Part shown: positions 1 through 64,000 of the stretch, in pieces
How the letters are laid out: every line of letters starts with the position of its first letter
How positions within the stretch are numbered: the stretch's first letter is position 1
Origin: Gilliamella sp. ESL0441
GTDB taxonomy: Bacteria; Pseudomonadota; Gammaproteobacteria; Enterobacterales; Orbaceae
Assembly (NCBI RefSeq): GCF_019469185.1
Contig: NZ_CP048264.1
Location: 1,364,001-1,428,000, forward strand
DNA length: 64,000 nucleotides
Direction of reading: 5' to 3'
Notes under the pieces: generated by a model
The model's input: the letters and a program-made list of their open reading frames with translations, nothing else
The model's database searches: none
Told to the model about the DNA's origin: nothing
Position numbers and translations under genes: made by a program

Positions 1-409
1 TGAACAAGTTGGATTAAAACTTAATATTCACGGTGAAGAAGAACAAGGCTATCGTGACCGCCAAAAAGCGGGGGATTTTGATATGGTATTCGATATTTCT
101 TGGGGTACACCTTATGATCCACAATCCTTTTTATCCGGTATGAAATTACCAGTATATGGGGATTATATGGCACAACAAGGCTTAAAAGAAAAGCCTCAAA
201 TTGATGCCAGCATTAGCAAAGCATTGATTTCAACAGACGAGCAAGAACGCCAAGCCCTATATCGTTATGTGCTTGAAACATTGCATAAACAAGCGGTCTA
301 TATTCCTTTAACTTATGAACGCAATCGAGCTATTGCTATTAAATCTCTTAAAGGCATTGAGTTTGCTCCATCACAATTTGATATTCCTTTTGAGAAAATG
401 CACTATTAA
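1..409 (+). CDS. nikA: Nickel ABC transporter substrate-binding protein NikA, C-terminal part
   Basis: The reading frame is open from base 2 and gives about 135 residues of the C-terminal lobe of a periplasmic family 5 solute-binding protein. The segment with FDISWGTPYDPQSFLSGM followed by a conserved YIPLTYERNR stretch matches the end of NikA as I remember it from E. coli. It would capture nickel in the periplasm and deliver it to the NikB/NikC channel. The 5' end lies outside the window. The downstream genes are in NikBCDE order, which supports nickel rather than peptide as substrate, although these families are easily confused. Confidence 0.87.
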   Translation, partial: EQVGLKLNIHGEEEQGYRDRQKAGDFDMVFDISWGTPYDPQSFLSGMKLPVYGDYMAQQGLKEKPQIDASISKALISTDEQERQALYRYVLETLHKQAVYIPLTYERNRAIAIKSLKGIEFAPSQFDIPFEKMHY

Positions 410-433
410 TTGCGTTATAATTAGTTAGTCATA

Positions 434-1378
434 ATGTTACATTATATTTTTAAACGTTTATTGATGATGATACCGATTTTGATCGGTATCTCGTTCATTG
501 CCTTTTTGCTGATCAACCTTGCCCCTTCTGATCCTGCTGAAGTTGCTTTACGCTTAAATGAGATTATGCCAACGCCTGTAGCCATCGAAAGTATGCGCCA
601 AGAGCTGGGGTTAAATGAGCCCTTTTGGTCTCGATATTTTAGTTGGTTATATCATGCTTTTCATCTGGATTTTGGACGTTCATTCGTTCATCGGGATCGA
701 TTAGTTTGGGATGAAATGATTCGTTGTTTAACCCCAACTTTACTTTTGGCAGTGTCATCATTTGTTCTTACTTTATTCGTTAGCTTAGTGCTAGGTGTGT
801 TATGTGCTATTTTTGCTAACTCAGTCTTCGATCATGTTGTTCGAATCCTCATTTTTATTGGTACCGCCATGCCTAGTTATTGGCTTGGTTTGCTGTGTAT
901 TTGGTTTTTTGCTAATTATTTAGATCTGTTACCAACAAATGGTTATGGCACATGGCAAAATCTTATTTTACCGACAATAACTTTATCTTTTGTTTATATT
1001 GCGACTTATATTCGCTTTATTCGTAATAATATGCTGGAAAATATGCAAAATTACTTTGTATTTTATGCACGTAGTCGAGGATTAAAGGAACGAGCGATAA
1101 TTTTAAAACATGTCTTAGTTAATTCATTACATACCACCATAACCGCACTGGGCATGACAATTCCACAATTGATTGCCGGTTCGTTTGTTGTGGAATATAT
1201 CTTTTCATGGCCGGGACTTGGGCGCTTATGTATAGCCGCTATCATGAATCGAGACTATCCTGTTATTCAAGCTTATATTTTAGTTATGGCGATTTTATTT
1301 GTCGTATGTAATTTTATTGTTGATGTGGTGCATCAATGGTTGGATCCTCGATTACAAAATAGTGGGGATTTAGCATGA
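434..1378 (+). CDS. nikB: Nickel ABC transporter permease NikB
   Basis: A 314-residue inner-membrane permease, the same length as E. coli NikB. It opens with a hydrophobic anchor, has about six membrane segments, and carries the permease coupling loop around residues 210-235 (ARSRGLKERAIILKHVL), which contacts the ATPase. It starts 24 bases after nikA and its stop overlaps the nikC start by four bases (ATGA), so the genes are translationally coupled. It pairs with NikC to form the pore. Confidence 0.9.
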   Translation: MLHYIFKRLLMMIPILIGISFIAFLLINLAPSDPAEVALRLNEIMPTPVAIESMRQELGLNEPFWSRYFSWLYHAFHLDFGRSFVHRDRLVWDEMIRCLTPTLLLAVSSFVLTLFVSLVLGVLCAIFANSVFDHVVRILIFIGTAMPSYWLGLLCIWFFANYLDLLPTNGYGTWQNLILPTITLSFVYIATYIRFIRNNMLENMQNYFVFYARSRGLKERAIILKHVLVNSLHTTITALGMTIPQLIAGSFVVEYIFSWPGLGRLCIAAIMNRDYPVIQAYILVMAILFVVCNFIVDVVHQWLDPRLQNSGDLA

Positions 1379-2208
1379 GTTTAGCAAGACAGTTGATGAA
1401 AAATAAAATGGCATTATGCTGTTTGATGATCATCTCCATCATCATTCTTTTGGGTATTTTTGCGCCCTATATTGCCCCATTTGATCCAAATAAAGTTCGT
1501 ATTGTCCGCAAATATGCCAGTATCTCAACTGAACATTGGCTAGGCTGTGATCATTTAGGTCGAGATATCTTTTCTCGTTTACTTTATGGAATCCGTTCGA
1601 CTCTCTTTTTATCCTTACTAACCATGACAATTACCATTATCGTCGGTTCAATCATCGGGCTAATTTCAGGTTACCAACGAGGCAAATTTGATGAAGTTAT
1701 TATGCGCCTTTGCGATATTATGCTCTCCTTCCCTAGTCAAGTCATGATTTTAGCGATTGTCGGAGTGCTAGGTGTGGGGATTGAAAACGTGATTATTGCT
1801 AATATCGTGGTGAAATGGGCATGGTACAGCCGAATGATCCGCAGTTCAGTGATTAAATACAGTCGAAAAAATTATATTTTATTTTCACGTGCCATTGGTG
1901 CACCACACCGCTTTATTATTCGCCGTCATTTGTTACCCAATATTATGTCGGAATTAGTGGTGTTAGCCACGCTCGATACAGGCTGGGTCATTTTGAATAT
2001 TTCGGCGCTCTCTTTTATTGGATTGGGCGTGCAAGCACCGACTGCCGAATGGGGATTAATGCTTAGTGAAGCCAAAAATGTAATGATTCAACATCCAATG
2101 CAAATGGTCTATCCGGGGATAGCTATTTTAGTCGTCGTGGCGGCTTTTAATCTATTAGGTGACTGTTTGCGAGATATTTTAGATCCGAAGGAAAAAACAC
2201 ATGTGTAA
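1375..2208 (+). CDS. nikC: Nickel ABC transporter permease NikC
   Basis: A 277-residue permease of the DppC/OppC type, again the E. coli NikC length. An N-terminal membrane segment is followed by a periplasmic loop containing HWLGCDHLGRDIFSR, typical of this family, and the coupling loop near residues 165-187 (RAIGAPHRFIIRRHLLPN). It overlaps nikB by four bases and nikD by eight bases. It forms the second half of the inner-membrane channel. Confidence 0.9.
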   Translation: MSLARQLMKNKMALCCLMIISIIILLGIFAPYIAPFDPNKVRIVRKYASISTEHWLGCDHLGRDIFSRLLYGIRSTLFLSLLTMTITIIVGSIIGLISGYQRGKFDEVIMRLCDIMLSFPSQVMILAIVGVLGVGIENVIIANIVVKWAWYSRMIRSSVIKYSRKNYILFSRAIGAPHRFIIRRHLLPNIMSELVVLATLDTGWVILNISALSFIGLGVQAPTAEWGLMLSEAKNVMIQHPMQMVYPGIAILVVVAAFNLLGDCLRDILDPKEKTHV

Positions 2209-3067
2209 CCCCCTGTTAGAGGTTAAAAATCTCACGGTTAACCTTGATAATGGTCAAACGTTATTGGATAACATTTCGTTTAATGTTGAACATCACCAAT
2301 GCGTAGGCATTGTCGGCGAAAGTGGTAGTGGTAAAAGTTTAACCAGTAAAGCGATCATGGGGTTATTAGAACCCTATTTTAAAGTCGAAGGTCAAATTCT
2401 TTTTAATCCTAGACAACCCCAGTTGAATAGACAAGTGAAAGGCGATCTTTTAACCCAATCAGCTGACACACTGCGTCAGATTCGGGGTAACACTATCGCG
2501 ATCATTTTACAGCATCCAATGAGTGCTTTCGATCCGCTTTATCGTATCGGCAAACAAGTCATCGAAACATTACAAGCACACCTTCCCTTAAGCAAAAAAG
2601 AGGCCGTTGCCAAAACACTAACCATGATTAAAGAAATCGGTTTAAATGATCCCAAACAGATTTATAATAAGTATCCTCATCAATTGAGTGGTGGAATGTT
2701 ACAAAGAATCATGATCGGTATTGCATTAATGCTAAAACCCGAATTGATCATTGCTGATGAACCGACAACCGCTTTAGATTCGATTAGTCAGTTCCATATT
2801 TTGAAAATGTTTGAACAAATCAAGCAGCAATCAACTACCGCCATGATTTTTATTTCACACGATTTAGGCGTGATACATCATATTGCCGATCATATTGTTG
2901 TCATGCAACAAGGTAAAATTGTTGAACAAGGCTGTCGAGATCAAATCTTTTATCATGCTGAAAATGATTACACCCGTTATCTAATCAGCGCGCGCAAACA
3001 GTTATTAGCTAAATTTGATTCGGTGGTTTATCCTAAAATGTTTATTCCGACGTTGGAGAGTGCTTAA
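2201..3067 (+). CDS. nikD: Nickel import ATP-binding protein NikD
   Basis: ABC ATPase of 288 residues, somewhat longer than E. coli NikD (about 254). Walker A GESGSGKS is at residues 39-46, the signature LSGGMLQR near 162, and Walker B LIIADEPT follows. A C-terminal tail of about 25 residues accounts for part of the extra length. It overlaps the end of nikC and is followed directly by nikE. It supplies energy for nickel import with NikE. Confidence 0.88.
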   Translation: MCNPLLEVKNLTVNLDNGQTLLDNISFNVEHHQCVGIVGESGSGKSLTSKAIMGLLEPYFKVEGQILFNPRQPQLNRQVKGDLLTQSADTLRQIRGNTIAIILQHPMSAFDPLYRIGKQVIETLQAHLPLSKKEAVAKTLTMIKEIGLNDPKQIYNKYPHQLSGGMLQRIMIGIALMLKPELIIADEPTTALDSISQFHILKMFEQIKQQSTTAMIFISHDLGVIHHIADHIVVMQQGKIVEQGCRDQIFYHAENDYTRYLISARKQLLAKFDSVVYPKMFIPTLESA

Positions 3068-3847
3068 ATGTCTGCATTATTGCAAGTTGAACAGGTAAGC
3101 AAATCCTTTTTACAACCTCATCAAGGTCTGTTTAGTCGCAAGAAGAACAAGGTCATTAAAGATGTTTCTTTCTCGTTAAAACAGGGCGAATGTCTGGGTA
3201 TTATTGGTGAAAGTGGCAGTGGCAAAAGCACACTTGGAAAGCTTATTTTAGGTTTAGAAAAACCCGATACGGGTAAGATCCTATTTAACGGGCAAGATAT
3301 TGCGAAACGAGCATGGAAATGCTCATCACAGCGACGTAATATTAGCGCTGTGTTTCAAGATTATAATGCTTCGGTGAATCCTTATTTTACGGCTGCTAAT
3401 ATTATTGCTGAACCCCTTGATATTTACGAAAAGTTATCATCGACAGCACGAAAAAAACGAATAGATCAATTATTGGAACAAGTTGGATTAGATCATTCAT
3501 TCTGTCAGCGGTTTGCTCATGAAATGAGTGGCGGTCAATTGCAACGAATTTGCATAGCCAGAGCGATTGCCTGTCATCCGCAATTTATTTTGTTTGATGA
3601 AGCAGTCAGTTCGTTAGATATTTCTGTTCAAACGCAGATTTTATCGTTATTGGCAGATTTGCAAAAACAGTTAAATTTAACCAGTATTTTTATTACTCAT
3701 GATTTAACCACGATTACGTATTTGTGTAATCGAGTGATGTTTTTTTATCAAGGAAGAATTGTAGAACAGGTTGACGATATTGCCCAATTGAGTAATGTCC
3801 GTCATGATTATTCCAAACAGCTTCTTGACTCTATATTAGGTTTTTAA
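3068..3847 (+). CDS. nikE: Nickel import ATP-binding protein NikE
   Basis: ABC ATPase of 259 residues with Walker A GESGSGKST at 47-55, signature MSGGQLQR and Walker B FILFDEAVSSLD. It is the second ATPase of the importer. The ATG follows the nikD stop with no gap, and a MATE gene begins four bases after its end, so all belong to one transcript. No nickel-dependent enzyme is visible in this window. Confidence 0.87.
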   Translation: MSALLQVEQVSKSFLQPHQGLFSRKKNKVIKDVSFSLKQGECLGIIGESGSGKSTLGKLILGLEKPDTGKILFNGQDIAKRAWKCSSQRRNISAVFQDYNASVNPYFTAANIIAEPLDIYEKLSSTARKKRIDQLLEQVGLDHSFCQRFAHEMSGGQLQRICIARAIACHPQFILFDEAVSSLDISVQTQILSLLADLQKQLNLTSIFITHDLTTITYLCNRVMFFYQGRIVEQVDDIAQLSNVRHDYSKQLLDSILGF

Positions 3848-3850
3848 TCT

Positions 3851-5176
3851 ATGACAACACAATCCGCCGTTAATAAACGTTATCGCTTTAACGATTATTT
3901 AGCATTGGTTATCCCTTTTATTATTTCAACTATCACAACCCCATTATTGGGCGTGGTTGATACTGCGTTGGTCGGTCATCTACCCAATCCTGCTTTTATT
4001 GCTGGCATTGCCGTTGGTGCGGTGATCTTTAATACCATTTATTGGTTATTTGGTTTTTTACGTGTGAGTACCACCGGATTTGCGGCACAAGCATTAGATG
4101 ATCCTCTATTACTGCGTTCTTCGTTAATTCGCCCCCTGTTTATTGCGATTGTTTTAGGCATTTTATTTATTGTTTTTCAGCAATTTATTTTTGGTGCTTC
4201 AATGCAAATCATCAAACCTAATGAAGAAGTTAGGCATTATGCAGATATCTATTTTTCGATCCTAATTTGGGGAGCTCCGTTTGTACTGATTAACTATGTG
4301 CTGGTTGGTTGGTTAATGGGGATGTCCAAAATAAAAGCCGTGCTGTTTTTGCAAGTGTTGATTAATTTACTCAATATTATTATGGCGGTCATTTTTGTTT
4401 GGGGCTTTCATTGGGATATTCAAGGCGTGGCATTTGCAACACTCAGTGCGCAAGTGATTTGTACGTTGTTAGGGATCGGGTTTATTGGTCGCTATTTACC
4501 CCAATCACAACAAAAAACGGATTTGAAATCGATCCTTTCTTGGCAGTCATTGAAAGGGGTAATTTTAGTTAATACTAATTTAATGATTCGAACTATTTGC
4601 CTGCTAGTTGTAACGAATCATTTTATTTCGATTGGTTCAAGTTTTAGTACTGAAGTATTGGCGGCCAATGCGGTACTGTTTCAAATCCATTACTTAATGG
4701 CGTATTTATTTGATGGTTTTGCTAATGCGTCAAGTGTATTTAGTGGTAAAGCTAAAGGCACCCAAAATATGGCGTTATACCAACAAACCTTGCGTTGGTC
4801 ACTGCAAGCGTGTGTGATTTGTCCGGTGATATTAATTGCAATCTGGTTTGCTTTTGACACCACGATAATCCGATTATTAACCAATCAAAATGACATTATT
4901 AATCTTTGTCTACAATACCATTATTGGTTAGTTATTTTTCCGGTTGTGGTTGCTGGTGGATTGATCTATTACGGGGTGTTTTCAGGCATCAGTTATACAT
5001 CTTCTATTCGTGATTCCATGATCCTTGCCCTTTTACTTTGGTTAATCGCTCAATCTATTTTTGTACCAATATGGGGCAATAACGGTTTGTGGTTTTCCTA
5101 TATTTTATTTAGTTTAGGACGCACACTCTTTTTAGTGATTTGGATTAATCGATCGAAACAATATCTTATGCGTTGA
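3851..5176 (+). CDS. MATE family efflux transporter, DinF-like
   Basis: A 441-residue multidrug and toxic compound extrusion protein with about 12 hydrophobic segments. The N-terminal motif PLLGVVDTALVGHL and the following AIFNTIYW/FGFLR region are typical of the DinF branch. MATE proteins export cations or drugs using Na+ or H+ gradients; the substrate cannot be read from the sequence. It starts four bases after nikE and so is probably cotranscribed, an unusual partner for a nickel importer. Confidence 0.85.
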   Translation: MTTQSAVNKRYRFNDYLALVIPFIISTITTPLLGVVDTALVGHLPNPAFIAGIAVGAVIFNTIYWLFGFLRVSTTGFAAQALDDPLLLRSSLIRPLFIAIVLGILFIVFQQFIFGASMQIIKPNEEVRHYADIYFSILIWGAPFVLINYVLVGWLMGMSKIKAVLFLQVLINLLNIIMAVIFVWGFHWDIQGVAFATLSAQVICTLLGIGFIGRYLPQSQQKTDLKSILSWQSLKGVILVNTNLMIRTICLLVVTNHFISIGSSFSTEVLAANAVLFQIHYLMAYLFDGFANASSVFSGKAKGTQNMALYQQTLRWSLQACVICPVILIAIWFAFDTTIIRLLTNQNDIINLCLQYHYWLVIFPVVVAGGLIYYGVFSGISYTSSIRDSMILALLLWLIAQSIFVPIWGNNGLWFSYILFSLGRTLFLVIWINRSKQYLMR

Positions 5177-5189
5177 TTTAACTAAACCA

Positions 5190-5220
5190 GCAGTAAATAG
5201 ATTTCATTCTATTTACTGTT
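5190..5220 (+). terminator. Candidate terminator after the nik-MATE operon
   Basis: Perfect 11-bp inverted repeat, CAGTAAATAGA at 5191-5201 with TCTATTTACTG at 5208-5218 and a six-base loop. The T tract after it is short, so efficiency is uncertain. Confidence 0.5.
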
Positions 5221-5327
5221 CGCTCTAGAATTTTGTAAATTGTTTTACTTTTTGCAATCAAATTTCTATTTCAATTCAACTCTTATATAATCATCTGTAA
5301 TGTGAGTCAAAAGAGGAATTAAATTCG

Positions 5328-6071
5328 ATGAATAAAGGAAACAAAACCGTTATTGTGACGGGTGCTTCAAGTGGAATTGGTTTTGCGATAGCGAAAGCCT
5401 ATCTTGAGCGAGGTTTCAATGTCGTTGCCAATGGTCGAGATAAAGCTCGTTTAGAACAAGCAGCGATTAAATTAGGCGAACCTGATAATTTATTACTTGT
5501 AGCTGGGGACATTGCTAAGCCGCAAACGGCAGAATTGCTTTTTTCACACGCTATTGCGAGATTTGGTAAAGTCGATATTTTAGTGAATAATGCAGGCATA
5601 TTTATATCTAAACCCGCCGTTGAGTATACACAAGATGATCTAAACACCCTAATTGATACCAACCTTAAAGGGTTTTTCTACCCTGCTCAGACAGCTGCTA
5701 AACATATGATAGCCAATCAGTCAGGGCATATCATTAATATTACTGCTGCCATTGCTATGCAACCTAATTTGACTGTACCAGCTTTATTACCAATTATGAT
5801 CAAAGGCGGTATTAATAGTGCCATTAAAGGTTTAGCATTAGAATTAGCATCAAGCCATGTTATGGTTAACGGTATTGCACCTGGCATTATTGAGACCCCA
5901 ATGCATCCTACCGATCCCCAAGTTCAAGCAGTGTTAAAATCTATGGCTCCTGTCAATCGGATTGGACAGGTTCAAGATATTATCAATGCCGTCATGTATT
6001 TAACGGATTCTAATTTTGTTACCGGTACAATTATGGTCGTTGACGGTGGCTCAACAGCAGGCAAATGGTAG
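5328..6071 (+). CDS. SDR family oxidoreductase with an altered active site
   Basis: A 247-residue short-chain dehydrogenase. The nucleotide-binding TGASSGIG is at residues 11-18 and NNAG lies near 86-89. The C-terminus (VDGGSTAGKW) fits a subfamily I recall in which the usual YxxxK is degenerate: here the Lys is kept in LLPIMIKGG but the Tyr position is Pro. The start has a good Shine-Dalgarno (AGAGGAA). It stands alone between the nik operon and a convergent TonB receptor gene. Substrate unknown. Confidence 0.85.
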   Translation: MNKGNKTVIVTGASSGIGFAIAKAYLERGFNVVANGRDKARLEQAAIKLGEPDNLLLVAGDIAKPQTAELLFSHAIARFGKVDILVNNAGIFISKPAVEYTQDDLNTLIDTNLKGFFYPAQTAAKHMIANQSGHIINITAAIAMQPNLTVPALLPIMIKGGINSAIKGLALELASSHVMVNGIAPGIIETPMHPTDPQVQAVLKSMAPVNRIGQVQDIINAVMYLTDSNFVTGTIMVVDGGSTAGKW

Positions 6072-6099
6072 ATAGATTCAGCACTGATGACTTATTGAA

Positions 6100-6119
6100 A
6101 CTGCCAGTAAACTGGCAGT
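6100..6119. terminator. Hairpin between convergent genes
   Basis: ACTGCCAGT at 6100-6108 and ACTGGCAGT at 6111-6119 form a nine-bp stem with a two-base spacer between the SDR and receptor genes. It could terminate both transcripts, but neither side has a clean T run. Confidence 0.45.
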
Positions 6120-6138
6120 ATTCAAATTTAAATGAAGT

Positions 6139-8478
6139 TTAGAATCGGTATGAAACACTTGCTTTAAAGTTTCGGGCGAGTCCATAGGTGTTTTCGCCTA
6201 AATAAAGTCGATAATCTTTATTAAATAGATTATCAATGGTTAACTTAATTTCGGCTTTAGGCAGAAAAGTCGGTTGCCAACTCGCAAAAAGATTGTGTAT
6301 TGAATACCCCGACGATCGCCCTAATCCATAAGCGCCCAGATCATTTAATCCGTCATGATTTCTGTCTTCTAGTCCTGTGCGATCTTGTTTTCGTACAAAT
6401 TGGGCATTCCACCCTGCTCTCACATTCCAGTCCGGAATTTTAAACCCCGTTGTTAATGTTGCGGTGCGTGGTGCAATCGTTGCGACATAGGTCTTATGAT
6501 GCATCCATGGTGCTTGTGGTGCTGTATCTCGTTCTCCTTTTTGGATTGAGTAGGTCGCACTTGCAAACCAATATTTACTGTCATAAAACGTTTCAAGTTC
6601 AAAACCTTTGACAATCATTTTACCCGGAATATTACGATAATTTGCCTGCCCAAGCGGACACGCTTTGCCTGGACCGCATATTGATCCATTGAATCCTCGA
6701 GTAACAAAAATCTCATCGGTGACACGCTGTCTAAATAACGTGCTACGAACTTGTAACTTATCATTTTCGAGTATTAAATTATTAAAATCGAGAATATTCC
6801 CAATTCGAATTGATAAATTCCGCTCTTTTTTCAAATGACGGCTAGTTGCCGAAATTTTACCGCTTCCTCCATTTTTAGGAGTAAACTGGACTTCATAGTT
6901 TTCATCAATAGTTGGCGCTTGCCATGCATAACTGATATCCCCAAAAAATCCGACATTTTGGGTGGTTTGCCAATAGGATCCAAAGCGTGGTGTCCAACCT
7001 GAATAGGTCACGGGTGAATAGTCATGACCATAACGAGGATCGGGATCGTTATACGCTGAAGCATAATTCTTTTTACCGTGATTTCGGACATAATCATATC
7101 GAAGGCTGGGTGATAAGACAAAATCACTAATCGAAAGTTCATCTTGAATATAAAAACTATAAGTTTGCTGTTTACCAGAAGGCATGTAAGCCGGTTGGAA
7201 ATAACCATTGTTATAATTTGGTTTTTTAGCATAATTTTTGTAATACATTAACGTATCACGATCATGTAGATGTGCTTGTAATCCAATTTTTAATGCATTA
7301 TCGACAGCGCCGGTGCTAAAAATACTGACATTTTCAAGCTCGATAGTTTTATCGGTATAGCTAACCCAACTTTCGTTACCCATTGTCCCTAATGAAGCCA
7401 CCGGATTGTATTTATTAGGACGAGTATCATGTTGTTTAGTTTTGGAATAAGTGGTGTGTAACGTCAAATTAATTAACGGATTATAAGTTGGCTGATAATT
7501 CCATTTAAATTGGGCGGATTCATCTTGCTGATCACGTTTTACCAATTTTCTTAACCATGCTGCTTTATATCCATATTTTTTAATTTGTGCAGCGGTCGGG
7601 GGTGTCATTTTTTCGACATATTTGGCTGCCCAAGGTTGCCATGAATCCCGTTTTGAACGTATACCTGATAGAGTGAAAGTGTGTTCTTCATTGGGTCTAA
7701 AATTGAGTTTCGCCATGTAGGAATCCATGTCATCTTCTGAAAACTCAAATCTTGAGCCATCGGGACGTTTAAAATTACCGCTGTCTCGGTTAGTGTAATA
7801 AATAAGACCATCAAACATGTCATCTTGTGTTCGACCATATACTGCGCTTGTCACCATATTCTGATGATTGTTTGAATGAAAACTGTATTTGATTAATGCG
7901 CCAAGGTATTGATTGGGGTCAAGCAGATCAATCGCATCTTTAGTCTCCATTTTTATCACGCCACCAAAGCCGCCATTTCCAAACTTCACATCGTGTGGGC
8001 CTTTGTTAACTTCAACTTGTTTAAGAAGTTCTGGTTCAACAAAAATCGATCCTTGTTGATATTTTTGGAATCCTTTTTGTGCACCATCTACAATAATTTT
8101 GACATCTTCAACTTTACCAAAACCCCATATATTTAAGGTTTGCCCCCCTGGCCTAACTGAACCGGCAGCACTCACACCGGGTAAAGTATTAAGCAATTCG
8201 GCAACATTATCGGATTGTTTTTGTTCTATTAGCCCTGATGAAAGTGTTGATCGTCCCGCAATAACACTATTTATTTTTTTTAATTCATCTTGCGTTGATG
8301 AGCCGGCAATGACAGTAATCACATCGTCTATATCGTCACGATTAACCATATTGTTCTTCGTTAATGGTTTATTCGGTTCATCAATATTTTGCTTTGTATC
8401 TTTATCTTCAAGCACAGACTCAGCTTGTGAAGAAAAACTCATAAAGAGTAATAAGATACTTACCTTTTTATAACTCAT
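6139..8478 (-). CDS. TonB-dependent outer-membrane receptor, heme/hemoglobin type
   Basis: A 779-residue receptor with signal peptide (MSYKKVSILLLFMSFSSQA), a TonB-box/plug region (NVAELLNTLPGVSAAGSVRP, KGPHDVKFGNGGFGGVI) and a long beta-barrel ending in Tyr-Arg-Phe, as expected for outer-membrane insertion. The plug and barrel resemble the hemoglobin/transferrin/lactoferrin receptor family. One extracellular loop carries a Cys pair (CGPGKACP), perhaps a disulfide. A near-perfect Fur box lies about 65 bases upstream, so iron limitation should induce it. Heme is likelier than a siderophore as ligand, but that is inference. Confidence 0.82.
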   Translation of the reverse strand: MSYKKVSILLLFMSFSSQAESVLEDKDTKQNIDEPNKPLTKNNMVNRDDIDDVITVIAGSSTQDELKKINSVIAGRSTLSSGLIEQKQSDNVAELLNTLPGVSAAGSVRPGGQTLNIWGFGKVEDVKIIVDGAQKGFQKYQQGSIFVEPELLKQVEVNKGPHDVKFGNGGFGGVIKMETKDAIDLLDPNQYLGALIKYSFHSNNHQNMVTSAVYGRTQDDMFDGLIYYTNRDSGNFKRPDGSRFEFSEDDMDSYMAKLNFRPNEEHTFTLSGIRSKRDSWQPWAAKYVEKMTPPTAAQIKKYGYKAAWLRKLVKRDQQDESAQFKWNYQPTYNPLINLTLHTTYSKTKQHDTRPNKYNPVASLGTMGNESWVSYTDKTIELENVSIFSTGAVDNALKIGLQAHLHDRDTLMYYKNYAKKPNYNNGYFQPAYMPSGKQQTYSFYIQDELSISDFVLSPSLRYDYVRNHGKKNYASAYNDPDPRYGHDYSPVTYSGWTPRFGSYWQTTQNVGFFGDISYAWQAPTIDENYEVQFTPKNGGSGKISATSRHLKKERNLSIRIGNILDFNNLILENDKLQVRSTLFRQRVTDEIFVTRGFNGSICGPGKACPLGQANYRNIPGKMIVKGFELETFYDSKYWFASATYSIQKGERDTAPQAPWMHHKTYVATIAPRTATLTTGFKIPDWNVRAGWNAQFVRKQDRTGLEDRNHDGLNDLGAYGLGRSSGYSIHNLFASWQPTFLPKAEIKLTIDNLFNKDYRLYLGENTYGLARNFKASVSYRF

Positions 8479-8542
8479 GTTTCATTCCTTCATAAAAAAC
8501 AATTAAATCATTTAACACATCTCTAAATTTAACCTTACAAAT

Positions 8543-8561
8543 AATAATGATAATCATTATC
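8543..8561. promoter_or_regulatory. Fur box upstream of the TonB receptor
   Basis: AATAATGATAATCATTATC matches the 19-bp Fur consensus GATAATGATAATCATTATC at 18 of 19 positions. It lies 65-83 bases upstream of the receptor start codon on the minus strand, a normal place for iron-dependent repression. Confidence 0.88.
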
Positions 8562-8868
8562 AAATACAAGTTTGGTAAGTATATTGGGTTTGTCAAAAAA
8601 TAGACAGAAAAATATGTATAAATTTTGGTTGAAAACGTTAACAAAATTATTTTTATTTAACGGTTAAAACAACCTAGTGTTTTCATGTTTATTATCAGAA
8701 TAAAGCAACAAAATGGAGAGTGATGTTAAAAACGTCGTATCGATTTGATGTTAATTTTCAGGTTCCCTATCAGATAAACAGGAAACCTGAATGAAAAAAT
8801 AATATCAATTCAAAAAAATGAATTGAAAGATATGCCTGAAATTCAATAACACAATGTTCTTCATTTAG
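8562..8868. other. Intergenic stretch between the receptor promoter and prfH
   Basis: No coding frame is credible here. The only structure I see is an imperfect hairpin at about 8759-8789 (CAGGTTCC against GGAAACCTG), possibly the terminator of the rtcB2-prfH transcript reading leftwards. Confidence 0.4.
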
Positions 8869-9489
8869 TTATTTTCTGCCCTCCCAAAACTGTTCTCCAT
8901 AAAATACTAGACTACTGTTACCACGAGGAATAGCATAATGAAATTGCTGACGAATATCTTTTTGTTGTTGATATTGATTTGCCTCATATTCAGCCAATTT
9001 ATGTGCTAACAGCACTTTTGCTATACGTTTATTTGCATGTTGGCTACGTTCTGATTGAACTTTAACCGTAATACCGGTGCTAATATGCGTTGCCCGCACA
9101 GCGGACTCCGTTTTATTCACATGCTGCCCACCTGCCCCTGAAGATTTCGTTGTTGAAAATTCAATTGCACTCTCTAGTATTGGCGCAGGATTTGGTAAGC
9201 AAGTAATACCGATAAACCAATTTTTACGTTTATGATGTGGTCGGTAAGGACTCTGACACACCCATTGTAAAGTACCGCTCCAACGAGCAATTAGTTGTTC
9301 ACTTTGATCACCTTCAACAGAAATCAATACCGAACGATAAGTATTGGGCTTATCGCCCATAATACTTTCTAGAATTTCGGCGGTTAACGCTAATTTGTTT
9401 GCTTCAAACAAAAATTGTTTTACCGCTTTTGCCACCGTCAATGTGCATTCATCTGGTCCTCTGCCAGACGATAATAAGAGTATTGGCAT
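8869..9489 (-). CDS. prfH: Peptide chain release factor-like protein PrfH
   Basis: A 206-residue class I release-factor homolog lacking the stop-codon-reading domain. The peptidyl hydrolysis motif is at residues 118-128 (GAGGQHVNKTE, GGQ at 120-122), followed by a basic C-terminal part (KVQSERSQHANKRIAK). It begins on the last base of the rtcB2 stop (TAATG overlap), so the two are translated together. Published work describes PrfH as releasing peptide from ribosomes whose 16S rRNA is cut in the decoding centre, after which RtcB2 reseals the rRNA. That role here is inferred from family and context. Confidence 0.9.
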   Translation of the reverse strand: MPILLLSSGRGPDECTLTVAKAVKQFLFEANKLALTAEILESIMGDKPNTYRSVLISVEGDQSEQLIARWSGTLQWVCQSPYRPHHKRKNWFIGITCLPNPAPILESAIEFSTTKSSGAGGQHVNKTESAVRATHISTGITVKVQSERSQHANKRIAKVLLAHKLAEYEANQYQQQKDIRQQFHYAIPRGNSSLVFYGEQFWEGRK

Positions 9490-10577
9490 TAGTGACCTCC
9501 TTGTGTTTTATAATTCAATATTGGTGTAAGTTGAGCGATAACCGTGACAAGGTTCGCTTGTTGCATCGATTCAATCACACTATCTATTGATTTGTAGGCT
9601 TGTGGCGCCTCTTCAAAAATTAAACTGCTGTCTTCACAAATGACACGGCTACCTAATTTTGTACGTTTTAGTTCAGCTATTGAGTAACGATGATCTAGTT
9701 TGCCTTTACAGTCAGCTCGACGCCATTTTCGCCCTGCACCATGGGCGAGCGATAAAAGTAGATCTTCATTCGGTATCGGTTTAACTAAATAGCTATAATC
9801 CCCTCGAGAACCCGGTACGATAACAAGGTCATCCATTGCTGAGGAAGCCCCTTTGCGATGTAACCAATAATTTTTATGATCAAGTGTCACTTTTTGTAAA
9901 AAATTATGACAAACATTCAACATTTCACGTCCATGAGTGTTAAGATTATTCATTAACCTTTCAGCAATCACTTGTCGATTTAGCATGGCAAATGCGACCG
10001 CATTATCATGTTTTGCCAAATATTCAAGTGCGGCAGAACTTTCATCAGCTAAACCTTGATAACCAAATCGTGATAGCTGGTTTTGCAAAATAGCATGCCC
10101 TAATCCTCGTGACCCACTATGTACTAGCAAAAATAATTTTTTAGCATTAAGTTGGTAGTGTTCAAAAAGTTGTGCGTGACAAATTTTGCTAACCTTTTGT
10201 AACTCTGCAAAATGATTCCCACCACCAATTGTACCGAGGTTATATTTATGTCGTACATCAGGTTGATCAATATTCCCGATCTGCCGTGTCAATTTATCTA
10301 TGCTTAATTTAGCAATATTAATATCGGTTTGCCAAAAGCCCATTCCACAACCAATATCACTGCCAATTAATGCAGGATAAATGGTTTCTCGACTTAAATA
10401 AGCTGCGCCAATTGGGTACCCTTTTCCGGGATGAAGATCCGGCATACCGACTACTTTAACCATATTGGGTAATTCGGCAGTAGTCTGTAATTGTTGAATA
10501 GCTAAACCTTCAACCCACGTGTTTTTTGATGCGATGTATAAGGCTTTTTCAGATAGTATCTGTATAGAATTGTCCAT
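9489..10577 (-). CDS. rtcB2: RtcB-family RNA ligase, PrfH-associated (RtcB2)
   Basis: A 362-residue RtcB ligase, which joins RNA 2',3'-cyclic phosphate or 3'-phosphate ends to 5'-OH ends using GTP and Mn2+. Metal-binding motifs are visible: GSDIGCGMG (Asp74, Cys77), GGGNH (His122), VHSGSRG (His153) and LHRKG (His240). The guanylylated His is His279 in AHGAGR. It is shorter than housekeeping RtcB (about 400), as expected for the RtcB2 form paired with PrfH. No RtcR activator or sigma-54 site is visible upstream. Confidence 0.9.
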   Translation of the reverse strand: MDNSIQILSEKALYIASKNTWVEGLAIQQLQTTAELPNMVKVVGMPDLHPGKGYPIGAAYLSRETIYPALIGSDIGCGMGFWQTDINIAKLSIDKLTRQIGNIDQPDVRHKYNLGTIGGGNHFAELQKVSKICHAQLFEHYQLNAKKLFLLVHSGSRGLGHAILQNQLSRFGYQGLADESSAALEYLAKHDNAVAFAMLNRQVIAERLMNNLNTHGREMLNVCHNFLQKVTLDHKNYWLHRKGASSAMDDLVIVPGSRGDYSYLVKPIPNEDLLLSLAHGAGRKWRRADCKGKLDHRYSIAELKRTKLGSRVICEDSSLIFEEAPQAYKSIDSVIESMQQANLVTVIAQLTPILNYKTQGGH

Positions 10578-11092
10578 ATATCAATCCATTTAAAAAATAT
10601 TATTATTGTTTAGTACTCATAATTTAAATGTGATACAAAAGATGAATAACAACTAATATTAGCAATGTTAGATCGCTATTACTGACAACATTATCTTTGT
10701 GCTGTCGATAAAAGTTAGATGTTAACTAACATATTTTTTAGGTTGTTAATGACTTTAATTACATCAATAAACAAAAAATTGTTTTTTAAATTATGGGTAT
10801 GAATTTAAAAGGCAGGCTAAGATTAGCAGAATGAATTGAAGCAAGAATGAAAAGATGAATTATTCAATTATTTTGCGAAAAGCCTGCAAAGGTTGTTTGT
10901 ACAGATCATAATGAATTCTCCTTTGCCGTTAATAATGGCGCATATCATAATGAGCTTTTTTTCTATTGTAAATAGTTTCATTATATTATTTTTTGTTCCA
11001 TTCGTTTTAAGCCCGTTTTAAAATTTGACATTTCATATGCCTATTTTGAGCTTAATTTTATGCCTTGTATTTGCAGACAAGGCATATTGTAA
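10578..11092. other. Intergenic stretch upstream of rtcB2
   Basis: AT-rich, no convincing ORF. It must contain the rtcB2 promoter (reading left), but I could not pick one with confidence. A hairpin at 11060-11085 (ATGCCTTG/CAAGGCAT) lies just past the glycosidase stop and may end that transcript, though no T run follows it. Confidence 0.4.
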
Positions 11093-13006
11093 TTATTGCG
11101 GAATTAGCGACATGACAACTGTTTCGAAAGGCTCAAGAGTGATTAATGCCGTTTTATCCACACTCGTTGGTTTTTGCGCATAAGATTCACTGTGATAATC
11201 AATGTTGATTTTAAAATGTGAACTTGCCTTTGCCGGCAACTCTAAATCATTTTGTAAATCCAGATAATAAATTTGCTGTTTATCTGACGGATTGCGTAAA
11301 GTAATAATGGATTTATCTTGCGTCCATCCCGCCCAACCATATACCCCTAATTTTGTGGGATCTTTACCAATCCAATGGGTATCGAATAACACGTTTTGGT
11401 TATCTCTTGCCCAATTAGCAGCCGATGCTAACGTATCCCAATTGTTTGTTGTCATCAGTTCAGGAGTAATGTACATTTCTTGTAATTGCGTTCCTGTTGC
11501 AAAGTAACTCCAAACTTGATCAGCAAAGTCATTTTCGGTTTCTTGTTGCAAATGTTTTGCTTGTTTAGCGTATACAATACCATGCAGCATAAGTGAATTT
11601 AATGGAAATAAGGGACCTTTTAAAACAATAGAACGATACGTTTCCGCATCACGATAAGTTAACCACTGTTGAACTTTACTACCGGGTCCATAATAATTGA
11701 CATCATCGCCACCTCGCCAGATAGAGTCGGCATAAAATAACCAAGACGGCGTCGCTTGTGTACCAGTTGTTAGATTAATATATAAATGATCATTAGCTTT
11801 ACGCATATCTTGGATTAAATGAATCGCAGCATCAAAATCACTGGTAAATTGGCTGCCGGCGATCACTTTATCTGCATTACCTGTTCCATCGAGTTTGAAC
11901 ATGGTAATGTTCTGATTTTGGATTAATTCTAAAATTCGTTTATGAAAATTAGCATAGTATTTAGGGCCTGATAAGGCGAGTTTGCCATCCATGGTTTCAT
12001 AACCCAGTTTTAATGCATTGGCAACACGAGTATCACGTGGTTTATTGTATCCACCCCAAGGTGACAACCAAATACCCAGCTCGGCGTGATATTTTTCAGA
12101 TGCGGTTTTTAATTTTTTAAATTCACTCGGAAAATTATCACCAAATCCCCAGTTACCCGTTAAATTATCCCAACCGTCATCAAATAGATAACCATCTAGG
12201 GTAACATGACGTTTTTCAACTAATTCTTGACCATATTGTTCGATTCGTAACAGTGCTTCCTTTTCAGTATAAGGATTAAAAAATCCGATATCTAGCCAAG
12301 AATTATAATGTAAGTACGGGCTATATGGTCGCTGGCGAACTTGATTAATAAATTCATTTACATGGCGTCTTAATTGCCCTTTTTCATAAGTGCCAATATA
12401 GGTTTTGTAACTCAAGGTATGATTCACTTGTAACGGGATAGCTTGCGGAATTTTTTGCAACACACCACCTTCATAGGCAACGGTATTGGTCAATGGATTT
12501 TCGGGAATGATAAAAAAGGTATCACTAATAATCGGCGAACTGACAACGGAGCCGTAAACAAATGGCGCTTGAGAATGAAACGGCATTATAGAAACGTCTG
12601 ACATTGAAAGTGCCTGTTTTTTAGGGGTGATTTGCAGTTCATAACTGGCAAAATGTTTATCATCATTGAGAATCAATAGGGTTTGAATCGCAATATCATG
12701 ACCACTGAAATTTAAATAAATTTGATTGTCTTTTTGTTGTAAATTATCTAAGTGGAAATCTTTATCGGTCAATTTTTTCCCCGAATTTAGTGTGATCTCA
12801 AATAGCGTATTAACAGTGATTGAATCATTAGTTACGGGATTAGTAATATTAAACGATGTGACGTTTTGTTGTTTGCCACTATCAGATAGCGTGATTTGGG
12901 TATGCTGCCCTGTTAATTGATATTCTTTAGCCCACACCGCATCAACAGACAAACCAAATGCGCTGAGTAACCCAATTGTGATCCAATTTTTGACATACGT
13001 TTTCAT
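11093..13006 (-). CDS. Secreted glycoside hydrolase, GH36/clan GH-D-like
   Basis: A 637-residue exported protein: signal peptide at residues 1-26 (cleavage after DAVWA), an N-terminal beta-rich region, then a TIM-barrel-like part. Candidate catalytic residues are Asp373 in FKLDGTG (nucleophile position) and Asp434/Asp435 in WRGGDDVNYYG (acid/base). GYLFDDGWDNLTGNWGF and GIWLSPWGGYNKPRD fit retaining alpha-glycosidases of the GH27/31/36 clan. Such genes are sometimes annotated as 'enterotoxin', which the sequence does not justify. It has a strong Shine-Dalgarno (AGGAGGT). An alpha-galactoside or mucin glycan substrate is only a guess. Confidence 0.68.
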   Translation of the reverse strand: MKTYVKNWITIGLLSAFGLSVDAVWAKEYQLTGQHTQITLSDSGKQQNVTSFNITNPVTNDSITVNTLFEITLNSGKKLTDKDFHLDNLQQKDNQIYLNFSGHDIAIQTLLILNDDKHFASYELQITPKKQALSMSDVSIMPFHSQAPFVYGSVVSSPIISDTFFIIPENPLTNTVAYEGGVLQKIPQAIPLQVNHTLSYKTYIGTYEKGQLRRHVNEFINQVRQRPYSPYLHYNSWLDIGFFNPYTEKEALLRIEQYGQELVEKRHVTLDGYLFDDGWDNLTGNWGFGDNFPSEFKKLKTASEKYHAELGIWLSPWGGYNKPRDTRVANALKLGYETMDGKLALSGPKYYANFHKRILELIQNQNITMFKLDGTGNADKVIAGSQFTSDFDAAIHLIQDMRKANDHLYINLTTGTQATPSWLFYADSIWRGGDDVNYYGPGSKVQQWLTYRDAETYRSIVLKGPLFPLNSLMLHGIVYAKQAKHLQQETENDFADQVWSYFATGTQLQEMYITPELMTTNNWDTLASAANWARDNQNVLFDTHWIGKDPTKLGVYGWAGWTQDKSIITLRNPSDKQQIYYLDLQNDLELPAKASSHFKINIDYHSESYAQKPTSVDKTALITLEPFETVVMSLIPQ

Positions 13007-13594
13007 TACGACCTCCTGATTGATAAAAATTCGACAAAAGAATTGACCGAAATATGAATATCAGTATAGGTATTTGAGTGATGCTAAATTGTGATCTTGA
13101 TTGCAGATTACAGGTGGATTGAAATTCTTAAAAAAAGCTTTTATTTGTCTCAAAATGAAAAGCTAATTTGGCTTCATGTTGAAATACAATGCTATTTTTT
13201 CCCTAAAATAGAGATAAGATTGTTTGTACCGAGTTCAACAATGAAAGATCGTTGATAATTAGACAGCGAATTTGCTTTTATTATCTGATGTGACAAAGAT
13301 CGCATTTTTGATAAATGCTTGCCAATTTGAATGCGTAGTTCAACAAAAATTCATTTGTTGTCAACGCTATAATGATTTTAAGTGATAAATTTAAGCAAAA
13401 TAGTGATATGGATGATAAATCCAAGGTATTTTCCATTTAGATGCTGTCAATAAATGAGCTATTTGAACTAAATAATTAATCGAATAATTTGAATTGAATC
13501 GAAATACAAAGATAACTGTTTGTATTTATTGGTATGAATATTACATTCTTTGAATTTGTTGATTTCTGATATGCTATCTGTTCGTTATTGCTTA
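13007..13594. other. Divergent intergenic region with a possible CRP half-site
   Basis: It separates the leftward glycosidase from the rightward transporter gene and must hold both promoters. TGTGATCTTGATTGCA at 13090-13105 has a perfect left CRP half (TGTGA) and a weak right half (TTGCA against TCACA), about 85 bases upstream of the glycosidase start. Otherwise AT-rich, with no gene seen. Confidence 0.35.
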
Positions 13595-14560
13595 ATGAAT
13601 AATGACACTATGCAACAAATCAAAGATAATTTAGAAAAAAATCAGATAGCTATTTATTTTTCTGTGGTGATGATAGCTATTGGTCTGGTATTTTGTTTAG
13701 ACAACACCTCAATATTCGACATGTTTATCAATCCAGTATTAGCATTCATGTTGTTTGTCACTTTCTTACAAGTTCCTGTGACTGAGATTAAACAGTTTTG
13801 GTCTTATAAGCGATTTATGGTGGCATTACTTATAACAAATTTTATTATTATACCTGTTGGGGTTGGATTATTAGCGCTATTTCTACCTTCCAAACCTTTC
13901 ATTAAACTGGGCGTATTACTTGTGTTACTTGCCCCTTGTATTGATTATGTTGTCACTTTTTCTCATCTTGGACGCGCAGATGCCCGTTTATTATTGATGG
14001 CAACACCTTTATTATTGTTGTTACAAATGTTTTTACTGCCTGTTTACTTAACTTTTATGATTGGTGAACAGGTCAACCAGCTCATTCACCTCCAACCCTT
14101 TATCTATGCTTTTATTTGGTTAATGGTCATTCCTTTCTGTTTAGCTACCTTAATGCAAGTCTGGGCTGTACGAAATCACACAGGCAAAAAAATGATACAT
14201 GGGCTAAATATGTTACCCGTTCCAGCCACGGCATTAACGCTTTTTATCGTTATTTTGGCAGTTCTACCTCAGCTGAAAGGTAATTTATCAGTCGTAGTAT
14301 CCGTTATTCCATTTTATATAATTTTTGCTATTGTCGCCCCTTTAGTTGGATGGTTTATTGGTCGTTGTTTTCATGTTTCCGTCGCAGGAAGTCGAGCGAT
14401 AGCTTTTAGTGCCGGTACTCGAAATGCGCTAGTCATTTTACCTTTAGCGTTAGCCATACCTAATGCAATACCTATCCTACCTGCAATTATCGTTACGCAA
14501 ACACTTATCGAATTAATCAGCGAGCTAGTTTATATTTATGTTATTGCTAAACTAAAATGA
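13595..14560 (+). CDS. ACR3/bile acid:sodium symporter family transporter
   Basis: About 320 residues with roughly ten membrane segments. The motif LLVLLAPCIDYVVTFSHLGRAD resembles the Cys-containing helix (APC region) of arsenite efflux protein ACR3. The second half has a matching FSAGTRNALVILPLALAIPN repeat. The open frame extends upstream to a TTG at 13550, but ATG at 13595 or 13610 is a more sensible start; no clear Shine-Dalgarno decides it. No arsR or arsC lies nearby, so arsenite as substrate is not assured. Confidence 0.78.
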   Translation: MNNDTMQQIKDNLEKNQIAIYFSVVMIAIGLVFCLDNTSIFDMFINPVLAFMLFVTFLQVPVTEIKQFWSYKRFMVALLITNFIIIPVGVGLLALFLPSKPFIKLGVLLVLLAPCIDYVVTFSHLGRADARLLLMATPLLLLLQMFLLPVYLTFMIGEQVNQLIHLQPFIYAFIWLMVIPFCLATLMQVWAVRNHTGKKMIHGLNMLPVPATALTLFIVILAVLPQLKGNLSVVVSVIPFYIIFAIVAPLVGWFIGRCFHVSVAGSRAIAFSAGTRNALVILPLALAIPNAIPILPAIIVTQTLIELISELVYIYVIAKLK

Positions 14561-14573
14561 ATGCTTAAAAGAC

Positions 14574-14602
14574 AATGGGCTAAATGCCCATTTCCATTTT
14601 TT
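14574..14602. terminator. Terminator between convergent transporter and nuclease-fold genes
   Basis: AATGGGC at 14574-14580 pairs with GCCCATT at 14586-14592 and is followed by TCCATTTTTT on the plus strand, a good intrinsic terminator for the transporter gene. Confidence 0.7.
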
Positions 14603-15506
14603 ATTGCTCAATCAATTTTAATTTAGCGATCACTGGAATATGGTCGCTTACAAGTGGCCATTTGATACCATTCCACTCATTGCCATCATTGGGAATAATG
14701 AATTGCTCAACTTGCCATATTTGATTTCGACTTGTAAAAATATGATCTAAATCTAATCCAGGATTTCCTGCTGGCCAAGTGCGAGTATCGACATTTTCTT
14801 GTTTTACCAATGTCCAGTATTTTTCAAGCTCTTTAATGACTCTATCATTTTTAACAGAATTAAAATCGCCTAACAATACCATAATTCCAGTTACTAAATT
14901 TGGAAATTCATCATCTAAATCCAGATCATCAAACACAATACTATTAATAAAACGTGCTTGTGACATTCTTACCTCATCTTCTTCATGCCAATCAAAATGA
15001 GTATTAAACACATAAATTGGCGAATCAAAGCCCGGCACATTAATTTGACTTAACATCAGGGATCGTTGTTCAAAATCACCAGAGGGTAACAAAAAAGTTT
15101 TACTTTTTACTATTGGATATTTAGACAATATGGCATTACCGTAATTACCGCCTTTCATGTCCGTTGCTTTGCCAAACAGATAGTACATTCCCGTTTTTTC
15201 TGCTATTACTTTTGCTTGATCTAAGCCATCACTACGTGTGGTATTTTGATCGACTTCTTCAAGAGTTATGATATCCGCATCCATTGCTTTAATCGCGTTA
15301 GCAACTAAATCTAAATTAACCTTATGCTTTCTAAGCCCGCCTGCAATGTTGAAATTTGCAATGGTAATTTCTGGTTGATCTTTACCGGTATACACTTTAT
15401 TCGGCGAATGTTGATATTGTGATATCACTAAATCTTCTGTTGCCAATGCATATGAAAATAACGAAAACAAACCCACTATAGTCAGTACTAAACAATTTTT
15501 CTTCAT
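14601..15506 (-). CDS. Exported endonuclease/exonuclease/phosphatase-fold protein
   Basis: A 301-residue protein with signal peptide (cleavage after FSYALA) and a full EEP (DNase I-like) domain: NFNIAGG at the start, LEEVD (metal-binding Glu), FNTHFDWHEEDE, LLGDFNSVKND and the final SDHIPV catalytic motif. The family includes nucleases, sphingomyelinases and phosphatases; nothing here separates these. A second exported EEP gene lies 185 bases upstream on the same strand with a different sequence, so the two are distant paralogs rather than a recent duplication. Confidence 0.83.
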   Translation of the reverse strand: MKKNCLVLTIVGLFSLFSYALATEDLVISQYQHSPNKVYTGKDQPEITIANFNIAGGLRKHKVNLDLVANAIKAMDADIITLEEVDQNTTRSDGLDQAKVIAEKTGMYYLFGKATDMKGGNYGNAILSKYPIVKSKTFLLPSGDFEQRSLMLSQINVPGFDSPIYVFNTHFDWHEEDEVRMSQARFINSIVFDDLDLDDEFPNLVTGIMVLLGDFNSVKNDRVIKELEKYWTLVKQENVDTRTWPAGNPGLDLDHIFTSRNQIWQVEQFIIPNDGNEWNGIKWPLVSDHIPVIAKLKLIEQ

Positions 15507-15660
15507 ATCTTTATCCTACAACTTTTTTGATTTCATCAATTCGAGTTAGATTATTCGATGCTCTTTTTGATATTAATTGAATTTAAATGGACATGTTGCG
15601 ATCACAATCACAACTTGTTGATTATCATTGGAAAATACTGTCATATAAAAATGACTGATA

Positions 15661-15686
15661 AAAGCCATGCAATGATACATGGCTTT
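15661..15686 (-). terminator. Terminator of the upstream EEP gene
   Basis: AAAGCCATG at 15661-15669 and CATGGCTTT at 15678-15686 form a nine-bp stem. On the minus strand it is followed by TTTTATC, right after the stop codon of the 15692-16603 gene. Confidence 0.65.
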
Positions 15687-15691
15687 CACTA

Positions 15692-16603
15692 TTATGGTTG
15701 TGATGATTTATTTTTAATGATCATTTGTACAGGATAATGATCAGAGTAATTATCCGTAAAATCGTCTTTTAAGACTTTAACCTCAATAACGTCGTTTTTT
15801 AATGGGGGGGACACATAAATATAATCATAACGCAGCGGTGTTGAAGCTTGATCGTAAAATACTTTGGTTGGCGCTGTCGCAATAAATTCTTTATTTTTAA
15901 TTTTCAACGCATCAATAAATCCTGCATCCAATAAATTTTGTTGAACGGTATAACTTAATTGTCCATTAACAAGATTTTCTAATATCGGTCTTTTTTTCTG
16001 TTTTTCTTTGATATCGTTTAACAAATTACTTTTATCGTAGGTTTCTTTATCCGCAGGTGAAAAAGAGTTTAAATCACCAGCAATAATCCATTTACCATTT
16101 GGATCACGGCTATATTTGATAGAATCGATAATTAAATTCATTTCATCAATTCTTTTTTCTGTCCAAAATGGATTCATATGGGTAATAACAAAATGATAAT
16201 TGCCAATATCGGCATACAGCGCACCATGCCATAGATTATCCACGACTTTATCAACATTGACTATAGGATATTTTGACGTAATGGCGACAGGGAAAAAAGC
16301 GGCATCATCAGGTTTTTCTTTCAATAATACCGCATATTTATGTCCATAACTTGCGGCAAATTTTTCAAGCTTTTCACGAGTAAAAAAATTCATTTCTTGC
16401 CAGGCAATAATATCGGCATCTTGTGCTTTTGCCCATTCGATAAATTTCTGTTTTCCGTCTGTTTCGTCTAATTTCATACCATTATAGACATTGTAACTAA
16501 TGATTTTAAGGTCTTTCACATCATCAATTGAAGCAAAAACAGTTGAAGTACTTAGGATAAAACTACTGATAATGGCTGCTAATTTTAATTTCCTTTTAAT
16601 CAT
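15692..16603 (-). CDS. Exported endonuclease/exonuclease/phosphatase-fold protein
   Basis: A 303-residue protein with signal peptide (cleavage after SSTVFA). EEP motifs appear in order: ISYNVYNG, WQEMNFF (metal-binding Glu), ITHMNPFW, IAGDLNSFSP and SDHYPVQ at the C-terminus. The distance between motifs and the YDYIYVSPPL segment suit a small secreted phosphodiesterase, possibly a nuclease or sphingomyelinase-like enzyme. A terminator separates it from the neighbouring EEP gene, so the two are probably separate transcripts. Confidence 0.83.
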   Translation of the reverse strand: MIKRKLKLAAIISSFILSTSTVFASIDDVKDLKIISYNVYNGMKLDETDGKQKFIEWAKAQDADIIAWQEMNFFTREKLEKFAASYGHKYAVLLKEKPDDAAFFPVAITSKYPIVNVDKVVDNLWHGALYADIGNYHFVITHMNPFWTEKRIDEMNLIIDSIKYSRDPNGKWIIAGDLNSFSPADKETYDKSNLLNDIKEKQKKRPILENLVNGQLSYTVQQNLLDAGFIDALKIKNKEFIATAPTKVFYDQASTPLRYDYIYVSPPLKNDVIEVKVLKDDFTDNYSDHYPVQMIIKNKSSQP

Positions 16604-17085
16604 AATGATATACCTTTCTTTGATTAAGATTAGTTTTTAGTATGAGGTTGATTGAGCTCTAAAAAAATATCTTTTTCTGATTTTTGTGATGTATATCAAT
16701 ATATTTTTATCTAGGTTAGTGTTTTTTTATGATTGATAGAAATAATTCCGAAGCATTATTTTCCAATGTGATTTCAAACTTTTTATAAGCTTTACTAAAA
16801 TCACTGCCGGTTAAGGTTAAAAGTTGCTGCCAGTTATTTCGTTTTTCTACAAATGGTTAACTAAAATTAATGAATAGATTAATTAAAAAAACAAAGAATT
16901 TTTTACATTATATTCATTTGAAGATTTTCACAAAAATAGTAACATTTTAGGGCATTAATTAAGAAATTTAATTTTTGTTATGAAGATATTGATGTTTTAT
17001 TCTTCATATAATTTAAAGAATCAGCCTCAACAGTCAAACCAATATCTTTTTTCCATATAAAGATATTGGTTATTTTATTTCTTTC
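16604..17085. other. Intergenic stretch with the MetQ-gene terminator
   Basis: No gene is seen. ACCAATATCTTT at 17038-17049 with AAAGATATTGGT at 17059-17070 forms a strong 12-bp hairpin directly after the stop of the lipoprotein gene, a likely terminator. The remaining 430 bases are AT-rich without recognisable sites. Confidence 0.55.
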
Positions 17086-17907
17086 TTATTTTGGCCAAAT
17101 AAATCTACCTTTGGCATCCGGATCTTGTTCAATAAATGTTTTGAGTTTTTCAGATTGATAGAGTTGTTTAACGTCATTTGCCCATGCCGTATTGAGATTT
17201 TCTTTTTTAACAACGACCATTAACTCTAAATTGGGCGATAATTCTTCTTGAATTAAAATATTATCTGCTGGTACTTTACTTAACCATGCTACCCCTCCAG
17301 GCATAATTGCATAATCAACTTCGCCAAGTACTCGCGGAATAATTTCGGATAAAAGCGTTTTAAATTTCAAATTATAACTGTTTTCTATTATATCATTTAA
17401 TGTAATTATGCCTGATTGTGCGTCAGGTTTAAGCTTGATCCAACCAATTCTTTGCAACAATAATAATGATCGGGAAGTGTTAGAAGGATCATTTGGGATC
17501 GCAATAATTTGATTGGATGCAATATCATTGATTGAATGATGTTTTTGTGAGAATAAAGCTGCTGATATGGAAGGGATATGAACTAAAGAGACAAGATCGT
17601 TATGGGTCTCTTTGTTATAAACATCAAGATAATCTTGATGTTGGGCTGCATTCATATCAATACTTCCTTCAACCAATGCGGTATTGGCATCCCGCAAAGA
17701 ACTAAAATTAACCAGTTTGACTCTGTAGCCTTTTTTTTCTAATTCGGGTTTGACCACACGCTCCATTAAAATATTGTGCATACTAGGAGGTAATCCCACA
17801 ATGATTTCCTGTTTTTTAACATCATTTTTTGAAACGTTATTACCCTTTTGTTCACATCCTAATAAGGATAAACCAAGAAGCATTAATAAAAACCAGTATT
17901 TTGTCAT
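17086..17907 (-). CDS. MetQ/NlpA family substrate-binding lipoprotein
   Basis: Start placed at the ATG at 17907, which has AGGAGAG five bases before it; an upstream in-frame start at 17943 lacks such a site. The product is 273 residues with a lipoprotein signal and lipobox LLGC, then an NlpA-family fold (GLPPSMHNILMERVVKPELE; EGSIDMNAAQHQDYLDVY; QIIAIPNDPSNTSRSLLLLQ). The family binds methionine for the MetNI importer, but no metN or metI adjoins, so it may serve a distant permease or another ligand. Confidence 0.82.
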   Translation of the reverse strand: MTKYWFLLMLLGLSLLGCEQKGNNVSKNDVKKQEIIVGLPPSMHNILMERVVKPELEKKGYRVKLVNFSSLRDANTALVEGSIDMNAAQHQDYLDVYNKETHNDLVSLVHIPSISAALFSQKHHSINDIASNQIIAIPNDPSNTSRSLLLLQRIGWIKLKPDAQSGIITLNDIIENSYNLKFKTLLSEIIPRVLGEVDYAIMPGGVAWLSKVPADNILIQEELSPNLELMVVVKKENLNTAWANDVKQLYQSEKLKTFIEQDPDAKGRFIWPK

Positions 17908-18128
17908 TATCTCTCCTATTTTGTTCAAATTAAATGTAAACACATTTTTTGAATGCTTTTTATTTACTATTTTACTTTGGTAAGTATAGGCGGATGTTGA
18001 GAACGATGATAATACAGAAAAATTATATCATTATTCGATTAAGTCATATGAAATTTTTGTTTAAATGCCGATCTGTTTGTGATTAAATACATTCCCATAA
18101 AGGAAATTTAACAATAAGAAAGAATAAA

Positions 18129-18890
18129 ATGAAAACAAAAGTTATTTTAATTGTTGGTTTAGTTTTACCCTTGTTAGCTTGTGATAATAAAAACATAAAC
18201 TCAACAATAATTACAAACAATTATATCAATAATGGTCAATATAATATTATTCCTAATTCAAAAGTAATAAAGAAGCAAAAATTTGAAGGAAGCTATTCGG
18301 CAGTAATTGAATCTAATCCAGATGGGTTAATTACATTTTATACATTAAACGATATTAAAAAACATTTGGATTATAAAAATTCAAAGTACGTTATAGAATC
18401 ACCTGATAAACTTTCTTATAAAATCAATTTTGATGATAATAAAAATATCCTCTCAATGGAAGATTCTTCCGGAATAAAAATCGTTAAATCTGATTATGAC
18501 GATAAAGGGCGAGTGATTAAAATTGAAAATGAGATCACGCCTAGTAATAATTTTCATTTTATAAATCAGATTACTTATGACGACAATTTGGTCAAAGAAA
18601 GAAAATATGAAATGTTTGTCCGTAACAAGGATGATAATTGGTCACCACTTCATATCATAAAAATACAATTTTTTTATAACTCGAAAAAACAATTAGAAAA
18701 AACAATTGAATATTTTTATTCAGCAGTAGATGGTCAATATGAAGTTGATAAAAAAAATCAATTGATCCCCCTTAATCAATTTGAATGCTTTTTTGATGAA
18801 CACAACCAATATGGTGATTGGACTAAACAATATTGTTTAAAATCCGAAGAATCAACAAAGTTTGTGTCTCGAACTTTAGAATATTATTAA
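18129..18890 (+). CDS. Putative lipoprotein, paralog of the next gene
   Basis: A 253-residue protein with a lipoprotein signal (lipobox LLAC at residues 15-18) and low-complexity Asn-rich N-terminus. The rest contains strand-rich segments reminiscent of RHS/YD repeats (DYDDKGRVIKIEN, ITYDDNLVKERKYEM), ending with YGDWTKQYCLK. I do not recognise a family function. It shares layout and the GDWTKxYCLK motif with the following gene, so the pair arose by duplication. Confidence 0.65.
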   Translation: MKTKVILIVGLVLPLLACDNKNINSTIITNNYINNGQYNIIPNSKVIKKQKFEGSYSAVIESNPDGLITFYTLNDIKKHLDYKNSKYVIESPDKLSYKINFDDNKNILSMEDSSGIKIVKSDYDDKGRVIKIENEITPSNNFHFINQITYDDNLVKERKYEMFVRNKDDNWSPLHIIKIQFFYNSKKQLEKTIEYFYSAVDGQYEVDKKNQLIPLNQFECFFDEHNQYGDWTKQYCLKSEESTKFVSRTLEYY

Positions 18891-18905
18891 TTGATTAGGG
18901 AAAAT

Positions 18906-19631
18906 ATGATGAAGAGGATGCTCATTCTATGTTGTTTTCTAAGTGTATTATCCGCTTGTAATAAAACAGAGCAATCTAACAAAATAGAACTGACTAATAA
19001 TTATCTTTTATTTAGTAGTGCTGATTATATACCGCATTCAAATATTATCAAACAACAAAAAATTATTGGCAGTGAACATCAACGTTATCAATCTGATTCT
19101 AATGGTATGCTTACTTCCGTTGAGCTCATACCCGTAAAAATTGACAATAATTATGAATTAAACAAAAGTCATTTTTTAATTGATAATAAATATAATTTAG
19201 ATCTAACCATGGAATTTGATGAAAAGAAACGTTTAGTAAAAATGGAAGATGTTGATAAAAAAATATCTTGGATTGCAACATACGATGATCAAAATAGAAT
19301 CATTAAAATAGAACGTTTTACTACTCCGATTACAATCAATCAGATATTTTATGATAACGACAAGATTACAAAAATTATTACGCAAACAACATTAGAAATG
19401 GATGACTCTTTTTCTTATAACCTGATTGAAGAAAAATATTTTTCTTATAATGAAAATAAGCAATTAAGCAAAACCACAATTAAAATTCATGATCAGTTGG
19501 ATTCAAAATCGGTTCTAACCAAAAAATGTTCATTCTATGACCATAATGAAAATGGTGATTGGACAAAATCTTATTGCTTAAAATTAGGAGAAAATTATAC
19601 TTATTTTAATTTGCGTGAGATAACCTATTAG
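18906..19631 (+). CDS. Putative lipoprotein, paralog of the previous gene
   Basis: The start is placed at ATG 18906, with AGGG seven bases upstream; the open frame begins at a TTG at 18891. The product, 241 residues, has a lipobox (LSAC), strand-rich YD-like segments (TYDDQNRIIKIERF) and the C-terminal NGDWTKSYCLK motif shared with the 18129-18890 gene. The two start 15 bases apart and are probably cotranscribed. Identity outside the motifs looks low, so the duplication is old. Function unknown. Confidence 0.65.
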   Translation: MMKRMLILCCFLSVLSACNKTEQSNKIELTNNYLLFSSADYIPHSNIIKQQKIIGSEHQRYQSDSNGMLTSVELIPVKIDNNYELNKSHFLIDNKYNLDLTMEFDEKKRLVKMEDVDKKISWIATYDDQNRIIKIERFTTPITINQIFYDNDKITKIITQTTLEMDDSFSYNLIEEKYFSYNENKQLSKTTIKIHDQLDSKSVLTKKCSFYDHNENGDWTKSYCLKLGENYTYFNLREITY

Positions 19632-19675
19632 TTACATCTTAGTATAAGTATAGTTTTTATTGAGATAAGTTATAT

Positions 19676-19712
19676 CCCTAAAGCATTAAATATTGCCTTA
19701 GGGCTGATTTTT
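19676..19712 (+). terminator. Terminator after the paired lipoprotein genes
   Basis: CCCTAAAGC at 19676-19684 pairs with GCCTTAGGG at 19695-19703 (one mismatch), followed by CTGATTTTT. Confidence 0.55.
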
Positions 19713-19745
19713 ACAATTTACCAAAAAGGGCACTAGTAAACTTAT

Positions 19746-20708
19746 TTACAATGCCCCTACGATAGGATGAGGTTTATAAAGTTCTTCAAGATAATCGATA
19801 TCTTCTTTTGTCAACGAGACCTTGAGTGATCCAACTGCATCATCTAAATACCGAGTTTTAGTCGCTCCGATAATTGGTGAAGCCACCCCCCGAGCAAATT
19901 GCCAAGCTAATGCTATTTGCGTCATCGTTACCTTATATTTCTCAGCAAGTTGATGAACTCGTTGTACTATACTAATATCTGATTTTTCCATACCATCATA
20001 TTTAGCAATAGCCGTTTGGTCTGTTTTACTACGTAAAGTATCGGTATGCCATTCTAACCGAGAAAGCCGTCCGGCAGCTAATGGACTATATGGCGTTAAA
20101 GAAACATTAAATTGTTTACAGACAGGAATTAATTCACGTTCATCTTCACGATATAATAAATTATAGTGATTTTGCATCGATACAAATTTTGTCCACCCAT
20201 TTAGTTCTGCTGCAAGTTGCATATTATAAAATTGATAACCATACATTGCCGATGCACCTAAAGCTCTCACCTTCCCAGCTTTTACGAGTTTATCTAAAGC
20301 TTGCATGGTTTCTTCGATCGGGGTGTTATAGTCAAAACGATGAATAATGTATAAATCAACGTAATCTGTTCCAAGCCTTTTGAGTGAGCCTTCAATTTCT
20401 CTTTCAATAGCACCTTTGGATAGATGCCCCTCATTAAAATAAACTTTAGTTGCTAAAATAACTTTATCGCGAGCAATATTTTTTTTAAGAGCTTGTCCTA
20501 CATATTCTTCACTTGTTCCCGCAGAGTAAATATTAGCTGTATCAATAAAATTAATACCTAAATCGAGTGCGTGCTTGATGATTGTTTCACTTTCAGCAGA
20601 ATTGAGTGTCCAGGCATGCATTTTACTAGCAGGATCACCAAAGCTCATGCATCCTAAACAAAAACGTGAGACTTCAATATCGGTATTGCCTAATGTTGTA
20701 TATTTCAT
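19746..20708 (-). CDS. Aldo/keto reductase
   Basis: A 320-residue NADPH-dependent reductase. The catalytic tetrad is readable: Asp and Tyr in FIDTANIYSAGTSEE, Lys in ILATKVYF and His in YIIHRFDYN. The C-terminal cofactor region (SPIIGATKTRYLDDAV) is typical of the AKR11/YajO-like branch. It stands as a single gene with its own start and no obvious operon partner. The physiological aldehyde or ketone cannot be told. Confidence 0.87.
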   Translation of the reverse strand: MKYTTLGNTDIEVSRFCLGCMSFGDPASKMHAWTLNSAESETIIKHALDLGINFIDTANIYSAGTSEEYVGQALKKNIARDKVILATKVYFNEGHLSKGAIEREIEGSLKRLGTDYVDLYIIHRFDYNTPIEETMQALDKLVKAGKVRALGASAMYGYQFYNMQLAAELNGWTKFVSMQNHYNLLYREDERELIPVCKQFNVSLTPYSPLAAGRLSRLEWHTDTLRSKTDQTAIAKYDGMEKSDISIVQRVHQLAEKYKVTMTQIALAWQFARGVASPIIGATKTRYLDDAVGSLKVSLTKEDIDYLEELYKPHPIVGAL

Positions 20709-20898
20709 AAAATCCCCCTATCTCACAAAATTATTTTTAATCAATGCTGTTTATCATTAAGTTTTATTTCCTTAATTAAAAAATATTCTTTAAATACTGT
20801 TATTAACATCATAATATGTTTTTATTTCATCATGTATTTAAAGTTTATATTCTGAAATTATCATTAATAAATAGAGCGTTATCCGCTGGATTAATAAA

Positions 20899-22332
20899 CT
20901 ATTTATTGTCAGTCAATTCAGTACGGTATCGTTGCAGTAACAAATTACTGAATTTATTATCTGGATCTAATCGATCCTTGAGTTTGAAATATTGCTCCGC
21001 TTGTGGATAGGCGCGCTGAAACTGTTCAACCGTTGCATGCAACTGATACGGTAAATAATAGCTTCCTTCATTTGCTAAAGCTAGATCTATTAACTTCCGT
21101 GTCCAAATTCCTACTTCATTTTTACTTTTCTCATCCGTTGCCTGCTGATAGTAAATAACAAAGGCAAAAACTTCTTTTTTAGCCCAAGCTAATAGTGAAC
21201 CACTATCTTGATTTGCATGACGTATAGATATATTGATCACATTAACTTTGTGTTTTTTTAGAATAGATACCAAATCTGGATAGAACTCATCAAATCGTTC
21301 AATGGGGATAAAATATTCTTGTAGAACAAAACTTTTATTTTTACTTGCTATCGGATGGAGATTCGAGACATCATAGCTAGCTTCATAGTTACGCCACATA
21401 ACAGGCTTATTAATATAATCAAAAAAATCATAGGTTTTGCGCAAGTGTTTGCCTAGATCAGATGAAGTGACTAACTTAATTTGTGCTTCTTGTTTACGAG
21501 AGTATTGAGAATTAGGCCTTAATCTTTCCAGAATAGTTAAAGGATCTTGCGTTTGTTTGAAGGTAACAGAACGCACTTTCTTATAATCAGGAGGATAAAT
21601 TATTGCATTATGAAATATGGCATCTTTATCAGAACGAATGTTTTCAACAAAGTACTGGTAATAATTTTTGATTGGCATAACATCACTTACTCGTTTTACT
21701 TTAACATTTTCTGCAAGTCGTAACGTTACTTCGGTAATAACTCCCAAACCACCATATCCCCCAATAGCACCATAAAAAATCTCTTGGTTTTCTGTCGGAC
21801 TTGCCACAACTATTGAACCATCTGCCAGAACTATCTTAATCTTTTCTACAGATAAAATAATAGGGCCTTCCCCAATATACCGTCCATGAACATTAACACT
21901 TAATGAACCACCAATACTAAAATTCGCATAACTTTGCATAATTTTGACTGATAAATTATAAGGATCAATTAATTCCTGTACTTGTCGCCAGTTTGCCCCC
22001 GTTTCAATGGTTAACAGCTTTTCTGTAGGATCAAAAGAAATCACATGATTCAATTTTTGTGTATCTATTTGAATACCATTTTTAATTGCTGTCTGTCCAC
22101 CCATACTATATTTTCCACCAGCAATACTGACTGGTCCATCTGTATTTTTGATGAGTTCAGCTACTTGTTGAGTAGATTCAGGTTGGACGATTGATGTAAC
22201 TTCTACTGGCGTCATTCCGGTTATATCATTAACAACAACCGCATGGGTAGTTAATGATAATGATAGGAAGAAAAACCCAGAAAATAGATTTAAGCATTTC
22301 ATCTTTTTTATTTTTAAATAATTATTATTCAA
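20899..22332 (-). CDS. Exported FAD-linked oxidase, VAO/aldonolactone oxidase-like
   Basis: A 477-residue protein with a hydrophobic signal segment (LFSGFFFLSLSLTTHA) and an FAD-binding type 4 domain: VSIAGGKYSMGGQT, IGGSLSVNVHGR and GGYGGLGVITEVTL. The C-terminal half ends with KLRDRLDPxNKF-like residues as in gulono/arabinono-lactone oxidases. A periplasmic location is unusual for this group. A nearer start at Met11 (MKCLNLF) would give a standard signal peptide. Substrate unknown, possibly a sugar lactone or alditol. Confidence 0.75.
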   Translation of the reverse strand: MNNNYLKIKKMKCLNLFSGFFFLSLSLTTHAVVVNDITGMTPVEVTSIVQPESTQQVAELIKNTDGPVSIAGGKYSMGGQTAIKNGIQIDTQKLNHVISFDPTEKLLTIETGANWRQVQELIDPYNLSVKIMQSYANFSIGGSLSVNVHGRYIGEGPIILSVEKIKIVLADGSIVVASPTENQEIFYGAIGGYGGLGVITEVTLRLAENVKVKRVSDVMPIKNYYQYFVENIRSDKDAIFHNAIIYPPDYKKVRSVTFKQTQDPLTILERLRPNSQYSRKQEAQIKLVTSSDLGKHLRKTYDFFDYINKPVMWRNYEASYDVSNLHPIASKNKSFVLQEYFIPIERFDEFYPDLVSILKKHKVNVINISIRHANQDSGSLLAWAKKEVFAFVIYYQQATDEKSKNEVGIWTRKLIDLALANEGSYYLPYQLHATVEQFQRAYPQAEQYFKLKDRLDPDNKFSNLLLQRYRTELTDNK

Positions 22333-22575
22333 TTTAGGTTAGTTAATAGTAATGTCTTTGACATAATAATTCTATATTTTTTCATAAGTTTTTTTATATC
22401 TATTGTTACAAAGAAAAATGACTAAGCTTTTAGATGGATTGGCAAATTAACCTTAAACTTTTAGACTCTAATTTAAAATGACATTGAAAAGAGATTGGAC
22501 AATCTACTTTTAATAAAGGTTGAGAATTAAAACTTGAGTAAAAAAATGACTTTTAGATAAAACATGTTGTGGAGT

Positions 22576-22663
22576 TGGTGCCAGTGGTCGGACTCGAACC
22601 GACACGCTTTTAAGGGCGGCGGATTTTGAATCCGCTGCGTCTACCAATTTCGCCACACTGGCA
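22576..22663 (-). tRNA. tRNA-Leu (anticodon CAA)
   Basis: Read on the minus strand, TGCCAGT at the 5' end pairs with ACTGGCA at the 3' end (7-bp acceptor), and CCA is encoded at 22576-22578. The D arm (GGCGAAATTGGTAGACGCA), the anticodon loop TTCAAAA with CAA at 22626-22628, a long variable arm and the GGTTCGAGTCC T arm all fit a class II leucine tRNA. Confidence 0.96.
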
Positions 22664-22761
22664 TTAGAAGTGTAAATAAGTAAACGTTGGCAATTATACT
22701 AAGCTTTGCAATAACTGCAACTGATATTATGATAATGTGCTTTGAATGCCTAAAAAATCAA

Positions 22762-23004
22762 CTACCATTGTCTTTTCCATGCGGGTAATTTTTTTAAAAT
22801 CACATAGGCTGTTTGTTTCGCAATCGGATAATCAACATTGTGATTTTTGGCATAGCGTAAAGTCACTTCCTGCCATTTTTCATCAAAACTTTTCATTGAA
22901 CCATTTTCATGTGCACAATATTTACAATAATTTTTTGATAAATCATGTAATGGATAATCAGCGATACAAGTCATTGGCATACCACAGGCAATACACATTT
23001 TCAT
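22762..23004 (-). CDS. Small zinc-ribbon protein
   Basis: An 80-residue protein with two Cys pairs, CIACGMPM at the N-terminus and CKYCAHENG at residues 27-35, forming a likely zinc ribbon. This is followed by a helical tail (KWQEVTLRYAKNHNV). It resembles the 'putative zinc ribbon' domain found alone or fused to effector-binding proteins. Role unknown. Confidence 0.7.
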   Translation of the reverse strand: MKMCIACGMPMTCIADYPLHDLSKNYCKYCAHENGSMKSFDEKWQEVTLRYAKNHNVDYPIAKQTAYVILKKLPAWKRQW

Positions 23005-23127
23005 ATTAGGGTTCTCGATTAATCTAAATCAACTTATTGAAATGTTACTCTTAACGTTATGACAAAAATCCTACTCCGAGTTTATTTAGATTACAAGATG
23101 CTAATAAAAATAGATAATTGCATCATA

Positions 23128-23382
23128 TCAAAAAGTGAGTTCTATTTGTGAATCTGCTTGTTTAGCTGAGTTGATTTTTTGTTGTTGCAACAGAAAATAA
23201 TAACGTCGTAAAGCGCGTTGTCGACATAAACGTAACACTTCTTGCTTTTGAGAGTCTGTATATTGTAACCAATTGAATCTCTCATTTCTTGAACGATAAC
23301 ATGTTTTACAATATCCTTGTTTGTCTGTTTCACAAACACGTTTGCAAGGACTTTGAATATCAAAAAACTCAATCTGATCCAA
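23128..23382 (-). CDS. DUF1289 domain protein
   Basis: An 84-residue protein with the DUF1289 signature: SPCKRVCETDKQGYCKTCYR (four cysteines) followed by the WLQYTDSQKQEVLRLCRQR helix. Family members are small cytoplasmic proteins of unknown function, possibly metal binding. It lies just downstream of hemA on the same strand, 33 bases away, and may be in the same transcript. Confidence 0.82.
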   Translation of the reverse strand: MDQIEFFDIQSPCKRVCETDKQGYCKTCYRSRNERFNWLQYTDSQKQEVLRLCRQRALRRYYFLLQQQKINSAKQADSQIELTF

Positions 23383-23415
23383 TATTTAATTCTTCCATTT
23401 TACGAACATCTTAAA

Positions 23416-24687
23416 TTAATGTTCTATTAATCCCAAACTTTTGCTAAGAACCTTAAAACAATCATCACAATCATGAGTTGCAGCATGAAGCAATGTTTGA
23501 GTTGGTGCATGAATTAACTTATTGGTTAATTGATGAGAAAATTGATAAAAAACGTCATCAACATTAGCTCCTTGCCTAATAGCATTAAGCGCTTTTGTTT
23601 CTAACTCTTTTTTTATATTTTCTGCATTACTACGATATCGCTTGATATAATCCACTGCTTGTCGAGCTTTTAACCAATCAATAAAATGTTCTGCTTGTTC
23701 ATGTATGATATATTGTGCTTCTTTGGCTGCAATTGAACGTTGTTCTAAATTGTTTTCAACTGTTTTATGTAAATCGTCAATGGTATAAAGATTAACATTG
23801 CCGAGATTTTTAATTTCCTGTTCGATATCACGTGGCACGGCCAGATCAATAAATAGCATCGGACGATTATTCCTAGCGTGTAAACTCTGCTCAACCATAT
23901 CTTTTCCTATAACGGGTAAAGGACTTGCTGTTGAGCTAATTACAATATCAACATCTTTCAGCCGATTAGCTATATCTGGTAATGATATGATTTCTGCATC
24001 AATCATTGTTGCAAGTTTTAAAGCTTTTTCTCGGGTACGATTAGCAACGATAACGTGTTTAAAACGATGCTGTTTTAAATAACGAGCAATCAGTTCAATT
24101 GTTTCACCTGCTCCAACAAGCATAATATTTAATTGTTGAGTGTCCGCAAACAAATTTCGCGCAGCAAGACACGCTGCATAAGCGATTGAAACTGTGTTAA
24201 CACCAATATTGGTTTCACTTCGCACTAACTTACCAACATGGAAAATAGTTTGAAACAGCTTTTCTAAATTCAAAGATAAACAATGATTTTTTTGCGCGAT
24301 ACTGTATGCTTGCTTGACCTGTCCTAATATTTGGGCTTCACCCAATATCATTGAGTCTATTCCACATGCAACAGACATCAAATGTTCGACAGCTTGTCGC
24401 CCTTGGTACCAATATAATATGTGGTGATAATCTTCTATATTAAAATCATGAAAGTGACCAAGCCAATTAATCACAATTTGTTTTAATTTGAGAAAATCTA
24501 TTTCATTTTCATAACTCAGATAGATTTCAGTTCGATTACAAGTAGACAAAATAACACAACCTTCAACCAAGGGATGTTGAAAAAGGCTATATAGCGCTTT
24601 TTCGATAACTTCATTAGGAAAGGCTAATTTTTCTCTTATGGCTATTGGCGCTGTTTTATGATTAACACCTAATATTGTGATTGACAT
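23416..24687 (-). CDS. hemA: Glutamyl-tRNA reductase HemA
   Basis: A 423-residue enzyme that reduces Glu-tRNA to glutamate-1-semialdehyde, the first step of C5 tetrapyrrole synthesis. The catalytic Cys50 sits in STCNRTE. GVNHKTAPI at the N-terminus, the SMILGEAQILGQVK segment and the NADPH-binding MLVGAGETIE region are diagnostic. The length is about that of E. coli HemA. It is divergent from lolB-ispE, the conserved gammaproteobacterial arrangement. Confidence 0.96.
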   Translation of the reverse strand: MSITILGVNHKTAPIAIREKLAFPNEVIEKALYSLFQHPLVEGCVILSTCNRTEIYLSYENEIDFLKLKQIVINWLGHFHDFNIEDYHHILYWYQGRQAVEHLMSVACGIDSMILGEAQILGQVKQAYSIAQKNHCLSLNLEKLFQTIFHVGKLVRSETNIGVNTVSIAYAACLAARNLFADTQQLNIMLVGAGETIELIARYLKQHRFKHVIVANRTREKALKLATMIDAEIISLPDIANRLKDVDIVISSTASPLPVIGKDMVEQSLHARNNRPMLFIDLAVPRDIEQEIKNLGNVNLYTIDDLHKTVENNLEQRSIAAKEAQYIIHEQAEHFIDWLKARQAVDYIKRYRSNAENIKKELETKALNAIRQGANVDDVFYQFSHQLTNKLIHAPTQTLLHAATHDCDDCFKVLSKSLGLIEH

Positions 24688-24860
24688 TGCTTGATTTCTT
24701 TAACAAAACTTATAATGCTTAATCGGTTATTAAGCGTTTGAATAGACCTATTATACATAAAAAAATAGTTTACGTTAATTCGTGGTTAGTTTTTCTATTA
24801 TGTCAATTATCAGTTATAATAACCTCAACCTTACGCATATAAACAACTAAGAGTCATAAT

Positions 24861-25478
24861 ATGTTTAAATTAAAATACACTCTGATTATATTGCCTTTAT
24901 TATTATCTGCTTGTCATATCAATAAAAATATAGATAATGCAACCGCTGAAGAACAATGGCAAATTCATCAGCAAGATCTCAAACAAGTCGTTGCTTTTCA
25001 AGTTAATGGTAGTATTGCTCATTTTAGTGATAAATCAAGAAATTACGCTCGATTTTTAATCTTACAACAATCTGAAGAAATGTATGAAATTAAAATTACT
25101 ACCCCTTTAGGTGGGAACATTGTAAGTTTGAAGGCCAATTCAGACTATGCTGAACTGATAGATAGAGACGGTAGACATTATACTGACCGTGATGTTGAAA
25201 GTTTAATGAGAAAAATTTCAAACATCAATATTCCTCTTAATTCATTACACAATTGGTTAAAAGGCTTTTCTGATGATACATCTAATATTAAATTAGATAA
25301 TTCGGGAAGATTAGCTTCTACAGAATTTATGCAAAACGCAAATAAATGGAATTTAACAATTCCAAATTATATGACTCGAAAGTTTAAAAGTAGACAAATT
25401 GATCTTCCGGCCACCATCGAACTAAAACATAATGATGAGAAAATTCGCTTAAAAATTGATAATTGGATTTTACGGTAA
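24861..25478 (+). CDS. lolB: Outer-membrane lipoprotein receptor LolB
   Basis: A 205-residue lipoprotein with lipobox LLSAC and the LolB fold seen through WQIHQQDLKQVVAFQVNGSI and the later NWLKGFSDD segment. LolB accepts lipoproteins from LolA and inserts them in the outer membrane. Its place between divergent hemA and downstream ispE is conserved across gammaproteobacteria and supports the call. It is followed by ispE after 12 bases. Confidence 0.92.
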   Translation: MFKLKYTLIILPLLLSACHINKNIDNATAEEQWQIHQQDLKQVVAFQVNGSIAHFSDKSRNYARFLILQQSEEMYEIKITTPLGGNIVSLKANSDYAELIDRDGRHYTDRDVESLMRKISNINIPLNSLHNWLKGFSDDTSNIKLDNSGRLASTEFMQNANKWNLTIPNYMTRKFKSRQIDLPATIELKHNDEKIRLKIDNWILR

Positions 25479-25490
25479 TAAGGATTTTTC

Positions 25491-26324
25491 ATGTATCAAT
25501 GGCTTTCACCCGCTAAATTAAATTTATTTTTATATATTACTGGGCGTCGTCCTGATAATTATCATAATTTGCAAACACTATTTCAATTTATCGATATGAG
25601 TGACAGATTATCTTTCAATCTTCGTGAAGATGATAAGATTAATCTAGTCACTCAATTTAGTGATATCCCTTCAGATAAAAATTTAATTACTCTCGCTGCC
25701 CAACGACTAAAATCTTATACTGGTCGACATGAGTTAGGGATTGATATTGCGATTGATAAAATCATTCCTATGGGTGGTGGGCTGGGTGGCGCATCATCGA
25801 ATGCCGCAACGACGTTAGTTGCACTTAATCAATTATGGAATCTTAATTTATCACGCCAAACATTGATTGAGATTGGTCGTAATATCGGTGCCGATGTACC
25901 AATTTTTATCTATGGTCACACAGCATTAGCACAAGGAATTGGCGATCAGTTGCAATCGGTTGAATTTCCGGAATATTGGTATTTGGTCACCTACCCTAAT
26001 ACTGCAATCTCAACAGTCAAGGTGTTTAACGATCCTGATCTTAAGCGAGATACACCTGTTCGAAGCGTTAATGAATTGCTATCCTTAGATCAATTTAGTA
26101 ACGATTGTGAAGTGGTGGTGCGCAAGCGTTATCCAAAAGTAAACGCAATCATCACTCATCTTTCGCAATTTGCTCCAACACGATTAACTGGCACGGGCGC
26201 TTGTGTTTTTACGCAATGTCAATCAAAGGCAGAAGCCGAAAAGCTACAAGATACGTTGATAGACTTTGATGTAAAAAGTTTTGTGACTAAATCGTTAAAC
26301 AATTCTCCGCTTTATAGCAATTAA
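25491..26324 (+). CDS. ispE: 4-diphosphocytidyl-2-C-methyl-D-erythritol kinase IspE
   Basis: A 277-residue GHMP kinase of the MEP isoprenoid pathway. The N-terminal SPAKLNLFLYITGRRPDNYH contains the substrate-binding Lys, and the ATP-binding motif is PMGGGLGGASSNAA. The C-terminal LTGTGACVF motif is also present. It forms an operon with lolB. The usual prs gene does not follow; a leftward DUF421 gene does. Confidence 0.95.
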   Translation: MYQWLSPAKLNLFLYITGRRPDNYHNLQTLFQFIDMSDRLSFNLREDDKINLVTQFSDIPSDKNLITLAAQRLKSYTGRHELGIDIAIDKIIPMGGGLGGASSNAATTLVALNQLWNLNLSRQTLIEIGRNIGADVPIFIYGHTALAQGIGDQLQSVEFPEYWYLVTYPNTAISTVKVFNDPDLKRDTPVRSVNELLSLDQFSNDCEVVVRKRYPKVNAIITHLSQFAPTRLTGTGACVFTQCQSKAEAEKLQDTLIDFDVKSFVTKSLNNSPLYSN

Positions 26325-26351
26325 ATCAAAATTTTCATTCACGGTTATTAA

Positions 26352-26380
26352 CCCTTAACGAAATGGTTAAGGGATTTAAT
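26352..26380 (+). terminator. Terminator after ispE
   Basis: CCCTTAAC at 26352-26359 pairs with GTTAAGGG at 26366-26373, followed by ATTTAATATT. It lies between convergent ispE and the DUF421 gene and could serve either. Confidence 0.55.
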
Positions 26381-26398
26381 ATTATTGTTCTGAATCAT

Positions 26399-27046
26399 TT
26401 AATCCACAGAATCACTAGGAATCACATACAAGCGTCGATTATAATATTCAACACAGTACAAACCTTGATAAGTTTTATACCCCTGCCGAGATAATCTCGA
26501 TTTTAACCATGCTTCACTTTTACCCAAATCCTCTAAAACATCATTTCTTGGTTTTTCATTTTCTAAGACGATAGCAGAAATATCTTTATCCCCTTTTTTA
26601 ACGACCGTTAATTGTCCATTAGGCTCCAAAATCGCTTTTTCAACAGAATTGATATTAAAGACATTTTTCATCCGCAATAGTACGGCAAAGCTTGATATAT
26701 CCAGATTTACTGATGTGAAAGCATCCAACTTTATTTTGCCTTTATCCATTAATACGATCGGATTACCAACAATAAAGGCTTTGGCATTTTGGCTATTTTT
26801 TTTCAGATAATTCGAGGTGTACATTATTGCCGTCCACATGAGTAATACAATTAAAAAATCATAAACGGTTAATTTAGGGTTATAGATAATACCGCCTGCA
26901 ATACCACCCAAAATCATGTTACCAATAAAATCGATACTCGACATTTGAGACAATGATGTTTTTCCGGTAATTTTTAAAAACAAAATAATGCAAATAAAGA
27001 CAACCAATAATTTTAAGGCAATGACTAAAAAATCATAGTAATTCAT
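26399..27046 (-). CDS. DUF421 (YetF-like) membrane protein
   Basis: A 215-residue protein with three N-terminal membrane segments (ALKLLVVFICIILFLKI; a glycine-rich IGNMILGGIAGGII helix; FLIVLLMWTAIMY) followed by a cytoplasmic alpha/beta domain containing VLMDKGKI and LLRMKNVFNINSVEKAILEPNGQL, diagnostic of the YetF/DUF421 family. The function of this family is poorly defined. It is a monocistronic gene. Confidence 0.85.
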   Translation of the reverse strand: MNYYDFLVIALKLLVVFICIILFLKITGKTSLSQMSSIDFIGNMILGGIAGGIIYNPKLTVYDFLIVLLMWTAIMYTSNYLKKNSQNAKAFIVGNPIVLMDKGKIKLDAFTSVNLDISSFAVLLRMKNVFNINSVEKAILEPNGQLTVVKKGDKDISAIVLENEKPRNDVLEDLGKSEAWLKSRLSRQGYKTYQGLYCVEYYNRRLYVIPSDSVD

Positions 27047-27706
27047 TTTAGTATTACTCCAATAATTTATTGAACGATATGCATAAAATAGTAATCTTTA
27101 AAAGGACTGGAATCGTATTAAATATTTAAAGTTAGAAAAGAGAGTATTAATTATTTAACGTTAGAAATGAATCATAAAGTATAGTTAAGGCATTGTATCA
27201 CAAACTTTTCAGATAAAACTGCGCTTTTTACTATTACATTATCAATTTAACAGTTTAATGTTTTATTGCGATGATAACGCAACGCAGGGAATAAAGTTTT
27301 CACCATATAGGTTTAAATCGATGACAATATTCCGCTCATTGTTTTATAACAATTATGGATGAAATACACCATCACGAATATAACTTTAGTAATCAATAAT
27401 ATTAACGCATGATTTAAACAATCTTATTTTGACTAGCAATTTAAATAATCACATTTTTTTATCTATTTGATTGATGATTTAATAAAAACGATTTGAACTA
27501 TGTAAAGCTTGCCAGAAAAAAGCAAATTCATCTTTTCATTCAGATAATGTTTTATAAATCGAACAGGTATAACTTTACTAACTATTACCGTTTATGAGAC
27601 AATCTATGTTGTATTATCCTATTTTTAACCAAGTAATAGCATTGTTTATAATTTTTTACGATTATCAATTGAAGTTATTTTCTAACTTAATATAGGAAAA
27701 ATAAAA
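27047..27706. other. 660-base stretch with no recognised gene
   Basis: AT-rich sequence separating the divergent DUF421 and DoxX genes. Only short frames are present and none has a convincing start site or composition. I see no tRNA, repeat or operator. The DoxX start has an AGGAAAAATAAAA leader, so its promoter lies in the right part. Confidence 0.4.
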
Positions 27707-28117
27707 ATGAGACAAAATCAAACTGATCTGGCTGCTCTATTTTTACGTATTGCTTTAGGTGTGATGTTTTTGGTTCATGGTTTCACTAAGTTACTTGTCT
27801 TTACACCCTCTGGTACAGCACAATATTTTGAATCACTTGGATTTCCCGATTTTGTTGGTTATATCGCCATTGTCTTTGAAATTGGTGGCGGTGCATTACT
27901 GTTAGTTGGTATATTAACTCGTGTCATTGCTATTTTAGCCATTATTGAATTACTCATTATCACCGTTATCCATTTTAATAATGGATGGACATTCAGCAAT
28001 ACCGGTGGTGGTTGGGAATACCCTGCTTTTATGGTCATTACCGCTTTCAGTCTTGCACTATTGGGCAATGGTCGTTATAGCGTTTTAGGTCAAAAATATT
28101 CTGAACTTATTGAATAG
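27707..28117 (+). CDS. DoxX family membrane protein
   Basis: A 136-residue protein with four membrane helices and the family's N-terminal ALFLRIALGVMFLVHGFTKL and EIGGGALLLVGILTR motifs. DoxX proteins are small inner-membrane proteins linked to redox stress or quinone metabolism in some species; no specific role is shown here. A perfect 11-bp hairpin (28158-28168 with 28181-28191) follows the gene. Confidence 0.85.
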   Translation: MRQNQTDLAALFLRIALGVMFLVHGFTKLLVFTPSGTAQYFESLGFPDFVGYIAIVFEIGGGALLLVGILTRVIAILAIIELLIITVIHFNNGWTFSNTGGGWEYPAFMVITAFSLALLGNGRYSVLGQKYSELIE

Positions 28118-28157
28118 TAGTTTGAATAAATCGTTTTTATTGATGCAATAATTGATA

Positions 28158-28191
28158 AGGAAGATATCATAAACATAAACGATATCTTCCT
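28158..28191. terminator. Hairpin downstream of doxX
   Basis: AGGAAGATATC and GATATCTTCCT form a perfect 11-bp stem with a 12-base loop about 40 bases after the doxX stop. No T run follows, so it may be a transcript stabiliser or a terminator. Confidence 0.45.
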
Positions 28192-28297
28192 GAAATATAC
28201 TCAATAAAATAAACTTATTTCGTTGGCAGTATTAAATAATAGAAAGTTTTTCCAGCGCCTTTGACATTCAATCCAATCATTCTGTTTTTTTCAAAAT

Positions 28298-28665
28298 TTA
28301 ATCTATCTTTTTTTGTATGAACTCATGACAATTGATAACTTTTGCAAATCCTGCCAATGCTGACATAAAGCTATAATGGACTTTTTTAGCAGGGATGATT
28401 TCATCATTAAATTCAAGATCACGGGTTGTACATGCATCATGAATTAATATCGGTTGATAACCAAGTTCATTGGCACATCGTGTAGTTGAATCCACACACA
28501 TATAGCTCATCATGCCACAAATGACCAGTTGTTTGACTGAGTATTGTTGTAATTTTTGGTGTAAATCAGTAGTTGAAAAAATTATCACCCCATAATCACG
28601 CTGAAAAATATACTCTATAAATTTCGAAAAATTAAGATGATATCGCTTTGTGATAGAAACAATTT
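28298..28665 (-). pseudogene. Remnant of an isochorismatase-like cysteine hydrolase
   Basis: The clear part (from a GTG at 28588, 96 residues) holds the catalytic Cys region VICGMMSYMCVDSTTRCANELGY in pieces and the C-terminal ADH-like tail of isochorismatase-family hydrolases. The frame continues upstream to about 28665 without a stop (ITKRYHLNFSKF resembles the usual Lys-containing segment), but the N-terminal third with the catalytic Asp is missing and normal length is near 180 residues. It ends just upstream of the his leader. Confidence 0.68.
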
Positions 28666-28724
28666 ATACGTTGTTGAAACAGAATTTAAATTTACAAAAA
28701 TTTAATAAAAAAACAAAAAAACAG

Positions 28725-28753
28725 TTGCGAGCAGACTTTTTATGTTATATTTT
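28725..28753 (+). promoter_or_regulatory. Candidate his operon promoter
   Basis: TTGCGA at 28725-28730 followed, after 15-17 bases, by TATATT (28746-28751) or TATTTT (28748-28753). It lies 45 bases before the leader peptide start. The match is moderate and other AT-rich hexamers are nearby. Confidence 0.4.
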
Positions 28754-28797
28754 GTTCAGAAATTAGATTAATAAATCAACTTAATGGTTTTTATTTT

Positions 28798-28851
28798 ATG
28801 AATTGTTTTTGCGCTTTTATTACTAAACATCATCATCACCATCATTCCTGA
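28798..28851 (+). CDS. hisL: his operon leader peptide HisL
   Basis: A 17-residue leader: Met-Asn-Cys-Phe-Cys-Ala-Phe-Ile-Thr-Lys, then six consecutive His codons (28828-28845), Ser and TGA. A run of His codons ahead of a terminator hairpin and hisG is the hallmark of histidine attenuation. When charged tRNA-His is scarce, the ribosome stalls on these codons and the antiterminator forms. Confidence 0.96.
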   Translation: MNCFCAFITKHHHHHHS

Positions 28852-28955
28852 ATAGTCTTCGGGCGATTGGTGCTGGAAGACATTTGGTCTTCCGGTGATA
28901 TCGCGAAAGCAAATAGAAAACCCTCGGAAGATCAAACTTCCGAGGGTTTTTTGTT
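28852..28955 (+). promoter_or_regulatory. his attenuator with alternative RNA structures
   Basis: A hairpin of GGAAGAC (28875-28881) with GTCTTCC (28887-28893) competes with an antiterminator in which CTTCCG (28889-28894) pairs with CGGAAG (28925-28930). The terminator is AAAACCCTCGGAAG (28917-28930) with CTTCCGAGGGTTTT (28937-28950) and a T run. In addition GGTGAT (28894-28899) is complementary to ATCACC inside the His codons (28835-28840), which fits control by ribosome position. Confidence 0.92.
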
Positions 28956-28993
28956 TGTGGTTTATAAATTTTTTGGATAAGTTGGAGAATAAT

Positions 28994-29893
28994 ATGTTGG
29001 ATAATTCGCGTTTACGCATTGCGATGCAAAAATCTGGTCGTTTAAGTGATGAATCAAAAAAATTGCTGGCACAGTGTGGCATTAAAATTAATCTTCAAGA
29101 ACAACGCTTAATCGCATTTGCTGAAAATATGCCAATCGATATTTTACGTGTTCGTGACGACGATATTCCCGGTCTGGTTATCGACGGTGTGGTCGATATT
29201 GGTATCGTGGGTGAAAATGTTTTAGAAGAAGAAGTACTTGATAGACAAGCGGAAGGGCAAAATCCTCAGTACAAGAAATTACGTCGTTTAGATTTTGGCG
29301 GTTGTCGGTTATCCATTGCTGCCCCTCGCGATTTCGATTATACCGGCCCTGAATGTTTAAATAATCTGCGTATTGCCACCACATATCCTCACCTACTTCG
29401 TCGTTACCTTGCTGAATACAATGTGACATTTAAAACTTGTTTGTTAAACGGATCGGTGGAAGTTGCCCCTCGAGCAGGATTGGCTGATGTTATTTGTGAT
29501 TTAGTTTCAAGTGGCGCCACCCTTGAGGCGAATGGTTTACAAGAAATCGAAATTATCTATCAATCCAAAGCATGTTTAATTCAACGACAAGGCGAAATGC
29601 CACCAATTAAGCAAGCGCTGATTGATAAAGTCATGACACGTATTCAAGGGGTAATACAAGCTCGCGAATCAAAATATATTATGTTACATGCCCCAACACA
29701 GGTATTAGATCAAGTGGTTGCCTTGTTACCGGGTGCTGAAAATCCAACAATATTACCGCTAACTGGCGAACAAAATCGAGTCGCGTTACATATGGTTAGT
29801 AGTGAATCGCTATTTTGGGAAACCATGGAAAAACTAAAAGCATTAGGTGCAAGCTCAATTCTTGTATTACCAATTGAAAAGATGATGGAGTAA
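28994..29893 (+). CDS. hisG: ATP phosphoribosyltransferase HisG
   Basis: A 299-residue long-form HisG, the length of the E. coli enzyme. It condenses ATP with PRPP, the first and feedback-inhibited step of histidine synthesis. The start is ATG 28994 (GGAG eight bases upstream); an earlier in-frame start would run through the attenuator hairpin. The [12 protein letters not shown]-terminus and the [19 protein letters not shown]-binding motif are seen. The C-terminal ACT-like regulatory domain is complete. Confidence 0.96.
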
Positions 29894-29896
29894 AGT

Positions 29897-31198
29897 ATGA
29901 AACTCTCTTATTGGCAACAATGTTCAGAACAAGAACAAACCGCTTTATTGACTCGTCCAGCTATGACTGCATCAGACTCAATTAGTCAATCTGTTGCAGA
30001 TATTTTAGATCAAGTTAAGCAATATGGTGACGAAGCGTTAAAAGCCTTAAGTAACAAGTTTGATAAAGTTCAAATTAATCAGATTAAATTAAGCAACAGT
30101 GAAATTAAAATGGCAATCGATCGGGTTAATCCTGATTTAAAACAAGCTATGCAATTAGCTGTTGGCAATATTAAAAAATTTCATCAAGCGCAGGTTAAAC
30201 AGACAGTAACTGTTGAAACAATGCCCGGCATTACATGTCAACTTGTAACCCGACCAATCAATTCAGTTGGACTCTATATTCCAGGGGGATCTGCGCCGTT
30301 GTTATCTACCGTATTGATGCTTGCCATACCCGCTAATATTGCAGGTTGTCGCAAAGTGATACTTTGTTCACCCCCACCAATAGCGGATGAGATCTTATAT
30401 GCCGCTGAGCTGTGTGGCGTTACCGAAATTTATCAACTAGGTGGTGCCCAAGCTATTGCTGCCATGGCATTTGGTACAGAGTCTGTGCCTAAAGTAGACA
30501 AAATTTTTGGCCCCGGTAATGCTTATGTAACAGAAGCAAAACGTCAGGTAAGCCAACGCCTTGATGGTGCTGCAATTGATATGCCTGCGGGGCCATCCGA
30601 AGTGCTCGTTATTGCAGATAGTTCAGCTAATCCTGCATTTATTGCTGCTGATTTGTTATCACAAGCTGAACACGGCCCCGATTCACAAGTTGTACTCCTT
30701 ACTCCCGATGAAAAAATGGCTCAAGCAGTATCATTAGAAGTCGATAAGCAGCTTGCACAATTATCACGGCAAGCTATTGCCGAGAAAGCGTTACAAGCAA
30801 GTCGACTTATTGTCACTCAAGATTTAGAACAATGCGTTGCAATCAGTAATCGTTATGGGCCAGAACATTTAATCATTCAAACCCAAAATGCCGATGAACT
30901 TGTCGATCAGATAACCAGTGCTGGCTCTATTTTTCTTGGTGACTGGTCGCCTGAATCAGCTGGCGATTATGCGTCGGGTACTAACCATGTATTACCGACT
31001 TATGGTTACACTGCTACCTACTCCAGTTTAGGATTAGCTGACTTTCAAAAACGGATGACAGTTCAAAAGTTAACACCTGAAGGGTTAAAAGCCATTGGTA
31101 ACGCAGTAGAACTAATGGCGCAAGCAGAACAACTCACAGCACACAAACAAGCTGTTACATTGCGTTTAGCTGTATTAAATCAAACGAATCAAAGGTAG
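29897..31198 (+). CDS. hisD: Histidinol dehydrogenase HisD
   Basis: A 433-residue zinc-dependent enzyme performing the last two oxidations to histidine. Key segments include [46 protein letters not shown] and [11 protein letters not shown] (zinc and catalytic residues), and the GTNHVLPT region near the C-terminus. It starts three bases after hisG. Confidence 0.96.
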
Positions 31199-31204
31199 GT
31201 ATAG

Positions 31205-32266
<1,062 letters not shown>

Positions 32267-32274
32267 GAGTCATC

Positions 32275-33341
32275 ATGTTACAAAAATATTTATTTATCGA
32301 TCGGGATGGTACCTTAATTACTGAACCGCCTATTGATTTCCAAGTTGATCGTTTTGAAAAACTTGCTTTTGAGCCTAATGTCATACCGGCGTTACTCAAA
32401 CTACAAGCCGCAGGCTTTAAATTGGTCATGGTGACCAATCAAGATGGACTAGGAACCAGTCGCTACCCACAAGCTGATTTTGATGGTCCACATAATCTAA
32501 TGATGCAAATCTTTCAATCACAAGGTGTGAACTTTGAAGAAGTACTTATCTGTCCGCATTTTCCTGAAGATAATTGCCAATGTCGAAAACCCAAAATTCA
32601 ATTAGTGCTACCTTATTTGTCTAGCGGTAAATTAGATAAAACCAATAGTTATGTTATAGGTGACAGGGTCACAGATATACAACTCGCTGAAAATATGGGA
32701 ATTAATGGACTCCATTATCACCCAACACATTTAAATTGGAACGAGATTGCGCAACGATTAACCACAGCCGATCGTTATGCAAAAGTTGAACGACACACCA
32801 AAGAAACCAACATACTGGTTGAAGTTTGGTTAGACCGACAAGGTGGAAGCCAAATCAATACCGGCATCGGTTTTTTTGATCATATGCTTGACCAAATTGC
32901 GACCCATGGAGGAATTAAGCTTAATATCCAAGTGAAAGGTGATTTGCATGTTGATGATCATCATACTATTGAAGATACAGGACTTGCTCTAGGCGAAGCA
33001 TTGAAAATTGCCCTTGGCGATAAACGAGGTATTGCTCGCTATGCGTCGGTAATTCCTATGGATGAATGTTTAGCGAAATGTTCAATGGATATATCTGGTC
33101 GTCCTTATTTGAAATTCAATGCGCAATTTTCTCATCAAAAGGTGGGCGATATGAGTACGCAAATGGTTGAACACTTTTTTTACTCCATAAGTTATGCCAT
33201 GGGTATTACCCTACATATCGAAACCGAAGGCGATAACGATCATCATAAAGTGGAAAGTCTATTTAAAGCTTTTGCCCGAACGTTAAAACAAGCGATCAAA
33301 ATCGAAAGTGACAGATTACCCAGTTCAAAAGGAGTGTTGTA

Positions 33342-33342
<1 letters not shown>
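32275..33342 (+). CDS. hisB: Bifunctional histidinol-phosphatase/imidazoleglycerol-phosphate dehydratase HisB
   Basis: A 355-residue fusion, as in enterobacteria. The HAD phosphatase is N-terminal (FIDRDGTLI, nucleophile Asp9) with a zinc loop [14 protein letters not shown]. The dehydratase starts near residue 167 and carries [24 protein letters not shown] and [11 protein letters not shown] manganese-binding His clusters. The fused form is typical of gammaproteobacteria. Its stop overlaps the hisH start (TAATG). Confidence 0.97.
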
Positions 33343-35435
<2,093 letters not shown>

Positions 35436-35442
<7 letters not shown>

Positions 35443-36062
35443 TTTCCAATTCAGACAACCAATTAGACGCGAGTCAGCTTGATTGGCAAAAAGTGAATAA
35501 CTTAATGCCTGTTATTATTCAACACTATGTTTCAGGTGATGTGTTAATGCTTGGCTACATGACGCCAGAAGCCCTTAAACAAACCCAAACTAGTGGAAAA
35601 GTAACCTTCTATTCACGAACTAAAAAACGGCTATGGACGAAAGGCGAAACCTCAGGACATTTTTTAAATGTAAAAAGCATTTCAACCGATTGTGATAACG
35701 ATACCCTACTGATTTTAGTGGATCCAATTGGCGCTACGTGTCATACCGGTAGCAACAGTTGCTTTGCTAAGGCAAAAACGGTATGGGGGTTTTTATATCA
35801 ATTAGAACAGTTGCTTGCTGCACGTAAAAATGCCGATCCTCAGTCATCATATACCGCAAAACTTTATCATGATGGCACCAAGCGTATAGCGCAAAAAGTG
35901 GGCGAAGAAGGCGTTGAAACCGCGCTGGCTGCCACCGTACATGACCGAGAAGAACTTAAAAATGAGTCAGCGGATCTGATCTATCATTTGTTAGTTTTAT
36001 TACAAGATCAAAATCTGTCCCTTCAAGATGTTATCGGTATACTAAAAGCTAGACACAAATAA
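35436..36062 (+). CDS. hisI: Bifunctional phosphoribosyl-AMP cyclohydrolase/PR-ATP pyrophosphatase HisIE
   Basis: A 208-residue fusion. The N-terminal cyclohydrolase has [25 protein letters not shown] and the zinc Cys-containing DCDNDTLL and [12 protein letters not shown] motifs. The C-terminal pyrophosphohydrolase half has the [13 protein letters not shown] motif. It completes the histidine pathway set in this operon. Confidence 0.96.
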
Positions 36063-36073
36063 AACGATACAAT

Positions 36074-36103
36074 AAAGTGCGAAAACCTCGCACTTTACTC
36101 AAT
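36074..36103 (+). terminator. Terminator of the his operon
   Basis: AAAGTGCGA at 36074-36082 pairs with TCGCACTTT at 36088-36096, 12 bases past the hisI stop; a modest AT-rich tail follows. Confidence 0.6.
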
Positions 36104-36144
36104 ATTTATTCGGAATAATTTACCGAATGTCAGTCATCAATGAC

Positions 36145-37116
36145 CTAACAAATTGGCAATTTCACACCATTAAACATCGCTTGTACTTCAACATTGTTAT
36201 CACAAAGAATCAGTCTATCAACCGTTTGTCTATTTAAATGGGGTGAAAATTGACTGATGAAATCGTACATATAGCTACGTAAAAAGAGTGACCGAGCAAA
36301 GGCAATATAAGTTGTACTATAAGGAAATATATGACCTGCATTAAGCACGACAAAATCGCTATCGATGTTTTCATTGACTGCCATTTTCGCCACAATGCCA
36401 ACCCCTACACCCAATTTAACATAAGTTTTAATTAAATCCGCATCTGTTGTGCTAAATACAATATTGGGTAATTGTTTGGCATTAATAAACGCCTGATTTA
36501 AATCTGATCCATCATTAGAAAAATCATAGCTGACTAAAGGATATTTTGATAACTCTTCAATTGAAATCATATTACTTTTAGCCAAAGGATGATCCTTCAT
36601 GACAATCACAGCTTGATTCCAATGGTAGCAAGGTAAAGCGATCATATCATCACTTAACTGCGAAAGATCGGTAATTATCGCAAAATCAGCTTGACCGGTT
36701 TGCGCTTGCAATAGACATTGTTGAGACGATCCTTGCTCCATGTGCAAAATAATATGAGGATACTGTTGCATAAACTTTTGGATGACAACTGGCAAGGTAT
36801 AACGGGCTTGCGTATAGGTTGTTGTGATGGTTAAAGAACCTTGATTTGGCTGACTGAACTCTTTAGCAATAATTTTGATATCTTTCGATTTATTGAGGAT
36901 TTCTTTAGCTAATGCAATGATTTTTTCGCCTACCGGTGTCACTTCTGAAAGATGTTTTCCTACACGGGTAAAAATTTGGACGCCTAATTCATCCTCTAAT
37001 AATTTAATCTGTTTGCTTATACCAGGCTGCGATGTATAAAGTTTTTCGGAGGTTAGCGAAACATTGAGATCGTTGTTCACCACTTCGACAATATAACGTA
37101 ATTGTTGCAATTTCAT
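36145..37116 (-). CDS. cysB: LysR-type regulator CysB
   Basis: A 323-residue regulator. Start at ATG 37116 (MKLQQLRYIVEVVNN), with AAAGGAG upstream; nine further codons are open but unlike the family. The winged helix includes LYTSQPGISKQIKLLEDELG, and the C-terminal domain matches CysB length (324 in E. coli). CysB activates sulfate assimilation with N-acetylserine; Cbl is the alternative paralog. It lies upstream of, and in the same direction as, nothing related to sulfur here. Confidence 0.88.
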   Translation of the reverse strand: MKLQQLRYIVEVVNNDLNVSLTSEKLYTSQPGISKQIKLLEDELGVQIFTRVGKHLSEVTPVGEKIIALAKEILNKSKDIKIIAKEFSQPNQGSLTITTTYTQARYTLPVVIQKFMQQYPHIILHMEQGSSQQCLLQAQTGQADFAIITDLSQLSDDMIALPCYHWNQAVIVMKDHPLAKSNMISIEELSKYPLVSYDFSNDGSDLNQAFINAKQLPNIVFSTTDADLIKTYVKLGVGVGIVAKMAVNENIDSDFVVLNAGHIFPYSTTYIAFARSLFLRSYMYDFISQFSPHLNRQTVDRLILCDNNVEVQAMFNGVKLPIC

Positions 37117-37248
37117 GACAAAGGCTCCTTTAACTCTATACACTTCCCTCTTGATTAATACGTATTAAAAAGAGGGAAATTATAAGGTAATTCCTTTCAC
37201 ACTTTAGCACAAACAAACACACGACTTTATACTAAAACGTATACTTAA

Positions 37249-37275
37249 CCTGAATGATATTAACAATCATTCAGG
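37249..37275 (-). terminator. Hairpin after topA
   Basis: CCTGAATGAT (37249-37258) and ATCATTCAGG (37266-37275) make a perfect 10-bp stem just past the topA stop on the minus strand. The T tail is weak. Confidence 0.5.
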
Positions 37276-37284
37276 CGTTCTTAC

Positions 37285-39885
37285 CTATTTTTTACTATTG
37301 ATCCATTTGCCGTCGACGTATTGCATTACCCAACCAGTTGATTTGCCATTTACTTCTGATGTGACATATTGCTGTTTGCTTTTACGACTAAAACGCACAA
37401 TTGATGGGTTACCATCAGGATCTTTACTTGGTGCTTCAGTTAAATACATAAATTTTTCGGGTAAACGATCTTTAAAACGCTGTAACTCTTCAATCAATGG
37501 TGCACGTGTTTCCCTTGATTTTGGAAAATTGTGTGCAGCAAGGAAGATTCCCGATGCGCCATCACGTAGTACAAAGTGTGCATCTGACTTAGTACATTTA
37601 AGTTCAGGCAAATCGACCGGATCTTCTTTTGGCGGTGCAACATCACCATTTTTTAAGATCTTACGCGTATTTTTACAATCTGGATTGGTACATCCCATGT
37701 ATAGACCAAAACGTCCTGATTTGAGATGCATTTCAGATCCACATTTTTCACATTCAATAATAGGGCCTTCATAGCTTTTGACTTTGAAGTTACCTTTTTC
37801 AACAAGCGATCCATCACAAATTGGATTATTACCACAAATATGTAGTTTTCGCTCATTATCAAGCAGATAACTATCCATTGCCGTGTGACATTTAGGACAA
37901 CGCTTACGAGCTCTTAACGCATCAGTTTCGGCTGTTTCTGACTCTTCTAAAATATTTAGGGTTTCATGTTCTGGGATTAAGTTAATTGTTTGCTTACAAC
38001 GCTCTTTAGGCGGTAATGCATAACCGGAACAAGCAAGGAACACACCCGTCCCAGCCGTTTTAATGCCCATTTCACGTCCACAATTTGGACAGGTTATTTC
38101 TGGCGTTAAGACTAAAGGATTTAATTGCATTCCCCCTTTGTCTGGCGTTTGTTCAGCAATTTCCAGATGTTTACTAAAATCACTAAAAAACTGATCGAGT
38201 ACTTCTCGCCATTCTTGTTTTTTATTGGCAATTTCATCCAGTGCATCTTCCATGCGTGCCGTGAAATCATAGCTCATAAGATCATTAAAATTCTCATTTA
38301 AGCGATCTGTAACAATTTCACCAATTTTTTCAGCATAAAAACGACGATTATCTAAACGTACATAGCCCCGATCTTGAATAGTTGAAATGATCGTTGCATA
38401 AGTTGATGGTCGTCCTATTTCACGCTTTTCAAGCTCTTTTACTAATGACGCTTCATTATAACGTGCAGGTGGTTTAGTAAAGTGTTGATTCGGATTTAAG
38501 CTGATTAAATCCAATTTATCATCGACATTAACCGCCGGTAAAATTTTATCGTCACTATTTTTTGATAATTGAGGTTGCACTTTTGTCCAACCATCAAAGC
38601 GTAATGTACGTCCCTTCGCTTTTAAAATAAAATCTCCCGCTTTTACGGTGATTGTGGTGGAATTGTATTCGGCAGCGGTCATTTGACAAGCAACAAACTG
38701 TCGCCAAATAAGCTGATAGAGTTTGCACGCATCAGCGTCAACATCGCTAAGCTTATCAGCCAGTATTGTTACATCTGATGGACGAATGGCTTCATGCGCC
38801 TCTTGCGAATTCTTTTTACTGCTGTAAACATTAGCAGATTTTGGCAGGTATTTATCCCCAAAATTCTGACCAATATAATCACGCACCATAGTCAATGCAT
38901 CTTGACTTAAATTGGTTGAATCCGTACGCATATAGGTGATATAACCTGCTTCATAAAGACGCTGAGCTAACATCATCGTCTTTTTAACACCAAACCCTAA
39001 ACGGGTACTTGCTGCCTGTTGCAAAGTGGAGGTAATAAAGGGTGCTGTCGGATTGCTTTTGGTTGGTTTTTCTTCAATATTGGTAACATGGTACTGGCTT
39101 TTATTAAGTTCAGCCAATGCAATATCGATCGCTACTTTATCTTTTGGCTCAAATGCTTCATTTTTATAATGTGTCACTTGTAACGTTAATTGCGCTTTAT
39201 TCTGCGTCATTAAATCAGCATACAGATCCCAATACTCTTCGGGAATAAAGGCATGAATTTCACGCTCACGTTCAACGACAAGTCTAACAGCAACCGATTG
39301 GACACGCCCCGCAGATAAACCTCGAGCCACTTTTTTCCAAAGTAATGGCGAAAGCATAAAGCCCACAACCCGATCCATAAAGCGACGAGCCTGCTGAGCA
39401 TTTACCCGATCCATATCTAACATAGATGGTTTATTAAATGCATTTTTAATGGCTGTTTTCGTAATTTCGTTAAATACTACACGACGGTACTTATTGTCAT
39501 CGCCACCAATCACATCTTTTAAATGCCAGGCGATAGCTTCCCCTTCTCTATCCAAGTCGGTTGCGAGGTAAATCATATCGGCATCTTTAGCCAATTTTTT
39601 AAGTTCTGATACAACACGTTCCTTACCGGGTAGAATCTCATAATGTGCTTTCCAACCATGATAAGGATCTACGCTCATGCGACTGACTAACGCTTCTTTT
39701 TCTGAGCGTTTTACTTTCTTCTCGGCTTTATCTTTAGTCGTTTTCTCAGCGCGTTGGCTACTACCACTAACGGGTAAATCTCGAATATGCCCCACACTTG
39801 ATTTTACAACATACTCTTTGCCAAGATATTTATTAATTGTTTTTGCTTTAGCTGGTGATTCCACAATAACAAGGGATTTTCCCAT
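37285..39885 (-). CDS. topA: DNA topoisomerase I TopA
   Basis: An 866-residue type IA topoisomerase that relaxes negative supercoils. The Toprim domain ([33 protein letters not shown]) is followed by the catalytic Tyr in [17 protein letters not shown] near residue 319. Three C-terminal Cys4 zinc modules begin at [18 protein letters not shown] and CEKCGSEMH, and a zinc-free ribbon tail ends the protein. Full length for gammaproteobacteria. matP lies 29 bases upstream. Confidence 0.97.
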
Positions 39886-39914
39886 AATTAAACCTATTTA
39901 TCCTGTAGTTTGTG

Positions 39915-40379
39915 TTATTTACTGTTACGCTTCACATCAAGAAGTGACAGTAAATCATCTTTTATTGTTGATACTTTTGTCGCATATTGTTCTTTTTGCT
40001 CAGCATCTTCAATAAGTTGCGTAATGGTTTGTGACAACGTACAACCACGGCGTTTAGCTAAATTCGCTAAGCGTTGCCAAACTAAAAATTCCAAATCGAT
40101 GGACTTCTTCCGTGTATATTGTTGTTCTGCGTTAAAATGTCGTTTTCGTTTTGCCCGTATAGTCTGCTTCATGCGATTATCTAAATCGGGATTCAAATGC
40201 GATTTTATCCAATCAACAACGCTTGTTGGATTATGTTCTAACAGTAATAATTCATTTACGGCATGTTGAGCAGCACTTTTTTCAATATAGCGAGTTATTG
40301 GCTCGCCCTCTAGATGTTTTTTTACTAAATAGTGCCACTTCCAACCACATTCAAGGTTTTCGAGTTGTTGATATTTCAT
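39915..40379 (-). CDS. matP: Macrodomain Ter protein MatP
   Basis: A 154-residue protein closely resembling E. coli MatP: it opens [20 protein letters not shown] and has [18 protein letters not shown] and the ribbon-helix-helix [18 protein letters not shown]. Start placed at ATG 40379 for this reason; 20 upstream codons are open. MatP binds matS sites and organises the terminus region, so one expects this locus or matS sites near the Ter domain. Probably cotranscribed with topA. Confidence 0.94.
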
Positions 40380-40527
40380 TTGTTCACCTTGTGACGCTGT
40401 AACTATAGAGATTATATGTAGCATAATCGTTTTACACAATAAAGAAAATTATTGCATTTGACAAATTTTTTATAAATCTGGTATCGTTCACCTTTTATAT
40501 CGTTCTTTATTTAAGGAATCAAAAATA

Positions 40528-42213
40528 ATGGTTAAAGCTGATGTTATTTATATTAATGGCTATATTTATACAGCAGATAAAAAAGATACAGTTTGTGAAG
40601 CGATAGCAATCAAAAATGGTTACATAATAGCAACAGGCTCCACAGATGAAATAAATAGCCATCACTATGTTGATAATGATACAGCAATTTACGATCTTCA
40701 TGGTAAAACGATGATGCCGGGGATAATCGACTCACACCTTCATACTTTTTGGGGTGGCATGCAATTGACCTCATGTAATTTGAATTATCAAAGTTTAACC
40801 GTTGAGGATACTTTAGCAATTATTCAAAAACACTTGGATAAAGACAGTCAGAATAATAGCACACAATGGCTACAAGTTCGAGGCTGGTTAAGGCAAGAAG
40901 TGTTACCAATTGGTACCGATATTACCCGCTTCGATCTGGATAAACTCAATACTCAGCGACCGGTAATCCTTTTTTCTAACGATTGTCATACGTTAGTTGC
41001 TAATAGTATTGCGTTGCAAAAATTTGGTTTGGATAGAAACACACCCGAACCGACAGATGGAAAAATTGGCAGAACACAAGACGGTGAACTTAATGGCATT
41101 TTAGAAGATGCACCGGCTATGCGAGCTTTTGATAGCATATCAAAACTGACGGAAGAACAAGCCGCACATATTGCTAAATTAGCACAAGCCGAATTAAACA
41201 AACAAGGCGTAACAGCCGTGATGGACGCTCGGATAACCGAAACGCAAGCCGATGCCTTTTTGAAGTTGCAACAGCAAGATCAACTTACCATTCGGTTATT
41301 TGGTGCACGAGAGTTACCGCCAGATGATGTGACATCCATTGAAGCTATTCCGGCATTACTCGAAAAAGTTAAACAGTTTGCAAACCGTTATGATGATAAA
41401 AATTGGCAGCCTAAGCCCGGTATTAAAATTTCACATACTAAACTGTTTGTTGACGGGGTAATGCAAGCACCATTAATGACAGCAAGACTATTGCAACCTT
41501 ATCAGCTTGAAGATGAAAAAGATCGTTATGGTGATTTGTACTATTCAACTGAGATGCTAAATGCTTTAATTTTAGAGTCCTCTCGTGCCGGTTTTCACCC
41601 TCATATGCATACTGTTGGTGAAGGTGCCATTGAAGTAGTGCTTGATGCAATTGAAAAAATGCGCCAAGCATTACCTGATGCCGATATCCGCCCTAGCACG
41701 GCGCACAATGAACTTAGTGCTGCGCATCAATATGCAAGGTATAAGCAATTAAATGCTTGTGTAGTGTTTTCATTCCAATGGGCTGGCTGTAGCGACGCCA
41801 TGGTTGAACAATACCAAACACTATTTGGCGAAAAACGCTATAACGGTTTAGAAGCCCACGGACAATATATCGATGCAGGCGTCAACTGCGCCTTTGGTAG
41901 CGATTGGCCAATTGATCCACTAAATGAATGGTATGATTTTCAAATAGCCATGACCCGACAAATTGATGCACAGCACCCACGTTTAAACAGTGACCGTAAT
42001 TTAACCGCGACCGAAGTTTTACGCTGCGCAACCATTGGCGCTGCTTATGTGCTAAAACAAGATGAGTATATTGGCTCAATTGAAAAAGGTAAATTTGCTG
42101 ATTTGATCATCTTAGATCGCAATCCATTTACCATTCCAGCAACCGATATGCAAAATGTGAAAGTATTAACGACTATTGTTGGTGGTAAAACAGTTTATCA
42201 GCAAGACTCATAA
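40528..42213 (+). CDS. Amidohydrolase family protein, YtcJ-like
   Basis: A 561-residue metal-dependent hydrolase. The HxH metal motif is in GIIDSHLHTFWGG (His70, His72), with HMHTVGEGAIEVV further on and FGSDWPIDPLNEW near the end supplying the last Asp. The C-terminal GSIEKGKFADLIILDRNPF is typical. The family cleaves amides or formamides; YtcJ homologs have no agreed substrate. No secretion signal is seen. A good terminator follows. Confidence 0.88.
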   Translation: MVKADVIYINGYIYTADKKDTVCEAIAIKNGYIIATGSTDEINSHHYVDNDTAIYDLHGKTMMPGIIDSHLHTFWGGMQLTSCNLNYQSLTVEDTLAIIQKHLDKDSQNNSTQWLQVRGWLRQEVLPIGTDITRFDLDKLNTQRPVILFSNDCHTLVANSIALQKFGLDRNTPEPTDGKIGRTQDGELNGILEDAPAMRAFDSISKLTEEQAAHIAKLAQAELNKQGVTAVMDARITETQADAFLKLQQQDQLTIRLFGARELPPDDVTSIEAIPALLEKVKQFANRYDDKNWQPKPGIKISHTKLFVDGVMQAPLMTARLLQPYQLEDEKDRYGDLYYSTEMLNALILESSRAGFHPHMHTVGEGAIEVVLDAIEKMRQALPDADIRPSTAHNELSAAHQYARYKQLNACVVFSFQWAGCSDAMVEQYQTLFGEKRYNGLEAHGQYIDAGVNCAFGSDWPIDPLNEWYDFQIAMTRQIDAQHPRLNSDRNLTATEVLRCATIGAAYVLKQDEYIGSIEKGKFADLIILDRNPFTIPATDMQNVKVLTTIVGGKTVYQQDS

Positions 42214-42248
42214 AAACTATAGCTTTAGATAGATTGTTTAAAAAATAG

Positions 42249-42275
42249 AGCCAACCTAACCGTTGGCTTTATTTT
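42249..42275 (+). terminator. Terminator after the amidohydrolase gene
   Basis: AGCCAAC (42249-42255) and GTTGGCT (42262-42268) with a six-base loop, followed by TTATTTTTATTT. Confidence 0.72.
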
Positions 42276-42775
42276 TATTTAGCTATTATCTTTAAGATTT
42301 GTGTAGTATTTATTAATCTAATTCCACAGCATTTTGTCTTCATCATAATAATTCAGAAATAAAAGTAGGTGTTAATGTACTTCTTTTTTATATTTTTATT
42401 GCGCGCATCGAAAATATCATTATTTATTATAGATATTTTATCTAACATTGCTTCTTAAATATTTCAAATTATTCTATCCATAATATTTTCACTTAAATTT
42501 TTATTAATTTTAACGACTAAATTTATTATTAGGTTAACCTTCCTGAACGCTTTCATATCACCGTCATTTTGGGTTATCTCGAAAGTTTTTTTAAATTTTT
42601 TTAATGTCTTAATTAAAATTATTTTTCAATAAAAACAATTTTTTACAATGTAACATTATGAAAAGTGTTATGATTTACACCACTATATAAGCAGAGTTGT
42701 ATAGAAATTAGTATACAAATACTAAATATCGATATTCATTAAAACATAAATTATAAAATTTATAAGGGATAAGGC
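42276..42775. other. Very AT-rich 500-base leader of the immunity island
   Basis: No ORF of any size and no clear hairpin. Composition drops to mostly A and T here, marking the border between the core genes on the left and the accessory island on the right. The promoter of the following immunity gene should be in the right end. Confidence 0.4.
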
Positions 42776-43333
42776 ATGAAAAACACTAATAATGAAAACA
42801 ATTTTGAGTACTATTTTATGGAAAGCCAAGATGATGAAGCTTACCCGATGTTTGACATATGTGAAGAACATGATGATATCCTTGAAGCCGAGTTAGGCGA
42901 TCCATTGCCTCGCCGTCCGGTTTTAGCAGATTATCACACTGGTGCTAAAGATTTTGTTAGTAAAAGAGTCGCTGAAGCAATGATGGCTATGAACATGGAA
43001 GGTGTGCGTATCGTTCCTCTAAAACTTTCAGATCGTAAAGGTGGATATATTGAAGATTATTACTGTGTTTTCGTTGATGATAATACTTATGAAGCACTAG
43101 ATAAAGAAAATTCAGAATATGAATATGATGAAGATTGCGAGCTTTATTTTTTCGATAAAATTGTTTTAGACAAGGATGCTTTAAGAAAGATACCATTAAA
43201 TAGACGTTTAGGATGGAGATTACTTGAAGAACCAGGTATGTATTTATACCATGAATCTGTCGTTGAAAAAATCAAAGAATTGAACCCCACTGGCGTGAGA
43301 TTTATTCATTTAGATGATTATGAAGGTATCTAA
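42776..43333 (+). CDS. Imm11/DUF1629-like immunity protein
   Basis: A 185-residue acidic, cytoplasmic protein. The C-terminal half (FFDKIVLDKDALRK, RRLGWRLLEEPGMYLYHES, LNPTGVRFIHLDDYEG) follows the DUF1629 (imm_11) pattern of polymorphic-toxin immunity proteins. A GGGATAAGG leader precedes the ATG. No intact toxin gene is next to it; the convergent gene is another immunity-type protein. The assignment to the exact family is from memory of its pattern. Confidence 0.62.
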   Translation: MKNTNNENNFEYYFMESQDDEAYPMFDICEEHDDILEAELGDPLPRRPVLADYHTGAKDFVSKRVAEAMMAMNMEGVRIVPLKLSDRKGGYIEDYYCVFVDDNTYEALDKENSEYEYDEDCELYFFDKIVLDKDALRKIPLNRRLGWRLLEEPGMYLYHESVVEKIKELNPTGVRFIHLDDYEGI

Positions 43334-43399
43334 TAAGTCAATTTATTAACCTCTGAAAGATTTATGAATTTCGCTTTAATAACTTAACGCTTAAAATAG

Positions 43400-43427
43400 A
43401 AAATCCAACTTAAATGAGTTGGATTTT
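43400..43427. terminator. Bidirectional terminator between immunity genes
   Basis: AAAATCCAACT (43400-43410) and AGTTGGATTTT (43417-43427) form an 11-bp stem with A and T flanks on both sides, between convergent genes. Confidence 0.72.
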
Positions 43428-43440
43428 CTTAATATTTTAT

Positions 43441-43905
43441 CTATTCATCTATATTTTCTTCTAAATTATTTAAAAAATTAGAAAACCCATTTATTAAAAA
43501 CCTTATACTTCCATTTGATTCATTAACTTCTCCTAAATCTAGATAAATAATGTAAATATCTTCAGTCTCTACATTCATACAAAATAAATTTCCACCCCAA
43601 TCCATAGCAAAAGGCAGCATATTTGTTGGTATAATATTTTTTTCTATAGATAAAATTTGGTAGATATCTTCGATTCTAAGATCATCTGAATCTGTCTTAT
43701 ACTTAATTGATCTAAAACGGCTAATTTCCACAAAAGTTTCATATTCTTCTATGTAAAAATAGGTCTTTGAAGAAATTCCACCATTATATTTAAAATAATG
43801 ATCTTTAAAGTCTTTTGGAAAGTTAAAATTTATTTGATTTTCAACTTCTTGAATATCTTCAATTGTTAATTTTATAGCACATTCATTAAACATAGGAATA
43901 ATCAT
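43441..43905 (-). CDS. SMI1/KNR4-family immunity protein
   Basis: A 154-residue protein with the SMI1/KNR4 (SUKH) hallmarks: EVENQINFNFPKDFKDHYFKYNGG at the front, LPFAMDWGGNLFCMNV in the middle and a short helical tail. SUKH proteins are common immunity factors against Rhs/CDI nuclease toxins. Translation may start at Met5 (MFNEC). It follows immediately after a decayed frame (TAA directly before its ATG) that may be the tail of its lost toxin. Confidence 0.8.
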   Translation of the reverse strand: MIIPMFNECAIKLTIEDIQEVENQINFNFPKDFKDHYFKYNGGISSKTYFYIEEYETFVEISRFRSIKYKTDSDDLRIEDIYQILSIEKNIIPTNMLPFAMDWGGNLFCMNVETEDIYIIYLDLGEVNESNGSIRFLINGFSNFLNNLEENIDE

Positions 43906-44040
43906 TTAATTACACTCTATTTTTGCTTTTAGCTCTTTGTTGAAGAGCTTTTTCTCTATACTCCTATCATAATCATTTTTTAGCTTCAAAAGTATCAAAT
44001 TCAACTCCAATATGATAAAGCCCGTTTTAGAATATTCAGA
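43906..44040 (-). pseudogene. Possible remnant of a toxin C-terminus
   Basis: On the minus strand two adjoining frames read NGLYHIGVEFDTFEAKK and then NDYDRSIEKKLFNKELKAK before a TAA that directly abuts the SMI1-type gene. The frame change around 43978 suggests a broken gene. The position just upstream of an immunity gene suits a toxin tail, but I do not recognise the domain. Confidence 0.35.
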
Positions 44041-44112
44041 ACTTAGAGACAGAATCAGCCATTACCTTTAGTGGATAAATACACAAAATTTAGGATAGTA
44101 ATTTTGAATTAG

Positions 44113-44342
44113 TTATTTAATAATTCGTATATCCACTTTCTTTTTTAAGCTATCTAGTAAAGTGTAATCAGTAATTTTTTTGCACTTTTCAATCAGTAAA
44201 CCATTCAATTTTTTGAGTTATTTTATGGCTTCTATATTTTCTAAAGCGTTGTTCCGAACCAAAGATAAGCTATTCAAAGGGAGTTTTTCTATTCCTGCTA
44301 ACGTTTCAATTTTTGAGCTATAGATATGAAGTTTTTGTAACT
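44113..44342 (-). pseudogene. Fragment of a leucine-rich-repeat protein
   Basis: Minus-strand translation gives LRR-like text (KLQKLHIYSSKIETLAGIEK, then LPLNSLSLVRNNALENI), a stop at 44218-44220, and in the same frame more repeats (LKKLNGLLIEKCKKITDYTL) ending at TAA 44113. The frame is closed upstream, where it runs into the primase 3' end. It is a truncated remnant with an internal stop, probably from the same foreign DNA as the primase. Confidence 0.6.
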
Positions 44343-45601
44343 TCTTCGCCTACAATACCGCTTTGCGCTATCAGGGTGTTGATGTTTTCAAGGCTTAAAT
44401 GATTGCTTTTTGTTGGTTTGTTTTCAGTTGTTTTTTCTTTTTCAGATGAAACAAAAAAATCACTTGCTTTTGGCTGTAATGCTGGCGTATCAATACTTAC
44501 AGATTTTCTTTCCTGTAGTAGTTTTATAAAAATGGTTTCATCTTCGTGCAGTTGCAGCGTTTCATTTACATCTTTATTAGGCAGCTCTACTGTAGTATAT
44601 GTTATGTTGGGTAACAAGGTTTGTAATGTTTTACAATGCTTTGCTGTCGCTTGTTTGCCTGCTGCATCATTGTCGAGCATAAAAATGATTTCATCCAGTT
44701 GCTGTAATTGGCTCACCGCTTCGGTGTGTTCGTCCGTTAAGCCGTTGGTTCCGTACAGGGCAAGGACTTCGACAAGCTCAGTCTGACAAGCATTTTGCAC
44801 AGTTTCTTTTATCTGTATTAGCGAAGCTGCATCTATAATGCTTTCAGTCAGTATCAGCTTGGTAGTTTCCGGTTTGGGATAATTCGGATATAAGCCCCTG
44901 CGGTTCTTTAAGTAAAAATGTTTGCTCTCGCTGTTATTGTGGATGCTCCGTCCGTAAAGACTTACAGGGTTTCCGGTTTTGTCCCGGAGCATAAAGGTAA
45001 GGCAGTGCTTTGCAAATACTTTATAGCTTACGTTTTCGCCTGTTTGGTTATTGGTTCTTTGCAATGGTTGCAGCATCCCTATGTTTACGCATTGTGCTAT
45101 CAGGCTTTGATCTTTTCTGCTGCTGTGGTGGAACTGCCCGCTATTGAAGCCGATAAAGCCTTTCAGCTTTTCTATGTTCAAGGCTCTTTGCTTGCAGTAC
45201 TGCTTCGCCGGTTCGCTGTGCCATACCGATGAGGCAAAGGTTTTTTCTAAGTGCTGTAAGATGCTTGGGTCTGTTGGTGGTTCTTCTTTTGGTGCTGTTC
45301 CTTGCTTTACATTATTCAATATTAACCCGCTATTTATCATTGTTTTTGCTTTTTCTATGGCTTCGTGCTTGGTGCAGCTTTCTTTGTACAGGATAAAATC
45401 TATTACGTCTATTGCTTTGCCGTGTGTTTTGCAATTGCTACTAAAACAATATACTGTACCTGTCTTTTCATACACCTGCATACTGGGCGTTTTGTCGTTA
45501 TGGAACGGACAGTTTAATCTTTGGTTCTTATCCGTTCTCAACCCGTAATGTGCCAGTACTGCCGTTATGCTTAAACCCTGTCTTATCGCTGATATGTCCA
45601 T
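44318..45601 (-). CDS. CHC2 zinc-finger/Toprim primase, Bacteroidetes type
   Basis: A 427-residue DnaG-like protein. The CHC2 zinc finger has Cys31, His34, Cys52 and Cys57 (CPFHNDKTPSMQV, YCFSSNC). The Toprim part has LTESIIDAASL and FMLDNDAAGKQA. This form, without the helicase-binding C-terminus of housekeeping DnaG, is what I recall from mobile elements of Bacteroidetes. A nine-residue insert (ACQTELVEV) lies in the Toprim region, encoded by a dispersed repeat. The last codons use LRR-remnant DNA out of frame, so the native 3' end was lost. G+C is visibly higher than its neighbours. Confidence 0.78.
   Translation of the reverse strand: MDISAIRQGLSITAVLAHYGLRTDKNQRLNCPFHNDKTPSMQVYEKTGTVYCFSSNCKTHGKAIDVIDFILYKESCTKHEAIEKAKTMINSGLILNNVKQGTAPKEEPPTDPSILQHLEKTFASSVWHSEPAKQYCKQRALNIEKLKGFIGFNSGQFHHSSRKDQSLIAQCVNIGMLQPLQRTNNQTGENVSYKVFAKHCLTFMLRDKTGNPVSLYGRSIHNNSESKHFYLKNRRGLYPNYPKPETTKLILTESIIDAASLIQIKETVQNACQTELVEVLALYGTNGLTDEHTEAVSQLQQLDEIIFMLDNDAAGKQATAKHCKTLQTLLPNITYTTVELPNKDVNETLQLHEDETIFIKLLQERKSVSIDTPALQPKASDFFVSSEKEKTTENKPTKSNHLSLENINTLIAQSGIVGEEVTKTSYL
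44765..44791. repeat. Short dispersed-repeat copy inside the primase gene
   Basis: CTTCGACAAGCTCAGTCTGA and flanks. The core CTTCGACAAGCTCAG is, as I recall, a widely dispersed short repeat in Bacteroidetes and some other bacteria. Its length keeps the primase frame open and adds about nine residues. It occurs once in this window. Confidence 0.6.
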
Positions 45602-45631
45602 TGGAAAATTATTTTAAAAATATTTTTTAGA

Positions 45632-45699
45632 CCGTTTACGGCTCAAAGATACTCTATTCGGATTTATCAACAAAATTTATACGGCTTTTTTAGTCCGTA
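45632..45699. promoter_or_regulatory. Inverted repeats between primase and XRE genes
   Basis: CCGT-TT-ACGG at 45632-45641 and TACGG (45680-45684)/CCGTA (45695-45699) share the ACGG half-site. They sit in the 165-base divergent region, where an XRE regulator would bind to control both genes. Confidence 0.5.
45644..45674 (-). promoter_or_regulatory. Bacteroidetes-type promoter of the primase gene
   Basis: On the minus strand TTTG (45671-45674) is followed after exactly 19 bases by TATCTTTG (45644-45651), matching the Bacteroidetes -33/-7 consensus TTTG and TAnnTTTG. It is 43-73 bases upstream of the primase ATG. Confidence 0.65.
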
Positions 45700-45708
45700 A
45701 AAGAGTTT

Positions 45709-45716
45709 TATATTTG
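45709..45716 (+). promoter_or_regulatory. Bacteroidetes-type -7 element of the XRE gene
   Basis: TATATTTG fits TAnnTTTG, 51 bases before the ATG at 45767. No clear TTTG lies at the right distance upstream, only a T run, so it is weaker support than the primase promoter. Confidence 0.5.
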
Positions 45717-45766
45717 TACTATTAAGTTAAATCAGGAGTTTTATAACCCTTTTAAGTGTTTTTGTT

Positions 45767-46107
45767 ATGGATAGTTTCGGTAAAAGAGTGGCTGCATTAC
45801 GCAAAGAAAGATGATACAGGACGAGCTGGCTAAGCTCCTCAATACTTCTATCTCGGTAATAGGCAGGTATGAACATGACGAGATGATACCGGGTATCGAA
45901 GTGGCTAAAAAAATTGCAGGTTTCTTAAATACTACGGTGGGTTATCTGCTGGGAGAAACGGACAAAGCTGACCTGTTTAAAGACCCCGTAATGCTGCAAC
46001 GGCTGGCGGAACTGGACAATATGCAAAGCGAAGATAAAAACCATATCCTGCACGTGCTGGACGGTTTTATAAAATCTGTAAAACTTAAAAATATCGCTGC
46101 GCTGTAA
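45767..46107 (+). pseudogene. XRE-family regulator, frameshifted
   Basis: ATG at 45767 encodes MDSFGKRVAALRKER and then meets TGA at 45812. The rest of the HTH and linker (MIQDELAKLLNTSISVIGRY, then HDEMIPGIEVAKKIAGFLNT) continues from 45811 in the next frame to 46107. Joined, it is a typical Bacteroidetes repressor of about 115 residues with a C-terminal helical tail. A one-base loss around 45810 explains it. The second part could be translated alone but lacks helix 1. Confidence 0.8.
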
Positions 46108-46111
46108 AATA

Positions 46112-46140
46112 TTAAAGCCACTCTTTTTGAGTGGCTTTAA
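46112..46140. terminator. Bidirectional terminator
   Basis: TTAAAGCCACTC (46112-46123) and GAGTGGCTTTAA (46129-46140), 12-bp perfect stem with loop TTTTT, between the XRE remnant and the convergent immunity-type gene. Confidence 0.75.
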
Positions 46141-46143
46141 TTG

Positions 46144-46671
46144 TTATTCAATAATAGGGCGAATTGGAACAACTCCGCCATTATTATATAATTTATCCAA
46201 ATAATTTTTCACTTCATCAGACCAATAATACTTGGCGAAAGTCTTGTTTAGTAATGTATACCGACTGTCTTCAGTGTGCATACCATAATTAAAATGTTTT
46301 TTAATTTCTTTTTGTAAAATAGAACCATAATGCTTAGCATTTGGACTACGGTTAGGATACCATAAAAATGAAGTATTTGTTATCTTAACTTCATTCTTTG
46401 TCCAAAAGTTTGTCATATAAATAAAGTCGTTTTTGTCATCAACAAGTGGACGATGATTTAGTAATTTTATTTTTGCTTCATAATCTTCCTTGGTACCAAT
46501 ATTGATAAGGATATTACTATCAACAAAATCCAACATACTGATACTACTTGATACAACTATACCACTTTTCTCAAAGTTTTTATCATTAAAAAAGACAAGG
46601 TTATTATTTTCTAAAAAATTATTTACAAATTCAATTATGCATTTTCTGGATGCAACTATATTTAGTTCCAT
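46144..46671 (-). CDS. Putative immunity protein of the first Rhs tip
   Basis: Start chosen at ATG 46671, which overlaps the stop of the upstream Rhs tip (TAATG); three more codons are open upstream. The 175-residue product has no signal and no family I recognise (contains YMTNFWTKNEVKIT and FLWYPNRSPNAKHYGSILQK). Its tight coupling to a toxin-bearing Rhs end is the only clue and marks it as cognate immunity protein. Confidence 0.6.
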   Translation of the reverse strand: MELNIVASRKCIIEFVNNFLENNNLVFFNDKNFEKSGIVVSSSISMLDFVDSNILINIGTKEDYEAKIKLLNHRPLVDDKNDFIYMTNFWTKNEVKITNTSFLWYPNRSPNAKHYGSILQKEIKKHFNYGMHTEDSRYTLLNKTFAKYYWSDEVKNYLDKLYNNGGVVPIRPIIE

Positions 46672-47390
46672 TAGTGACAACTTGTTTTTGGTTTCGGCTT
46701 CTTATTTGTTTCTGGATGAGTATAGGAGCGGAAATGCACCCTTTCAGGAACACCATTGGCGTGTCTAATTTTATTCAAATCCTGCATAGCTAATATCTCT
46801 CTGGTAACAGGCTTTCCTTTTGCATTAGTCTTTCCTACATTACCCCAATGTGTTTTACCGTCAGCATCTTGCCAAACAATATCAGGACGTCTTCCTGATT
46901 TATGCCCTCCAGGAGTTTCAAATAATTTTTCTTTTTCGTATCCACCTCCGTATATAATCGTACCTCCATCGGATATTATTTCATCTGCCCAGGATTTGAT
47001 TGTTTGATTATGAGGTCCTTTTCCTCCCGTTTTAGGTCCACGTTTTGCAAGCCCGAACGGGTCTATCCACGCATTCGTGTCATGGACGTAGCCGTAGAGC
47101 TGTATGCCTCCGTGTAATCCAATCGGGTCTTTGCTTATATAAGTTCCTGTATTACTGTCGTAATATCGGAAGCGGTTATAATAAAGCCCGTCTAGTTCCT
47201 TATCTTCGTACTGCCCCAGTTGCCTGAACGGAATAAACGACTTATTGTTAAATAAATTTTCCCGTATTCTGCCATAGATGTCAAATTCTACCTGCCAAAC
47301 CAGCTCACCTTTATCATCATAGACCTGAACCGGTCTGCCCAAATAATCCTAAACAATCGAGTAGGACTTACCCTCGCATAGCTTTGCAGT
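46671..47390 (-). pseudogene. Orphan Rhs tip 1 with a nuclease-like toxin domain
   Basis: From ATG 47342 the frame gives 223 residues: the end of an Rhs core (LGRPVQVYDDKG, FDIYGRIREN, LGQYEDKELDGLYYNRFRYY), the hyperconserved DPIGL...WIDPFGLA junction, then a toxin tip with SGRRPDIVWQDADGKTHWGNV and GKPVTREILAMQDL. The Rhs frame continues upstream to about 47390 but contains a TAG in place of the Ser codon present in copy 2. No full Rhs gene exists here, so this is a displaced tip. The tip may be a PD-(D/E)XK-type nuclease, from RPDI and a following acidic pattern only. Confidence 0.72.
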
Positions 47391-47570
47391 AGAAAGATAG
47401 CTTTACACATCTTAATTTTTAAAACTGCGAATTAAAAACAGATCGAAAACTCTGAAAAAACGAAAAAAGAAGCTAAACTGCCCAAATACAAATTGATAGT
47501 GTGTAAAAATGTGGAAACTCAGAACAGTAAAGAGATTTAGTGTAATTGTTAATAACTTTTTATTTTGGGG
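47046..47570 (-). repeat. Rhs-tip repeat, copy 1
   Basis: The Rhs 3' region and roughly 180 bases of non-coding DNA upstream of it align by eye with 48738-49290. Shared landmarks upstream of the Rhs frame (plus strand) include AACAG.TCGAAAA, TCAGAACAGT and TGTAATTGT. Divergence is large enough that the duplication is not recent. Confidence 0.7.
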
Positions 47571-47662
47571 GTTTTTGACAGCTAAAAACGGACAAGAAAC
47601 CAGATTTTAGAAAACAATTTTTTAAATGCGTGGTTTAGCCATACCTTTTTTGCCCCTTGTTC

Positions 47663-47713
47663 TTCCGCTTTGGAGCGGAAAGAGATAAAAAAACCGCTTC
47701 GATTGAAGCGGTT
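47663..47713 (-). terminator. Tandem hairpin terminator after the DUF4304-like gene
   Basis: AACCGCTTC (47692-47700) with GAAGCGGTT (47705-47713), followed on the minus strand by TTTTTTT. A second hairpin TTCCGCT/AGCGGAA at 47663-47680 lies just beyond. It is the best terminator in the island. Confidence 0.8.
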
Positions 47714-47720
47714 CTTAATA

Positions 47721-48360
47721 TTAAGCATTTAAATTATTCAGAACATTCTTATACCGTTCTCTATATGCTTCTTCCTCTAAAAAATATTTATTTGCAACCT
47801 TTTTTGCATTTTCGGTATCGTTTAGAATAGAGTACATTGCTACTGCAAGAAGAGCAACTACATCATTGCTAATTGAAAAAAAATATAACTCATTATTTTC
47901 AATAATCTTTCAGTACTTCTTGAATTTTTCCTCTCTTATCAAGAAATGGTATTATCTTTTCTATGATTAGAGGCTTGATTTCTGTTTCAATAATTTTATT
48001 CATTTCTTCAATAGAAAACGGTCGCCAGCTAATAGCATTTGAACCAACAATAAGCCCTGCATCAACATTTACAACTGTGTCTACATTGTCAAACTTATTA
48101 TTAGAACCTTTTAATTTGGTCGTTACACTATTAATTTCGTTTGAATCAAAGCGTATCATAATATTTAGATGCCCAATACTTTTGTCATCTTGATATTTAG
48201 AGGGCGTAAAATAGAATAATATGCTTTGTTCAAAATCATCTTTTTTTCTTTGGAACTTCAAAGCCCCTTTTTTCCATTTGAATCCTAAATTAACAAGTTT
48301 CACTACAATACTACTCTCTATTGTTTCTTGTAATAGCGTCTTTAACTCTTTAGTGTTCAT
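47721..48360 (-). pseudogene. DUF4304-like immunity gene, C-terminus frameshifted
   Basis: The main frame 47899-48360 encodes 153 residues resembling DUF4304 proteins (LVNLGFKWKKGALKFQRKKD, HLNIMIRFDSNEIN). After its TGA, the next frame runs on for about 60 well-composed residues (SISNDVVALLAVAMYSILND, then KKVANKYFLEEEAYRERY) to TAA at 47721, right before a terminator. One base lost near 47905 would explain this; the 153-residue part could still fold. The ATG overlaps the toxin-tip stop (TAATG). Confidence 0.6.
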
Positions 48361-49085
48361 TATTTACATCCTGTTTTTCTAATTGTTATTTTTTCTTGAA
48401 CTTCTCTTCCTTTAAATTTGCCTACACCTTTTGCAGGTGTTGCTTTGCTTACCTCGTTGTCAAAAATTCTTTGTGCTTTTGTTTTGGATGCTGTGTTTGA
48501 TTTAACTTCTACTCCGACAACTGTGTCCCGTCAGGTTTTCTAAAAACTAAATCATATCGTCTTAATTGTCCGCTTGAATTTCTTACTGACAATTCATCCC
48601 CTAAATGTATCCAACCTTTATTAGATGATAAGTCTGTATGAACGGCATCAACTGCCCCCCTGCCCAGAAATTCCCTATCCTTGCGGAGATGCAAATTTTC
48701 CATTCGAGGTAAGCCAACCGTTATTCCATTCGATACCGCTCAATCCAAAAGGGTCTATCCAAGCGCTTGTATCGTGAACATAAGCGTAAAAATTCGGGTT
48801 ATTCCCCTCCAGTTTTATGGGATCTTGGCTTATATAAGTTCCCGTATTACTATCGTTATACCTAAACCGGTTATAATAAAGCCCCGTTTCAACATCCTAA
48901 TACTGCCCAAGTAGCCTGAGCGGAATAAACGACTTATTGTTAAATAAATTTTCCCGTATTCTGCCATAAATATCAAATTCCACCTCTTAAATCAGCTTAC
49001 CTTTATCATCCATAGGGCTGAGCCGGTCTGCCCAAATAATCCGATACAATTGAGTAGGACTTGACTTCCCATAGTTTAGCTGTGG
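48360..49085 (-). pseudogene. Orphan Rhs tip 2 with a broken PD-(D/E)XK toxin
   Basis: Minus-strand reading gives TAKLWEVKSYSIVSDYLGRP, then degenerate Rhs core with several stops and shifts, the WIDPFGLS junction near 48750, and a tip containing VDAVHTDLSSNKGW, RRYDLVFRKPDGTQ. A frameshift near 48518 (TAG follows) breaks it; the next frame continues VVGVEVKSNTASK to a TAA at 48360-48362. Asp in YDLVF and Glu-Val-Lys in GVEVK are the classic nuclease core. The stop overlaps the immunity start. Confidence 0.72.
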
Positions 49086-49290
49086 GAAGAAAGCTTCATA
49101 CATATAAATTTTAAAATTGTGAACTAAAAACAGCTCGAAAAACTTTGAAAAAACAAAAACTGCTAACCGCATAAAATACGTAAAAAGCCCATTCTCAAAG
49201 TACCTAATGTAAGTTGATAGAGTGAAAAAAGGTGAAAATTCAGAACAGTTAATGAATTTTGTGTAATTGTGGATTTTTTTTTATTTTGAG
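48738..49290 (-). repeat. Rhs-tip repeat, copy 2
   Basis: Diverged duplicate of 47046-47570, including the stretch upstream of the Rhs frame. This copy keeps the Ser codon (SYSIVSDYLG) lost in copy 1 but has more stops elsewhere. Confidence 0.7.
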
Positions 49291-49344
49291 TAATTTTAAA
49301 AATTAAAAATTCAATAAAAACATAATGTTGATAAACATCCTTAC

Positions 49345-49944
49345 TTATATTTTCTCGTAAATTGTTCGTTCTTGTGGAGTAATGTCAATGCTATCACTAA
49401 ATTGTAATCCTTTCAAATTGGCATTAAATAATGCTTTTTTTATTCTTTCACTTACGACTATTATACGAGGCGACTCTTTACAAAGAGTAACATCAATGTT
49501 TGATTCTTTCGTAAAAATATTATCTTTTAATTTCATATAATAAAACATATATTTTGGATTATTGACATCAAAATTCATAATGCTGTACTCGCTTTTTTCA
49601 ATATCTACACAAGGTGTTTTATTCGGGACATTTAATGCAAAAAAACCTTCTATCTTTTCATTTTCACAATATAGCTCCACATCAAAAAACTGAAGAGTAT
49701 TTGTATTGGCTTCTAAGACTTCTTTTAAAAGTTTATTTACAAGTTTAGGACCTGATGATTCTAATATTAAGGCAGATTTAACTTTATTTAAATTAGATTT
49801 TTTAGGGATACTAAAAAACAATGGTAATTCTTTTTCAGGGAAAAATCGTCCTTTTAAAAACTCTAAAAAATCTGTCGAAATATCATTTTCATAAATAACC
49901 CAACCATATGTATTCTTGGTAGTATTTATAATATATCCTTTCAT
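49345..49944 (-). CDS. Imm11/DUF1629-like immunity protein
   Basis: A 199-residue protein whose C-terminal half (FYYMKLKDNIFTKES, PRIIVVSERIKKALFNANLK, GLQFSDS) follows the DUF1629 layout also seen in the 42776-43333 gene, though the sequences differ widely. Its upstream toxin is absent: about 30 bases before the ATG the sequence changes to what looks like the end of the Mu-like prophage. Family assignment is by pattern only. Confidence 0.55.
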   Translation of the reverse strand: MKGYIINTTKNTYGWVIYENDISTDFLEFLKGRFFPEKELPLFFSIPKKSNLNKVKSALILESSGPKLVNKLLKEVLEANTNTLQFFDVELYCENEKIEGFFALNVPNKTPCVDIEKSEYSIMNFDVNNPKYMFYYMKLKDNIFTKESNIDVTLCKESPRIIVVSERIKKALFNANLKGLQFSDSIDITPQERTIYEKI

Positions 49945-50162
49945 AAAATCATCCCCGGGAATAATGGATTACATCATTTAAATATATTCGTTTTATGTCA
50001 TTGGCACATATAAGGTTAAATGTAATCGAGTCTTTAGCCTATTTGAAATAGAACATGATAAATAATAACAGAATGATGAGATAAATGGGATATAACAAAA
50101 TAAAAGGGGAAATAATGAAATTGTTTTTTGAAAAAGTGTTACAAAATATGAAATAAAAAATT

Positions 50163-50195
50163 GCCTAAAAAATTTTGCTCTAAAATTAATTAGGC
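50163..50195 (-). terminator. Candidate terminator of the prophage early operon
   Basis: GCCTAA (50163-50168) and TTAGGC (50190-50195) with an AT-rich loop; on the minus strand AATTTTTTATTTC follows. It overlaps the mor stop codon. Confidence 0.5.
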
Positions 50196-50552
50196 GTCAT
50201 TAAAATCAAACAGTGTTGGTTGCTTTTCTTTTATCATTCGTTTATGAACTCTGTCAATTACTTTCCTGATACCACGTTCAGTCATATTATATTTTTGGCT
50301 TAGTTCTGCATAGTTATTACCTTTAAATGCATCATAGATTTGCAAGTCACGTTGGTTAAGTTTGAAGATATAATCACGCGGAAAAGTGAAGTTTTGACCT
50401 CCAAATAGTTCTGAAATTGTATTTGCAATGCTATCACCTAACTGTGCTGCAATATCTTCAGGTAAACCGTAATCCATCGCATCGTTAGCTACAGATAATG
50501 ATACATGTGTTAGTAATTCATGACGTTTAATAGACATTGCAGACTTAGTCAT
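50190..50552 (-). CDS. mor: Mor-family transcription activator
   Basis: A 120-residue protein with the Mor/C fold: an N-terminal dimerisation part (GLPEDIAAQLGDSIANTISELFGG) and C-terminal HTH (YNMTERGIRKVIDRVHKRM). In Mu, Mor turns on the middle promoter. It is the last gene of the leftward early operon, and its targets should lie in the rightward half of this prophage. Confidence 0.87.
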   Translation of the reverse strand: MTKSAMSIKRHELLTHVSLSVANDAMDYGLPEDIAAQLGDSIANTISELFGGQNFTFPRDYIFKLNQRDLQIYDAFKGNNYAELSQKYNMTERGIRKVIDRVHKRMIKEKQPTLFDFNDA

Positions 50553-50555
50553 AAT

Positions 50556-51062
50556 TTACGCTCCTGTTTTCTTCTTATACCAATCTAGTGCACCAGGTAT
50601 ATTTTTTTCTAATTTATTAAAATCGATACCGGCTCTATACATCTGTTCAAAATACTCTTCATTACTGCTACGAGCGGGTTTGTCTTCTCCTTTATGTTCA
50701 ACGTACGCAAATAAATGTTTAGTAGAATTATAAACTGACTTTAGATAATTATGATTTTTAAACGGTTTGTATTCACCCAATGCACGTTTTGCGTGAATAT
50801 TGTTAACGGTTTCTCTTAATGCGTGTGCTAGATGTCTACTTGGTTGAAAAAGTTGTAGTACCTCATTTATTAAATTTACTGCTCGTGAGTTACTTAAATT
50901 TGATTTTTGAGTACGAAATAAACCAATATAGGCAATCATTGGTTTAGCACAACCATAGTTTAAATTACTTACTAATATAAGTAGTTCCCTGCCAGAATCA
51001 TCCTCTACCAATGCTTCTAAATTAATTTCATTATGACAAATTGGGCAACGTGTTAATTTCAT
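50556..51062 (-). CDS. Phage protein with N-terminal zinc finger
   Basis: A 168-residue protein beginning MKLTRCPICHNEINLEAL, a CxxC zinc half-site, followed by a helical region containing RTQKSNLSNSRAVNLINEVL. Such proteins accompany GemA and Mor in Mu-like phages; no function known to me. It ends three bases before mor. Confidence 0.7.
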   Translation of the reverse strand: MKLTRCPICHNEINLEALVEDDSGRELLILVSNLNYGCAKPMIAYIGLFRTQKSNLSNSRAVNLINEVLQLFQPSRHLAHALRETVNNIHAKRALGEYKPFKNHNYLKSVYNSTKHLFAYVEHKGEDKPARSSNEEYFEQMYRAGIDFNKLEKNIPGALDWYKKKTGA

Positions 51063-51072
51063 GCTTCTTCCT

Positions 51073-51474
51073 TTATATGCGTGATTGCCAACTTTTTAGG
51101 CTTTCAATTACAACCATTGCTTGTTTTTGAGTAAGCCAATTCATCACTTCAACACCAGTAATACGTTTTACATAAGAATTGATAGCTTTTTCGGAGCGGT
51201 TTTTTACTTCACCTGCATCAGCTAGTTCTAGCCATAATGAGCGTATTTTTTTATGAACTGGTTCTGTAGCAGTTATCTTCCCCGTTTTTTTTGATGATTT
51301 AACTTTAAAGCCTTTTGCTTTAAGGTTATTTAGGATTTTTTCCAGTTCCCAAACTGTCATATCCTTGGTACTAGTTTTTTTAGTTATAGTCAGTAATAGA
51401 TAACGATAGGTATCGTCATCCAGATTAAGTTGAGATTTTGCAATATGAATCAGCTTGATGTATTTAGATTTCAT
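51073..51474 (-). CDS. gemA: GemA-like regulatory protein (DUF1018)
   Basis: A 133-residue protein with the GemA pattern: IKLIHIAKSQLNLDDDTYRY, followed by WELEKILNNLKAKGFK and a C-terminal GVEVMNWLTQKQAMVVIESLK. Mu GemA alters host gene expression and supercoiling. Its start abuts the DUF2786 stop. Confidence 0.85.
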   Translation of the reverse strand: MKSKYIKLIHIAKSQLNLDDDTYRYLLLTITKKTSTKDMTVWELEKILNNLKAKGFKVKSSKKTGKITATEPVHKKIRSLWLELADAGEVKNRSEKAINSYVKRITGVEVMNWLTQKQAMVVIESLKSWQSRI

Positions 51475-52164
51475 CTATTTAATCCCTATTAATGATGGAG
51501 AATAACCTGAACTTGATACACCATGATTCAATTGAGCGGTTTTACCTTGTAAGTAACCAATAAATTGTGAAGAGTCCGAACCATTACACTTTTTAGAATC
51601 TCTAACCTTAGCTGGTGATAAATCTTTGGTCTTTCTATATTCAGCTAATAGATTTAGTTCCTCATCAGTCATTGCAAAATCTTCAATTAATTGATAAACA
51701 CCATTAACCCAGCCAACACAGAACGCATCAGCTCGGTTGACTTTAGTGGTTTTTTTACAATTACCATTTTGTTGCGATAAGAATTCTTTTCGAGCTTTAA
51801 CTAATTGAACACTTAAAACGTCAAAGGTATAAGCTGCTAATTGTGGTCGTTCCCTAAGTCCATAAAATGAAACCTTTCTTTTACTGTTTTCCCAAGTAAA
51901 GTAAGTTCGAACACCAAATGCGCTTGAAATGATACTTACTAATATTGAAAAATATCTTGGTGGTTTTTCTGCATTTGAAGGGGCATGTTTTGACACATGT
52001 TCCTCAATTTTAGATAATTCCACATCTTTATTACTAATATTATGTTTTACCATCAATTTGATGGCTTGATTCATTGCAATAGCAGCTTCGTTGGGATTTG
52101 TTGATTTTGCTAAAGCTAAAAGTTTTTTGATTTTTTCAATATACTTTTCATTATTATTTTTCAT
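51475..52164 (-). CDS. DUF2786 domain phage protein
   Basis: A 229-residue protein. IEKIKKLLALAKSTNPNEAAIAMNQA is the DUF2786 hallmark, followed by an alpha/beta region (YFSILVSIISSAFGVRTYF) and a C-terminal RDSKKCNGSDS segment. Common in Mu-like early operons; function unknown. It overlaps the 67-residue gene upstream by four bases. Confidence 0.8.
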   Translation of the reverse strand: MKNNNEKYIEKIKKLLALAKSTNPNEAAIAMNQAIKLMVKHNISNKDVELSKIEEHVSKHAPSNAEKPPRYFSILVSIISSAFGVRTYFTWENSKRKVSFYGLRERPQLAAYTFDVLSVQLVKARKEFLSQQNGNCKKTTKVNRADAFCVGWVNGVYQLIEDFAMTDEELNLLAEYRKTKDLSPAKVRDSKKCNGSDSSQFIGYLQGKTAQLNHGVSSSGYSPSLIGIK

Positions 52165-52364
52165 AAAAATACCTTAAAAAAACTAACAAAACGCTGTTTT
52201 AATGTTTTAGCTGATTTTAATTTTATATATTCAGCATAAAGTTCATCGTACAGCTTTCCATCAACATAGCCCTGACCAGTTACTTCACGCATAAATGAAT
52301 GTTCATGACTGATTGAAATATAATGGTCGGGCATATAACGTTTTGGGCTAGAGAATTTAGCCAT
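52161..52364 (-). CDS. Small phage protein, 67 residues
   Basis: Short basic protein (MAKFSSPKRYMPDHYISISH...) with a helical C-terminus ending in two Phe-rich turns. It overlaps the gene before it by eight bases and DUF2786 after it by four, so it is a real member of the operon. Family not recognised. Confidence 0.6.
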   Translation of the reverse strand: MAKFSSPKRYMPDHYISISHEHSFMREVTGQGYVDGKLYDELYAEYIKLKSAKTLKQRFVSFFKVFL

Positions 52365-52500
52365 TTGCTAATTCCTCTAGCTCGTCGATGATGCGATCAG
52401 CTTCAAATTCAGATAAACCATACTCTTTACAGTGAACTATAAAATTAGCTGTCTGGCTTAATATAAATTGATGCAAAATATAATAATCTTGTGTTTGCAT
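52357..52500 (-). CDS. Small phage protein, 47 residues
   Basis: ATG at 52500 opens a 47-residue frame (MQTQDYYILHQFILSQTANF, then HCKEYGLSEFEADRIIDELE) that ends in TAA at 52357 overlapping the next ATG. The spacing (two bases after the Gam gene stop) and strand fit the operon. It is acidic and helical, function unknown. Confidence 0.6.
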   Translation of the reverse strand: MQTQDYYILHQFILSQTANFIVHCKEYGLSEFEADRIIDELEELANG

Positions 52501-52502
52501 GC

Positions 52503-53024
52503 TTAGATAACCTCCTGTTCAAATGGGATTATCGCAAAATCCTCTACATCTTTTTTAATGGTAATACCTGGCACATGAGCGACAACGTTTGGTTCGTTTA
52601 AAATAGCTTCTTTATTAACTTCTTCTTTTGTACGAATAAATCGTTCCAGTTTTAGCTTTTTCAGGGTTTCTATAACCGTTTCTAAACCACGAATAACACA
52701 CGATGGGGGGCGATTGCGCCATTGCACTTCACCAGTAACTAAATTGGCTGATTTAACTTTACCATTGTTGGTTAATTCATCACGGTTTGCTTCGCACCAA
52801 ATTTGGATACCTTTTTGAATTTCTGTCGACTTCTTTTTTAATGCTTCAATACTAGATGAATAGCTTCCAGTTATATCAGCAATTTTGTCGTTCATTTCGG
52901 TTTCTAATCGGGTTAATTCACGCTGTATATCGCCTAAATATTTTATTGCTTCTGACGCTTGTTCTTTAGTTTGCACAACATAGATTGATGCGGTAGCTTT
53001 AATACGTTTTTTAGTTTTTATCAT
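52503..53024 (-). CDS. gam: Gam-like host-nuclease inhibitor
   Basis: A 173-residue protein of the Mu Gam family: an N-terminal coiled coil (YLGDIQRELTRLETEMNDKI) followed by KIQKGIQIWCEANR-type text and SANLVTGEVQWRNRPPSC, a typical Gam motif. Gam binds linear DNA ends like Ku and protects phage DNA from exonucleases. Confidence 0.88.
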   Translation of the reverse strand: MIKTKKRIKATASIYVVQTKEQASEAIKYLGDIQRELTRLETEMNDKIADITGSYSSSIEALKKKSTEIQKGIQIWCEANRDELTNNGKVKSANLVTGEVQWRNRPPSCVIRGLETVIETLKKLKLERFIRTKEEVNKEAILNEPNVVAHVPGITIKKDVEDFAIIPFEQEVI

Positions 53025-53035
53025 TTTAATAATCC

Positions 53036-53308
53036 TTAATGTAAACGACTAATATCGCGTTCTTTCCATACAATACGACAACCAGCTAATTCAAATTGAC
53101 CAAACCGATAATAACCTTCATGTCGATAGTATGTCGCTTGCCCTGCGGCTATATATTTATTGCATTTTGGGTGGTGTTCAATTTCAACCGTCGGTCTTGA
53201 AAGTGAATCATGATAAAAACCAATAACTGTCAACTCTTCATTTGATAATGCATTGATTGCTTTATTAACAGCATTTATTCCATTATTGATTACGTGGTTA
53301 TTTTTCAT
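53036..53308 (-). CDS. Phage protein, 90 residues
   Basis: Start at ATG 53308, which overlaps the MuB stop (TAATG); nine further codons upstream lie within MuB. The product begins MKNNHVINNGINAVNKAINAL and has strand-rich later parts with HHPKCNKYIAAGQ. Function unknown. Confidence 0.6.
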   Translation of the reverse strand: MKNNHVINNGINAVNKAINALSNEELTVIGFYHDSLSRPTVEIEHHPKCNKYIAAGQATYYRHEGYYRFGQFELAGCRIVWKERDISRLH

Positions 53309-54540
53309 TACATATCTCCCCGATCTTTGATACATTCAACAATCACTTCACCTGTAACTCTCGGGGCACCTATACGTGCTGCTAGATTTAATGCGTTTGA
53401 TAACAAATTGTTAACAGCTAGTGGATAACATAATGAACGCACTTGCTTTTCACCACGTCGAGTTGATGCAACTCTTAATCGGTTAATGATTTCGTTAAAT
53501 GCAGACGAATCAAATAACGTTGTATAGTCCATATCAACACGTGAAAATTTATGCTTGATATATTCTTCAACTTTAAAATCAAGTGGTTTTAAGTTCACAA
53601 CTTCACAACGCTGAACCACTTCACGAACTTCAGGGTTGTATTCTGATAGTTTTGTTTGTAATTCTGTTTGGCCAATTAAAATAATTGATAGCAGTTTTTT
53701 AAAGCCTTCTTGTAGCTCATAAAAGCGTTTTAAATGCTTAAGCGTATGAATTGATAAACCATGCGCTTCTTCAATAATCATTAAATGTTTACGACCTGAT
53801 AATGCGCTATTTTTAAGTAAAGTATGCATTTGCCTTGCTCGTGCTTCAGCACTGCGTTTTGGTTTTGCTTGTGGATCAATTGCATTGATGATTGCACCAC
53901 TAATATCCATACTTTTTAACGATTTGCCTTTAACCTCGTTATCTTCTAAACCGAGTACATAGGGTTCTATAACGGTAATAGGTTCATGATTAATGTTGAT
54001 CCAATCAATTAAATCATGGCGCAATGTTGATTTACCACTTCCTGATTCGCCAATTACCGCTAGCATTCCGCCATGCTTTGCCGTTTGACGCATTGCTGCA
54101 CGTACATAACGAATATCATCAGAAAGATAAACATCAGCATCCTGTGTCATTTCATCCGTAAATGGATCCCTAGGAATGCGGAAATGTGCCCGTGCATCTC
54201 GATTTATAGTTTGCTTTCGTAGTAACATATAGGCTGACTCCTTTGTTGAATGTTTTTCATTTGAGTCAACTGGCACAGCGTCGTCCGCCAAGATTTCGGC
54301 TGTGTCAGTTTCTTCTTCAAAAATATTTAGTAAATAATCATTGCTTAAACCTAATTTTATTAATGCTTTTTCAATTTTCTGCTCTAGTTCTTCACGTTTA
54401 ATAGAGCGTGGCCAAATATTGTGATTAACGAGCTGGCTAATTACTGCTTGGCTGATTGAATTGCCTTTATAATCAATATGCTTAGCGAGTTGTGCTTGTT
54501 TGATATTGAATTGCGTCATTACGCTTTTTAATTTCAGCAT
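53308..54540 (-). CDS. MuB-like transposition ATPase
   Basis: A 410-residue AAA+ protein: N-terminal HTH-like part (FNIKQAQLAKHIDYKGNSIS), Walker A GESGSGKST at residues 164-172, Walker B LMIIEEAHG and a lid domain. MuB binds target DNA and activates the transposase. It begins on the last base of the MuA stop (TAATG). Slightly longer than Mu B (312) because of its N-terminal extension. Confidence 0.9.
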   Translation of the reverse strand: MLKLKSVMTQFNIKQAQLAKHIDYKGNSISQAVISQLVNHNIWPRSIKREELEQKIEKALIKLGLSNDYLLNIFEEETDTAEILADDAVPVDSNEKHSTKESAYMLLRKQTINRDARAHFRIPRDPFTDEMTQDADVYLSDDIRYVRAAMRQTAKHGGMLAVIGESGSGKSTLRHDLIDWININHEPITVIEPYVLGLEDNEVKGKSLKSMDISGAIINAIDPQAKPKRSAEARARQMHTLLKNSALSGRKHLMIIEEAHGLSIHTLKHLKRFYELQEGFKKLLSIILIGQTELQTKLSEYNPEVREVVQRCEVVNLKPLDFKVEEYIKHKFSRVDMDYTTLFDSSAFNEIINRLRVASTRRGEKQVRSLCYPLAVNNLLSNALNLAARIGAPRVTGEVIVECIKDRGDM

Positions 54541-56318
54541 TATTTAACACTCCTAAACCCTGTCGTACCGTCACCGACTGCAACAGGTGTTGTAAATGTA
54601 CGAATTAGTGAATCTAACGAATCTTCGGGAACACCATCTTGATAACGAGCGGATAGCCACTTATTTTCATCAGTTGTTAATCTGCGACCGATTGAACGAG
54701 TAATACGCATTAAAGCTGCGGTTAGCGTTAATGTTGTGGTAGCAGGCTTTAAATGTTCCGGTGTTTCAATTTCATTGCCTTTTTGTTCAAAGTAAGCAGG
54801 ATGATTAATATCATCTAGATAACTGAGTGTATTGAGCTGACCGCCGAACGGCGCAACTTGTTTTTGCTTCGCTTTTTTGATTTCATCCTCTGTCATGTTT
54901 GGGTATGCCACTTGATCCATCGCTTTCGCTGCTTGTTCAATTTCTGTATCACCTTTAGATTTATATTCCTCACCAATCACAGGTGCATCTAAACGTTGTC
55001 CAAACTTATCAAAATTGCGGTCTGGCTCAACACGATAAATCAGTGCTTCACCGTCATAACGGGGGACTTCAATTTGAATAGCACAATCACCGTAAACTAA
55101 TGAACGCACACTGACTTTATCTTTAACAGCAATACCATCTAAACCTTTTAAACTATAAATAAGCGAACTATCAGCTTGCGGATGTTTGAAACTAATGGTT
55201 AAATCAGCTTTCACTTGTCGCTCTTGCTCACGACTTGCCATTAATGCCTGACAAACTTCTATTGATGGCAATGTGCGTAATTGCTCTGCCGTAATATGTT
55301 GCCAAAGTGATTGACGTGATACGGGTTCTGATAATCCAATACGACGCAAACGTGTATCTTGTCCTGGCAGTCTGTTGGCATTATAGGCTTCAGCCCAATT
55401 CATTGCTGCATGATTTAATTCATCAATACTGCTAACTGGTTGAAACTTCAAACGACTTTCAAATTGTGTTTCGATAATATTATTGGCGTTTTCAACGCCA
55501 CCTTTAGCCCTTGCATTACCTGCTTCGTGTTCTAGATATTTAACTTCTAAATGGTCTAGCAAGTTCTTGATTGCTGATGATGTATTAGCCGAACCTTTAT
55601 CCCAATAAAGCAGTTGTGGTACACCATGAAATAAACGCCCATCTTGCTTACCCCAAGCAAACATTAAAAATTGGAATAATGAGTGTTGGTTTTCGCCTGC
55701 AGCTTCAACGTACCAAGGTATAATCATGCCTGATGCACGGTCATACAAAGTATAACGCCAGACTTTGTATTTAACTTTTGCGTAGTTTCCTAACTTATTT
55801 TTATAAAAATCACGGTCGCGCATAATATGCTGTTTATCTTTCATGTAATAAATTAAGCATAGAGAGGGATCTACTTCGTGGACATGATTAGGATGCAATG
55901 CACGTAATGACTGAACAGGATTTGCCACTTGTTGTGCTTTTACATTCATTTTGCGGTTTCGTAATAACCTAGTAAAATGATTAGTACTTACACCAATTTC
56001 ATAACCATTTTGTTTTGCAATACTTGTTGCTGTTGTTGTAAACATAGTTTGTTTACCATTATCACGCACTGACTCTTTACATATTGCTCCGACCACATTT
56101 AAAGCAATATCAGAAACACTTGTATCACCTTTATCAGCTCTGCATTTCCGATCACTTGACCAACCACAAAACTCTTTTAATTGTCGGTAAATAGTTTGTT
56201 TAGAAATACCTAAAAAGGCTTGAGCTTCACTCATAATAGCGCTTCTTGAACCAAAATCTGTGTTATCTAGCTTAATTGCTAATTCATTTAAATAGTTGCG
56301 AATATTAGGTGATACCAT
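54540..56318 (-). CDS. MuA-like transposase
   Basis: A 592-residue DDE transposase. The catalytic triad reads Asp150 (HEVDPSLC), Asp240 (LYWDKGSANT) and Glu276 (AKGGVENANN), with exactly 35 residues between the last two. An N-terminal HTH (SRSAIMSEAQAFLGISKQTI) and a C-terminal Mu-type domain flank the core. It carries out replicative transposition of the phage. All catalytic residues are present, so the prophage may be active. Confidence 0.93.
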   Translation of the reverse strand: MVSPNIRNYLNELAIKLDNTDFGSRSAIMSEAQAFLGISKQTIYRQLKEFCGWSSDRKCRADKGDTSVSDIALNVVGAICKESVRDNGKQTMFTTTATSIAKQNGYEIGVSTNHFTRLLRNRKMNVKAQQVANPVQSLRALHPNHVHEVDPSLCLIYYMKDKQHIMRDRDFYKNKLGNYAKVKYKVWRYTLYDRASGMIIPWYVEAAGENQHSLFQFLMFAWGKQDGRLFHGVPQLLYWDKGSANTSSAIKNLLDHLEVKYLEHEAGNARAKGGVENANNIIETQFESRLKFQPVSSIDELNHAAMNWAEAYNANRLPGQDTRLRRIGLSEPVSRQSLWQHITAEQLRTLPSIEVCQALMASREQERQVKADLTISFKHPQADSSLIYSLKGLDGIAVKDKVSVRSLVYGDCAIQIEVPRYDGEALIYRVEPDRNFDKFGQRLDAPVIGEEYKSKGDTEIEQAAKAMDQVAYPNMTEDEIKKAKQKQVAPFGGQLNTLSYLDDINHPAYFEQKGNEIETPEHLKPATTTLTLTAALMRITRSIGRRLTTDENKWLSARYQDGVPEDSLDSLIRTFTTPVAVGDGTTGFRSVK

Positions 56319-56342
56319 TTTTTATTCCCTTGATATGAAATA

Positions 56343-57347
56343 TCATTTATATAAATCTTGGATATTCTCATTTACTAAAGATTCTTGTCGCTGTTGAGCT
56401 TCCATAATATCGCTATCAAATTTGCTCCAAAGTTCACGATGCACATAACGAGCTTGATCTAAAGTTAATACGGCCGAACCATTCAATGTTAATAATGCAA
56501 TTTGCATTGATTCAGGCAATGAATATGGTTTTTCGGGATCGTAATCAGGGTCATTCTCCAGTATTTCGAGCATCAATTTATACATAATGTCTACATACTG
56601 CCTTTGTTCTTCAAATAGCTTATCCATGCGTGATTGTGTTTCTGCTATCTGTTTTTTAAACGGCTCTAAACGCTCATCTAGTGGTACGGTTTTCATTTCA
56701 AATTGTGCTAGTTTTATTGCTAATTCTTCCTTTTCTTTCGCTACATCAGCATTACGTTTGCTCAGGGCTTTATAATCAGCTTGCAAATTACTGTTTTCTT
56801 TTTTTAGCTGCTCTTTTTCTTTATTATTTTTAGCGATAAACTCTTCTGCTAATTCAACTAATGATTCTTTGTCACCCGATTTTGCCACTTCAATTAATGC
56901 TGTTTTTTGGTCTTCCGGTAGTTTGCGGTATTGACGTAATTCACGGTAACCGATGCCCATTTTGGACATTGATTCAAGAGCTTCTTCACCAAATGATTTT
57001 AGATTTGCTAAATCTTGATTAGCTTTTTCATCAGAAACTCCTAATAATGAACAAAATTCTTCCCAAGTTCCTTTTAACTCCAAACCGTTTGGAGTTTTCT
57101 TGCCTGCTAAATTACGATAAAGCTTGTTTTCTTTAACAAAATTTAATTTAGAAGCCCAAACGGTTTGGGAAAATTTTCCAAAAGCATCTGCCATTTGGGC
57201 TTGCCCTAAAAGCTGATTAACTAGATCGCGCTCTTCATTATATTCACTTTGAATCGTAGTCATGGTATTCATTACATCATTAATTCCTTGCTCATCAATT
57301 GCAGGTACTTCAATTTCTTCTTTTGCTTTGTTTGCTTGTCTTGCCAT
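56343..57347 (-). CDS. Coiled-coil phage early protein
   Basis: A 334-residue acidic protein with a long predicted coiled coil (about residues 180-250, KEQLKKENSNLQADYKALSK). An N-terminal section contains LLGVSDEKANQDLANLKSFG. Similar proteins precede the transposase in Mu-like phages, where they may regulate or partner with it; no function is settled. 24 bases precede the transposase. Confidence 0.6.
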   Translation of the reverse strand: MARQANKAKEEIEVPAIDEQGINDVMNTMTTIQSEYNEERDLVNQLLGQAQMADAFGKFSQTVWASKLNFVKENKLYRNLAGKKTPNGLELKGTWEEFCSLLGVSDEKANQDLANLKSFGEEALESMSKMGIGYRELRQYRKLPEDQKTALIEVAKSGDKESLVELAEEFIAKNNKEKEQLKKENSNLQADYKALSKRNADVAKEKEELAIKLAQFEMKTVPLDERLEPFKKQIAETQSRMDKLFEEQRQYVDIMYKLMLEILENDPDYDPEKPYSLPESMQIALLTLNGSAVLTLDQARYVHRELWSKFDSDIMEAQQRQESLVNENIQDLYK

Positions 57348-57358
57348 TGCTATATTCC

Positions 57359-57664
57359 TTATCTGGTTCCAGCTGTAATTCTCTGATTAATTTCTGTTAT
57401 TTTGTCTTGCATTTTCGTGATGTGAATTGCATGGGCTTGGGCTATTTGTAACATTTGCACACTGTGAGCAAATAAACCATTATCAAGTTTGATAACCAAA
57501 CCTTCCTCTATTAATGTTTGTAATGATCTGGTTACATTAACTGGCGATTCATTGATCATTTTTGCAATGTCACCATTTGATAATCCAGTCAATGTATAAC
57601 CTTTCAACGCTTTTAATACTTTCAAGGTACGTGTGCCCGATGTTGAAATTTGTGATCTGATCAT
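57359..57664 (-). CDS. Winged-helix phage regulator
   Basis: A 101-residue protein with an IclR/MarR-type HTH (TLTGLSNGDIAKMINESPVN followed by VTRSLQTLIEEGLVIKLDNG) and a helical tail. It probably modulates early transcription. It is in the leftward operon between the DNA-binding protein and the coiled-coil gene. Confidence 0.72.
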   Translation of the reverse strand: MIRSQISTSGTRTLKVLKALKGYTLTGLSNGDIAKMINESPVNVTRSLQTLIEEGLVIKLDNGLFAHSVQMLQIAQAHAIHITKMQDKITEINQRITAGTR

Positions 57665-57716
57665 GTTTTTTATCCTTTTTTGTTTTTCTATATATGAAAA
57701 ACTGTTACAATTAAAA

Positions 57717-57908
57717 CTAATAAGCCTGTTTTAATCTAAGTTTTACGGCTATATCATGCGTTTTACCGCGATGAGCACGGCTTAAACCGTTTAAAACATT
57801 GTAAACAACCACTGGATGGTAACCATTTTCAATTGCCCAAGATTTGATTGTTTTACCTTCTTGTTGAAACTGTTGTTTAACTTGTTGTGGAGTGAGAACT
57901 TTAGACAT
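57717..57908 (-). CDS. Small DNA-binding protein, Ner-like position
   Basis: A 63-residue protein of a phage DNA-binding family: LTPQQVKQQFQQEGKTIKSW, AIENGYHPVVVYNVLNGLS. It is the first gene of the leftward early operon, so it holds the place of Mu Ner, a repressor of early transcription. An SD (CAGGAGATAAA) precedes the ATG. Confidence 0.75.
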   Translation of the reverse strand: MSKVLTPQQVKQQFQQEGKTIKSWAIENGYHPVVVYNVLNGLSRAHRGKTHDIAVKLRLKQAY

Positions 57909-57946
57909 TTTTATCTCCTGTGTTATACATTATTAATAATTTATTT

Positions 57947-57985
57947 ATAATTTATAGGATAAATTATGGTATAAATATTTATACC
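57947..57985. promoter_or_regulatory. Two adjoining palindromes in the divergent early/repressor region
   Basis: ATAATTTAT-AGG-ATAAATTAT at 57947-57967 (nine-bp arms) abuts the perfect 18-bp palindrome GGTATAAATATTTATACC at 57968-57985. The pair lies between the start of the leftward early operon (57908) and the repressor ATG (58002), where phage operators are expected. Confidence 0.72.
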
Positions 57986-58001
57986 TGTCAATATAAAAAG
58001 T

Positions 58002-58409
58002 ATGCAAAAAGATATCGGATTAAGACTTAAAGAAGAACGTGAGCGCATGGGCCTTAGCCAAGTTGCTATGGGTGAAATTGCCAATGTAAAAAAATTAACT
58101 CAGCTTAATTATGAAAAAGGCGAGAGATTTCCTGATGCTTTATATTTATCTACACTAGCCAATTTTGGGTTAGATGTTCAGTATGTTATAACAGGAATTA
58201 GATCTGCCCAGAACTTATCTGTTGATGAACAAGATTTGATAAATAAATTTAGATCTGCTTCATTAGCAATTAAAGCCGCTGTGATTGGAGCATTGACGGC
58301 GGGAACTGCACAACAAAGCGGAACAAAGCAAGTATTTAATAGTAAAGTTTCAGGACAAGTCTCTGCTGAAAATATTTATAACTTTATAGGAGAAAAAATA
58401 AGGAAATAA
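58002..58409 (+). CDS. Prophage XRE repressor
   Basis: A 135-residue protein with an N-terminal HTH_3 (RLKEERERMGLSQVAMGEIA, NYEKGERFPDALYLSTLANF) and a C-terminal tail with SGTKQVFNSKVSGQVSAENIYNF. It lacks a LexA-type peptidase domain, so it is not RecA-cleaved by that route. It is divergent from the early operon. The C-terminal GQVxAxNIYN motif recurs at the N-terminus of the next gene. Confidence 0.82.
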   Translation: MQKDIGLRLKEERERMGLSQVAMGEIANVKKLTQLNYEKGERFPDALYLSTLANFGLDVQYVITGIRSAQNLSVDEQDLINKFRSASLAIKAAVIGALTAGTAQQSGTKQVFNSKVSGQVSAENIYNFIGEKIRK

Positions 58410-58412
58410 AAT

Positions 58413-58868
58413 ATGGAGCAGAATTTTTATGGGCAGGTGGATCAGGTTGCTGCTAACAATATTTACAATATCTATATTAAAATAAAGGGCAATGACCTGA
58501 ATCTAAGTAATTTAACGTCGCAAGACTTGTTTGATGTAGTTTATTATGTTAGAGCAGAAAATAGAGAAATAATCAGACGAAAATATCTGAATATCCCAAC
58601 TGCTTCAATTCTATTAATTACTTTGTTTTTATTATTTATTATTCTATTAAATGTAAATGCCATTTTAAAACATGGTATATTAAGTGCCACCTTCTCAAAT
58701 AATATTTTATATGTAATAGCCACCATTTGTCTTTTTTTATTCCCAATCTTATTCGTATTACTATACTCACGTACAAAATATTTAAATCCAATATTAGTAG
58801 AAAATAATAAAATAATTTATGAATTGGAATTAGAAATTCAGAGACGAGAGTTACGCGGCCAAAATTAA
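58413..58868 (+). CDS. Membrane protein with a repressor-like N-terminal motif
   Basis: A 151-residue protein starting MEQNFYGQVDQVAANNIYNI, which echoes the repressor C-terminus, then two membrane segments (ASILLITLFLLFIILLNV; ILYVIATICLFLFPILFVLL) and a helical tail. Three bases after the repressor, so probably cotranscribed in the lysogen. Function unknown; a membrane superinfection-exclusion or sensor role is only a hypothesis. Confidence 0.65.
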   Translation: MEQNFYGQVDQVAANNIYNIYIKIKGNDLNLSNLTSQDLFDVVYYVRAENREIIRRKYLNIPTASILLITLFLLFIILLNVNAILKHGILSATFSNNILYVIATICLFLFPILFVLLYSRTKYLNPILVENNKIIYELELEIQRRELRGQN

Positions 58869-58891
58869 TATTATTAAGGATCAGAAATAAA

Positions 58892-59206
58892 ATGAAAAAA
58901 TTAAGTTTATTGTTGTGTATGTTGTGTTTATCGGGGTGTGCCACTAAAAATTATGGCCGACAAGGTGAGTTAACACAATACGAGAAAAATACCATGACAT
59001 GCCGTGAAATAGCACTAGAAAAAGCAAAAGTTCAAGGATTTAAAGAGCATGTTGAAAAAGAAAGTGAATTTGATGGACGTTCCGTTTTATCTTTTTTAGG
59101 TGATTTTGGGGTTGGTAATGTTATTGAAAAAAGCTCAGCTTTAAAGAGTGCAAATAGGCGGTTAGAGCAATTAAAAGAAGTTGAAGAGAAGAATTGTAGC
59201 GAATAA
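58892..59206 (+). CDS. Small lipoprotein
   Basis: A 104-residue protein with a lipoprotein signal and lipobox LSGC (MKKLSLLLCMLCLSGC), then a charged helical part (MTCREIALEKAKVQGFKEH) and C-terminal Cys. Similar short lipoproteins are found in prophages and may block receptors, which I cannot test here. It is the second gene of the cargo operon. Confidence 0.68.
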   Translation: MKKLSLLLCMLCLSGCATKNYGRQGELTQYEKNTMTCREIALEKAKVQGFKEHVEKESEFDGRSVLSFLGDFGVGNVIEKSSALKSANRRLEQLKEVEEKNCSE

Positions 59207-59234
59207 AAAATATTTTTATGTAAGGAATTAAATA

Positions 59235-60089
59235 ATGACAAATCAAACAGAATTTTCAATTGTTTATGGTGGTGACGCATACTCGGATAATCAAATTGAT
59301 GCCAGAACTCTCGGTAATACACTTACATCCCTCGTCAATTTATTAGAACATTCTAATGATATATTGAATGAAAAAAAACAAATCGCAGAAATTTCTGTAA
59401 AAGCTCATAAAGAAGGTTCTTTTGAAATTCTTTTAGAAGCAACGGGCTTGTCTATCAATACACTAAAAGCATTAGGTATCGTGGTTAGTGCATCTACAAC
59501 AGTATGGACTGTACTTGAAGCATTGAAAGGGAAAATGATAGCTCATGCTGAATTTGATAAACAATCAGGGAATACTAAGCTTTTTGTCGAAAATGATGTT
59601 GTAGAATGTCCTGAAGATGTAGCAAAGCTGATAACAGATCATATTGTTAGAAAAGAGATTGATCAATTAGTTTATCAGCCATTAATGCAAGAAAATAGAG
59701 AGGCTACTTTCAAGATCAATAGTGGTTCCTCTAATATTTTGGAAATTAATCAGCAGAAAGCTATAAGTTATAAAAAAACATTACCAATTATGAAAGTGGA
59801 AGATGTTGATGATGAAGAGGTAAATATATATTTTTCGAAAGTTAATTTTTATTCTAAAAATGGATGGAGTATTATTTTACCTGATAACAAACAAGTATCG
59901 GCTTTAATGAATGATGAATCTTTTGTTGAATTAATAAACAAAAATGAGGCTAGTTTTTCAAAAGATGATTTATTTGTAGTAATATTAAGAACCAAAACAA
60001 CAAAAGAAAATAATGTTGTTACCAAAGTAAGCTACTCTATACAACGAGTTCTTCGACATAGGGCAGCCAAAGAGAGAAAAATACTCTAG
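59235..60089 (+). CDS. Cargo protein of unknown function, 284 residues
   Basis: A mixed alpha/beta protein. The N-terminal pattern (FSIVYGGDAYSDNQIDARTL, then LVNLLEHSNDIL and SVKAHKEGSFEILLE) resembles a widespread uncharacterised family seen in defense-rich regions, which I recall as DUF7946-like. A hydrophobic glycine/valine-rich segment near 75-95 may span or touch the membrane. The C-terminal half is cytosolic-looking. No catalytic motif was seen. Confidence 0.6.
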   Translation: MTNQTEFSIVYGGDAYSDNQIDARTLGNTLTSLVNLLEHSNDILNEKKQIAEISVKAHKEGSFEILLEATGLSINTLKALGIVVSASTTVWTVLEALKGKMIAHAEFDKQSGNTKLFVENDVVECPEDVAKLITDHIVRKEIDQLVYQPLMQENREATFKINSGSSNILEINQQKAISYKKTLPIMKVEDVDDEEVNIYFSKVNFYSKNGWSIILPDNKQVSALMNDESFVELINKNEASFSKDDLFVVILRTKTTKENNVVTKVSYSIQRVLRHRAAKERKIL

Positions 60090-60101
60090 GTCAATTGAAT
60101 T

Positions 60102-60347
60102 ATGACTTTTATTAATATTTTAGTTTGTTTATTTATCGCTATTATTTTAAGCCTTGTTATACGGGGTGTTATTCTATATGTATGGTCTTTTTTTAGACCA
60201 TTAAATTATATTGCGGTGACAGTAATAGATGAAAATGGTAATAGACAAAGAAAAAAAGTTTACATTAAAGATAAAGAATTACTTGAACGGATGCTTATCA
60301 TAAGAAAAAGACAAAAATTAACACAAGGGAATAACCGTGTTAAATAA
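60102..60347 (+). CDS. Small membrane protein, 81 residues
   Basis: One N-terminal membrane segment (FINILVCLFIAIILSLVIRG) followed by a basic cytoplasmic part (RQRKKVYIKDKELLERMLII). It overlaps the next gene by 11 bases, so the two are translationally coupled. Function unknown. Confidence 0.58.
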   Translation: MTFINILVCLFIAIILSLVIRGVILYVWSFFRPLNYIAVTVIDENGNRQRKKVYIKDKELLERMLIIRKRQKLTQGNNRVK

Positions 60348-60720
60348 AAAAATATATCTGGCAATCCAAGCTTTTTTCGTATCAATAATCACTCCATTTT
60401 TAAATATATTATGTTCGTTGCATAAATGGATTGAGGAATATAAGGTAATTTTTCCGGCAATTTCTGTGTTTATTTCATACTATGTTGCAGTTTTTATTTG
60501 CCGTTTTATTACTTTGAAAAGCTTAGAAGAAGTTCGAGTTGAACGAGCACAAAAATTGATGCTTAAAGAAATCAAAAAACAATTGAAGATGGATATTTCC
60601 GAATCAAGAAAGCAAGAGTTGATTTCATTCAGAGATGAAATATTAACTGAACGGATTAATATGCAAAAAATGTTTTTGGAAGCTTGCAAAGAAGACTTTA
60701 AAAAAAGCTTAGACGAGTAA
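60337..60720 (+). CDS. Membrane protein with helical tail, 127 residues
   Basis: Two hydrophobic segments in the first 65 residues (LAIQAFFVSIITPFLNILCS; VFISYYVAVFICRFITL) followed by a charged helix (RAQKLMLKEIKKQLKMDISE). Overlaps the preceding small gene, and is the last gene of the cargo operon before a terminator. The start could be the GTG at 60337; no better one is close. Confidence 0.55.
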   Translation: MLNKKIYLAIQAFFVSIITPFLNILCSLHKWIEEYKVIFPAISVFISYYVAVFICRFITLKSLEEVRVERAQKLMLKEIKKQLKMDISESRKQELISFRDEILTERINMQKMFLEACKEDFKKSLDE

Positions 60721-60770
60721 AATTAATCTGCCCCCGTTCAAATTACATTTCAAGTAAGTAAGATCATAAT

Positions 60771-60810
60771 AACCTCATACATTAATTTAATTAATTATGA
60801 GGTTTTTTAT
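60771..60810 (+). terminator. Terminator that hides the holin ribosome-binding site
   Basis: AACCTCAT (60771-60778) pairs with ATGAGGTT (60797-60804) and is followed by TTTT. The 3' arm contains GAGG (60799-60802), the Shine-Dalgarno of the holin gene that starts at 60809. Confidence 0.68.
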
Positions 60811-61225
60811 GGCTCACCCTATCAAAAAATTATCCCAAATTCGTTTGCTTAAATGGTATTTAGTCGCCATTACTTTATTTGCAATTATTACGTTAATTTC
60901 ACCCCAACAGTTGCCAGTTGTTGCTTATAAGTTGGCTTTGGTCTTGCTTTCTGCTGTGATTGGTTACCACCTAGATCGCGCTCTATTCCCTTATGCATCT
61001 CCAGGAGGTTATTTATATAACGATTGGAAAAAGTTCGGTCCTGATTTTTATACCCAGCAATATATTGAATCTCAAGTAAACAATGAACAACCCAATGCGA
61101 TAGATTCAAAAATGTGTGCAGAATACCCTGTTCTTGATGAGTATCGAAATCTGTTTGCGGTTGTTCTGATTCGTCGGGCGTTGATTGTTTCCGCTGTGAT
61201 TCTTGGCATAACACTTGGATTATAG
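60809..61225 (+). CDS. Phage holin, Mu-like
   Basis: A 138-residue protein with three or four membrane segments (LVAITLFAIITLI; LALVLLSAVIGY; LIVSAVILGITLGL). It matches the putative holin placed before the endolysin in Mu-like phages (PF16931-like, from memory). Start at ATG 60809 with GAGG six bases upstream; a more upstream ATG at 60797 lies in the hairpin. It ends two bases before the lytic enzyme gene. Confidence 0.75.
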   Translation: MAHPIKKLSQIRLLKWYLVAITLFAIITLISPQQLPVVAYKLALVLLSAVIGYHLDRALFPYASPGGYLYNDWKKFGPDFYTQQYIESQVNNEQPNAIDSKMCAEYPVLDEYRNLFAVVLIRRALIVSAVILGITLGL

Positions 61226-61227
61226 CC

Positions 61228-61851
61228 ATGCGTTATTTAACTTTAATCGTTGTGTTTATGCTGTTTAGTTGTCATTTAGCACCTGCTATAGCAGTTGTAC
61301 CAAATGATGCTAAGCAACATCAACGGGAACTAACACGTAATGCACGTGCAATCTTTGGTCTTGATGCGCCAATTGCGTTGTTTGCTGCTCAAATTCATCA
61401 GGAATCTCGATGGAAAGTAAACGCAAAATCGCGAGTAGGTGCTCAAGGTTTGGCTCAGTTTATGCCAACTACAGCTGATTGGATTGCAGGGGCTTATCCT
61501 AAATCATTGGGTAGTAATGAACCATACAACCCATCTTGGGCATTACGTGCCTTAGTTCAATATGATTATTGGTTATATCAGCGTATTAATGCAACGGCGA
61601 GTGAATGTGATAGATGGGGATTTACTTTGTCTGCCTATAACGGCGGGCTGGGCTGGGTTAATCGTGACCGTCAACGAGCAAAACGAGAATACCAAGATGC
61701 TACGCACTATTGGGGGGTTGTTGAAAATATTAATGGTGGACGTAAAAGCATTAATTTTAAAGAAAACCGTGATTATCCAATTCGGATCATCTATCGTTGG
61801 CAGCCTGTTTATATTGATGGTGGTTGGGGTTTAGGAGTTTGTGATGATTAA
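61228..61851 (+). CDS. Lytic transglycosylase endolysin
   Basis: A 207-residue exported SLT-domain protein. A signal peptide ends near residue 22; the catalytic Glu59 is in AAQIHQESRW, followed by GAQGLAQFMPTTADW. It cleaves peptidoglycan during lysis. An SLT-type lysin with a signal peptide is common in Mu-like phages. Overlaps the spanin gene by eight bases. Confidence 0.88.
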   Translation: MRYLTLIVVFMLFSCHLAPAIAVVPNDAKQHQRELTRNARAIFGLDAPIALFAAQIHQESRWKVNAKSRVGAQGLAQFMPTTADWIAGAYPKSLGSNEPYNPSWALRALVQYDYWLYQRINATASECDRWGFTLSAYNGGLGWVNRDRQRAKREYQDATHYWGVVENINGGRKSINFKENRDYPIRIIYRWQPVYIDGGWGLGVCDD

Positions 61852-62311
61852 AAATATATACAAATTAATCAAAAGCTTTTTTGTGAGCAATAAAAGTTAT
61901 TTTTTGTTGGGAATAATTTTGAGTGTAGGTTTTGGTTCACTTTACCAATTAGGTGTCAGTCATGGCAAATCAATAGCTAAACAAGAATATATTGCTTTAG
62001 AAGCAAAACAAGCAATGAATACTTTAAGCCAATTTATTGAGAGCACAAAGCAACTAACTAAAACCGCTAATGATGCAAGTTATTTATTGTCACAGCAGAT
62101 AGCAGAAAGGAAATTATATGATGAACAATCAACTCAAGCATTACAGGATGCACTTAATAAAACAGCTAATGATCGCAGTCATTGCGTGTTTGATGATAGT
62201 GTCTTGCAGTTCATCGACTCAGCCCGTGCAAATGCCGTTCAAGCAACAACCCATGGTTTTACCAGCACAACTGACGGTACCATGCGAATTACCGGTAAAA
62301 CGACGAAATAA
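61844..62311 (+). CDS. Inner-membrane spanin (Rz-like)
   Basis: A 155-residue protein with one N-terminal membrane anchor (SYFLLGIILSVGFGSLYQLG), then a long periplasmic helix. Start at ATG 61844 with AGGAG six bases before it (a GTG at 61841 is also in frame). Rz1-like outer spanin is encoded within and beyond it in another frame. Together they fuse inner and outer membrane at lysis. Confidence 0.75.
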   Translation: MIKNIYKLIKSFFVSNKSYFLLGIILSVGFGSLYQLGVSHGKSIAKQEYIALEAKQAMNTLSQFIESTKQLTKTANDASYLLSQQIAERKLYDEQSTQALQDALNKTANDRSHCVFDDSVLQFIDSARANAVQATTHGFTSTTDGTMRITGKTTK

Positions 62312-62423
62312 TACGGCGGATGGTTTAGCTGAAGCCTTAAAACAGCTTTATGACCAATATGGGCAGTGCTCAGGTCGATTTATTGAACTAATAAAATATA
62401 TCAACGAGGCAAACAATGGATAA
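62118..62423 (+). CDS. Outer-membrane spanin lipoprotein (Rz1-like)
   Basis: A 101-residue lipoprotein with lipobox (IVSC) in MIAVIACLMIVSCSSS and a Pro/Gln-rich region after it. The first 194 bases overlap the Rz-like gene in another frame. Start ATG 62118 has AAAGG seven bases upstream. It extends past the end of Rz with further helical residues. Confidence 0.78.
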   Translation: MMNNQLKHYRMHLIKQLMIAVIACLMIVSCSSSTQPVQMPFKQQPMVLPAQLTVPCELPVKRRNNTADGLAEALKQLYDQYGQCSGRFIELIKYINEANNG

Positions 62424-62616
62424 CGCTGATTTAGCATCAACTGTTGAAATGGAAGCACGAGAACGGATACTGGCGAAACATCAAGAAAAAATTGGAGTAT
62501 CAAGCCTGTATTGTCGAATCTGTGAAGATCCTATAACTGAAGAACGTCGAAAGCTAATTGTTACTGATTTATGTATTGAATGTGCAGCAATGGAAGAAAA
62601 AAGGAATAGACGATGA
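62416..62616 (+). CDS. DksA/TraR-type zinc finger protein
   Basis: A 66-residue protein with a C4 zinc finger (CRICEDPI, CIECAAMEE) as in TraR/DksA C-terminal domains. Small TraR-like proteins of phages can act on RNA polymerase. It overlaps Rz1 by eight bases. Confidence 0.8.
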   Translation: MDNADLASTVEMEARERILAKHQEKIGVSSLYCRICEDPITEERRKLIVTDLCIECAAMEEKRNRR

Positions 62617-62915
62617 ATTTTAACGAACTTACCTTTAACTGGCAGTTTCTGCAATGGGTTGTAATGGCTGTTGTTGGCGTTTATTCCTGGTTAATTGGTC
62701 GTCAATCAGCTAGCCAAAAAGAGCTACTAGACTTACGTATTCGAGTAACACAAGTTGAAGAGACGGTTAAGTCATTACCAACTCAGCATCAGGTAACCAA
62801 ATTGATTGAAAAACTAAGTAGCAATGAAGCTACTTTAAATCAGTTATCTGATCGGCTTTCAGGATTATCTCGTCAATTAGATAACATTAACCAATTTTTA
62901 TTAAAGAACAAGTGA
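62613..62915 (+). CDS. DUF2730 family phage protein
   Basis: A 100-residue protein with an N-terminal membrane segment (FLQWVVMAVVGVYSWLIG) and a coiled-coil tail. It fits the DUF2730 proteins next to the terminase genes of Mu-like phages. Overlaps the zinc finger gene by four bases. Confidence 0.75.
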   Translation: MNFNELTFNWQFLQWVVMAVVGVYSWLIGRQSASQKELLDLRIRVTQVEETVKSLPTQHQVTKLIEKLSSNEATLNQLSDRLSGLSRQLDNINQFLLKNK

Positions 62916-62921
62916 GGGACT

Positions 62922-63218
62922 ATGAGTTACGCCGAATTTTTAAAAGAAGATCAAAGATTGGTCATTTTGCGTATCTTGTATGAAATGCCAAGTTATAGTA
63001 GTAACTCCAGTATTATTTATAGCGCATTAGATCACTATGGTCACGCTATTAGTCGTGATCAGGTTAAAACTCATATGAGTTGGTTAGCACAGCAAGATTT
63101 AATAAAAACAGAAACTATTGGGAACGTCATTGTTGGACGTTTAACAGATTTTGGTGCTGATGTGGCAATAGGTAAAGTGGTTGTTCCTGGTGTGAAACGT
63201 CCTTGCGCGGGTGCGTAA
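62922..63218 (+). CDS. VpaChn25_0724-like phage protein (wHTH)
   Basis: A 98-residue protein (YAEFLKEDQRLVILRILYEM; HAISRDQVKTHMSWLAQQDL) with a winged-helix pattern, ending in GVKRPCAGA. It matches a conserved Mu-like phage family I remember as VpaChn25_0724. It precedes the small terminase gene. Confidence 0.72.
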   Translation: MSYAEFLKEDQRLVILRILYEMPSYSSNSSIIYSALDHYGHAISRDQVKTHMSWLAQQDLIKTETIGNVIVGRLTDFGADVAIGKVVVPGVKRPCAGA

Positions 63219-63220
63219 TT

Positions 63221-63766
63221 ATGGGACGAAAATCAACTATACACAAACTAGAACCTGAAGTTCGTAGTTATATTGAAAAATTACTACGTGCAGATCAGCT
63301 TACTCTAGATGAAATGATTGCAGAACTGCAACAAAAATTCCCCTGCGAGGAAACACCAAGCCGTTCTAGTCTTCACCGCTATCAAAAAGGTTTTAATGAA
63401 ATGACCAACAACTTACGTGAAATTGAAACGGCATCACGTATTTTGGTTGATGAGCTTGGTGATAGAGTTGATGATAAATCTGGTGCTTTGCTTGCGCAAG
63501 CCGTCACGACATTAGCAACTCGTGCAGCATTTAAAGCGCATGAATCAGAAGATATCACTATCAAGGAAATTAGTTTTTTAGCGAAAGCCGCTAAAGAAGC
63601 CATGCAAGCAAGGCAGCTTAGTTTTAAAGAGCGCCAAGAAATTGAAAAAGCGGCACGTGACAAGTTATTGCGTGAGCAAAAAGAAAAATTGGACGAACTG
63701 GGTAAAACGGGCGAAGTACCAACTGAAATGTTAGCGAAAGTAATCAAAGCGGCGTATGACTTATGA
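63221..63766 (+). CDS. DUF3486 phage protein, likely small terminase
   Basis: A 181-residue protein opening MGRKSTIHKLEPEVRSYIEK with HTH-like helices, followed by a helical C-terminus. This DUF3486 (Mu gp27) family sits directly upstream of the large terminase. Start at ATG 63221; six codons more are open upstream. Stop overlaps the next ATG. Confidence 0.82.
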   Translation: MGRKSTIHKLEPEVRSYIEKLLRADQLTLDEMIAELQQKFPCEETPSRSSLHRYQKGFNEMTNNLREIETASRILVDELGDRVDDKSGALLAQAVTTLATRAAFKAHESEDITIKEISFLAKAAKEAMQARQLSFKERQEIEKAARDKLLREQKEKLDELGKTGEVPTEMLAKVIKAAYDL

Positions 63767-64000
63767 CAAAAAATACTGAACCAGCTCTTAAATTATATGA
63801 TTACCAAAAACAGTGGGTAAACGACACTAGCCGTTTTGCTATTGCTATGTTCTCACGTCAATGCGGTAAAACATTTACCAGTACGTTGCAAATCGTACTC
63901 GATTGTTTACGTGCTGAAGCGCAGGGTAAACGTGCTCGCTGGGTTATTTTGTCACGCGGTGAACGCCAAGCCCGTGAAGCCATGAACGAAGGCATAAAAG
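63763..64000 (+). CDS. Terminase large subunit, N-terminal part
   Basis: ATG 63763 overlaps the previous stop (ATGA). The 79 residues visible contain SRQCGKT, an atypical Walker A, and WVILSRGERQAREAM, consistent with the Mu gp28 ATPase that packages DNA. It runs off the window. Confidence 0.82.
   Translation, partial: MTKNTEPALKLYDYQKQWVNDTSRFAIAMFSRQCGKTFTSTLQIVLDCLRAEAQGKRARWVILSRGERQAREAMNEGIK

Follow-up and report, generated by a model that had tools for sequence, protein, structure and literature searches.

Bacteroidota modules that probably act as site-specific elements re-tipping Rhs toxins in frame, with a decayed relic in a Gilliamella genome

Results

A Bacteroidota-type segment inside a native Rhs array of Gilliamella

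The window considered here, i.e., the whole stretch of 64,000 nucleotides of Gilliamella sp. ESL0441 that was analysed (contig NZ_CP048264.1, positions 1,364,001 to 1,428,000), carries a primase gene (ORF 44318-45601, minus strand) and an XRE-family regulator gene (ORF 45811-46107, plus strand) that face away from each other, a divergent pair already described in an earlier note on this DNA. The Bacteroidetes-type assignment of the primase made in that note was confirmed, and the window ORF has CHC2 (6e-12) and Toprim_2 (1.8e-12) domains. As a candidate for the DnaG of the host, the protein was rejected, with 111.4 bits for NCBIfam TIGR01391 against a cut-off of 283.6; a separate primase homologue lies at position 494598 of the same genome, whose topA matches that of Gilliamella sp. 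B2838 at 94%.

The foreign DNA extends over approximately 44347-47137 and is thus larger than the 44318-46107 initially proposed. It contains the end of an Rhs core, a toxin tip, an immunity gene, a terminator, the frame-broken XRE gene, and the primase, cut before its ATPase half (Table 1). The limit at 46107 was too short; the tip and the immunity gene, which had been overlooked, belong to the same import; the link to Rhs had equally escaped notice, the primase-XRE pair being part of an Rhs-associated element.

Table 1. Features of the foreign segment and its borders (window positions).
Feature	Position	Strand	Remarks
Native leucine-rich-repeat immunity-gene tail, internal stop	44113-44346	-	5' part lost at junction
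CHC2/Toprim primase, N-terminal part only, ATPase half missing	44347-45601	-	Longer homologues run past GIVGEE into PF27228/AAA
21-bp sequence TTCGACAAGCTCAGTCTGACA, read in frame as CQTELVEV	44768-44788		Inside primase
Bacteroidetes-type promoter TTTG-N19-TATCTTTG	45644-45674	-	5' of primase; recurs in homologous modules
-7-like box TATATTTG, XRE side	45709-45716	+	Sequence match; no TTTG partner at 17-23 nt
XRE-family (RstR-like) regulator, broken frame	45767-46107	+	HTH_3 3.8e-9; longest ORF 45811-46107
Terminator-like hairpin ATTAAAGCCACTC-TTTTT-GAGTGGCTTTAAT	46111-46141		Between convergent immunity and XRE genes, common to both
Putative immunity gene, 175 aa, open frame	46144-46671	-	Lies between tip and XRE gene, its usual place in Bacteroidota modules
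Foreign Rhs-core end (DPIGL...DPFGL) and C-terminal toxin tip	46671-47137	-	Right limit uncertain by at most ~85 bp
Native Gilliamella Rhs-core fragment	47138-47342	-	First part of ORF 46671-47342; aligns with Gilliamella Rhs cores to ~47137, then diverges

The borders of the segment emerge from comparison within the genus. When positions 43300-50200 were queried against 35 Gilliamella genomes, native matches covered 44011-44346 and ~47115-47713, and between them there were only pieces of 44 and 32 bp and a 77% match in a single genome, G009. The left native part (44011-44346) is 83% identical to locus L087, where the relative is an open gene (ORF 3299-3964), and the window primase is cut near 44347, the last ~7 codons of its ORF being native DNA. 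On the right, native Rhs cores of the window genome and of another Gilliamella follow the window to ~47137 and part from it at the DPIGL codons. Both junctions therefore fall inside genes of a native Gilliamella Rhs/immunity array, and at these loci a core fragment, a tip, and an immunity gene stand apart from a full-length Rhs gene, as is typical of Rhs orphan-tip arrays. Compared directly with 8 Gilliamella loci, 44347-47137 gave nothing at E <= 1e-3. The tip matches the 34 other Gilliamella genomes over at most 44 bp, except for the G009 copy (L090), whose alignment, 77% overall, covers 47052-47257.

Two frames inside the foreign segment are open, those of the tip and of the 175-aa immunity protein. 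ORF 46671-47342 matches Rhs_assc_core (3.1e-17); for the toxin fold of the tip, Pfam gave only RHS (0.00085, under the cut-off) and one chance-level match. Of the 9 database rows obtained with the immunity protein, one is the window's own cluster and a single one, a Helicobacteraceae MAG, bears a name. The XRE gene is broken: the ATG at 45767 runs into a TGA after 15 codons, homology picks up in a different frame at 45811, and the RstR family model reaches 60.7 bits, under its cut-off of 80.

The earlier note had read a Bacteroidetes promoter on the primase side of the intergenic region and a further box on the XRE side. The promoter on the primase side is present as described, with its spacing of 19; on the XRE side the box can be read, with no TTTG 17-23 nt ahead of it. 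The promoter match alone is weak evidence, because the bare pattern is expected 0.82 times by chance in the window and at least one match was obtained in 47 of 100 shuffles. Homologous modules supplied 44 unique intergenic regions between the XRE and primase genes, of which TTTG-N17-23-TAnnTTTG occurs in 18 on the primase strand (mononucleotide-shuffle mean, 0.3) and in 10 on the XRE strand; the position of the promoter and its recurrence among homologues carry, in our reading, more weight than the pattern match itself.

Origin of the primase

The cross-phylum origin proposed for the primase is supported: among 295 sampled genomes of the order, it was found at E <= 1e-30 in the window genome only. 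Within the genus, 1 of 35 Gilliamella genomes carries it, 32 others yield matches of 27-34% to frames of 594-601 aa, as would be expected for the host dnaG, and 2 are without a match. Close relatives in many gammaproteobacteria, the finding that would speak against a foreign source, did not turn up. Among the best 120 of 1102 homologues, the named organisms are nearly all Bacteroidota (Sphingobacterium, Flavobacterium, Weeksella, Myroides, Fulvivirga, and Chitinophaga), together with one Sulfotelmatobacter MAG, and the best identity is 54%; in the genomes sampled from the order of G061 and the family of G457 it is 56%. Across 320 genomes of the G457 family and samples of 395 genomes each from the order of G061 and the phylum of G060, no relative aligned over more than 200 residues exceeded 56%; short pieces of ~43 residues reach 60-63%. 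The suggestion of a recent transfer in a shared gut receives no support from these comparisons, given that the closest relatives are ~50-56% identical, no close donor was found, and the genes have decayed. The 21-bp repeat inside the primase was considered as a fingerprint of the donor and is not decisive: it has one exact match in the window genome and none in the 34 other Gilliamella genomes, and 7 of 178 genomes from the G457 family contain one copy each.

A conserved Rhs-associated module in Bacteroidota

Homologous modules were sampled by the primase alone, without selection for Rhs, from overlapping genome samples, in which carriers numbered 19 of 395 (order of G061, E <= 1e-20), 29 of 320 (family of G457, E <= 1e-40), and 6 of 395 (phylum of G060, E <= 1e-40). 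We annotated 62 primase loci from 38 genomes (37 Bacteroidota and 1 Chlorobiota MAG), a number that includes tandem copies, which are not independent, some short contigs, and the broken L124 primase counted twice; primase ORFs below 250 aa were dropped.

Across Bacteroidota, the module has the order Rhs tip, immunity gene, reverse XRE gene, primase-ATPase, and two tyrosine recombinases. Read on the minus strand, the window presents the same order from tip to primase, with the same terminator, and the two best homologous genome loci have the order of the window followed by recombinase genes. In modules with at least 4 kb upstream, the divergent XRE gene is present in 41 of 43, and an upstream Rhs core lies on the same strand in 38 of 43 and on the opposite strand in none (0/43). 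Where at least 5 kb downstream were available, 34 of 36 modules have at least 1 tyrosine recombinase, 31 of 36 at least 2, and 30 of 36 a further Rhs core. These cores were called by a profile built from 36 seeds, which misses the window and L084-L086, the window core being recognised by an NCBIfam model; an earlier strict motif had found just 17 of 43 upstream cores. Five further stretches comprise L129, L130, and L132, with an upstream Rhs core, L133, which starts at its own primase, and L131, where the upstream gene is not Rhs but an AHH nuclease; L068 likewise lies behind a non-Rhs gene. The upstream proteins tested were DUF6443/RHS in 3 of 3 cases (L056, L060, and L130) and contained Rhs_assc_core in 3 of 3 (L056, L058, and L060).

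The two recombinases of L004 match Phage_integrase at 3.4e-38 and 1.6e-17. Alignment, which replaced a strict catalytic regular expression (Rec1, 22/48; Rec2, 0/44), revealed that the catalytic residues Arg, Lys, His-x-x-Arg, Gly-His, and Tyr are conserved in at least 90% of 32 Rec1 sequences, and that the first catalytic Arg is absent from the Rec2 consensus of 31 sequences. The same layout recurs in three Bacteroidota classes. In plasmids of Aureibacter tunicatorum and Aureispira sp. CCB-E, third-party annotation shows tandem units whose immunity, HTH, primase, and recombinase genes have the same protein accessions; the second recombinase of the Aureispira plasmid is annotated as hypothetical, and the annotations of these two plasmids list no relaxase or transfer genes in the units.

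A perfect stem of at least 7 lies between the immunity and XRE genes in 27 of 42 unique homologous flanks, compared with 10% of shuffles, and the stem in the window is similar to those of L109, L063, and L117. To judge from the sequence, this hairpin ties the window immunity gene to the XRE gene as one inherited unit.

Edges, insertion site, and variable tips

Tandem units are common, and thirteen tandem arrays were measured, with periods of 6881-9154 bp. In 8 of the 13, the left edge lies within an Rhs reading frame, namely at YKYNGKE or its equivalent (L054, L058, L119, and L134), at GMYDYGAR (L060), or elsewhere (L117, L118, and L135); in the other arrays it coincides with the end of the stretch (L108 and L114), lies within or past differing cargo (L121 and L123), or falls in a non-Rhs gene (L068). 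Direct repeats, taken as run minus period, measure 47 bp (L058), 50 bp (L119), 33 bp (L108), and 18 bp (L117). The right end is a conserved non-coding stretch. After 3 of 33 unique flanks had been set aside as ordinary Rhs genes, 19 of the remaining 30 right ends adjoin the TAC codon of YKYNGKE, 5 a GACTACGG site ~30 bp further, and 6 other points. The attR consensus derives from 14 of 22 unique sequences, 8 being left out, and the right-end profile from 14 seeds, with five loci removed manually.

For 10 left/right pairs, differences between the flanks persist as far as -1 to -7 relative to the TAC codon; on the other side, divergence sets in at +2, +3, +9, and +26 in 4 of 5 same-array pairs and not at all in that of L107. 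L058 has the structure TTGTAC-AACTACAA-GTACAA, with inverted arms around an 8-bp spacer, as would be expected for a tyrosine recombinase, and in the other attL sites it is chiefly the right arm that persists. Ahead of the core match, the reading frame stays open for at least 150 codons in 25 of the 45 modules that have an upstream core; in 15 it does not, and 5 lie at a contig end. In their recombinase genes inside the unit, direct repeats, and fixed insertion site, the Bacteroidota modules resemble tyrosine-recombinase integrative elements.

The backbone and the tips could be compared in the 34 of 62 modules that had all parts. The two copies in L121 have backbones 100% identical over 4675 bp and tips that align over 16%, and in L123 the corresponding values are 99.7% over 4884 bp and 12%. 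Between genomes, backbones that are 75-85% identical mostly carry non-aligning tips. In L058, L060, and L119, the tip was duplicated along with the backbone.

Neither of two element recombinase queries matches a window ORF, and nhmmer found no right end in the window or in 8 Gilliamella loci. The latter result is weak evidence, since the profile is only partly sensitive and finds just 10 of 29 non-seed element loci. Because neither the recombinases nor the right end were found, we regard the window copy as a relic and not as an active element.

Discussion

The gene order, the same-strand Rhs cores, the edges, the constant backbones with changing tips, the open frames, and the Gilliamella junctions are direct observations. 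With these in hand, we consider it very probable that Bacteroidota harbor integrative elements whose site-specific insertion gives Rhs toxins new tips in frame, and that positions 44347-47137 in Gilliamella are the decayed relic of one that crossed phyla. Such an element would measure ~7-9 kb and comprise the end of an Rhs core with a tip that has no gene start of its own, its immunity gene, and a backbone in which a primase-ATPase and two tyrosine recombinases are accompanied by a divergent XRE repressor. The recombinases, which we infer to be active and to work via a circular intermediate, would place the element at a conserved codon within a resident Rhs core, mostly the TAC of YKYNGKE; the reading frame of the resident gene would then continue into the incoming tip, and the previous tip would end up downstream as an orphan. 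The primase-ATPase would serve replication of the element, and the XRE protein would repress the primase and recombinase genes. Several observations speak against this reading: the Rec2 consensus is short of the first catalytic Arg, L068 and L131 follow non-Rhs genes, 11 of 30 right ends adjoin points other than the TAC codon, L117, L118, and L135 differ in their left edges, and the genomes searched yielded no donor above 56% identity.

The Gilliamella segment would represent the left portion of an element of this type that a native Rhs orphan array took up from another phylum. The ATPase half of the primase, the recombinases, and the right end are missing from it and the XRE gene is broken, with only the tip and the immunity gene still open. 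The backbone looks dead, and the immunity gene is likely the part kept by selection, presumably for the protection it would confer; the idea that the foreign gene is silent cargo is plausible. The boundary between native and foreign DNA (~47137, or down to 47052) coincides with the DPIGL...DPFGL codons instead of YKYNGKE, and a right end was not detected. Ordinary recombination between Rhs cores is therefore no less likely than the recombinases as the route into Gilliamella; a single deletion after insertion at a DPIGL site would leave an identical arrangement.

The same considerations bear on plain C-terminal displacement, in which the module merely hitchhikes and the tips, immunity genes, and their neighbours move by Rhs-core homologous and illegitimate recombination only. 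Displacement is the known model for Rhs arrays in the available excerpts of the relevant papers (PMC5727410, PMC8125069), and the Gilliamella boundaries fit it, with one junction in a conserved Rhs-core stretch and the other inside two unrelated genes; it may well have been the route of this piece into Gilliamella. Tandem units could likewise have arisen by unequal crossing-over between Rhs cores instead, and no circular form, excision, or pair of empty and occupied insertion sites was observed. However, displacement leaves unexplained why 19 of 30 right ends fall at one codon beside recombinases, why constant machinery accompanies unrelated tips, and why the layout is the same in three Bacteroidota classes, and we hold it to be unlikely as the sole process.

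That the primase-XRE pair is an unrelated fragment of a small Bacteroidetes plasmid, phage, or ICE lying beside an Rhs tip by chance is highly improbable. The primase family does hold many proteins of ~430 aa without the ATPase half (among the best 120 of 1102 homologues), and 48 phage records show distant matches to the window primase, yet a same-strand Rhs core accompanies 38 of 43 loci that were sampled by the primase alone, and the terminator is common to the immunity and XRE genes. A phage origin was rejected, given that all 48 records are below 60% identity and that the full-length L121 primase has no phage record at E <= 1e-30; viral contigs yielded 2 weak loci. Finally, the unusual origin of the segment might raise the thought of Bacteroidetes DNA contaminating the assembly, which is barely conceivable for a single contig of 2.75 Mb (99.98% complete and 0.1% contaminated) with junctions that fall within native genes; moreover, the 90% protein clusters hold 42 member sequences in 3 contigs for the primase and 16 in 5 contigs for the immunity protein.

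Beyond the single locus, we find it rather likely that the integrative elements proposed here constitute a new class of mobile elements, in which Bacteroidota lineages have settled on different conserved Rhs codons, re-tip in frame, and swap their tip-immunity cargo while keeping the machinery; orphan-tip arrays would then partly be their footprints, with tips seeded across phyla. The Gilliamella relic suggests that such cargo does cross phyla. No description of an element of this kind was found in the titles and abstract openings that searches of open-licence literature brought up.

Several known systems resemble the modules in part. The rAID-type clusters of Bacteroidales are recombinase-associated arrays of immunity genes without toxin genes, and they share with the modules a Bacteroidota tyrosine recombinase linked to immunity genes against interbacterial toxins. 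Unlike rAID clusters as so defined, the modules also carry a toxin tip, an Rhs core, and a primase, and they lie within an Rhs gene. GInts, as outlined in the excerpt of their description, are site-specific and defined by ginABCD, i.e., three integrases and a small protein (PMC5385486). They too combine several tyrosine recombinases with variable cargo, whereas the modules have two recombinases, a primase-ATPase, and an XRE gene, are inserted inside Rhs frames, and do not show the ginABCD set.

Closer to the host considered here, the passages of Steele et al. on Rhs-associated integrases in Snodgrassella and Gilliamella propose that these aid transfer and leave their role open (PMC5727410). 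The likeness lies in integrase-like genes near Rhs genes; in contrast to the modules, those passages give no primase, XRE gene, or attachment site for them, and our two element recombinase queries returned nothing in 8 Gilliamella loci. In the corresponding excerpt, Steele and Moran describe Apibacter as having few Rhs proteins in common with other genera, most of them probably linked to the T9SS (PMC8125069). Tip sharing between Ornithobacterium hominis and Bergeyella cardium is presented, in the part of that report at hand, as independent of Rhs context, with the displacement model cited (PMC13183296), and the proposed element could also explain this pattern.

The nearest parallel is provided by the Rhs displacement arrays, which, in the portions of the literature considered, consist of a single complete Rhs gene with displaced tips and immunity genes behind it (PMC5727410, PMC8125069, PMC13183296). 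There, as in the modules, the change falls in the conserved core. Those accounts credit new Rhs tips to core recombination, whereas here a backbone of an XRE gene, a primase, and two recombinases stands between successive tips, with recurrent edges; with a two-recombinase element whose ends are mapped and whose insertion is in frame, the question of how Rhs proteins acquire new tips becomes directly testable.

Recombination and reach of the element

In one genome (G378), the loci L060, L061 and L062 carry Rhs toxin tips that are 99.7-100% identical, and the XRE/primase/recombinase backbone of L062, which lies far from the other two, is only 93% identical to those of L060 and L061. Since the same tip thus stands on diverged backbones at distant places, tips and backbones recombine within a single genome. 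The XRE/primase/two-recombinase module also lies 3' of non-Rhs genes at two loci, L068 and L131, and therefore toxin scaffolds other than Rhs may be targets of the module.

The relic's primase frame in the window contains a 21-bp sequence, present once in this genome and likewise once each in 7 of the 178 genomes from the family of G457; its residues appear to lengthen the protein.

Genomic surroundings and distant occurrences

In the native Gilliamella arrays of the window and of loci L085 and L086, the repeats include several spacers 5' of the cores. Adjoining the window's array are genes resembling a prophage start, presumably that of a Mu-like prophage, with weak domain matches.

Coordinates of the features
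Feature	Location	Content
Native array	window 42776-49944	Rhs-core fragments, tips, immunity genes (Imm11, SUKH)
Native array (L085, L086)	G000:C1:1453161-1469932	as above
21-bp sequence	window 44768-44788	
Presumed Mu-like prophage genes	window 50190-56318	
ATPase	window 53308-54540	weak domain match
rve transposase	window 54540-56318	weak domain match
Module	L068 6305-19721	tandem copies
Module	L131 1-11079	AHH nuclease, weak Imm11 match (non-Rhs genes)
Primase match	L136 7001-8122	unannotated stretch

A plasmid stretch of the betaproteobacterium Caballeronia sp. SBC1 (L136) matches the element primase at 29%, in the primase's ATPase half. Plasmids of Aureibacter tunicatorum (L134) and Aureispira sp. 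CCB-E (L135) both bear tandem element units, whose genes carry the annotations RHS core protein, HTH, CHC2/toprim primase and integrase.
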